Virus record (IMG/VR): IMGVR_UViG_3300025314_000087
Coordinates: 1 to 26,938 of that record
DNA from: a virus
Direction: 5' to 3' (one strand)
DNA: 26,938 nucleotides
Every line of letters begins with the position of its first letter. Position 1 is the first letter of the stretch. The notes beneath the pieces were generated by a model. That model saw only the letters and a list, made by a program, of their open reading frames with translations. It was not told the origin of the DNA and made no database searches. Positions 1 to 26,938 of the stretch are shown here, one piece after another. Made by a program: the position numbers and the translations under genes.

Positions 1-1623
1 TATGCCGGCTCGCCCACCGAACTCGCCATGCGGGCGATTTCGGTCACGTTGCTGGACGAAATAGACAAGTACGAAACCACGAAGGAAGGCGACCCGGTGT
101 TGCTCGCCGAAGAGCGCACGGCAACATTCAAAGGCAATCGTCTAAAGATTCGGTGTTGCTCGCCGACGTGGGAAGCCGACGCCGGCACCGAACGGGCGTC
201 ACGGATTGCAAAATCTTATTTGGAGTCGGATCAACGCCGGCCATTTGTCGAATGTCCACACTGCGGTCATTGGCAGACGCTAGATTTTTTCCGCAACGTG
301 CATTGGCAAAAAGGTGACGATGGCGAACACTTCCCAATGACGGCTGCGCTCTATTGTGAGCAATGCGGAATCGAACCGACCACGCGGCAGCCGATAGAGG
401 AAAAGCAATGGACTGAATCGCATCGGCTCCGCATGGTCACCACCAAATACGGAATTCGGTGGTTTCAGACTCGGCCGTTCGTTTGTTGCAAGGTGGCGCA
501 GGAACCTTTGCGGACACGCAATTGGGATTGGGACGAAGAGGCCCAATGCGGTTACGCGCTATGTTCCGAATGTGGGAAACGCGCGGTGTCCAATCGGCAC
601 GCCGGCTTTCAGGCGTCCAAACTCTATAATCCGAAAACGACGGTTATGGAATTGGCGGAAAACTGGATTAATTCCAAAACCGATCCGGAGGCAAAACAAG
701 TTTTCTATAATACACAACTTGGGATTCCCTATGCATTGCAGGCCATGCGCAAGATTGAGACGCATAGTCTGACGGAAAGGAAAGAGAAATTTGAATTTGA
801 AGCTCCGGACGGGGTAGTGGTTGTTACGGTCGGGGTGGACGTACAATCAGGTGGAACGGCGAACGAAGGGCGACTCGAACTTGAGGCGACCGGGTGGGGC
901 CTTGGGTTTGAATCGTGGTCGCTCGATTACCGGGTTTTTGCGGGCGACGTAGCACGCCCCGAACTTTGGGCCGAACTTGATCGGTATCTTTTGGAAAAAA
1001 TATTTAAGGACCGCTTTGGGCGCGCGTTCCGAATTGAAGCGGCGTGCGTTGATTCCGGCGGTCATAGCACGGAAGCGGTTTACAAATTTTGCGCGCCCCG
1101 GATGAAAAGAAATGTTTGGGCCATTAAAGGCCGGTCCGAACGTGACGGAAAATGGGAAGTCGTTTGGCCTCCAAAGACGCGATATGATCCTAAGCGGACG
1201 CGCCCGGGGTTCAAGCCGGTTTTGCTTGGTGTCAATTCGGCGAAGGAAGCCATTCGTGAATTCTTGCTTGTCGATACGCCGGGTCCGGGGTTCGCCCACT
1301 TCCCACATGATCGTCCCGAAATCTATTTTGAACAATTGACGGCGGAACGATTGGTATTCGAGCATAAGGCCGGGCGCAGTATCAAACGATGGGTCATGCA
1401 ACGCGGGCGCGCGAACGAAGCGTTGGACGCCCGGGTTTACAGTTATGGCGCTTTGCGTGGGTTGATTGAAGAGCGGAAATTTAATTTTGAGGCGCGGGCG
1501 AATATGCTTGCAGTGATTCAACCCGAACAAAGTAAGCCGGGTGGATTGTTGCCCGCGAAGCCGGTTCCACAAACCCCGCCAAATGGCCGGTTCCGCGTGG
1601 GCAAGTCTAGTTGGGTCGGTTGA
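1..1623 (+). CDS. terL: Terminase large subunit, GpA type (5' truncated)
   Basis: ATPase-nuclease motor that packages DNA into the prohead and cuts it. The frame is open from base 1, before the first ATG at 28, and the residues before that ATG fit the ATPase domain, so the real start and the Walker A site lie outside the window. The Walker B motif LLDEID is at 49-66. Cys pairs (CPHC near 255, CEQC near 355, CSEC near 560) fit the zinc-knuckle-like linker of lambda gpA relatives. The nuclease half shows an RNase H-like first Asp in VGVDVQ (near 830), ACVDSGGHST (near 1045) and a late NEALDARVY (near 1420). The C-terminus ends in SSWVG. gpW, portal and protease genes follow in lambda order. A small subunit gene would be expected upstream, off the window. 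Confidence 0.95.
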   Translation, partial: YAGSPTELAMRAISVTLLDEIDKYETTKEGDPVLLAEERTATFKGNRLKIRCCSPTWEADAGTERASRIAKSYLESDQRRPFVECPHCGHWQTLDFFRNVHWQKGDDGEHFPMTAALYCEQCGIEPTTRQPIEEKQWTESHRLRMVTTKYGIRWFQTRPFVCCKVAQEPLRTRNWDWDEEAQCGYALCSECGKRAVSNRHAGFQASKLYNPKTTVMELAENWINSKTDPEAKQVFYNTQLGIPYALQAMRKIETHSLTERKEKFEFEAPDGVVVVTVGVDVQSGGTANEGRLELEATGWGLGFESWSLDYRVFAGDVARPELWAELDRYLLEKIFKDRFGRAFRIEAACVDSGGHSTEAVYKFCAPRMKRNVWAIKGRSERDGKWEVVWPPKTRYDPKRTRPGFKPVLLGVNSAKEAIREFLLVDTPGPGFAHFPHDRPEIYFEQLTAERLVFEHKAGRSIKRWVMQRGRANEALDARVYSYGALRGLIEERKFNFEARANMLAVIQPEQSKPGGLLPAKPVPQTPPNGRFRVGKSSWVG

Positions 1624-1685
1624 TTCCTTAATCGCCTGTAGGCTTCGCCGGGGTTATATTAACCTTTCGGCCGAAGGATTGCCCC

Positions 1686-1913
1686 ATGGCGTTGACCGCT
1701 TTGCAAATTCAAGCGCGAATCGATGCGCTTCAAAAAGCCCGTGATACCGGCGTCCAGCGTATTCGTCACGGCGAGACGATTACGGAATGGCGAACGTTGG
1801 CCGAAGTGAATCAGATCATTGCGGATTTGAAAGCGCAGCTTGCCGGCGTCCAGGAAACCCCGCGTGCCCGAGTAAATTACATTCAGCAAGATTCGCGCGG
1901 CTATGGGGATTAA
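1686..1913 (+). CDS. Head-tail joining protein, gpW-like
   Basis: Small (75 aa) protein between terminase and portal, the position of lambda gpW (68 aa), which plugs the portal-side connector after packaging. The sequence has the gpW pattern: an N-terminal helix starting ALQIQARIDALQKAR, a short beta-hairpin region with a Gly (RHGETITEW) and a second helix ending IIADLKAQL. The Arg-rich tail also fits. A ribosome binding site AAGGA at 1674-1678 lies 7 nt before the ATG. The stop overlaps the alternative upstream start of the portal gene. Family assignment rests on pattern, size and position. Confidence 0.85.
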   Translation: MALTALQIQARIDALQKARDTGVQRIRHGETITEWRTLAEVNQIIADLKAQLAGVQETPRARVNYIQQDSRGYGD

Positions 1914-1914
1914 C

Positions 1915-3492
1915 ATGGCAACAACGGCCGGACAAAAATCAAATGTTATTCAGCTTGCATTCGACGCCGGCCGGTCCGGTCGCCGGCTGAAAGCGATTCC
2001 GACAACGGCGCTTGCAATCAATTCTCAAATTCGATCCTACGGAAAAAATGCGGTGGCGCGCTCGCGCTATCTTGCGACGAACAATCCGTATGCAGCGCAG
2101 GCGAAGGAAGAGTTTGTGGCGGCGTTCGCCGGCAATGGCATCAAGCCGTCTTCCCTTGTTTCCGATCCGGAGTTGAAGGATGAAATTCAAAACTTGTTTT
2201 TGGATTGGACGGACGAATCGGATGCTGATGGCTTGACCGATTTTTATGGCCAGCAAGCAATCATCGGCGGCGAAATGTTTGAAGCGGGCGAAATCTTTAT
2301 TCGCATTCGTGAGCGTTACCTTTCGGACGGACTTTCGGTGCCTATGCAACTTCAATTGATTCCCGCTGAAATGTGCCCCACCGATTTCAATCAGATTTTG
2401 GGGAATGGCCGGCGGATCGAATGCGGAATCCAGTTTAATGCCATCGGCAAGCGTGAAGGGTATTGGTTTTACCGGAATCACCCCGGCGAAATTCTGAATG
2501 CCGTTCTTATAAACAATTCAGAAAAAGTTTTCGTTCCGGCCGATCAGGTCTTGCATCTTTACAAGCCGATCCGTGCCGGACAAATTCGCGGCATTCCGCA
2601 TACGCTCGCCGGCATTATCACGCTGGCCATGCTTGATCTGTATGACGACGCCGAATTGGAACGGAAGCGTGTTGCGGCGTTGTTCGCGGCGTTCATCAGG
2701 CGGAAGCCCGGCGAGGAAGCCGACGCCGGTCCATTTGCCGGAGCGCCGACGACTCCGGTTACGCCGACTTCGAATCAAGTCAACGCCGTTATGGAACCGG
2801 GTGCGACGATTGAATTGGAAGATGGACAAGACGTGACGTTTTCCACACCGGCAGACGTTGGTGGAAATTTTGAAGCGTTCGAATACCGAACGTTGCTTCG
2901 TGCGATGGCTGGATTTGGTGTGCCCTATTCTCAGGGCACGGGCGACCTGAAACAAACTTCGTATGGGTCGCAACGCGGCGGCATGATTACGTTTCGTCGG
3001 CGTGTCGAAATGATGCAAAATGCAGTTATGATTTTTCAGTTTTGTCGTCCGATCTGGCGAAAGTGGATGGACACCGCGATTTTGGCCGGTGCGCTTCCGT
3101 CGCTGGACGTGACGGCTTACGTACAGAATCCCCGACCCTTTCGCCGCACAAAATGGATTACTCCGAAATGGGATTGGATCGATCCACTGAAAGACGTTAT
3201 GGCCGAAAAGCTTTTGGTGGATTGTGGATTCAAGGCGCGGGACGATGTGATTGAAGGCATGGGCGAAGAGCCGGCGGACGTTGACGCGCGTATCCGCGCG
3301 TCGCAAGAACGCGCAAGCGAAATGGGGCTTGTTTTCATTCAGCTTCCGAACGGAGTCGTTATTTCCCCGGATGGCGAAACCTTAATTGCCCCTGCGCAGA
3401 ATCCGAACAATAATGGAAACCAATCGCGGGCGGCCCCAAATGGCAAGGCCCGGGGTCGGAATAAAGTCCGGCGCTATATTTGGGATTGCTGA
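1915..3492 (+). CDS. Portal protein, lambda gpB type
   Basis: Forms the dodecameric ring at the capsid vertex through which DNA enters and leaves. Typical features of the lambda portal family: an early Arg-rich segment (IRSYGKNAVARSRYLATNN) followed by AAQAKEEFVAAFAGNGI, an EAGEIFIRIR strand, a hydrophobic LAGIITLAMLDLYDDAEL helix, and the PYSQGTGDLKQTSYGSQR segment followed by a long helix and tunnel region. Length (525 aa) is close to lambda gpB. An in-frame ATG at 1903 is also possible, but the one at 1915 has GGGGA 5 nt upstream and follows the gpW stop, so I chose it. The residues around 270-295 are Pro/Thr/Ala-rich and look like a flexible loop. The protease gene begins 2 nt after the stop. 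Confidence 0.95.
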   Translation: MATTAGQKSNVIQLAFDAGRSGRRLKAIPTTALAINSQIRSYGKNAVARSRYLATNNPYAAQAKEEFVAAFAGNGIKPSSLVSDPELKDEIQNLFLDWTDESDADGLTDFYGQQAIIGGEMFEAGEIFIRIRERYLSDGLSVPMQLQLIPAEMCPTDFNQILGNGRRIECGIQFNAIGKREGYWFYRNHPGEILNAVLINNSEKVFVPADQVLHLYKPIRAGQIRGIPHTLAGIITLAMLDLYDDAELERKRVAALFAAFIRRKPGEEADAGPFAGAPTTPVTPTSNQVNAVMEPGATIELEDGQDVTFSTPADVGGNFEAFEYRTLLRAMAGFGVPYSQGTGDLKQTSYGSQRGGMITFRRRVEMMQNAVMIFQFCRPIWRKWMDTAILAGALPSLDVTAYVQNPRPFRRTKWITPKWDWIDPLKDVMAEKLLVDCGFKARDDVIEGMGEEPADVDARIRASQERASEMGLVFIQLPNGVVISPDGETLIAPAQNPNNNGNQSRAAPNGKARGRNKVRRYIWDC

Positions 3493-3494
3493 CG

Positions 3495-4541
3495 ATGCCG
3501 AAGACAAAAAAGCCGTCATGGTTTGGGATGCGGAACGCCGAAAACGGCGCGGCTGATATTTCGATTATCGGCGATATTGGCGGTTTCGGAATCGGTTTTG
3601 GAGAATTCAAGCGCAGTCTGGACGCACTCGGCACGCCGAAGGTTTTGAAGATTTCGGTGAATTCGGATGGTGGTGACGTTTACACCGGATTCGCGATTTA
3701 CAATTCACTGATGCGGCATCCCGCGCGCAAGATCGTCACGGTTGAAGGGCTGGCCGCGTCCATGGGCAGCGTTGTGGCGATGGCCGGCGACGAACGGATT
3801 ATGCCGCGCAATGCCACGATGATGATTCACAATCCGGTCGGGTCCATCAGTGGCGAGTCGCCGCAAATTATCAAGTTTGGCGAGTCGGTCGCAAAAATGC
3901 GAATGAACATTGCAACGGCTTACGCCGATGCTACACTGATGCCGGTGGACGAACTTTTGCGTATGATGGACGCGCAAACGTGGATTGGCGCGGACGATGC
4001 GCTGAAAATGGGTTTTGCCACGAAGATCGAAAAGCCGATGAATATTGCGGCTTATTTTGATGTTTCGCGGTATCGCAACGCGCCGAAGAGTTATGGCGCA
4101 AGGTCACGTAAAGGAGTCAATGCCATGACGAAGCGCCCCGCCGCTGCCACCGACGATTTCGAAGCCGAAGAGCTTTCGACCGATCAGGTCCGTGCGCAGG
4201 TTCGCGACGAAATGAAAACCCAAAATGCCAAGATCACGGCGCTTTGCAAGCTCGCCGGGCTGCCGGAATGCGCGCCCGAGTTCATCGCCAAGGATATGGC
4301 GGAAGCCGACGTGCTGGCCGAACTGGACGCCCTCAAGGCCGAAAAGAACGGTAGCAAAAAGAAACACGACATGACCACGGCGCGCGGTCGCGCGGCGGCC
4401 AAGGTGGACGCGCAACATGCCAAGCCGTCCGACGAAATCAATGCCCGGAATACCGGCGTTGTCGGTGGGGGCGAATCCAAGACCATTCTCGATCCGCTTG
4501 CAATTTATGCGAAGTGGAATCGCAAATCGGTTGCCGCGTAA
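3495..4541 (+). CDS. ClpP-like prohead protease with C-terminal scaffold domain
   Basis: Serine protease of the S14/ClpP fold used by lambda-like phages for head maturation. Residues 20-190 are ClpP-like: ISVNSDGGDVYTGFAIYN, the nucleophile Ser89 in GLAASMGS, His112 in MMIHNP, and a likely Asp159 in MMDAQTWIGADDAL. The region after residue 200 is unlike ClpP: charged, helical, Ala/Lys/Glu-rich, ending LDPLAIYAKWNRKS. This matches the protease-scaffold fusion of lambda C/Nu3. The ATG at 3495 was preferred to a TTG at 3480 that overlaps the portal stop. The gene is followed by decoration and capsid genes. The protease assignment is strong; the scaffold role of the tail end is inferred from position and composition. 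Confidence 0.92.
   Translation: MPKTKKPSWFGMRNAENGAADISIIGDIGGFGIGFGEFKRSLDALGTPKVLKISVNSDGGDVYTGFAIYNSLMRHPARKIVTVEGLAASMGSVVAMAGDERIMPRNATMMIHNPVGSISGESPQIIKFGESVAKMRMNIATAYADATLMPVDELLRMMDAQTWIGADDALKMGFATKIEKPMNIAAYFDVSRYRNAPKSYGARSRKGVNAMTKRPAAATDDFEAEELSTDQVRAQVRDEMKTQNAKITALCKLAGLPECAPEFIAKDMAEADVLAELDALKAEKNGSKKKHDMTTARGRAAAKVDAQHAKPSDEINARNTGVVGGGESKTILDPLAIYAKWNRKSVAA
4125..4541 (+). CDS. Probable nested capsid scaffold (in-frame internal start)
   Basis: Inside the protease gene and in the same frame, an AAGGAG at 4111-4116 lies 8 nt before an ATG at 4125, a better ribosome binding site than that of the parent gene. The product would be 138 aa starting MTKRPAAATDDF, covering exactly the non-protease part. 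It is rich in Glu, Asp, Lys and Ala with helical, coiled-coil-like stretches (QVRAQVRDEMKTQNAKI, DVLAELDALKAEK). Lambda makes its scaffold Nu3 from the same kind of in-frame start within gene C. The site is seen in the sequence; separate production is inferred. Confidence 0.7.
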   Translation: MTKRPAAATDDFEAEELSTDQVRAQVRDEMKTQNAKITALCKLAGLPECAPEFIAKDMAEADVLAELDALKAEKNGSKKKHDMTTARGRAAAKVDAQHAKPSDEINARNTGVVGGGESKTILDPLAIYAKWNRKSVAA

Positions 4542-4584
4542 GGCGGCCCGCCGGAAACCCGATCTGTAACGAAGGATCACGATC

Positions 4585-4965
4585 ATGACCACCCCCCGCA
4601 AGACCGAAGGGCAACATAAAGGCGAATTTCTCGCCACGCAAAATGCGGACTCCTTGTCATTCGACAAGGGTACGCTTGCTTCCGGCTATTCCGTCGTGGA
4701 CGGGCAGCCGCTTGTTTTCAGTGGCGAGAATGTCGTGCCGGCAACCGGCGCGGTCGCCACGGACGGTTCGTTGGACGAAGATTTCGCCGGCCTTGCCTTC
4801 GGCGACTACAACTCCGAAGACGGCGCGGTGCCGATTGTGTATCTTGCCCGTGTCGCCGAAGTCGTGGCCTCTTTGCTGCACTATCCGACCGTGAGTGAAG
4901 ATCAGGCCGGCACCAATGCCGCGTTGGACGCGGCGCTTGCGGCCAAGTTCATCATCAAACGGTAA
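4585..4965 (+). CDS. Head decoration protein, lambda gpD type
   Basis: Trimeric protein that binds the outside of the expanded capsid and stabilises it. The 126-aa product shows family features: a flexible N-terminus, then FDKGTLASGYSVVDG, the LAFGDYNSEDGAVPIVYLAR stretch, and a C-terminal helix LDAALAAKFIIKR. Lambda gpD is 110 aa. GAAGGA at 4571-4576 sits 8 nt before the ATG, a strong site fitting a protein needed in hundreds of copies. It lies directly between scaffold and major capsid genes as in lambda. Codon choice favours AAG, GCC and ATC as in the capsid gene. Confidence 0.9.
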   Translation: MTTPRKTEGQHKGEFLATQNADSLSFDKGTLASGYSVVDGQPLVFSGENVVPATGAVATDGSLDEDFAGLAFGDYNSEDGAVPIVYLARVAEVVASLLHYPTVSEDQAGTNAALDAALAAKFIIKR

Positions 4966-5025
4966 TACGGCGCGTCGCCGATCAGACAGGCAAAAGGCAA
5001 AACGGAATTCGAATAGGAGCGTACA

Positions 5026-6099
5026 ATGGACAATTTGATGGATATCTTCGGGGACGACGCCTTTAGCCTGATTTCCATGGTGGCAGCCGTCAACGATATC
5101 GACAACGTGCCGGGTCGCGCGGGTGAACTGTGCTTCCAGGGCGTCGGCGAGGGCGTGCCGGTGTCAACGATCACTATCGAACAGAAAGCCACGGCGCTTT
5201 CGGTCATTCCGGTTTCGCAACGTGGTGGCCCCGCTCCGCAAGAGACACAGGATAAGGGCAAGCTCTTCCCGCTGTTGATTCCGCATATCAAGGAAGAGGA
5301 AACCATTGGCGCAAGCCAAGTGCAGGGCGTCCGTCAATTCGGATCGTCCAACGTGCTGACGGGCGTCCAAACGGTCATCAGTCAGCAAATGGGCAAGATC
5401 GTGTCCAAGATGGACTTGACCTTGGAACATCATCGCTTGGGCGCGCTCAAGGGCGTGATCCGCGATGCCGATGGTTCGGCGCTGATGGACCTGTACGAAA
5501 AGTTCGGTGTGGACCGGCCGGCGGATTTCGATTTCAAGCTGACGGACTATTCGTCCGATGCGGCTTTCGAAGACGCGGTTCGCGTTAGTTGCATGAACGT
5601 GTCGCGCTATATGAAGCGTAACGCCAAGATGACCATTCCCGCGTCGGCGCGGATTTGGGGTTTCTGCGGCGACAATTTCATGGACAAGCTTATCGAGAAT
5701 CCGTCCGTGAAAGCGACGGCCAATGGGTGGCAACGCGCCGAACAGTTGCTTGGCGACAACTACGCCAACGGTGTCTTTTACTTCGCCGGCATCTATTTTG
5801 AGAACTACGCCGGCACCGACGATATCACTGGCGAAGAGGCGAGCGACGGCGATATGATCGGCAAGGTGGGCATCGCGTCCGACGAATGCCGGTTGTTCCT
5901 GACTGGCGTCCCGGGCTTGTATGCCGAATATTTCGCGCCCGGCGATTTCATGGATACGGTCAACACCATCGGCCTGCCGCGTTACGCCCGGCTTGCCGTT
6001 GACAACGAATTCAATCGTTGGGTCAAGTTGCATGTCCAGCAGAATCCGCTGCCCTTGTGTCTGCGCCCGCGTACCTTGGTTCGCGCGCTGGCCGGCTAA
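5026..6099 (+). CDS. Major capsid protein, lambda gpE type
   Basis: Building block of the icosahedral head. The 357-aa length is near lambda gpE (341 aa). The N-terminal half has the VPGRAGELCFQGVGEGVPV segment, a TITIEQKATALSVIPVSQRGG strand-loop, and FPLLIPHIKEEETIGASQVQGVRQFG, which fit the HK97-fold gpE family. Later ARIWGFCGDNFMDKLIENPSV and the C-terminal LPRYARLAVDNEFNRWVKLHVQQNPLPLCLRP, with its final Arg-rich strand, are also typical. AGGAG at 5015-5019 is 6 nt before the ATG. A hairpin terminator follows the gene. Codon use is strongly biased to C/G-ending codons compared with many neighbours, consistent with high expression. Confidence 0.94.
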   Translation: MDNLMDIFGDDAFSLISMVAAVNDIDNVPGRAGELCFQGVGEGVPVSTITIEQKATALSVIPVSQRGGPAPQETQDKGKLFPLLIPHIKEEETIGASQVQGVRQFGSSNVLTGVQTVISQQMGKIVSKMDLTLEHHRLGALKGVIRDADGSALMDLYEKFGVDRPADFDFKLTDYSSDAAFEDAVRVSCMNVSRYMKRNAKMTIPASARIWGFCGDNFMDKLIENPSVKATANGWQRAEQLLGDNYANGVFYFAGIYFENYAGTDDITGEEASDGDMIGKVGIASDECRLFLTGVPGLYAEYFAPGDFMDTVNTIGLPRYARLAVDNEFNRWVKLHVQQNPLPLCLRPRTLVRALAG

Positions 6100-6127
6100 G
6101 GCTCCGGCGAACTCGGGGACTAAATCC

Positions 6128-6160
6128 GGAAGGCCGCGCAATCGCAATGCGCGGCCTTTC
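6128..6160 (+). terminator. Terminator-like hairpin after the major capsid gene
   Basis: An 11-bp perfect inverted repeat, arms AAGGCCGCGCA (6130-6140) and TGCGCGGCCTT (6148-6158) with a 7-nt loop, extendable by a G-T and a G-C pair. Only a short T run follows, so it may be a weak or partial terminator, or an mRNA stabiliser for the capsid transcript. It separates the head genes from the accessory pair at 6178-7415. Confidence 0.65.
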
Positions 6161-6177
6161 GCATAGGACAGGCAATC

Positions 6178-6861
6178 ATGATTACGACCCTTTCACCACG
6201 TCCACTTCCATTGAAAGGCCGTTGGCGGATTGAACCGCTATGGTGTGGTGAAACTGTTTTCATTGTTGCGGGTGGTCCTAGTTTGCGTGGGGTGAATCTC
6301 GATTGTCTAAAAGGCCGCAAAGTGATTGCGGTCAATTCCAGTTACGAGAAAGTCCCGTTTGCTGATTTGTTATTTTTCGGCGATGCCCGATGGTGGACGG
6401 ATCACGCCGACAAACTTAAAAAGTTTTCTGGCCGGATTGTGACTTGTTCGGGTGCGGTTTCGAGCGATAAGCTTTTGAAGCTTCGTCGCGTTGTGCCGGG
6501 TAATGGGTCGCCCGGCTTTGCCGAAGATCGCGACGCGACGGCTTCGCAACGAACAAGTTTGCAAGGCGCTATGAATATTGCGTCCCATCTTGGCGCGCGA
6601 CGGGAAGTCCTACTTGGTGCAGACATGGGTCGGGCGTCCGATGGCGCATCGCATCATCATTCTAAACATCGGTGGCCCGTGCGGCAGGGTAATGTGACAT
6701 GGAATGAGCAAATGTCGCATTTGAAATTGATTGTTGAACCTTTGGCAAAACGGAAGGTGGAAGTTATCAACACAAGTTTGGTTAGTCGAATTCCATGGTG
6801 GCCAAAAATGTCTTTGACTGATTTTCTCGCAAAAGAAAAAATCGAACAAGAGGAGTCATGA
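6178..6861 (+). CDS. DUF115/MptE-like Rossmann-type protein of unknown role
   Basis: A 227-aa protein whose N-terminal half has the form of the DUF115/MptE-like group: a hydrophobic strand into a Gly-Pro-Ser motif (FIVAGGPSLRGV, residues 28-39), a second strand KVIAVNSSY (48-56), then FADLLFFGDARWW (61-73) with a conserved-looking Asp before aromatic residues. Further on, EVLLGADM and a HHHSKH cluster, and the C-terminal VINTSLVSRIPWWPKMSL, follow the same family pattern. Similar phage proteins are often annotated only by historical names; relatives include diphosphokinases and glycan-transfer-associated proteins, so a nucleotide- or sugar-phosphate-binding role is possible but unproven. AGGA at 6165-6168 precedes the ATG by 9 nt. 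It overlaps the SPFH gene's upstream ATG by 4 nt, so the two are likely co-translated. Confidence 0.6.
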   Translation: MITTLSPRPLPLKGRWRIEPLWCGETVFIVAGGPSLRGVNLDCLKGRKVIAVNSSYEKVPFADLLFFGDARWWTDHADKLKKFSGRIVTCSGAVSSDKLLKLRRVVPGNGSPGFAEDRDATASQRTSLQGAMNIASHLGARREVLLGADMGRASDGASHHHSKHRWPVRQGNVTWNEQMSHLKLIVEPLAKRKVEVINTSLVSRIPWWPKMSLTDFLAKEKIEQEES

Positions 6862-6863
6862 CC

Positions 6864-7415
6864 ATGGGCGAAACATTCGTTACAGTTGTTTTCAACAATC
6901 TTATGGCTTTGATGCCGTTTGTGATCGTGCGTTCGTATCAACGCGGCGTTCGCTGGCGCTTTGGGCGTCATGCAATTTCTTTGGAACCTGGAATCCATTT
7001 GAAAATTTGGGTCTATCACCAAATTGAAGTTTCGGACGTGACGGACGAATTCATTGAACTTCCGATTCAATCCGTTGTGACCAAAGACGAAAAACTTGTT
7101 TGCTTTTCCGCGAACGTCGGGTATCGAATCGAAGATATCGTGAAGCATTGGGAGAATGTGCAAGACTTTGTGGAATCGACGCACGGGGCGGCCATGACGC
7201 ATCTTGCGGCAAAAGTTCGGGAGAAGACTCTTTCCGAATTAGTGTCGGATTTGAAGTCATTGGAAAAATCCTTGGAAAACACCCTTACAACCCGATTCAA
7301 GGCGTGGGGAACGAAGGTAATCTGCGTTGGCTTTACCAATTTTGCGGAAGTACCGACGCAAATTCGGTTGTTCGTCGGGGAAACAAAGCTGATGCCGCAT
7401 AGTGCGACGCATTAG
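6864..7415 (+). CDS. SPFH/band-7 domain protein
   Basis: A 183-aa stomatin/prohibitin-like protein. An N-terminal hydrophobic stretch (VTVVFNNLMALMPFVIV) is followed by the band-7 pattern: VRWRFGRHAISLEPGIHLKI, then IELPIQSVVTKDEKLVCFSANVGYRIED, a helical region containing HLAAKVREKTLSELVSDLKSLEKSLE, and the closing WGTKVICVGFTNF. SPFH proteins form membrane-bound rings or scaffolds. The AGGAG at 6851-6855 fits the ATG at 6864 (8 nt) far better than the one at 6858 (2 nt). Phage SPFH genes in a head-tail operon are unusual; roles could be in host membrane stress or assembly. It lacks the long C-terminal coiled coil of flotillins. Fold is confident, function unknown. Confidence 0.82.
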   Translation: MGETFVTVVFNNLMALMPFVIVRSYQRGVRWRFGRHAISLEPGIHLKIWVYHQIEVSDVTDEFIELPIQSVVTKDEKLVCFSANVGYRIEDIVKHWENVQDFVESTHGAAMTHLAAKVREKTLSELVSDLKSLEKSLENTLTTRFKAWGTKVICVGFTNFAEVPTQIRLFVGETKLMPHSATH

Positions 7416-7425
7416 AGAGTCTTAA

Positions 7426-7453
7426 TTGCCCGGACCGCAGATCGGTCTAAGAT
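7426..7453 (+). promoter_or_regulatory. Possible sigma70-type promoter before the spike genes
   Basis: TTGCCC (7426-7431) and TAAGAT (7448-7453) are separated by 16 nt, each matching four of six consensus positions. A small dyad GACCG/CGGTC (7433-7437 and 7443-7447) lies in the spacer. It is in one of the few intergenic gaps here (62 nt). A chance match is quite possible. Confidence 0.3.
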
Positions 7454-7477
7454 GGGAATAACTGATGGAGTCGGGTC

Positions 7478-7750
7478 ATGGCTAAAGCAAAAGTGCAGGA
7501 TTTGCAGTGGGAGTTGATGCGCTCAATGGCCCCCGCGACCCGGGTTCGGGCCGTATCCGGCGAGGGTGATATCATCGCCCCGAATGGCGCAACGCTGTAC
7601 GTCGGAACGAAAGGGAGCGTTGAATTCCGACCTTACAAAGGCTCCGAATTCGTGACCGTTCCGAACTTGGAAGGGTTCGTGCCGATTCGCGCATACGCGG
7701 TACGGCTTGGCAGCGATACGTCGGCGACCGATATCTTTTTCGTATGGTGA
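7478..7750 (+). CDS. Small spike-base-like protein (resembles GTA Rcc01079 family)
   Basis: A 90-aa beta-rich protein. The second half follows the pattern of small phage and gene transfer agent spike-base proteins: ATLYVGTKGSVEFRPYKGSE, VTVPNLEGFVPIRAYAVRLG, and a final ATDIFFVW where the family usually ends in a T-A-T-[DN]-I motif. In the Rhodobacter capsulatus gene transfer agent the base protein anchors a capsid spike. Here the next gene, 4 nt downstream, encodes a carbohydrate-binding-type SPRY domain, which supports a base-plus-spike pair. GGAG at 7467-7470 serves the ATG. Assignment is by eye and by context. Confidence 0.55.
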   Translation: MAKAKVQDLQWELMRSMAPATRVRAVSGEGDIIAPNGATLYVGTKGSVEFRPYKGSEFVTVPNLEGFVPIRAYAVRLGSDTSATDIFFVW

Positions 7751-7754
7751 TCTA

Positions 7755-8510
7755 ATGCGAGGGCGCGGACGTTCGCGGCGACGGACCGATTTAGCGGCGA
7801 TTCGGTTTGCAGCCGAGCCGGCGTCCGACTTCCCGTCGTCCATGCCGTCTTCGGAGCCGGCGTCCGACTTCCCGTCGTCCATGCCGTCTTCGGAGCCGGC
7901 GTCCGACTTCCCGTCGTCCATGCCGTCTTCGGAGCCGGCTCCGTTGGTTCCGGCGATCTGGAATTCCGCCGACAAGTCGGCGTCGATTACATTGACCAAT
8001 GGCGATCTAACGGCGGATTCCGGAGCCTATGGGTTCACCGGAGTCCGGGCGAACCTTAGCAAGACGGCGGGAAAATTCTATTGTGAGTTTTCCGCCAACG
8101 CCATGGACGATAATGACTCCGGCATCGGTGTGGTACTGGCGAGCGCGAGCCTAGGCGGACTGCGCAAAGGCGGCGCGGGTCCAATCGTTTATACAACGGT
8201 CATCTATAGCAACTTCGGTGGCCCCGGATCGGTGTTGACGAACATCGTGGGCAACACTCTTTGCATGGCCGTGGACTTGGACGCGCGGAAGGCATGGTTC
8301 CGCACGAATAACGGAAATTGGAACGGTAGTCCGTCCGACGATCCGGCGACCGGCGCGGGTGGAATCGATTATTCGAGTTACATATCTGCCGGCGCAGCGA
8401 TGATGCCGGGCATGGCGGCGAGTACCCCGAATATTGGGACAACGGCGAACTTCGGGGCGAGCGCCTACAGCTATACCCCGCCATCCGGATACGGGAATTG
8501 GGAAGAGTGA
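7755..8510 (+). CDS. SPRY-domain spike or fibre protein with tandem-repeat linker
   Basis: A 251-aa protein in three parts: a very basic N-terminus (MRGRGRSRRRTDL), a Pro/Ser/Glu linker of three exact 13-residue repeats (EPASDFPSSMPSS), and a 181-residue SPRY-like beta-sandwich from residue 69 to the end. The SPRY part shows KFYCEFSANAMDDNDSGIGV, LCMAVDLDARKAWFRTNNGNW and TANFGASAYSYTPPSGYGNW, typical of phage fibre SPRY domains that bind surface glycans or proteins. A nearly identical domain starts the adhesin at 19986. The ATG at 7755 was chosen over a TTG at 7707 that overlaps the previous gene; there is no clear ribosome binding site, so translation is probably coupled. Position suggests a head- or neck-attached decoration, but a tail location is not excluded. 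Confidence 0.7.
   Translation: MRGRGRSRRRTDLAAIRFAAEPASDFPSSMPSSEPASDFPSSMPSSEPASDFPSSMPSSEPAPLVPAIWNSADKSASITLTNGDLTADSGAYGFTGVRANLSKTAGKFYCEFSANAMDDNDSGIGVVLASASLGGLRKGGAGPIVYTTVIYSNFGGPGSVLTNIVGNTLCMAVDLDARKAWFRTNNGNWNGSPSDDPATGAGGIDYSSYISAGAAMMPGMAASTPNIGTTANFGASAYSYTPPSGYGNWEE
7815..7931 (+). repeat. Three perfect 39-bp tandem repeats in the spike linker
   Basis: Units at 7815-7853, 7854-7892 and 7893-7931 are identical and in frame, each encoding EPASDFPSSMPSS. A fourth partial copy begins at 7932. Exact identity even at silent positions indicates recent expansion or ongoing slippage. Confidence 0.97.
7959..8501 (+). repeat. SPRY-domain duplication, copy 1
   Basis: This 543-bp stretch aligns without gaps to 20001-20543. 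The encoded 181-residue domains differ at 13 positions by my count (about 93% identity), with a central run of about 90 residues unchanged. Confidence 0.95.
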
Positions 8511-8511
8511 C

Positions 8512-8868
8512 ATGGGAATTGATTTTCAATCTCTATTATACGAACCAATTTACACTTTGCAGGGTGTGACCGTATTACTCACACTTGGTAATGGTGCCGA
8601 ATATGATTCGCTTACGGCGTTGGACAAAACGACTGGAGTCGAAGTTGGCGACCATGCGGAAGTTCCGACCATTCAACCGGCCGCCGCGTTTCGAATCAAA
8701 GAGCTAATCGACCGGGGGTTAATCTTGGAAGATTTGCTTGGGGCAACGTTGGAAATGAACGAATGGCTTTGGACGGTTCGGAATTACAAGCTTAAGCCGA
8801 GTCCCAATGGCCAGGACGACGGGGAAGTTTTCTTGATCTTGGATGAACGGCGAAAGGTGACGCCATGA
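8512..8868 (+). CDS. Probable head-tail connector (stopper-like) protein
   Basis: A 118-aa protein I do not recognise with certainty. Size and outline resemble lambda gpFII-type stoppers: N-terminal helix (FQSLLYEPIYTL), a beta strand region (GVTVLLTLGNGAEYDSLTALD), a charged loop, RIKELIDRGLILEDLLGATLEM with the 'define the limits of a value' look of FII/tail-joining folds, and the C-terminal NEWLWTVRNYKL...EVFLILDERRKV. The ATG lies 1 nt after the spike stop. Its own stop overlaps the next start as ATGA. A head-tail joining protein is otherwise missing between portal and tail genes, which supports the call. It could instead be another structural accessory protein. Confidence 0.5.
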   Translation: MGIDFQSLLYEPIYTLQGVTVLLTLGNGAEYDSLTALDKTTGVEVGDHAEVPTIQPAAAFRIKELIDRGLILEDLLGATLEMNEWLWTVRNYKLKPSPNGQDDGEVFLILDERRKVTP

Positions 8869-9215
8869 CTCCCGGTGTTTATGATTTCGATCTTGTTCGC
8901 GGAACGACTTCGCCTTTCGTCTTTCAATTGAAGACGACGGATGACGCAGGCGTTGAAACGAACATGCCTTATGAAGATGTTCGGTTGACCCTGTACGCTA
9001 ACGGGGAATTTTTGTTTCGGAAATCGCTCGCCGACGATACGCTTGAATCTGATTCGGATAACGCCGAAATCATGTGGACGCCGACTGTTGAGGAGTCGCG
9101 TTTAATTCCGCAAGGCCGCAATACCCGTTACGAAGTTGAAGTTCGGTATGCCGGCGGGCAAGAGGTTTATCTTGTCGGCGTGATTACCGGACTCGGAGGG
9201 CTGAATGATGACTGA
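8865..9215 (+). CDS. Small beta-domain virion protein upstream of collagen-like fibre
   Basis: A 116-aa protein of the common phage small-domain type: YDFDLVRGTTSPFVFQLK, DVRLTLYANGEFLFRK, an acidic middle, AEIMWTPTVEESRLIPQG, then RYEVEVRYAGGQEVYLVGVIT. This strand order looks like the immunoglobulin-like or BppU-N-like domains that often sit just upstream of fibre genes and may anchor or fold them. Function is inferred only from that likeness and from the next gene, a collagen-like fibre whose start overlaps it by 8 nt. GGAGGG near its end (9195-9200) serves the fibre gene. Confidence 0.5.
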   Translation: MTPGVYDFDLVRGTTSPFVFQLKTTDDAGVETNMPYEDVRLTLYANGEFLFRKSLADDTLESDSDNAEIMWTPTVEESRLIPQGRNTRYEVEVRYAGGQEVYLVGVITGLGGLNDD

Positions 9216-11109
9216 CGTTGTAGTAAAGGTCATCAAACGAATTGTGAATCCCATTCCGCCAAAACCGACCGGCGTAGTGAAGGTAATTGCACGCGGTCCG
9301 CGTGGGCCAAAAGGTGAAGACGGGGCAACGTTAGTCGGCGAGGGCGCGCATATTTACCAAGGGTCCGGCGTGCCCGATTCCGCTCTTGGGGCGGATAATG
9401 AATGGTACATTGATAGCGATACCGCTGATATGTATCAAAAACAAGACGGGACATGGGAATATATTTTGACGATCTTAGGCCCGCAAGGTCCAGCGGGTCC
9501 GGCAGGCGAAGACGGGCAATTGCTTGTCGGTGAGGGCGCAAATATTCTTACCGGCGATGGGGTGCCAAGTGATTCTATTGGCACGGATGCCGATCTTTAT
9601 CTTGATAATGTCGGGGATGACATTTACAAAAAAGTTTCGGGCCATTGGGAATTCCAAACGAATATCAGAGGATCGGCAGGCCCCGAAGGAATTCAAGGGC
9701 TGCAAGGTAATCCCGGATCGAATGGGACGAATGGATGGACGCCGGTTTTTGCCGTTGTCGTGGACGGCTCGCGTAATGTGTTGCAAGTTGTCGATTGGAC
9801 AGGCGGCAGCGGTACGAAACCGGCGACCGGAAAATATGTCGGGGCAACAGGTCTTGTTATTCTGATTGCCGATGCGGTCAATATTCGCGGTGCGCAAGGC
9901 GCGGCGGGCGCAGCGGGTGCGGACGGCGCGGATGGGGCGGACGGCCCGGCCGGAGCGGACGGGGCCGATGGTGTCGGCAATGCTTGGCGTTCCGGATCGG
10001 GAGCGCCTTCGGATTCGCTTGGCATCAATGGCGATCTATATTTGGACACCGTGACGGACGACGTTTATCAGAAAGCCGCCGGCACCTACGGCATCGTTGC
10101 GAATATTAAAGGTGCGGCCGGCGCGGATGGTGCGGACGGCGCGGACGGTGCCGATGGCATCGGCAATGCGTGGCGTTCCGGATCGGGAGCGCCTTCGGAT
10201 TCGCTTGGCATTAACGGCGATCTATATTTGGACACGGCGACGGACGACGTTTATCAGAAAGCCGCCGGCATCTATAGCGTCATTACGAATATTCACGGGA
10301 CTGCCGGCGCGGATGGTGCGGACGGCGCAGACGGTGCCGATGGCATCGGCAATGCTTGGCGTTCCGGATCGGGAGCGCCTTCGGATTCGGTCGGTATCGA
10401 CGGCGATCTATATTTGGACACCGTGACGGACGACGTTTATCAGAAAGCCGCCGGCACCTACAGCGTCATTACGAACATCAAAGGCAATACAGGCGCAGAC
10501 GGTGCAGACGGCGCGGACGGGGCCGATGGCGTCGGCAATGCTTGGCGGTCCGGGTCGGGAGCGCCTTCCGATTCGCTTGGGATCAACGGCGATCTATATT
10601 TGGACACCGTGACGGACGACGTTTATCAGAAAGCCGCCGGCACCTACAGCATCGTTGCGAACATCAAAGGTTCGAATGGTGCAGCGGGTGCAGACGGCGC
10701 GGACGGCGCGGATGGTGCCCCCGGTTCGGCCGGGACGACTCAAATCGTTGTCGAAATTGATGGGAACGGAAACGTAATCACCACAGGTTTGAAAGGATTT
10801 TTGCCTCTTAAGTTTGCGGGTACGATCACATCGGCAACGCTTGTGGCAGATCGCGCGGGGGCCATCGTTGTCGATATATGGAAATGCACTTATGCGCAAT
10901 TCGACGCGGGCGCGACCCATCCCGTCACGGGTGATAAGATCACGTCCAGCACACCGCCGACAATTACGGCGTCAAATACCAAAGCTCAAGATACAACGCT
11001 TGCTAGTTGGACCACGACTTTCGCGGATGGTGATCTGTATGGGTTCAATGTGAATAGCTGTACTACGATTCAAAAGGCGTGGCTTATTCTTGCGATTACC
11101 CGGAGTTGA
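9208..11109 (+). CDS. Collagen-like fibre protein with 62-residue modules
   Basis: A 633-aa fibre. The N-terminal 30 residues (VVKVIKRIVNPIPPKPTG) look like an attachment segment. Then GPRGPKGEDGA begins a series of Gly-X-Y blocks (GADGADGADGADG, GPAGPAGEDG) alternating with a globular insert of the form WRSGSGAPSDS-G-GDLYLDT-TDDVYQKAAGTY-NIKG. Two diverged and four near-identical modules are visible. The last ~125 residues form a non-collagenous beta domain (GFLPLKFAGTITSATLVAD, IVVDIWKCTYAQF, TIQKAWLILAITRS) likely to be the trimerisation or receptor-binding tip. Collagen-like triple helices are known in phage fibres. Start codon: GGAGGG at 9195-9200 fits ATG 9208 (7 nt) better than ATG 9205. 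The location suggests a head, neck or tail-side fibre; which one cannot be told. Confidence 0.85.
   Translation: MTDVVVKVIKRIVNPIPPKPTGVVKVIARGPRGPKGEDGATLVGEGAHIYQGSGVPDSALGADNEWYIDSDTADMYQKQDGTWEYILTILGPQGPAGPAGEDGQLLVGEGANILTGDGVPSDSIGTDADLYLDNVGDDIYKKVSGHWEFQTNIRGSAGPEGIQGLQGNPGSNGTNGWTPVFAVVVDGSRNVLQVVDWTGGSGTKPATGKYVGATGLVILIADAVNIRGAQGAAGAAGADGADGADGPAGADGADGVGNAWRSGSGAPSDSLGINGDLYLDTVTDDVYQKAAGTYGIVANIKGAAGADGADGADGADGIGNAWRSGSGAPSDSLGINGDLYLDTATDDVYQKAAGIYSVITNIHGTAGADGADGADGADGIGNAWRSGSGAPSDSVGIDGDLYLDTVTDDVYQKAAGTYSVITNIKGNTGADGADGADGADGVGNAWRSGSGAPSDSLGINGDLYLDTVTDDVYQKAAGTYSIVANIKGSNGAAGADGADGADGAPGSAGTTQIVVEIDGNGNVITTGLKGFLPLKFAGTITSATLVADRAGAIVVDIWKCTYAQFDAGATHPVTGDKITSSTPPTITASNTKAQDTTLASWTTTFADGDLYGFNVNSCTTIQKAWLILAITRS
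9976..10719 (+). repeat. Four 186-bp tandem repeats in the collagen-like gene
   Basis: GGCAATGC landmarks occur at 9976, 10162, 10348 and 10534, an exact 186-bp period (62 codons). Copies are very similar in the insert; the collagen part varies mostly at silent sites, and the last copy's collagen segment (GSNGAAGADGAD) differs. Two more degenerate copies precede (about 9340-9700). Confidence 0.95.
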
Positions 11110-11112
11110 TCG

Positions 11113-11769
11113 GTGGCAGTTGCATTTCAAAATGTGAATGGTACAAATTCGTCGGGCACGACCGGCACGACGGCTATGCCAACGGGCATTACAGCGGGTG
11201 ATCTTTTGATTTCGGAATTTTTTCTTCCGCTCGATAAAACTCTTTCGATCAGCGGAACCGGATGGGAAATTATAAATCAAATTAATAGTGCCGGCGGGAA
11301 TTATACGTATGGCATTGCGCGCAAAATTGCGACGGCAAGTAACCCGTCGCCAACGTGGTCTTGGGATGGGACCAATACTCAATTCGCGGCGAATTGCTGG
11401 CGCTTCAATGGCGTGTATGGGAATGCGCCGATTGGTGCAGCGCGGATTGCTTTAGATGGGTCCGGATCAAGTACGGCGGCAGGTTGCGCGGCAGTCAAAG
11501 CTACATCAGCCGCCGCTTATATGGCTTCCTTTTGTTCCGTGAGTACAAATCAAATAGTGCCGACTCCGACAAACTATACAAGTCGGAATGAATTTCATTC
11601 AAGTAATCCGGTTGTGTCATCGCAACGCATGTCGTCCAGGGCACTTACGAATGGGGGCGATGATTCCGGTAGTAGCGTCGTCACAATCACAGCCGCGAAA
11701 TGGGGTGCAAGCTTAATTGAAATTCGTTCGCAAGCGCCGGATAAATGCCGAATTCGAATGGTGTGGTAG
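11113..11769 (+). CDS. Lectin-like beta-sandwich virion protein
   Basis: A 218-aa Gly/Ser/Thr/Asn-rich protein with a strand pattern of phage fibre jelly-roll domains: AGDLLISEFFLPLDKTLSISGTGWEIINQ, YGIARKIATASNPSPTWSWDG, CWRFNGVYG. Such domains are found as receptor-binding or decoration parts of tail fibres and secreted surface proteins. The start is GTG at 11113, 3 nt after the fibre stop, with GGAG at 11102-11105 inside the end of the fibre gene, so translation is probably coupled. It may be a partner or cap of the collagen-like fibre. Specific function is unknown. Confidence 0.5.
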   Translation: MAVAFQNVNGTNSSGTTGTTAMPTGITAGDLLISEFFLPLDKTLSISGTGWEIINQINSAGGNYTYGIARKIATASNPSPTWSWDGTNTQFAANCWRFNGVYGNAPIGAARIALDGSGSSTAAGCAAVKATSAAAYMASFCSVSTNQIVPTPTNYTSRNEFHSSNPVVSSQRMSSRALTNGGDDSGSSVVTITAAKWGASLIEIRSQAPDKCRIRMVW

Positions 11770-11775
11770 GGGATC

Positions 11776-12258
11776 ATGACCGACAAACGCGACCTTATCT
11801 TGGAACGGCTTGCCGCTTTGTTGCAAGAGTGCGTGGACGATTCTAAGAGTTTTTTCAGGAATACGGATACGGTTCCAGAAAAACGTCGCCCGGCGATTTT
11901 GATGGTGGATGCGGACGAAGAGCTTGACCCACGATTTGCGAATCCGCCGGGGAACCGGCTGCCGAATGCGGCGCAGATCATGGCGGCGAAACCGCAAACA
12001 TTCCTATATCTGGACGGAAAACCGGATTTTGTGGATGGCCAATCCACCGACGAAAATGGCGTCGGAAAGAAGCTGAATGCCTTTAGAATCAAGGTACTTC
12101 GGAAGGTCTTGAACGATCAAACCTTAATTGATCTATGCGTACCCGGCGGCATAAAATACGATGGATTCATGACGGGTCTAGCGTCGGGTCGTTCACTAGA
12201 GGGCGAGGCGCAGTTACATTTGACCTTCGCATACGCGCTCTTCCCGTCGAAACTCTAA
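11776..12258 (+). CDS. Probable tail terminator protein
   Basis: A 160-aa protein directly before the tube protein, the place of lambda gpU-type terminators that cap the finished tail tube. The N-terminal helix RDLILERLAALLQECV followed by KRRPAILMVDADEELD and a later PQTFLYLDG strand match the usual outline of these proteins (helix, then a P-A-I-hydrophobic-x-D-acidic strand). The helix LNAFRIKVLRKVLNDQTLIDL and a final LEGEAQLHLTFAYAL strand complete the fold. A weak AGGGG precedes the ATG. A neck or tail completion role would be the alternative. Confidence 0.6.
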   Translation: MTDKRDLILERLAALLQECVDDSKSFFRNTDTVPEKRRPAILMVDADEELDPRFANPPGNRLPNAAQIMAAKPQTFLYLDGKPDFVDGQSTDENGVGKKLNAFRIKVLRKVLNDQTLIDLCVPGGIKYDGFMTGLASGRSLEGEAQLHLTFAYALFPSKL

Positions 12259-12273
12259 CCGGAGGCTATCCAA

Positions 12274-12801
12274 ATGCCCACCGCCCCGAACATTGAAAAC
12301 TATTATATCGGCAAAGGCAAAGTGTCGTTCAAGAAGACGGGCGAGTCCGAATATCGCGACCTTGGCAACGTCACGACTTTCGAGCTTACGCCGAATCTGA
12401 CGACGCTCCCACATTTTTCGTCACGCGAAGGCGTTAAGACGAAAGACCGAACCGTTGTGACGGAAAAATCGTTGACCGTCCGGCTTGTCACCGATGAATG
12501 GGACGTGGAAAATCTGCGGCTCGCGCTCTTGGGCGGCGAAACGGAAGTGGATTCCAACGGCCGCACCACGTTTGAAATTTTCAAATCCAACGCGGTGTCC
12601 GGTGCGCTTCGCTTCGAAGGTACGAACGAAGTGGGTCCGCGTTACCAATACGATCTGAATAAAGTGGACTTCGTTCCGCAAAATGCGGTCAATCCACTGT
12701 CCGAAGAGTGGGGCACTTTGGAATTGCAGGGCGAGGCGGCGAAAGACGCCGGATCGTTCGGCACCGTTACGCTCTTGGGCGAGGAAGCTTCGTCCACGTA
12801 A
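12274..12801 (+). CDS. Major tail tube protein
   Basis: A 175-aa protein forming the stacked hexamer rings of the tail. Evidence: N-terminal YYIGKGKVSFKKTGESEYRD LGNV type opening, a TTFELTPNLTTLPHFSSREGVKTKD region that matches tube proteins of siphoviruses (a value-plus-comparison loop), TEKSLTVRLVTDEWDVENLRLALLGG, and a C-terminal strand EWGTLELQGEA. A strong GGAGG at 12261-12265 lies 8 nt before the ATG. It sits between the terminator and the assembly chaperones, as expected. Codon use is biased like the capsid genes. Confidence 0.85.
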   Translation: MPTAPNIENYYIGKGKVSFKKTGESEYRDLGNVTTFELTPNLTTLPHFSSREGVKTKDRTVVTEKSLTVRLVTDEWDVENLRLALLGGETEVDSNGRTTFEIFKSNAVSGALRFEGTNEVGPRYQYDLNKVDFVPQNAVNPLSEEWGTLELQGEAAKDAGSFGTVTLLGEEASST

Positions 12802-12839
12802 CCGCTTCGCTGCAACACCATATGACAGGAAGGTACAAG

Positions 12840-13253
12840 ATGGTTGCTTTGACAGATATCGCCCCGTCCACGCGGACAGTTCCCGTGGACGGGAAAGACG
12901 TTTCGGTGTTCGGTGTATCGGCGCAGGGCATCGCGTCTCTTCTAGGTGAATTCCCGCAACTCCAAAAAATATTCGTCGGCGAGCAAGCGCAGCTAACGCC
13001 GATGGGACTTGTGCAGGCGGTGCCGGAGGCGGTGGCTTCCATTATCGCGGCGGGATGCGGACAACCCGGTGATAAAGAGGCGATCAAGGTTGCGGCACGG
13101 CTTGCGCTGCAAGCGCAGCTTGATTTGCTGAATGTCATTATTGATCTGACGATGCCGGCGGGTATCGGCCCTTTCGTGGACGCTCTAAACGCGGTGTTCG
13201 TCAAACTCGGGCTAGGCGACCTTACCAAGGTGCCGGGTACGAAATCGGCGTAG
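12840..13253 (+). CDS. Tail assembly chaperone, lambda gpG-like (pre-tape-measure)
   Basis: A 137-aa mostly helical protein: VFGVSAQGIASLLGEFPQLQKIF, QLTPMGLVQAVPEAVASIIAAGC, then DKEAIKVAARLALQAQLDLLNVIIDLTM and VDALNAVFVKLGLG. This is the outline of the first of the two pre-tape-measure chaperones that coat the tape measure during assembly. AGGAAGG at 12827-12833 lies 6 nt before the ATG. The second chaperone frame starts right at its end in the -1 frame, as in lambda G/GT. Function inferred from position, size and composition. Confidence 0.75.
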   Translation: MVALTDIAPSTRTVPVDGKDVSVFGVSAQGIASLLGEFPQLQKIFVGEQAQLTPMGLVQAVPEAVASIIAAGCGQPGDKEAIKVAARLALQAQLDLLNVIIDLTMPAGIGPFVDALNAVFVKLGLGDLTKVPGTKSA

Positions 13254-13264
13254 CCATTGAAGCC

Positions 13265-13453
13265 TTGATTGCCGAAGGGCATCGGCCGTCAGACGTTTGG
13301 AGCTACACACCGCGCCAGATCAAGGCGTTCCAATTCCTTGCCATCCTTCGGCAGCGGAAGCGGGACGCCAAACAATTGACTCTTCAAACGCTCGCCGCGC
13401 GTGGCAATATGCGGGAGTTGGATAAAGAGTTTAAGAGGTTGACGCGGGAATGA
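13265..13453 (+). CDS. Tail assembly chaperone, T-like frame (likely made by frameshift)
   Basis: A 62-codon frame with only a TTG start and no convincing ribosome binding site. It stays open upstream past 13200, and reading it from 13238 gives YEIGVAIEALIAEGHRPSDVWSY, which looks like real protein and joins naturally to the G-like frame ending VPG. RPSDVWSYTPRQIKAF and the following basic helices resemble short tail-assembly chaperones. Relative to the G-like gene this is a -1 frame, as in lambda GT. I find no X-XXY-YYZ heptamer in the overlap, so either the slip site is unusual (candidate G-GGT at 13235-13238) or it is translated separately. The stop overlaps the next gene as ATGA. Confidence 0.65.
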   Translation: MIAEGHRPSDVWSYTPRQIKAFQFLAILRQRKRDAKQLTLQTLAARGNMRELDKEFKRLTRE

Positions 13454-14124
13454 GCAAAACCCTAACCATCATCCTGGACGATATTTCCGTCTATATGGAA
13501 CGGGCGATCAATGACATGATCGATCCGGTGGCGAAGGCCGCGACGAAAGCCGTCTATACGGCGGGGCGGAATACCCAAGCGCGCGGACGACATGCCATTG
13601 GAGCGTCCGGGCTTACAACGAAATGGGAAAATGCGTTGCGATTGCGGGTCTATCCGGTCGGAAAGGACTCGGTGAATCCGGCGGCGTTCATTTATCATAA
13701 AATCCCTTTTGCGGGTGTTTTTGAAACCGGCGCGACGATCCACGGGAATCCGCTTTTGTGGCTGCCTTTGGCCACGACGCCGAAGACTGGAATCGGAAAA
13801 GGCCATACAACTCCAAAACTTTTGCAATCAAAAGGCATTCACCTTTTCACCATCAATCGGTCGGGGAAGCCGCCGTTGCTTGCTGCCGATATTCCGGCTT
13901 TCAATCCGCACGCTCGCCGCAAAGAGCGTATGTCTTTGTATAAGGTTCGGGCTGCCTTACTTGGCAAGAAGTCCGCTCAAGGGAAGGCCGTTCGCGCGGT
14001 GCCCCTTTTCATTGGCAAGCCTAGTATCACGATTCCAAAGAAGTTTGATATTGCGGCCATTACTGCGTCGGAGCGCGACCGGCTTGGGCAATATTACGTT
14101 GTGAACTTGAATGCGTTAGGATAG
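13450..14124 (+). CDS. DUF6441-like tail completion/neck protein
   Basis: A 224-aa basic protein. The middle IYHKIPFAGVFETGATIHGNPLLWLPL is the recognisable core of the DUF6441-type family of phage minor structural proteins, and the preceding Arg-rich helix (AGRNTQARGRHAIGASGL) fits as well. The C-terminal half repeats a similar hydrophobic-basic pattern (PLFIGKPSITIPKKFDI). Such proteins are usually encoded next to tail genes; here it lies between the chaperones and the tape measure, overlapping the former by 4 nt. GAGG near 13435 is a weak binding site, so coupling is likely. The molecular role is unknown. Confidence 0.65.
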   Translation: MSKTLTIILDDISVYMERAINDMIDPVAKAATKAVYTAGRNTQARGRHAIGASGLTTKWENALRLRVYPVGKDSVNPAAFIYHKIPFAGVFETGATIHGNPLLWLPLATTPKTGIGKGHTTPKLLQSKGIHLFTINRSGKPPLLAADIPAFNPHARRKERMSLYKVRAALLGKKSAQGKAVRAVPLFIGKPSITIPKKFDIAAITASERDRLGQYYVVNLNALG

Positions 14125-14128
14125 CGCC

Positions 14129-16432
14129 ATGGCCAGCAACAAAACCATAACGCAACGTATTGCCTTCGAAGGCGGCGCGGAAATGAAAGTGCAGCTTTCC
14201 AATATTGGGGAAGCTGGCGCAGTTGCATTCAAAAGGTTGAAAGATGCGGGCGACGCGGCGTCGGGTTTTGGCGCGCGGCTTATTCCTGTTTTGGATTCTA
14301 TCAAACAAAAATTGAAAGACGTTGGCGACGCCGCCGGTCATGCGAAGGAAAAAATTTCTAATATGGCGGAATCGGTTCGGAACGTAGCGAATCGAATTGC
14401 TCTTATCGCGACGGCCGCGATTGCCGGGGCAACAGGGTTTGCAATGCTGGTATTAGGTGCCGGTAATGCCGCCGACGAAGTTGGCAAGGCAGCCGATGCG
14501 GCCGGCATGGGCACAACCAAATTTCAAAATTTGCGCGATGTTCTATCGATTCTTGGGGCTGAAAGCGGCGGGGTGGGACGGCTTATTGACAAAATGAACC
14601 GGACCCTTGGCGAGTCTCAAAAACAAGCTTTGGAGACGGCTAACAAGCAAAGGAATTTGACCGAACAATTCAATCAAGGGAAGATGACCGGCGAAGAGTA
14701 TCTAAAAAAGCAGCAAGAGATTAACCGGGAAGCGCGCGAGCAAGTGAACGTTTTCAACCGCCTTGGCGTATCTGCCGCCACGGCGATGGACGATCCGCAC
14801 GAAGCTCTTTTGCAATTTGCCGATGCGTTGAAAGTTTTGCCGGAAGGGATTGAAAAATCTTCCTTGCGTGCGGAGATTTTTGGAAAAACGAATAGGCAAT
14901 TGGCCCAAGCGTTGAACGAAGGTCGCGATGGGTTGCTTAAATACGAAGCGGAAATGCAACGGATTGCGCCGGCCTTTACAACGCTGGAAATTGCCGTTGG
15001 GCAAAAACTGCACGACGCCTTTGAAAAGCTTACGTTGGCGGCGACTCGTGCCAAGGATCATTTCTTACTTCTATTCGGGCCGGGTCTGACTCAGATCATT
15101 GATGCGTTCACGGAAATGATTGTTGATAATCGGGACAAGCTGATGGCGTTCGGGCAAGAAATGCTCAACACCATGCAGCCGATTCTAAAAGATTTTGTGG
15201 CGTTGCTGCAAAATAAAGAAATTGATCCGGCGGGTTTTATTGCGAAGATTCGGGACGCCGTGGTTAAACTCGGCACCGATGTTAAAGCAGCTTTGGGCAT
15301 CGTGGTTGCCGCGTGGAACGGCTTCGTTGCTATTCTGGATACGGTAGCGCGCGGCATCAATGCAATCTTTGGTACGAATATTTCCGGGCAAGCTCTTGCG
15401 ATTGTCGCGGTGATCGGTGTCTTAAGTGGCGCATTCGCGGCCGTGGCCGCGACGATTTCGGCGGTGATTGCAATCGTCGGTGTCTTGGACGCGGTTTTGG
15501 TGGCTGCGTTTGGGACCGGCGGCGCGCTGATGATCGGCTTGGCGGCGCTTGGGTTCGCCATTGGGTTTATCTTAGGCCAAGTCTTGCCGGAGGCGGCGCA
15601 GAAAGCCGTCGCCGTAATGTCGGAAGCTATTTCCGGCACCGTCCAGAATTTTCAGGAAGTCTTCGCGTTCCTTGGCCGGGCGGCGCAAGCGGCATGGGAC
15701 GGCATTGTTTTGGCGGCCGAAACCGCGTGGAACGCAATCACTGAGTCGGTTACTAGCTTGGCCGGCGGACTAGCGGCAATTTTCGGTGCAGTTTGGGGCG
15801 CGATTACGGAAGGTTTCCGATCCGCCGTGGATGCGGTCAAAGGATTTTTCGAAGACCTTGGCAACACGGCACGCGGAATTTTTGAGGGAATTAGCGGGTT
15901 TATCCAATCGATTATTTCCGCCGCACAATCGGCGGCGTCGGCGCTTGCAGGTATCTTGGGCGGTGGCGGGAGCGGTGACGGTGGGGGCTTTGCGCGGGGT
16001 GGGCAGGTGCAGGCGGCCGGAGGTGGATATATTCGTGGGCCGGGTAGCACTACGTCCGATTCCATTCTTGGATGGTTGTCGGATAAGGAATTCATTATGA
16101 AGGCGCGAGCCGTCCAGCATTACGGGATTTCGTTTATGAACCGCGTCAACAATATGACGTTGCCAAAATCGCTTTTTGAAGGGTTCGCAGGTGGGGGACT
16201 TGTCCGTGCGCTTCAATCGACGCTTGCCATGCCGGCGTTCGCGGCCGGCGGACCCGTCGCGGTGCCGGTGGTTGCGAATGGATCGGCGGGCGGGCGGCCA
16301 TTTGTATTGCAGATCGGGAATGAGCTTTTCGGCGGGATGACGGCCGAAGACGACACGGTTGACCGGCTGCAACGATTTGCGACACGGCGCGGGTTGAGTT
16401 CGGCCGGGCGAAAACCATCATGGGTCGGCTAA
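14129..16432 (+). CDS. Tail tape measure protein
   Basis: A 767-aa, Ala-rich, largely helical protein that sets tail length and is ejected into the cell. It starts with IAFEGGAEMKVQLSNIGEAG, the usual opening of alphaproteobacterial-type tape measures. Hydrophobic segments lie at about residues 78-117 and 421-487 (ALAIVAVIGVLSGAFAAVAA), a candidate inner-membrane channel region. Long amphipathic helices fill residues 150-330. The C-terminus has the typical Gly-rich stretch and FARGGQVQAAGGGYIRGPG, DSILGWLSDKEFIMKARAVQHYG. At about 1.5 angstrom per residue the tail would be about 115 nm. The gene starts 4 nt after the DUF6441-like gene. It ends PSWVG, like the terminase. Confidence 0.92.
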   Translation: MASNKTITQRIAFEGGAEMKVQLSNIGEAGAVAFKRLKDAGDAASGFGARLIPVLDSIKQKLKDVGDAAGHAKEKISNMAESVRNVANRIALIATAAIAGATGFAMLVLGAGNAADEVGKAADAAGMGTTKFQNLRDVLSILGAESGGVGRLIDKMNRTLGESQKQALETANKQRNLTEQFNQGKMTGEEYLKKQQEINREAREQVNVFNRLGVSAATAMDDPHEALLQFADALKVLPEGIEKSSLRAEIFGKTNRQLAQALNEGRDGLLKYEAEMQRIAPAFTTLEIAVGQKLHDAFEKLTLAATRAKDHFLLLFGPGLTQIIDAFTEMIVDNRDKLMAFGQEMLNTMQPILKDFVALLQNKEIDPAGFIAKIRDAVVKLGTDVKAALGIVVAAWNGFVAILDTVARGINAIFGTNISGQALAIVAVIGVLSGAFAAVAATISAVIAIVGVLDAVLVAAFGTGGALMIGLAALGFAIGFILGQVLPEAAQKAVAVMSEAISGTVQNFQEVFAFLGRAAQAAWDGIVLAAETAWNAITESVTSLAGGLAAIFGAVWGAITEGFRSAVDAVKGFFEDLGNTARGIFEGISGFIQSIISAAQSAASALAGILGGGGSGDGGGFARGGQVQAAGGGYIRGPGSTTSDSILGWLSDKEFIMKARAVQHYGISFMNRVNNMTLPKSLFEGFAGGGLVRALQSTLAMPAFAAGGPVAVPVVANGSAGGRPFVLQIGNELFGGMTAEDDTVDRLQRFATRRGLSSAGRKPSWVG

Positions 16433-16433
16433 C

Positions 16434-16868
16434 ATGACTGACACAACGGTTTTAGTTTTGTCTGGAATCGGAGTTCCGCCCTATTCAGCGCGCGGACTTA
16501 CGCAGTCACTTACGCCGTTGGATCAAGCCGCCGATTTGCGGCGGTCCATCAATGGAAAGCTGATTGACCTTTCCGTGGATGAATTCAAAAAATATAAAAG
16601 CACAATCAGCGGAAACGATCAGCAACCGCCGGCCATTGAAGGGATATGGCCGGGCTTGCAGGTCACGGTGGATTGCATTGCGGAGCTTTCCTATTTGACT
16701 GAAAGCAGCGGCAGCGGGTCTGCGTCGCGCGAGATTGTGGCGTCACGCACGGAAGGCGATTTTACTTTTTATCGTCCGCGTCTGGATATGGTGATTATGA
16801 ATTTTTCAATCACAAGAGACGAATACGGCGACGTGGTAAGCTGGACGATGGAATTAGAGGAAGAGTGA
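16434..16868 (+). CDS. Conserved tail-tip protein (distal-tail position)
   Basis: A 144-aa protein between tape measure and hub, the place of the distal tail protein. The sequence SGIGVPPYSARGLTQSLTPL, RRSINGKLIDLSVDEFKKY and GDFTFYRPRLDMVIMNFSITRDEYG looks like a family I have seen only as hypothetical proteins of alphaproteobacterial phages. The mix of strands and the C-terminal acidic end (TMELEEE) would suit a ring-forming baseplate protein. It begins 1 nt after the tape measure stop. The role is inferred from order only. Confidence 0.55.
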   Translation: MTDTTVLVLSGIGVPPYSARGLTQSLTPLDQAADLRRSINGKLIDLSVDEFKKYKSTISGNDQQPPAIEGIWPGLQVTVDCIAELSYLTESSGSGSASREIVASRTEGDFTFYRPRLDMVIMNFSITRDEYGDVVSWTMELEEE

Positions 16869-16871
16869 CGA

Positions 16872-18809
16872 ATGCCCGGCCCTTTTTATTTTGCTTGGGA
16901 AGACGAAGGAATCCCATTCGCGGAAAGCGTTCAAGCTCGCGAAGACGAAACTATTTTTAGCTTTACGGTTGAGCAATCGGAAGGCGATTTTGCCACGTTG
17001 CATATACAGATCATCAATCCGAATATTGGCCTTTTGTCCGCCGGCCGGAAACAATGGGCTTGGCTTTCTTGGTACAATGGTTCGGAAATCATTCCACTCT
17101 TTTATGGAAGACTTGTCGGAATTCCGACCGATATAAATCAGAGAATTGTTTCGTTGGTTTTTGTTGCCCGCCCTTCCGATTTTGTGGCGCAAAAAGGGGC
17201 GCTTGCCGATACATTGAAGGACCGTCCATATTACGATCCGGTTTGGATTGCCGACGATCAAATTGAAAATCCGGATACGGTTTTGGAGGCGCGGGCAGAA
17301 TTGTGGGCAATCGACCGGGTGACGCACGCCGTTACGGCGTCGGATATTTTATTCGGCGAAGATGGTAATGAATCTTTTGTGGAAGACGATGTGCCGCGCG
17401 ATAGTGTCCAGATCAATTTGACCCAAACTCCGCTCCGGGCCGTTTCGGTTGAAGGCAAAGTGACATGGACCCAAACGGCGCAAGGAACGGTGAACTTCGG
17501 GCATTATACTGTTGATACCTATACCGGCAAATCGCTGATTAACGGCTGGCCAAAACCCGGCACATCGCTTCAAAGCGGATGGACGGTCGTGGCGGCGCAG
17601 GCGGTTGATGCTTGGGACGTTGCTAATGTAAAAATGTTTAGTGCAAAATACGATTATCAAAATCCGATGTTGACGCACGAAAACGGCGACGTAATGTCGG
17701 TTTCGTCGTCAAAATCGTGGCCAAATTTACGTAGTCCATATCTTTATTATGATATAATTACCAGTGCCCAAATGGGGACGATGAACGCATTTGCCGATCC
17801 GCCGTATAATATTCCGGCATCAAGCGCGGTTTCCACGTTTTATATTGCACAATCCCGGGTCAACACATCGTTGGTTCTTGGATATGCAGCGGCGCGAGCG
17901 CGAACCGAACGGATCAAATTTACTTTGAAAGCGAATGTTCAAGCTCTTATTACGATGCCGGACGGCGCGGATGCTTTGCAGCTTTCGCTTTCGGGAGCCG
18001 ACGTTGGAAACAAACTTGTGACCGGCGAACTTCCGATAGTCAATAATGCGCGCGGGGCGTATTTCACTACGGATCGGGGCTTGCAAAGTTTGGAATACCT
18101 GATTTCCCTTGCCCGGGCAAATTTGTTGATTCGTTCTCGCGCGGTTGAGATTACTTGGGACTGCAAATTTATACGGGCCATCGCATTGAGCTTGCGCAAG
18201 AATGCGACTCTTGCCGATCATCGGTTGCCGGGTCATTCAGCCGTTGGAAAAATTATTCGATATCGGTTCGGCTTGGATGGGAGTACAGGCAAGACCAATG
18301 GCAGTGTAACTATCGGCTGCGCCATCGGATACGGCGGCGTTGTCGTGGACGTGGAAGGGGAGCCGGATTATTGCGAAACCGATTATGTGGAAGCCGGCTA
18401 TCAAATGACACATGGCGGAACGGTGTCCTTGCCGTCTGCCGATGTGGGATATTCGGAACCGGCCCAACTTCCAAATGACGACGGTTTGAAATTCCCGTTA
18501 TCAAAATGGCAAGTTGTGATTCACGAACAGTGGCATGGTCCAGATAGCCAAGAAGAACTTATTACCCTATCGTTTCTCGCCGCTAAAATTGAGGCAGATT
18601 TGGCGCGGGATACGATGCCGTCGATTGAAACTCAAGGAAAGCTTGCAGCGGCGCAATCGCAAAATACCGAATCTACCTTGAAAAATTATCCGATTTGGTA
18701 TGATCTGCTTTTGAAGCCGGTTAATGGCGGGCCTTTTGAGACGATCTATAATGTGGACGTTTCGCAATTGGAGTTGCCGAAGATGATCGATTTGGAGGCA
18801 GCAACATGA
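16872..18809 (+). CDS. Tail hub / baseplate minor tail protein
   Basis: A 645-aa beta-rich protein without signal peptide or membrane helices. The N-terminal 120 residues (FYFAWEDEGIPF, EDETIFSFTVEQSEGDFA, GLLSAGRKQWAWLSWY, PLFYGRLVGIPTDINQR) and the following DPVWIADDQIENPDTVLEAR, AIDRVTHAVTASDILFGEDG resemble a large tail-tip protein widespread in alphaproteobacterial phages. Its size and place after the distal-tail-like gene suit a hub (gp27/ORF-like) protein that closes the tube. The C-terminal quarter contains PNDDGLKFPLSKWQVVIHEQWHGPDSQEE and a final helix-rich part. An ATGA overlap joins it to the next gene. A receptor-binding function is not supported by the sequence. Confidence 0.6.
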   Translation: MPGPFYFAWEDEGIPFAESVQAREDETIFSFTVEQSEGDFATLHIQIINPNIGLLSAGRKQWAWLSWYNGSEIIPLFYGRLVGIPTDINQRIVSLVFVARPSDFVAQKGALADTLKDRPYYDPVWIADDQIENPDTVLEARAELWAIDRVTHAVTASDILFGEDGNESFVEDDVPRDSVQINLTQTPLRAVSVEGKVTWTQTAQGTVNFGHYTVDTYTGKSLINGWPKPGTSLQSGWTVVAAQAVDAWDVANVKMFSAKYDYQNPMLTHENGDVMSVSSSKSWPNLRSPYLYYDIITSAQMGTMNAFADPPYNIPASSAVSTFYIAQSRVNTSLVLGYAAARARTERIKFTLKANVQALITMPDGADALQLSLSGADVGNKLVTGELPIVNNARGAYFTTDRGLQSLEYLISLARANLLIRSRAVEITWDCKFIRAIALSLRKNATLADHRLPGHSAVGKIIRYRFGLDGSTGKTNGSVTIGCAIGYGGVVVDVEGEPDYCETDYVEAGYQMTHGGTVSLPSADVGYSEPAQLPNDDGLKFPLSKWQVVIHEQWHGPDSQEELITLSFLAAKIEADLARDTMPSIETQGKLAAAQSQNTESTLKNYPIWYDLLLKPVNGGPFETIYNVDVSQLELPKMIDLEAAT

Positions 18810-19165
18810 CAGGATTTGAAAAACTGATTCGACCTTTTCAGGTTCGGCCAATTTCGCCTACATTTTCCGTGCCGCAACCGGGTGCCCCTGTGGCAGAAAA
18901 CGTTGCGGTGGAAGCCGGGCGACCCGGGGAAGGAACGATCTTCCATGGGAATAAAACGTATAGCTCTTCAAGTTATATGGATGCGAAAGGTAGCGAACTG
19001 AGCCGCAAGACCCACGTTAATCGGATTAAGAACAAAGACGATCCGACGCAATATATCGACGTGGAAGTTATCGACAAGCTGACGACCCAAGGGAACACAG
19101 GTCAAAAATACATCAAGACCAACTATGAATTCAAAAATAAATCGGACTCGCCCGATTCGCCGTAG
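18806..19165 (+). CDS. Small hypothetical tail-associated protein
   Basis: A 119-aa polar protein I do not recognise. It opens with a Pro-rich segment (FQVRPISPTFSVPQPGAPVAEN), then a Ser/Tyr run (KTYSSSSYMDAKG) and a charged region (RKTHVNRIKNKDDPTQYIDVEVIDKL), ending in a polar, repetitive tail (KNKSDSPDSP). No membrane segment is visible. It overlaps the hub gene by ATGA and is followed 11 nt later by a fibre gene with its own AGGAG. Small hub-chaperone or hub-attached proteins are common at this place; that is only a positional guess. Confidence 0.5.
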   Translation: MTGFEKLIRPFQVRPISPTFSVPQPGAPVAENVAVEAGRPGEGTIFHGNKTYSSSSYMDAKGSELSRKTHVNRIKNKDDPTQYIDVEVIDKLTTQGNTGQKYIKTNYEFKNKSDSPDSP

Positions 19166-19176
19166 GAGTTACCGCT

Positions 19177-19989
19177 ATGCCGTTGCCATCATCCGGGAAT
19201 ATGTTTCCGATCACTTTGCTTTTCCGCAGTGTGAGTTCGCTTTGGACAAGCTTAGGCCGCAAACTTTTTGCGTCGGAAGTGGACGAAAACTTTTATCAGC
19301 TACAAGAAGCGGTTAATTTCTTGGCCGAAAACCCAACGCTGCCGAAGGAAATTGATTCCATTAGCGTGGTCGGCAGTCAAATGACCATTACTCTTTCGGA
19401 CGGGATAACGACCTTTGGTCCGTTCACCTTGCCCATGGGAGCATTTCGCTGGACAGGCGATTTCCAAGCGGCATTCGACTACAAAACATTTGATCTGTTG
19501 ATGGCGACAAGCGGGATTTATATGGTGTTGCAAGACTTCACATCAGGCAGCACGTTTCAAGCGGGTGCAGCGAATAGCGAAGGGCCGTACTTGCGGTTGC
19601 TGATGCCGACGCCGACGTTATACGATATCGGATTCTTTTTTCCCGGAACGCCGGGAGCCGGAATTGCCGATGGCGAAGCGATGTTCACCTATCGTTTTAC
19701 GCGCGACGTGTATTTCCCGCTGGATTTGATCGACTCGGTGGTCGGACTGGCGACGCCCACGACTGACGATTTGGTTTGTCCGATCTATAAGAATGGTTCG
19801 GAAATCGGATCGTTGACCGTGCCGGCCGGTGGTTATGTCGGCACGTTTGATTTCCCCACCGTTGTCCAATTTACAGACGGGGATCGGATTCGAGTTTTGA
19901 AGCCGGATGCACTGGACGCCACGGCTAGGGATTTAAGTGTAACCTTCGCTGCGTTGAAGGGTGTCTTTGCGGAGGTTGTATCATCGTGA
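19177..19989 (+). CDS. Minor tail / tail-fibre protein
   Basis: A 270-aa protein. The N-terminus carries FASEVDENFYQLQEAV, the EVD-x-NF motif common near the start of phage fibre proteins and thought to be part of the tail-binding helix. Next comes a beta region ending GAFRWTGDFQAAFDYKTFDLL, then GIYMVLQDFTSGSTF like the small carbohydrate-binding modules of fibres, and the last 100 residues (YKNGSEIGSLTVPAGGYVG, VVQFTDGDRIRVLKPDALDAT) have the outline of fibre-tip beta domains. AGGAG at 19164-19168 lies 8 nt before the ATG. The stop overlaps the GTG of the adhesin as GTGA, so the two are coupled and may form one fibre. Confidence 0.65.
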   Translation: MPLPSSGNMFPITLLFRSVSSLWTSLGRKLFASEVDENFYQLQEAVNFLAENPTLPKEIDSISVVGSQMTITLSDGITTFGPFTLPMGAFRWTGDFQAAFDYKTFDLLMATSGIYMVLQDFTSGSTFQAGAANSEGPYLRLLMPTPTLYDIGFFFPGTPGAGIADGEAMFTYRFTRDVYFPLDLIDSVVGLATPTTDDLVCPIYKNGSEIGSLTVPAGGYVGTFDFPTVVQFTDGDRIRVLKPDALDATARDLSVTFAALKGVFAEVVSS

Positions 19990-22424
19990 CGACGGCAGTT
20001 TGGAATTCAGCCGACAAGTCGGCAACGATTACGTTGAGCAACGGTGATCTTACGGCGCAAGCAACCGCCTATGGGTTCACCGGAGTTCGGGCGACGTTGG
20101 CGAAGACGGCGGGAAAATTCTATTGCGAGTTTTCTGCCAACGCTATGGACGACAACGACTCCGGCATCGGTGTGGTACTGGCGAGCGCGAGCCTAGGCGG
20201 ACTTCGCAAAGGTGGCGCGGGGCCAATCGTTTATACAACCGTCATCTATAACAACTTCGGTGGCCCCGGATCGGTACTGACGAACATCGTGGGCAACACG
20301 CTTTGCATGGCCGTGGATTTGGACGCGCGGAAGGCGTGGTTCCGCACGAACAACGGCAATTGGAACGGTAGTCCGTCCGACGATCCGGCGACCGGCGCGG
20401 GTGGAATCGATTATTCGAGCTACATATCGGCTGGCGCGTCAATGATGCCGGGCATGGCGGCCAGTACCCCTACAATGGCGACCACGGGGAATTTTGGGGC
20501 GAGCGCGTACAGCTATACCCCGCCATCGGGATACGGGAATTGGGCGGACGATCCACCGTCGTCTATGCCATCTTCGGAGCCGCCGTCGTCCATGCCGTCG
20601 TCTATGCCATCTTCGGAGCCGCCGTCGTCCACGCCCGATTGCACTTGGAATCCGGTGGACACGTCGGCGGAAATTGATCTGTCGTCCGACCTATTGTCGG
20701 CGCAGGTTAATCCTAGTGAGTTAGGTTATTTTTATTCAAGGGCGACGCGCTCGCACGCGCGAGGAAAATATTATTTTGAATTGAACATTGATGAAATAAA
20801 CCAAGGCAATCAAATTGAACTTTTTGGTGTCGGGCGTGCGAGTATTGACCCGGCAAATTTCACGGCGATCTATAATGGTAATGCCGATTCGTCCGGTTTT
20901 ATTGAAATCGGTTTGCATGGGGGCGGTGGGCATTTTACTATGTCCAATATCACAATCGGCGTTGCTGTTGATTTGAATACCCGCAAAGTTCGTTTCAAAG
21001 TTCGCGCGAATGGGTACACATTTGATTGGATTGGCGGTTCGGGAACGCTTCCAGCGGGCGAGATTTTTCCGACGCTGCTTTTAAGGGGATGGGGATTTAC
21101 CCCGCCGATTCCTCCAATCGTTACCGCGAATTTCGGCGCGAGCGGCTTTGTCTTCGAAATTCCCGGCGACTTCCAATCATGGGACGGTTTGCAAGGTGCA
21201 TCGTCCAGCGCGGCGAATCTTCTTTCCGGTGGGATTGTCATTGCAGCCGGCGCAGTCGGAAGCCATGCGGATCAGTGTGCGATTTCAGCCGACGCGGCAG
21301 CATTCGATTTTGGGGGCACGCTTCCCACATTCGATAACGGGGCGGCAATCGGCTGGAAAGTTTGCCCTGCGCCAGAATTAGGAATCTTCGTTGCATATGC
21401 AAAGGATGCTCCGGACGTAAATCGGCAAATCAGAATTTCCCGGGACTACGGGCAGACATGGGAATCGGTGACTTCCCCCGCGAATAATGCGTGGGAGTCA
21501 ATAACGTGGTGTCGGGGCCTTGGGCTTTTCATAGCGGTGGCATCCACCGGAACGAATCGCGTTATGACTTCGCCGGATGGCGAGAATTGGACGTTGCAAA
21601 CGGCCGCGTCGGCATCGGTATGGAAAGCGGTTGCGTGGTCGGAAGAGCTTGGTTTGGCGGTCGCGGTCGGCACGAACGCAATTATGAAATCCAGCAATGG
21701 CACCACATGGACTACGGTGACGAGTCCAGCGGATAGACAATGGTACGCTATCGCATGGGGTGTCATTCAAGATTCGATTGGGGAAGGGTCGGGATTGTTC
21801 GTTGCCATTGCGAACAATGCAAGCGGATCGAATGACTATATGACTTCCGCAACCGGAAGCACATTTGTTGCCGGTGATTCTGGCAATGCCGGTAGTTTCG
21901 AGGATATTTGTTTTTCTGACGAATTGGAAATCTTTTTGGCCGTGCAAAGTACAGGCAGTGGTTACGCGCTGCGGTTTGATGGGACAACGTGGGCGACAAG
22001 CTCGCCGAGTCCATCGCAAGCATGGGTCGGGTGCGGATGGTCACAAATCGGTCAATGCTTTGTTATCGTGACGACCGATGCAATTGCAACGTCGCCGAAC
22101 GGCGATGCCCCATGGACGGCGTTGACTTCGCCCGGGTCGCGCGGGTGGCGCAGCGTGGCGGAATTGGTGACGTTGCCGGAATCCCCATCGTCACTTTTTG
22201 AATCCTTTTTGGCATCGTCTGCGCCATCTTCGGAGCCGCCGTCGTCCGTGCCATCTTCGCTGCCGTCGTCTGCGCCATCTTCGCTGCCGTCGTCTGCGCC
22301 ATCTTCGCTGCCGTCGTCTGCACCATCTTCGGAGCCGCCGTCGTCCGTGCCATCTTCGGCCCCATCTAGCGCACCCCCTGATTTACCACCGCCGATTCAG
22401 ACGGTAGTTGTTACGCTTTGCTAA
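19986..22424 (+). CDS. Multidomain adhesin: two SPRY-like domains, propeller-like repeats, Pro/Ser linkers
   Basis: An 812-aa probable receptor-binding protein. Residues 6-186 are a SPRY-like domain nearly identical to the one at 7959. A Pro/Ser/Glu linker follows (about 190-215). A second, diverged SPRY-like domain covers about 218-400 (GKYYFELNIDEINQ, IGVAVDLNTRKVRFKVRANG, TANFGASGFVFEIP). About 430-735 are six repeats with Asp-box-like cores: SRDYGQTWES, SPDGENWTLQT, SSNGTTWTTV, ATGSTFVAG, FDGTTWATS, SPNGDAPWTAL, which suggests a beta-propeller. The rest is a long Pro/Ser linker (SAPSSLPSSAPSS) and a short hydrophobic end VVVTLC. Start is GTG at 19986, with GGAGG 10 nt upstream inside the previous gene. 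Enzyme activity (for example sialidase) cannot be claimed; Asp boxes also occur in non-enzymes. Confidence 0.75.
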   Translation: MTTAVWNSADKSATITLSNGDLTAQATAYGFTGVRATLAKTAGKFYCEFSANAMDDNDSGIGVVLASASLGGLRKGGAGPIVYTTVIYNNFGGPGSVLTNIVGNTLCMAVDLDARKAWFRTNNGNWNGSPSDDPATGAGGIDYSSYISAGASMMPGMAASTPTMATTGNFGASAYSYTPPSGYGNWADDPPSSMPSSEPPSSMPSSMPSSEPPSSTPDCTWNPVDTSAEIDLSSDLLSAQVNPSELGYFYSRATRSHARGKYYFELNIDEINQGNQIELFGVGRASIDPANFTAIYNGNADSSGFIEIGLHGGGGHFTMSNITIGVAVDLNTRKVRFKVRANGYTFDWIGGSGTLPAGEIFPTLLLRGWGFTPPIPPIVTANFGASGFVFEIPGDFQSWDGLQGASSSAANLLSGGIVIAAGAVGSHADQCAISADAAAFDFGGTLPTFDNGAAIGWKVCPAPELGIFVAYAKDAPDVNRQIRISRDYGQTWESVTSPANNAWESITWCRGLGLFIAVASTGTNRVMTSPDGENWTLQTAASASVWKAVAWSEELGLAVAVGTNAIMKSSNGTTWTTVTSPADRQWYAIAWGVIQDSIGEGSGLFVAIANNASGSNDYMTSATGSTFVAGDSGNAGSFEDICFSDELEIFLAVQSTGSGYALRFDGTTWATSSPSPSQAWVGCGWSQIGQCFVIVTTDAIATSPNGDAPWTALTSPGSRGWRSVAELVTLPESPSSLFESFLASSAPSSEPPSSVPSSLPSSAPSSLPSSAPSSLPSSAPSSEPPSSVPSSAPSSAPPDLPPPIQTVVVTLC
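20001..20543 (+). repeat. SPRY-domain duplication, copy 2
   Basis: Ungapped match to 7959-8501, offset 12,042 bp. The flanks differ: here the domain is N-terminal and followed by a Pro/Ser linker, there it is C-terminal and preceded by one. Confidence 0.95.
22205..22375 (+). repeat. Low-complexity Pro/Ser repeat tract in the adhesin
   Basis: Imperfect tandem 12-bp and 24-bp units such as CCATCTTCGCTGCCGTCG encode runs of APSSLPSS/EPPSSVPSS. A shorter tract of the same type is at about 20551-20640, and the linker at 7815-7931 has related sequence. These tracts can vary in length by slippage. Confidence 0.9.
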
Positions 22425-22437
22425 TTGGGCATAGCGT
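22413..22437 (+). terminator. Hairpin at the adhesin stop
   Basis: ACGCT at 22413-22417 and TGC at 22419-22421 pair with GCA at 22429-22431 and AGCGT at 22433-22437, with one T-T mismatch and a 7-nt loop. No strong T run follows, so it may be a terminator, an attenuator or part of the control of the promoter just downstream. Confidence 0.4.
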
Positions 22438-22452
22438 TGGGGCTTGTATAAT
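22425..22452 (+). promoter_or_regulatory. Candidate promoter for the lysis genes
   Basis: TTGGGC (22425-22430) and a consensus TATAAT (22447-22452) are 16 nt apart, in the 64-nt gap before the endolysin. The -35 lies in the loop and right arm of the hairpin at 22413-22437. The -10 is perfect; the -35 is weak. Confidence 0.55.
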
Positions 22453-22488
22453 AAGCTTAAATGCGGTTTCCAATCGAAAGTCCGGACT

Positions 22489-23799
22489 ATGTTCCTTCGG
22501 CTCAGTAAGGCTCAATTAAAAGAAATTATGCCCCGAATTCCGGATCGGTACGCCACGGCGTTTATCGATACGCAGGGCGAGCTTGACGGGTGGGGAATTA
22601 CCGCGAACGTCAACCGTTATGGCATGTGGATTGCCAATGTCGCGCATGAATGCGGCGAATTCCACGAAATGGTTGAAAATGGAAATTACCGAACTGAAAC
22701 CATTTTGCGGACGTGGCCAAGCCGATTCAAGTCGGTAGCGCAGGCGGCCCCTTACGCGCATAACGGGCCAAAACTTTTTAACATGACTTATGCGAATCGG
22801 ATGGGCAACGGGCCGCCGTCCAGTGGGGATGGATTTAAATTCCGGGGGCGTGGCGAACCGCAGGTGACCGGCAAGGACGGTTATAAGAACGTTGGGCATG
22901 TTGCCAATCTTCCGCTTACCGACGATCCGGATTTGGCAATGGCCCTTGCCCATATGAATCGGGTCGGTGCGGCGTTTTGGGAATGGAAGAGTCTAAACCG
23001 TTTTGCCGATGCCGGTGATTTTTATACCGTGGTCGGACGATGGAATGGCGGCCATATCGGCATGGTGCAGCGCAAAGTTTATTTGAACCGTGCGCTTGCT
23101 GTGCTGAAAAAGGCGCAGCGGATTGCCGAAGTCACGCCCCCGCGTATAGCGGAGGTTCCTTCGGAGCCGCTGGCCGAGTCTATCGTGCCGCCGACGATTC
23201 CGCCTATCGATCCGCGTGGCGAGCCTTCGGAAGTTGTTCCGCGCGCCCCGACGCCTGCGTTTGATGCGGAAGCCGCGCAACGCAAGCTTCGCGCGCTTGG
23301 TTATTGGCCGGGCAACGTGGATGGCGACGAAGGATCATTTATGCGCGACGCGCTGCTTTCCTTCCAAGCCGACAATCATTTACCGATTACGGGCACCCTG
23401 GACGATGCGACGTGGGCCGAACTGACGGTGGCCGGGCCAAAGTTCGTTCCGGAATCACGCGCCAATGCTACGGTCACGACGTTGCGGGAAAAAGGCAGCG
23501 AAACGATTTCTTTGACGGACCGCGTGAAGCGATACGCCGCATGGCTTGTCGGTGGCGGCACCGTTGGGACGGCGGCCGGTGGCGATCAAGCCGGGAATGG
23601 TGGATGGCTGGATTCGATTCAGGGGTATTACTATCAATTCAGCATGTTCGTTGAACCTGCAAAGGCCGTGATTGCATTCATTCGTGAACATCAATTCTTG
23701 CTATTCGTCGGCTTGGGCCTTTTGATTTGGTTCGTTGCCCATAAGATTCAGCAACGCCGCGTGGAAGATGAACGCACCGGAGCAAATAGGGGCCGTTGA
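22489..23799 (+). CDS. Endolysin: GH19 muramidase/chitinase-like, PG-binding domain, C-terminal membrane helix
   Basis: Degrades peptidoglycan at lysis. Residues 1-205 are a glycoside hydrolase family 19-type domain: NVAHECGEF with likely catalytic Glu54, MVENGNYR with Glu63, YANRMGNGPPSSGDGFKFRGRG and GRWNGGHIG. The usual GRGLIQLTG is GRGEPQVTG here. After a Pro-rich linker, residues 258-313 are a peptidoglycan-binding module (AQRKLRALGYWPGNVDGDEG, DATWAELT). Residues 402-419 (QFLLFVGLGLLIWFVAHK) are a transmembrane helix followed by a basic tail, so the protein is anchored or carries a holin-like part. No signal peptide is seen. Start ATG 22489 is supported by the family opening LSKAQLKEIMP; a TTG at 22444 overlaps the promoter. 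The stop overlaps the i-spanin start (TGATG). Confidence 0.88.
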   Translation: MFLRLSKAQLKEIMPRIPDRYATAFIDTQGELDGWGITANVNRYGMWIANVAHECGEFHEMVENGNYRTETILRTWPSRFKSVAQAAPYAHNGPKLFNMTYANRMGNGPPSSGDGFKFRGRGEPQVTGKDGYKNVGHVANLPLTDDPDLAMALAHMNRVGAAFWEWKSLNRFADAGDFYTVVGRWNGGHIGMVQRKVYLNRALAVLKKAQRIAEVTPPRIAEVPSEPLAESIVPPTIPPIDPRGEPSEVVPRAPTPAFDAEAAQRKLRALGYWPGNVDGDEGSFMRDALLSFQADNHLPITGTLDDATWAELTVAGPKFVPESRANATVTTLREKGSETISLTDRVKRYAAWLVGGGTVGTAAGGDQAGNGGWLDSIQGYYYQFSMFVEPAKAVIAFIREHQFLLFVGLGLLIWFVAHKIQQRRVEDERTGANRGR

Positions 23800-24185
23800 T
23801 GCTTGCAGGACTCGGAAGTTTGATTCGCCTTGGGGCATTGGCTATTCCCGGCAGCAATTATGCCATGATCGCCTTTGATCTTGTGCGGCGATATTGGAAG
23901 CCCATCGTGATTGCGCTCGCGCTCGCCTATTCATTCCATGCCGGTGTCAAGCATGAACGCAAGAAACACGATACGGCGCAGTTTAAAGCGCAGATCGAAA
24001 AGCTCACGTTCGAACGCGACAATTTGAAAGTGGCGGGCGATCTGGCGAATTCACAAATCACGGAACTACAGCAGCGAGTCGACTCCAATGAAAACCTTGT
24101 TCAAGAAATTCGCGAGCGTCCGCCGGCCGGTGATTGCGCTCTTACTCCCGATGCTATGCGCCGCTTGCGCGCAATCGGCGATTAG
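23799..24185 (+). CDS. i-spanin (Rz-like)
   Basis: Inner-membrane component of the spanin complex that disrupts the outer membrane after peptidoglycan breakdown. A 128-aa protein with an N-terminal membrane helix (residues about 34-50, KPIVIALALAYSFHAGV), then a coiled-coil periplasmic segment (about 51-105) and the C-terminal CALTPDAMRRLRAI that is characteristic of Rz-type spanins. ATG 23799 overlaps the endolysin stop. The o-spanin gene lies in another frame over its last 98 nt, the classic Rz/Rz1 layout. Confidence 0.88.
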   Translation: MLAGLGSLIRLGALAIPGSNYAMIAFDLVRRYWKPIVIALALAYSFHAGVKHERKKHDTAQFKAQIEKLTFERDNLKVAGDLANSQITELQQRVDSNENLVQEIRERPPAGDCALTPDAMRRLRAIGD

Positions 24186-24399
24186 TGAGAAAGGCCCGGC
24201 GACCGAACTCCCGCCCCCTCCGGCGTATATGCGGGCGGTTGCCTTTCCATCGCTTGATCCGAAAAGCGCGGTGAACTCTATTGCGGTCACGCGCAAGGCT
24301 TTGGCGGAAGCGAACGGCCGCCTTACGAAGGGCAACACTTGGTACGATTGCGTTCGGCGGTTCTACAAGGAAGCTCGCGCGTGGGAATCATGTAAATAA
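24088..24399 (+). CDS. o-spanin lipoprotein (Rz1-like), overlapping i-spanin
   Basis: A 103-aa protein starting in the +1 frame inside the i-spanin gene. A basic start (MKTLFKKFASVRRP) and hydrophobic run VIALLLPMLCAAC form a lipoprotein signal; the likely lipidated residue is Cys27 (preceded by Ala-Ala), although the Cys at -3 is atypical. A Pro-rich segment (ELPPPPAYM) follows, as in Rz1 proteins. It is longer than lambda Rz1 (60 aa), with a C-terminal Cys pair (DCVRRFYKEARAWESC) that may form a disulfide. Fold and location are inferred from these features and the gene layout. Confidence 0.82.
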   Translation: MKTLFKKFASVRRPVIALLLPMLCAACAQSAISEKGPATELPPPPAYMRAVAFPSLDPKSAVNSIAVTRKALAEANGRLTKGNTWYDCVRRFYKEARAWESCK

Positions 24400-24410
24400 G
24401 GTTGCGGTGG

Positions 24411-24623
24411 ATGACATGGAATCCCGACGACGATTTACCCACAAGTCAGTTGACGCCGCACGAACGCCGCGCAACGCGACGGGTGTTGCATTGGTTCGAA
24501 CGTCGGACCATGTGGCGAGCGTCGGTGCGGGTGTGGGGAACGTGGTTGCTTGGGGTTCCTTCCGCGACGGTCGCCGCGTGGGGGGTTTGGCAAATAGTCT
24601 CACGTTTGGGAGGCGGGCCATGA
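24411..24623 (+). CDS. Small membrane protein, possible holin
   Basis: A 70-aa protein with an acidic N-terminus (MTWNPDDDLPTSQLTPHERR), a basic stretch (RRVLHWFERRTMWR) and one hydrophobic helix (about 39-64, VRVWGTWLLGVPSATVAAWGVWQIV). Its size, single helix and position beside the endolysin and spanins would suit a holin, but small phage membrane proteins of other roles look alike. ATG 24411 was taken rather than TTG 24402; GGTGG lies directly upstream. The stop overlaps the next gene as ATGA. Confidence 0.55.
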   Translation: MTWNPDDDLPTSQLTPHERRATRRVLHWFERRTMWRASVRVWGTWLLGVPSATVAAWGVWQIVSRLGGGP

Positions 24624-25075
24624 TTCGTATATGGAACGCAATTGTTTTTCATGCGTTGCCGGCGACGGTCGCTTTGCTTCTAACAAGTGTTGCTGTATTC
24701 ACCTTGGATCGGCGAACACCTGTTACAACGATTCTTGGGCCTATCATCCCGCCGATTGTTCAACCTGGACAAGTTGCGGAGCTTCATTTTTCAGTTGAAA
24801 AATATTTTGATTATGAAGGAAATATTCGGCGGTGGTTAGTCGATTCAAAAGGAATCATTTATTCTTTATCCGATGTACCGGCCGAACCGGGGTTATATGG
24901 GTCAAGGGGTAAGATTCGAGTTGTGCGTGACTTTCCGATTCCGCGTGGCATCAGCCCCGGACCGGCCACCTATCATTCACGCGCGGCATTGTGGCGCAAT
25001 CCTTTTCAACAGTGGTTATGGCCGCTGTTGAACGAATACGAATATCCGTTTATCGTTCAAGACAAGGGAAACTAG
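24620..25075 (+). CDS. Membrane-anchored hypothetical protein with extracytoplasmic beta domain
   Basis: A 151-aa protein. Residues 8-28 (IVFHALPATVALLLTSVAVF) are a membrane helix; the rest looks periplasmic: PPIVQPGQVAELHFSVEKYFDYEG, RRWLVDSKGIIYSL, and FPIPRGISPGPATYHSRAALWRNPFQQ. The strand order suggests an immunoglobulin-like fold. I recall similar membrane-tethered hypothetical proteins in alphaproteobacterial phages, function unknown. GGGAGG at 24608-24613 lies 6 nt before the ATG. It is translationally linked to the small membrane protein; an antiholin-type or lysis accessory role is possible but unsupported. Confidence 0.6.
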   Translation: MIRIWNAIVFHALPATVALLLTSVAVFTLDRRTPVTTILGPIIPPIVQPGQVAELHFSVEKYFDYEGNIRRWLVDSKGIIYSLSDVPAEPGLYGSRGKIRVVRDFPIPRGISPGPATYHSRAALWRNPFQQWLWPLLNEYEYPFIVQDKGN

Positions 25076-25078
25076 ATC

Positions 25079-26791
25079 ATGGCCCGGAATAATGCGCCGA
25101 TTCCAGACGATGAACTACGCAAAGACGTTGAAGCCTATGTGGCAAGCGGGGGTAACAGATCGGAGGCAGCGCGTCTTCGCGATATGCCCCGCGTGACCTT
25201 TCGCGACCGTCTGAAACTGGCCGAAAAACGTTTTCGATTGCATCTTGGCAAGATCGTGGACGGTCGCCGGGATTATGTGGAAGCCCGGCAAATGCCGCTG
25301 CCCAAGAAAGGCGGCATTGCGCGGTATATTCTGACTTCGGCGCAGAATAACACCCACCCGCACAAGGATGGGCTGAATAATCTTTTGGCCTACGTCAACT
25401 TCCTGGACAAGCTGCCGAAGGCGTCGTGTCAATTGATGATCGGGACATTCTCCTATGCAATCGACGCCTATGGCGAAAAGGCCGTGAAGCGCGGGACGTG
25501 GCTTGCCAAGGGCGACGCACTAGGCAAGCTTTGGTATGCGCCGGAGCTTACGCCCTATTTTTGCGACGAGTCGGTACAGCTTGCGCCCGGCTTAGTGTGG
25601 TGTGGCGAAATGAATATCCTGCCGACAACCGCCAATCCGTTGACCGGGCTTGCGGAGTACAACGGGCGTAATTCGAATATCATTCCGCACGTCTTGTTCG
25701 CGATGGAATCGATTGCGTCGCTGCCGGACGAAGCCACGAAATTCAATTACACGACCGGCACTATCACCCTGCGCAACTACATTCAGAAACGCACGGGCAT
25801 CGTTGCGGAGCGCCGGCATTGCTACGGCGCGTTGCTTGTGGAAGTGGACGACGGCGGCAATTGGTACGTTCGCCAATTGCAGATCGGCGAGAAAGGCGAG
25901 ATTTACGATATTGGTCCGACCGGATGCCGGAGCGTCAAGATTTGGGACGGCAATGTGAAAACGATTTCTGCCAAGCGTGATCCGGCGCAAGAAGAGTCAT
26001 ACGTGGAAGCCGTGACGTGGGGTGATCTGCACGCGGCTGAAATGCAGCTTTGGGTTCGCGAACTTGGCTTTGCCCCCGGTGGGATGCTTGACCAACTCGC
26101 GCCCAAGAAACAAATTTGGCATGACGTTTTCAGTATGCGAGCGCGTAGCCATCATGAGCTAAAGAATTTTCATCGTATGTATGAAAAGATGGTGGACGGT
26201 GAAGGCATCGTGCAAGATGAAATTCAGGTCACGGCAGACTTTGCGCGGGAAGCACATCGCGCATGGATCGAAACCGTGGTCGTGCGTTCCAATCACGACC
26301 GGCATTTGGATCGGTGGTTGAACGATGCCGATCCGACGCGCGACCCGGTGAATGCGCGCTATTTCATGGAACTGCAAGCGCGGCTATTGAAGGCCCTGGA
26401 CGATGGGGACAAGGATTTCAACATTTTGGAGTTCGCGTTGCATCGGGCCGAAGGCGGATTGCCGGATGGCATTCGTTTCCTAGGCGAAGATGAATCATAC
26501 GTGATTTGCAAGAACGCTCCGGGTGGCGGCATTGAATGCGGCTTGCATGGCGATCTTGGGCCGAACGGTTCGCGCGGATCGACTCGGGCCTTGACCAAAC
26601 TTTCCAGGCCGGCGAACAAGGCGCATGACCATACAGCCACGATTCAATGGCCTGTCTTTTCGGCCGGAAGCTGCGCCTTGGACCTGCCCTATATGAAGGG
26701 GCCGAACGCGCATTCCGTGTCGCATATCGTGAACTTCGTCAACGGCGCGCGGCAGATCATTACGTTTTGGAACGGGAAATTCCGCGCCTAA
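25079..26791 (+). CDS. HTH plus metallophosphoesterase protein, T5 A1-like
   Basis: A 570-aa protein. Residues 24-50 (GNRSEAARLRDMPRVTFRDR) form a helix-turn-helix. The C-terminal half carries the five calcineurin-like phosphoesterase motifs: D316-x-H318 in WGDLHAAE, D349 in IWHDVFSM, SNHD at 404-407, His490 in GLHGDLGPNG, and H516-x-H518 in AHDHTATI. The middle (APGLVWCGEMNILPTTANPL, FNYTTGTITLRNYIQKRTG) resembles phage A1-type proteins as I know them. T5 A1 acts on host DNA breakdown and second-step DNA transfer, so a DNA-processing nuclease is likely. The gene begins 3 nt after the previous stop without a strong binding site. Codon use is C/G-ending, like capsid genes, unlike the AT-richer gene just before. 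Confidence 0.75.
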   Translation: MARNNAPIPDDELRKDVEAYVASGGNRSEAARLRDMPRVTFRDRLKLAEKRFRLHLGKIVDGRRDYVEARQMPLPKKGGIARYILTSAQNNTHPHKDGLNNLLAYVNFLDKLPKASCQLMIGTFSYAIDAYGEKAVKRGTWLAKGDALGKLWYAPELTPYFCDESVQLAPGLVWCGEMNILPTTANPLTGLAEYNGRNSNIIPHVLFAMESIASLPDEATKFNYTTGTITLRNYIQKRTGIVAERRHCYGALLVEVDDGGNWYVRQLQIGEKGEIYDIGPTGCRSVKIWDGNVKTISAKRDPAQEESYVEAVTWGDLHAAEMQLWVRELGFAPGGMLDQLAPKKQIWHDVFSMRARSHHELKNFHRMYEKMVDGEGIVQDEIQVTADFAREAHRAWIETVVVRSNHDRHLDRWLNDADPTRDPVNARYFMELQARLLKALDDGDKDFNILEFALHRAEGGLPDGIRFLGEDESYVICKNAPGGGIECGLHGDLGPNGSRGSTRALTKLSRPANKAHDHTATIQWPVFSAGSCALDLPYMKGPNAHSVSHIVNFVNGARQIITFWNGKFRA

Positions 26792-26880
26792 GATCGGCCA
26801 AAAGACCGGCCAATTTCACCGGCATTTAGGCCAGGATCACGCGGCAGCCCGGGCGGCGGACGACCCTAGCGGATCGGCCA
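26792..26880 (+). repeat. Three GAYCGGCCA direct repeats
   Basis: GATCGGCCA at 26792-26800, GACCGGCCA at 26804-26812 (12 bp later) and GATCGGCCA at 26872-26880, in the otherwise empty region after the last gene. They might be protein-binding sites or coincidence in GC-rich sequence. Confidence 0.5.
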
Positions 26881-26894
26881 GATAAACGCACCCA

Positions 26895-26938
26895 CGGGCC
26901 TCTAATAGCGAAACCCCGGTTTGGGTATTAGAGGCCCG
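26895..26938 (+). terminator. Large perfect inverted repeat at the window end
   Basis: CGGGCCTCTAATA (26895-26907) and TATTAGAGGCCCG (26926-26938) are perfect 13-bp complements around an 18-nt loop that itself contains AAACC-CC-GGTTT. The right arm ends at the last base, so the structure may continue. No T run is visible on either side within the window. It could be a bidirectional terminator, a regulatory cruciform or the edge of a larger structure. Confidence 0.6.

Follow-up and report, generated by a model that had tools for sequence, protein, structure and literature searches.

The gene directly downstream of the major capsid gene in the phage described here, which we call ORFA, is one of the recurrent putative sugar enzymes of phage late operons, and the gene overlapping it, ORFB, codes for a short SPFH protein that was probably acquired independently and recently, separately from ORFA. 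We favour glycosylation of a virion protein as the putative role of ORFA, and consider the chance about even (a probability of roughly 0.5) that ORFA modifies a virion protein in this way and that the separately acquired ORFB acts on an SPFH assembly of the host.

The capsid-proximal slot

We analysed a linear IMG/VR contig of 26,938 bases (IMGVR_UViG_3300025314_000087), in the following called the window. A sibling contig, IMGVR_UViG_3300025174_000043, has 15,920 bases in common with it, differing by 2 mismatches, and in an 11-kb contig the genes of the window recur at 100% protein identity; the window and these two near-identical contigs (L002 and L003) are one phage. Its late genes are arranged in the order terminase, portal, ClpP-type protease, decoration protein, capsid protein of the Phage_cap_E type, ORFA, ORFB, two small genes and other late genes (Table 1). 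An earlier note, made from the sequence of the window alone, had described two overlapping genes set into a head-to-tail gene order, and this description was borne out, the genes sharing 4 nt and lying between the capsid gene and the following late genes. Since the overlap is an ATGA stop/start motif 3′ of a GAGGAG sequence, translational coupling of the two genes is likely. The second of the two small genes contains a tandem repeat (39 bp, 3.3 copies, 7815-7943), and one of its segments is about 90% similar to a segment within 19986-22424; speculatively, its product could be an acceptor for O-glycosylation.

Table 1. Features of the window in and around the capsid-proximal slot
Feature	Position	Strand	Basis or remark
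Major capsid protein (Phage_cap_E)	5026-6099	+	Pfam PF03864, E 1.3e-73; upstream anchor of the slot
Strong hairpin in the gap between capsid gene and ORFA	6127-6161	+	14-bp stem, 7-nt loop
ORFA, stand-alone Maf_flag10/MptE-like (formerly DUF115) putative glycosyltransferase, 227 aa	6178-6861	+	phrog_4603; structural model; PF01973 in relatives
ORFA-ORFB junction: GAGGAG, ribosome-binding-like (6850-6855), and ATGA stop/start overlap (6858-6861)	6850-6861	+	sequence
ORFB, minimal SPFH/Band_7 protein, 185 aa	6858-7415	+	PF01145, E 5.4e-17
Gene of 90 aa, function unassigned	7478-7750	+	weak phrog_12296 match alone, E 0.019
Putative displayed protein, 251 aa, with three Ser/Pro-rich 13-residue repeats	7755-8510	+	phrog_10080, E 1.2e-18
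c7, the conserved late gene that follows and bounds the slot	8518-8841	+	profile c7

The slot was viewed from the capsid side with loci collected by a capsid-protein search, which were not chosen by the presence of ORFA and of which the best 80 of 158 relatives were kept. Together with the window these gave 81 loci, of which 65 were non-redundant; 10 loci without room were dropped, leaving 55 testable. Within this set (best 80 of 158) ORFA follows the capsid gene in 5 of the 55 loci, namely in the window, L116, L117, L118 and L167 (L116 being the same contig as L028 and L117 the same as L033), and in 4 of the 6 phages whose capsid protein is at least 50% identical. The slot holds ORFA and ORFB in the window, ORFA followed by a glycosyltransferase, a methyltransferase and a further glycosyltransferase in L116, ORFA and two open reading frames judged by eye to be a methyltransferase and a glycosyltransferase in L117, and ORFA between a methyltransferase and a glycosyltransferase in L118. 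The slot of L119 contains a gene resembling a polysaccharide pyruvyl-transferase (24.9 bits, just under the cut-off of 25.3), and that of L120 is empty, with no sugar-type gene. If ORFA is counted, a sugar-type gene is present in the slot of 5 of these 6 phages. As ORFA occurs in 5 of 55 capsid relatives and the slot contents differ, we regard the slot as variable and ORFA as an accessory gene, which is restricted to certain lineages and yet tied to the late structural genes.

Family and predicted fold of ORFA

ORFA matched phrog_4603, labelled alpha-2,3-sialyltransferase, with an E-value of 1.1e-31 over model positions 1-175 of 178. The earlier description of the gene as DUF115-like stands on its family more than on its own sequence: taken singly, ORFA matches PF01973 (the former DUF115) weakly and under the cut-off (E 0.012, 15.8 bits against 34.6 bits), but 21 of 51 aligned family members match it at E 0.1, the best with E 8.1e-10, and the structural model has the corresponding fold. 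Residues N53, D69, R71, D149, H160 and H161 are conserved in the family.

Searches of the PDB with the ORFA sequence, singly or as a profile, gave nothing convincing. An AF2 model was built on 51 sequences (pLDDT 91.3, pTM 0.90), and in a VIA-align comparison its top match is the flagellin glycosyltransferase Maf (5mu5; Z 16.0, rmsd 3.7 over 190 residues, 15% identity), followed by the GT42 sialyltransferases CstII (Z 12.6) and Cst-I (Z 12.4). The pyrophosphokinases come next (MptE HPPK with Z 11.4, thiamin pyrophosphokinases with 10.2), and other folds reach at most 4.9. With Foldseek CstII was the sole PDB match below 1e-3 (TM about 0.48), and the viral models nearest to that of ORFA include several named MptE-like. 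ORFA aligns as one domain to residues 259-516 of the 632-residue Maf chain and does not have the three-domain architecture of full-length Maf. The central Maf_flag10 domain has been equated with pfam01973 and described as CstII-like (2024; a passage in PMC11339370), which together with the fold match indicates that ORFA is the Maf_flag10 domain alone. The suggestion of the earlier note that the unit may modify the host envelope or the virion fits this predicted Maf/sialyltransferase fold.

Neighbourhoods of ORFA in other phages

Relatives of ORFA were found by two conserved peptide patterns, with the best 80 of 160 being kept, and the neighbourhood counts are biased by this choice of loci. The 82 loci analysed (the window, L010 and L028-L108 without L032, three of them from genomes) comprise 50 that are non-redundant at 95%. 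Among these 50 (best 80 of 160) the gene directly upstream of ORFA is a gp6-type connector in 27, a Phage_cap_E capsid gene in 11 and neither in 12, that is, a capsid or head-tail-connector gene lies immediately 5′ of ORFA in 38 loci. Downstream of ORFA, and again within the best 80 of 160, we found the glycosyltransferase-like gene GTx (phrog_6804) in 36 of the 47 loci that had room for it; of 44 loci of this set, 29 have a methyltransferase (two families were modelled), 35 have at least one modelled sugar-type gene and 23 have a conserved late gene, c7 or c4, within 2.5 kb of ORFA. In four loci (L040, L053, L054 and L073) the ORFA and GTx regions are fused in one open reading frame of 927-987 aa, and the one fused frame that was scanned, that of L040, has a methyltransferase domain at its end. 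A scan of genome contigs yielded three ORFA loci (Bradyrhizobium, an alphaproteobacterial MAG and Mesorhizobium), and in L029 an ORFA-type gene follows, as judged by eye, a fibre-like gene. GTx is absent from the window and no methyltransferase adjoins ORFA there; the sibling contig carries an FkbM-type methyltransferase far upstream.

An exploratory scan of 13 ORFA loci for Ser/Pro-rich acceptors showed clear stretches only in the window and in L029, the signals elsewhere being likely antisense noise. A Ser/Pro-rich acceptor signature common to ORFA loci was rejected on these counts (2 of 13 loci).

Among known phages ORFA matched 49 of 50,697 phage records in a tblastn search, including giant phages of Caulobacter and Brevundimonas, T. 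viridis virus S20, P1 and P7. The gene is preceded by tail-protein genes in CcrColossus and Domovoi. ORF010, ORF011 and ORF012 of PAJU2, situated between head and tail genes, match phrog_4603, phrog_6804 and phrog_6564 and are, judged by sequence, of the same three families as ORFA, GTx and the methyltransferase. In D3, which like PAJU2 is a culturable phage, orf7 matches phrog_4603, orf12 is related to GTx in a tblastn search and orf13 carries a methyltransferase annotation; the three are not all adjacent. In P1 both pmgO and pmgP are of the ORFA type and pmgQ belongs to the glycosyltransferase family phrog_1962, which is also the family of the partner glycosyltransferase in L028. With hhalign the relation of ORFA to P1 PmgO, PAJU2 ORF010 and D3 orf7 obtained probabilities of 98.7-99.3%. 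GenBank labels PAJU2 ORF010 and the homologue in Eowyn as structural protein, and the P1 homologue is named "putative morphogenetic function". According to the relevant part of PMC10695390 pmgO, pmgP and pmgQ of P1 are non-essential, in the case of pmgO by CRISPRi and by cited deletion data.

This P1 name and the structural scores for MptE and the thiamin pyrophosphokinases would suit an ORFA that acts not on sugars but as a pyrophosphokinase of the MptE kind, or that has a morphogenetic role without catalysis. We regard this as improbable, given that Maf and the GT42 enzymes score higher, that most ORFA relatives adjoin a glycosyltransferase or methyltransferase, that the slots read showed no recognisable genes for pterin or thiamin and that P1 can dispense with pmgO.

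The partner GTx has no match in Pfam or NCBIfam. Its model (pLDDT 89.6) is structurally closest to TibC (4rap, Z 19.6) and a GT9 enzyme (Z 19.5), followed by WaaF (Z 17.8) and WaaC (Z 16.7). With hhalign it was related to one annotated GT9 protein with a probability of 89% and to another with 23%, and relatives of GTx are labelled glycosyltransferase family 9 in several phage records. The resemblance to both TibC and GT9 supports a sugar transferase, for which a protein or lipopolysaccharide would fit equally as acceptor; as ORFA in addition shares the fold of MptE/HPPK, a lipopolysaccharide or small-molecule substrate is conceivable. TibC, a heptosyltransferase acting on an autotransporter protein, possesses a beta-barrel at the N-terminus, a hairpin thumb and an iron finger with four cysteines (as described in a section of PMC4358343), whereas in GTx about three cysteines close to the C-terminus are conserved and the match starts at the barrel end. 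Membership of GTx in the TibC family proper was considered and rejected, the barrel being absent and the four-cysteine finger not found.

It has to be considered that ORFA and its partners might alter the host surface, i.e., lipopolysaccharide or capsule, in lysogenic conversion or superinfection exclusion, and not the virion. GTx is as near to GT9 as to TibC, with the lipopolysaccharide heptosyltransferases WaaF and WaaC coming next, and the second-best structural matches of ORFA are CstI/II, which act on lipo-oligosaccharide; the pyruvyl-transferase-like match in the slot of L119, just under its cut-off, points in the same direction. The genes are, however, located inside the late head-tail operon, to the extent that in L010 ORFA overlaps the capsid stop, and no promoter of their own was detected in the window. 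No flippase or membrane-bound glycosyltransferase was noticed in the slots read, and the gene stands behind tail-protein genes in CcrColossus and Domovoi and behind the fibre-like gene (by eye) in L029. On balance we think modification of the host surface rather unlikely and prefer a virion protein as the target of ORFA.

The SPFH gene ORFB

The second gene had been taken for an SPFH gene in the earlier note, and the match to PF01145 (Band_7/SPFH) with 62.8 bits, above the cut-off of 23.6, confirms this. By sequence the nearest structures are stomatin, QmcA and HflK; the equivalog models are matched far under their cut-offs (hflK with 42 bits against 159.4, hflC with 34.3 against 134.4). A hydrophobic N-terminal segment spans residues 6-24 (mean hydropathy 1.95 over 19 residues) and the protein stops about 15 residues past the matched SPFH region. 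In HflK and HflC a coiled coil follows the SPFH domain, according to PMC12005517, so with its early end ORFB is missing this coiled coil. The closest relative of ORFB, with 58% identity and near-equal length, is present on four contigs (L004-L007, of which one frame was read) belonging to one unrelated phage group. It ends at the same place, which argues that the short form is genuine and not an accident of sequencing. Its neighbours, by eye, are genes for a DNA methyltransferase and a DNA polymerase, and a search of these four contigs for ORFA, run without positive control, found none.

ORFB was found neither in 78 further records of the ORFA set (searched with a positive control) nor in 47 of the 80 records of the capsid set (without control), and a tblastn search at 1e-3, covering 50,697 phage records, produced a single weak match, in an unannotated record of 1,426 bases. 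The Bradyrhizobium, MAG and Mesorhizobium genomes gave just matches of 21-25% in frames of 333-394 aa. Plasmid records were matched in 353 cases; among the 15 listed, 10 are annotated as slipin or stomatin-like. The sole phrogs match is a weak one to phrog_200, "lipoprotein" (E 0.035). ORFB is thus a rare passenger.

These distributions bear on the claim of the earlier note that the two genes are a transferred unit of the moron type. A single transferred moron made up of ORFA and ORFB and acting jointly on the host envelope would agree with the overlap of the two genes, with their being AT-richer than the capsid gene and with their being missing from most relatives. Yet the pair is confined to three contigs of one phage (the window, L002 and L003), 78 of 78 other records of the ORFA set have no detected ORFB, no ORFA was found in the records of the ORFB relatives and a promoter unit was not found, so that we judge such a joint moron very improbable. 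What holds of the moron reading is the accessory nature of the genes, ORFA being present in 5 of 55 loci and ORFB, within the records searched from the two sets of relatives, in this phage only; a promoter or transcription unit of their own was not detected. The transfer as a pair does not hold, for ORFA recurs at this position in many phages and the 58% relatives of ORFB come without a found ORFA. The opposite possibility, a pair universal in relatives as part of the late structural core, is likewise not what we see. A conserved ORFA-ORFB cassette was also considered as a candidate and rejected.

Hairpin, promoter scan and base composition

The flanking signals proposed in the earlier note, a terminator behind the capsid gene and a promoter at 7426-7453, fared differently. 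The hairpin is there: the sequence 6100-6180 folds with -34.1 kcal/mol (z -3.25) and none of 200 shuffled sequences was equally stable. However, the hairpin at 6128-6160 has no long U-tract and the terminator scan makes no call, and it is probably an attenuator or an mRNA-stabilising element and not a canonical U-tract terminator. Hairpins between the capsid gene and the slot were also seen in L033 (z -3.25) and L118 (z -4.99), less distinctly in L028 (z -1.47, 13 of 200 shuffles equally stable); L010, in which the capsid stop codon and the ORFA start have one base in common, shows no outstanding hairpin in this place. A scan for sigma-70-like promoters found nothing at 7426-7453 and nothing before ORFA, and the whole region contains 1 such site compared with 2.2 in shuffled sequences, i.e., none above chance. 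The proposed arrangement, with the terminator first and the promoter last, would also be the reverse of a self-contained moron unit.

ORFA and ORFB are, as had been stated, AT-richer than the capsid gene, with a GC content of 0.496 and 0.471 against 0.577 and a GC3 of 0.45 and 0.54 against 0.74; six other genes of the window have a GC3 of 0.46-0.53. Their codon usage does not stand out (z -1.6 for ORFA and +1.6 for ORFB, while others among the 26 genes reach -4.1 and -2.5). A foreign codon-usage signature of the two genes was rejected since their scores lie within the range of the 26 genes.

Proposed roles and comparison with known systems

We propose that the region 6100-8517 forms an accessory slot, which relatives usually fill with putative glycan-modifying enzymes, and that its resident in this phage, ORFA, is a soluble stand-alone glycosyltransferase domain of the Maf type. 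Late transcripts may run past the capsid gene, and the hairpin could damp the readthrough, so that ORFA would be made in modest amounts. In the cytoplasm ORFA would, like Maf acting on flagellin, transfer an activated sugar to a freshly synthesised virion protein; candidate acceptors are the capsid, decoration or fibre protein and perhaps the Ser/Pro-rich product of 7755-8510. ORFB, presumably translated in a coupled manner, would be a membrane-anchored SPFH subunit without the coiled coil of HflKC or stomatin. Its domain architecture hints that it may join or cap an SPFH assembly of the host, such as HflKC-FtsH or a stomatin, and in this way alter membrane or protease function during infection. 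HflKC influences the proteolysis of lambda CII by FtsH, as stated in PMC12005517 in the part cited here.

A broader reading, which we put forward tentatively and hold to be doubtful, is that a widespread and so far unrecognised late-operon module for virion glycosylation exists in many phages of Proteobacteria, consisting of a stand-alone Maf-type transferase that is mostly accompanied by a TibC/GT9-like transferase and a methyltransferase, all of them sometimes in a single polypeptide. Such a module would include P1 pmgO-pmgQ, D3 orf7/12/13 and PAJU2 ORF010-012 and might decorate capsid or fibre proteins in the cytoplasm prior to assembly; in the window the partners would have been replaced by a coil-less SPFH subunit that tampers with host SPFH/FtsH assemblies. 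If this is true, late genes of P1, D3 and PAJU2 now called putative morphogenetic or hypothetical would be a virion-glycosylation system, and virion glycosylation would extend outside the mycobacteriophages, where it has been reported. Such a system would matter for the immunogenicity of phages, for receptor use and for the stability of the particles, and for the question of how protein substrates are selected by Maf-type enzymes. In the open-licence literature we found no paper on a module of ORFA, GTx and methyltransferase, and we do not claim that it is unpublished.

SPFH genes as such are already known from phages, i.e., from the T4-like phages 44RR, Aeh1 and RB43, as orf75 of CSP3, which has been termed a moron of the HflC family, and as a lipoprotein gene of GIB1 (passages in PMC1524935, PMC10269572 and PMC13239085). 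ORFB has the SPFH domain in common with these but is only 185 aa long and is located among head genes; with it, the small number of SPFH proteins from phages would come to include one that has no coiled coil. In P1, PAJU2 and D3 the ORFA-type genes have glycosyltransferase or methyltransferase partners, whereas the window phage has the SPFH gene instead.

Maf carries N-terminal and C-terminal domains besides the catalytic one (in the section cited of PMC11339370), whereas ORFA corresponds to the catalytic domain only. The transfer of a sugar by Maf to a structural protein in the cytoplasm, as described in PMC4065374, is the analogy we propose for ORFA. A phage glycosyltransferase that serves the virion, as we suggest for ORFA, is represented by gp110 of mycobacteriophage Che8 and gp38 of Corndog (PMC12363180, in the part cited).

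Genes in and around the slot

In a phage whose capsid protein shares at least 50% identity with that of the window, the slot position held by ORFA (the stand-alone Maf_flag10/MptE-like putative glycosyltransferase gene behind the capsid gene) carries a polysaccharide pyruvyl-transferase-like gene. A gene annotated as anti-CRISPR lies immediately upstream of the GT9 gene in Pseudomonas phage P7869, so the slot is open to other accessory genes too.

Two window products, of 251 and 812 aa, both contain Ser/Pro-rich repeats, and the former shares with the start of the latter a segment of about 90% identity, which is a recent duplication. The 634-aa protein contains collagen-type repeats (PF01391, E 2.3e-9), and the putative endolysin has a peptidoglycan-binding domain (E 8e-13) along with a weak GH19 match. 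The methyltransferase of the window phage's sibling contig is of the FkbM type (E 3.4e-19).

Location of the features discussed
Feature	Location	Strand	Context
251-aa product	window 7755-8510
634-aa collagen-repeat gene	window 9205-11109		between slot and tail-completion gene c4
812-aa product	window 19986-22424
Putative endolysin	window 22444-23799
FkbM-type methyltransferase	L018 11833-12510	minus	upstream part of sibling contig
Pyruvyl-transferase-like gene	L119 6120-6902
Anti-CRISPR-annotated gene	L196 3635-3997
Glycan island	L106 5896-11088		downstream of capsid gene
pmgO, pmgP, pmgQ	L015 4986-7544		phage P1

Sugar-enzyme gene sets in other phages

Besides ORFA, the long glycan island of a Bradyrhizobium prophage encodes a fusion of GT-D and methyltransferase, another ORFA-like protein, and two glycosyltransferases, one of family 2 and one matching the GT50 (phrog_1962-like) profile. 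In phage P1 both pmgO and pmgP are Maf/sialyltransferase-like, and they are separated by a protein phosphatase gene from the glycosyltransferase pmgQ.

Follow-up and report, generated by a model that had tools for sequence, protein, structure and literature searches.

Near-identical SPRY domains in a candidate head-spike fibre and a likely tail adhesin of a siphophage suggest that the head and the tail bind one and the same molecule

Why does one phage carry nearly the same domain in two genes 12 kb apart, and what would the two copies do? The DNA analysed here (the window; 26,938 nucleotides, positions 1 to 26,938 of IMG/VR record IMGVR_UViG_3300025314_000087) covers the structural-gene half of a siphophage genome, with genes for a GpA-type terminase, a lambda-type portal, an E-type major capsid protein, a tail tube protein, a tape measure protein and tail-tip proteins, and an endolysin-like gene. 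Two further IMG/VR contigs (L004 and L005) represent the same phage, matching the window over 9,936 and 15,920 bases with 2 mismatches, and one same-phage contig adds approximately 28 kb that encode an Enc34-type single-stranded-DNA-binding protein, DUF2800, DNA polymerase A, a SNF2-type helicase and a primase-polymerase. Copy A of the domain is also found on both of these contigs, so its locus is no assembly artefact; copy B is found on the window contig only.

An earlier note, made from the letters of the window, had described 181 gap-free residues with about 13 differences between the copies. Direct alignment reproduced this exactly and extended it to 183 codons with 15 amino acid differences (the last two residues also differ, EE/AD), at a constant offset of 12042 and with 0 gaps (Table 1). 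The copies differ at 61 of 549 nucleotides (88.9% DNA identity) and include identical runs of 62 and 47 nt; BLASTP of protein A against protein B (E = 4e-117) excludes chance likeness. Outside both domain edges, DNA identity drops to background (3-8 of 20 positions), and among their other domains the two genes have linkers alone in common, the linker 5' of SPRY A matching that between SPRY B and SPRY C at 84-85% over approximately 70 nt (blastn). The second SPRY-like domain of the adhesin (SPRY C) is strongly diverged, as the earlier note had said.

Table 1. Features of the two SPRY loci and their neighbouring genes in the window
Feature	Coordinates	Strand	Basis
Candidate head-spike base (RcGTA Rcc01079 / phrog_12296 family), 90 aa	7478..7750	+	Weak phrog_12296 match, length, C-terminal motif, place before fibre gene
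Protein A, 251 aa, candidate head-spike fibre: N-terminal peptide, 39-nt repeat linker, SPRY copy A	7755..8510	+	ORF; model
N-terminal peptide MRGRGRSRRRT, candidate anchor to base pentamer	7755..7787	+	Compared with starts of genes that follow base genes
Linker, 39-nt tandem repeats (SDFPSSMPSSEPA)	7815..7943	+	Repeat search, family D2
SPRY copy A	7959..8507	+	183 codons aligned to copy B; SPRY fold
Tail-fibre-like gene upstream of adhesin	19177..19989	+	phrog_7049 tail fiber protein, E 7.9e-9
Adhesin B, 812 aa: SPRY B, linker, SPRY C, repeats, Ser/Pro tail	19986..22424	+	ORF; phrog_10080 E 1.3e-27, two stretches
SPRY copy B	20001..20549	+	92% identical to copy A
PSSMPSSEP linker joining SPRY B and SPRY C	20550..20630	+	Repeat search, family D2
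SPRY C, diverged third copy	20646..21185	+	28% identity to A; 144 bits against SPRY profile (C itself in profile)
Beta-propeller-like repeats, type AW..I.W....G.F.AV....S.DG..W	21186..22181	+	Read off translation; Ycf48 match non-significant, E 0.6
C-terminal Ser/Pro linker repeats	22187..22369	+	Repeat search, family D2

The identification of the shared domain as SPRY was borne out by structural and profile searches. In an AlphaFold2 model of protein A only the SPRY part was ordered (mostly pLDDT 80-94), and Foldseek with this model returned the SPRY domains of Ash2L (E = 1.1e-9), DDX1 and RanBP9/10 at E values of 1e-9 to 1e-8. In a viral model library the top Foldseek match was gp46 of Burkholderia phage vB_BceS_AH2 (E 1.4e-14), followed by proteins named B30.2/SPRY. 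A ten-row phage-family profile matched the SPRY domain of RanBP10 (E = 1.5e-6), with RyR, TRIM9 and SPRY7 below 1e-4. Pfam PF00622 (curated cut-off, 26.3 bits) matched neither protein A, protein B nor copy B alone; its scores were 14.7 bits for SPRY C, 25.6 for AH2 and 53.5 for LC76P1. Judged by modelled fold and profile rather than by the Pfam model, the A and B copies are SPRY domains, apparently of a divergent phage branch. A model of the whole adhesin made without relatives reached pLDDT 35 and was set aside.

The near-identity holds at the protein level only. Counting silent against replacement changes, as the earlier note had proposed, gave 50 differing codons (35 silent, 15 replacement), which points to an old divergence. 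Of 159 comparable codons, 35 carry a silent change, approximately 35% (about a third) of the way to random-codon saturation, and Nei-Gojobori estimates are dN 0.051 and dS 0.39 (dN/dS 0.13). Collagen repeat units within the gene at 9205-11109 have dS values of 0.28-0.48, and the SPRY pair is therefore no younger than these repeats. The silent differences are scattered, with no clustering detected (longest unchanged run, p = 0.22; runs, p = 0.83) and no significant contrast between core and flanks (p = 0.22), so that a conversion tract is not apparent. Recent duplication or ongoing gene conversion, as the earlier note had proposed, might account for 92% amino acid identity across a domain in genes that otherwise share linkers only and for the two identical DNA stretches, but the number, dS and scatter of the silent changes make it improbable; a conversion long ago is still compatible with the data.

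The replacements cluster at both ends of the domain, with 13 of 15 outside codons 38-155 (p = 3e-5), and this core of 118 codons holds 2 replacement beside 21 silent changes. Such a core indicates purifying selection and not diversification, which argues against the suggestion that the phage copies and tests receptor specificities. Together with the dN/dS of 0.13, it makes both copies look expressed and constrained. On these codon patterns, the near-identity of the two proteins appears to be due to selection, not recency, and a frozen core with changed termini would be expected if the core carries a shared function. The pair goes back either to an older duplication or to the import of two related copies, and both copies have been kept close to one sequence.

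Separate import from two related phages, with a divergence that predates the meeting of the copies, would concern origin only and would be compatible with the function proposed below. Phage fibre domains move horizontally, the dS of 0.39 could be donor divergence and homology ends at the domain edges. Against this, searches of IMG/VR, GenBank phages and GTDB genomes turned up no SPRY nearer than approximately 40% to copy A or copy B (matches in GTDB, zero), and related PSSMPSSEP linkers adjoin both copies, a pattern that elsewhere in IMG/VR occurs only in three unrelated-looking, arginine-rich and apparently non-coding frames. We consider separate import rather unlikely. IMG/VR was scanned with four queries (SPRY A, the proteins of the capsid and of the tail gene at 16872-18809, and a three-row SPRY alignment); short stretches aside, all matches came from the same phage or were SPRYs with less than 40% identity. 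Apart from the same phage, neither IMG/VR nor GTDB genomes yielded a relative with copy A or copy B. Other phages with several SPRY domains carry two or three in one gene (L016, L017, L019 and RHph_TM16) or in two genes (ACP17), at within-genome identities of 23-36%.

The place of copy A in the particle is suggested by its neighbour. The open reading frame of protein A begins 4 nt past the stop of a gene whose 90-residue product has the C-terminal end VPIRAYAVRLGSDTSATDIFFVW. In a search against all PHROGs, this product gave a weak match to phrog_12296 (E 0.019, 15.8 bits; residues 39-86 to 36-82 of 86), and it was the sole match of that family within the window (E 4.9e-4). Against profiles made from six or seven phage proteins of the base family, it ranked first among 394 stop-to-stop ORFs of the window (E 4e-4 to 9e-4; next ORF, 0.009 to 0.045). 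The base match is weak and 47 residues long. The length of the product and its place directly before the fibre gene fit the family, in which relatives followed by a fibre with a glycine-alternating start are 82-89 residues long. RcapMu57 and RcapNL_00029 are full phrog_12296 members, and RcapMu57 matches the solved head-spike base of RcGTA, Rcc01079 (6tb9; E 1.2e-5).

The gene after the base begins MGLGLGIGLGL in RcapNL, MYIGLGISL in immuto, MIGLGLDLSL in P8625 and MLIGLGIGIGF in Pben1. A glycine-alternating start thus follows the base gene in four of seven phages; RcapMu is intermediate, and DSS3P8 and RcMcLean (two of the seven base relatives) have no such peptide, an observation against the spike reading. 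The start of protein A alternates like MGLGLGIG but has arginine in the leucine and isoleucine places, and it therefore cannot make the known hydrophobic pocket contact in the same way. In immuto the base–fibre pair lies directly after the major capsid gene, and the spike fibre of P8625 bears a Laminin_G_3 concanavalin-type lectin (E 7e-20), of the same broad fold class as SPRY. From the weak match, gene order and peptide pattern, we infer a base–fibre pairing with the upstream gene as a candidate head-spike base. The base-like gene upstream, the alternating peptides of relatives and the MRGRGRSR start make a head-spike fibre the most likely identity of protein A, an assignment that we hold to be quite probable.

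Protein A is short, is without a large N-terminal anchor domain and carries the same domain as the adhesin, as might a reserve cassette for the adhesin domain that is silent or expressed outside the virion. Strong purifying selection, a start 4 nt after the base-like gene, a fibre-type N-terminal peptide and the lack of any sign of conversion make such a cassette very improbable. We also considered a translational frameshift from the base-like gene into protein A, but discarded it because the base-like gene ends with an apparent C-terminal motif of its family. BLASTP gave no support to the region 8509-9215 as homologues of the Cy-LDV1 head–tail joining gene and the gene after it, and this neighbourhood was therefore left out of the placing of protein A.

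Adhesin B has a GTG start that overlaps the stop of the preceding gene. It lies after the phrog_7049 tail-fibre gene and before the endolysin-like gene, which has a PG-binding domain; a gene between the tail-tip and lysis genes with a SPRY toward its N terminus was also found in AH2, in identical order. There gp46, a SPRY tail fibre, is the closest named SPRY (36% identity); AH2 differs in having a single SPRY in its genome and no match to the spike-base family. From its tail-fibre position, B is likely to be a tail adhesin, and because the annotated SPRY tail fibre of AH2 occupies the same place, the B locus is likely ancestral and A derived. The earlier placing of one domain on two parts of the virion thereby gains indirect support, and is sharpened by the base-like gene directly upstream of A.

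We propose that head-spike fibre A and tail adhesin B show one SPRY binding domain to a shared host ligand, the copies stemming from an old duplication and kept alike by purifying selection, and we give this reading a probability of roughly 0.55. The base protein on the capsid vertices would hold the N-terminal MRGRGRSR peptide of A, and the flexible Ser/Pro linker would carry SPRY A (concanavalin fold) outward, while the tail adhesin would present SPRY B, the diverged SPRY C and the repeat domain. SPRY A and SPRY B would bind the same host surface ligand, with the head spike providing multivalent, orientation-independent early capture and the tail adhesin then taking over on the same ligand and aligning the particle. 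The duplication was probably of the tail copy, given the SPRY tail fibre at the place of B in a relative, and purifying selection on the binding core since then would have kept the copies alike. We infer the presence of both proteins in the virion and the direction of copying from gene context, and the conserved core suggests that both particle ends grip the same molecule. The fuller version, in which vertex spikes and tail adhesin carry the same receptor-binding domain for a shared, unchanged ligand in a two-stage capture, with an arginine form of the RcGTA star peptide holding the spike, is tentative and falls somewhat short of even odds.

The main rival is that the SPRY is a docking module for one of the phage's own virion proteins, used by both A and B, with receptor binding through the C-terminal repeats of B and the collagen fibre. 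Elsewhere, peptides are the main ligands of SPRY domains, and SPSB entries were among the Foldseek matches of A. Many fibres carry their attachment domain at the N terminus, so the start of SPRY B at residue 6 of the adhesin counts against a receptor-binding role (the SPRYs of AH2 gp46 and LC76P1 are also N-terminal); the same is true of the frozen core, because receptor-binding domains often diversify and near-invariance would suit an invariant internal partner. In the other direction, the SPRY of A is C-terminal, on the free end of a flexible linker, the domain lies mid-protein in the fibres of MMDA13, L016 and L019 (in tandem in two of them), and the P8625 spike fibre bears another concanavalin-type lectin. 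We regard docking as unlikely, left open by the N-terminal SPRY B and the frozen core.

The proposed reading, with one domain shown by spike and adhesin, has partial precedents. In RcGTA of Rhodobacter capsulatus (base, Rcc01079/GhsA; fibre, Rcc01080/GhsB), a small base gene lies directly before the gene of a flexible fibre whose N-terminal peptide alternates, the arrangement proposed here; the N-terminal peptide of the fibre was seen bound to the base pentamer, and the particle attaches to the capsule through its head fibres (PMC7296036). The tail fibre also binds the capsule (PMC10218006), so that head and tail (Rcc00171) binders act on one surface layer (PMC7296036, PMC10218006). In RcGTA the fibres of head spike and tail 'do not share detectable homology' (PMC10218006), whereas the phage here has a 92% identical SPRY in their two candidate counterparts, together with a weak base match and arginine for leucine or isoleucine. 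Lactococcal 936 siphophages carry carbohydrate-binding modules on the neck passage structure, the major tail protein and an evolved Dit, and one neck and one tail module were shown to bind host cells (PMC6669499). Binding modules occur there at several levels of one virion, as they would here; the 936 phages differ in their Gram-positive hosts, in their folds (BppA-type and others) and in that the decorations are seldom found together, and the sections of that source drawn on here describe no near-identical module copies within one phage (PMC6669499).

Acidovorax phage ACP17 also has SPRY domains in two distant genes (32.8 and 117 kb), but they are approximately 24% identical, unlike the pair here, so that nothing in them points to a shared ligand. 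In T5-like phages such as DT57C, the capsid decoration protein and the tail tube protein both bear Ig-like domains, which places one accessory-domain class on head and tail, as is proposed here; the domain is Ig-like and not SPRY, and a shared fold class but not near-identical sequence is described (PMC10713586). In five other base–fibre phages, no domain of the spike fibre was common to another protein of the same genome at the thresholds used. Binding modules at several virion sites were already known; new is a near-identical domain on a candidate head spike and a likely tail adhesin.

Phage head fibres may be mere decoration or may belong to a staged adsorption programme. If the proposed reading is true, a phage whose head spike and tail adhesin bear nearly the same domain would make staged adsorption testable with one fusion protein, one ligand and two deletable genes. 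The base–fibre pattern (a short base gene, then a fibre with glycine-alternating first residues) suggests a sequence-only route to head spikes, easily scanned for in metagenomic phages, where base proteins are currently labelled tail fibre or hypothetical. RcGTA meets the need for capsule binding with fibres that lack detectable homology to each other; the phage described here would use one 92%-identical domain.

The gene directly downstream of the major capsid gene matches phrog_4603, which is annotated as alpha-2,3-sialyltransferase (E 1e-31), and the gene after it encodes an SPFH/Band_7 (stomatin-like) protein (Pfam E 5e-17), an unexpected presence within a phage structural cluster. The repeat units of the collagen-like gene are 72–88% identical and served as a yardstick for the age of intragenomic repeats. 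Database searches with the adhesin repeats returned no significant matches, and the 570-aa protein is without a family assignment.

Features of the window outside the candidate spike genes and SPRY domains
Feature	Position	Detail
phrog_4603-matching gene	6178-6861	directly after major capsid gene
SPFH/Band_7 gene	6858-7415	between capsid gene and candidate spike genes
Collagen-like fibre protein	9205-11109	four 186-nt repeat units
Beta-propeller-like repeats (5-7)	21186-22181	C-terminal part of adhesin
570-aa protein	25079-26791	weak N-terminal helix-turn-helix match

A spike-base-like gene also occurs in Rhodobacter phage RcMcLean (Casjensviridae; L058, 2501-2794), where its neighbours are early-type genes (HTH, DprA-like) and no fibre gene adjoins it. 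In the compared records L054, L055, L056, L049 and L050, phrog_12296 carries the label 'tail fiber protein'. On sequence comparison of its member RcapMu57 with the solved RcGTA structure (6tb9), phrog_12296 appears to be the RcGTA head-spike base family; the label is probably misleading in many phage annotations.
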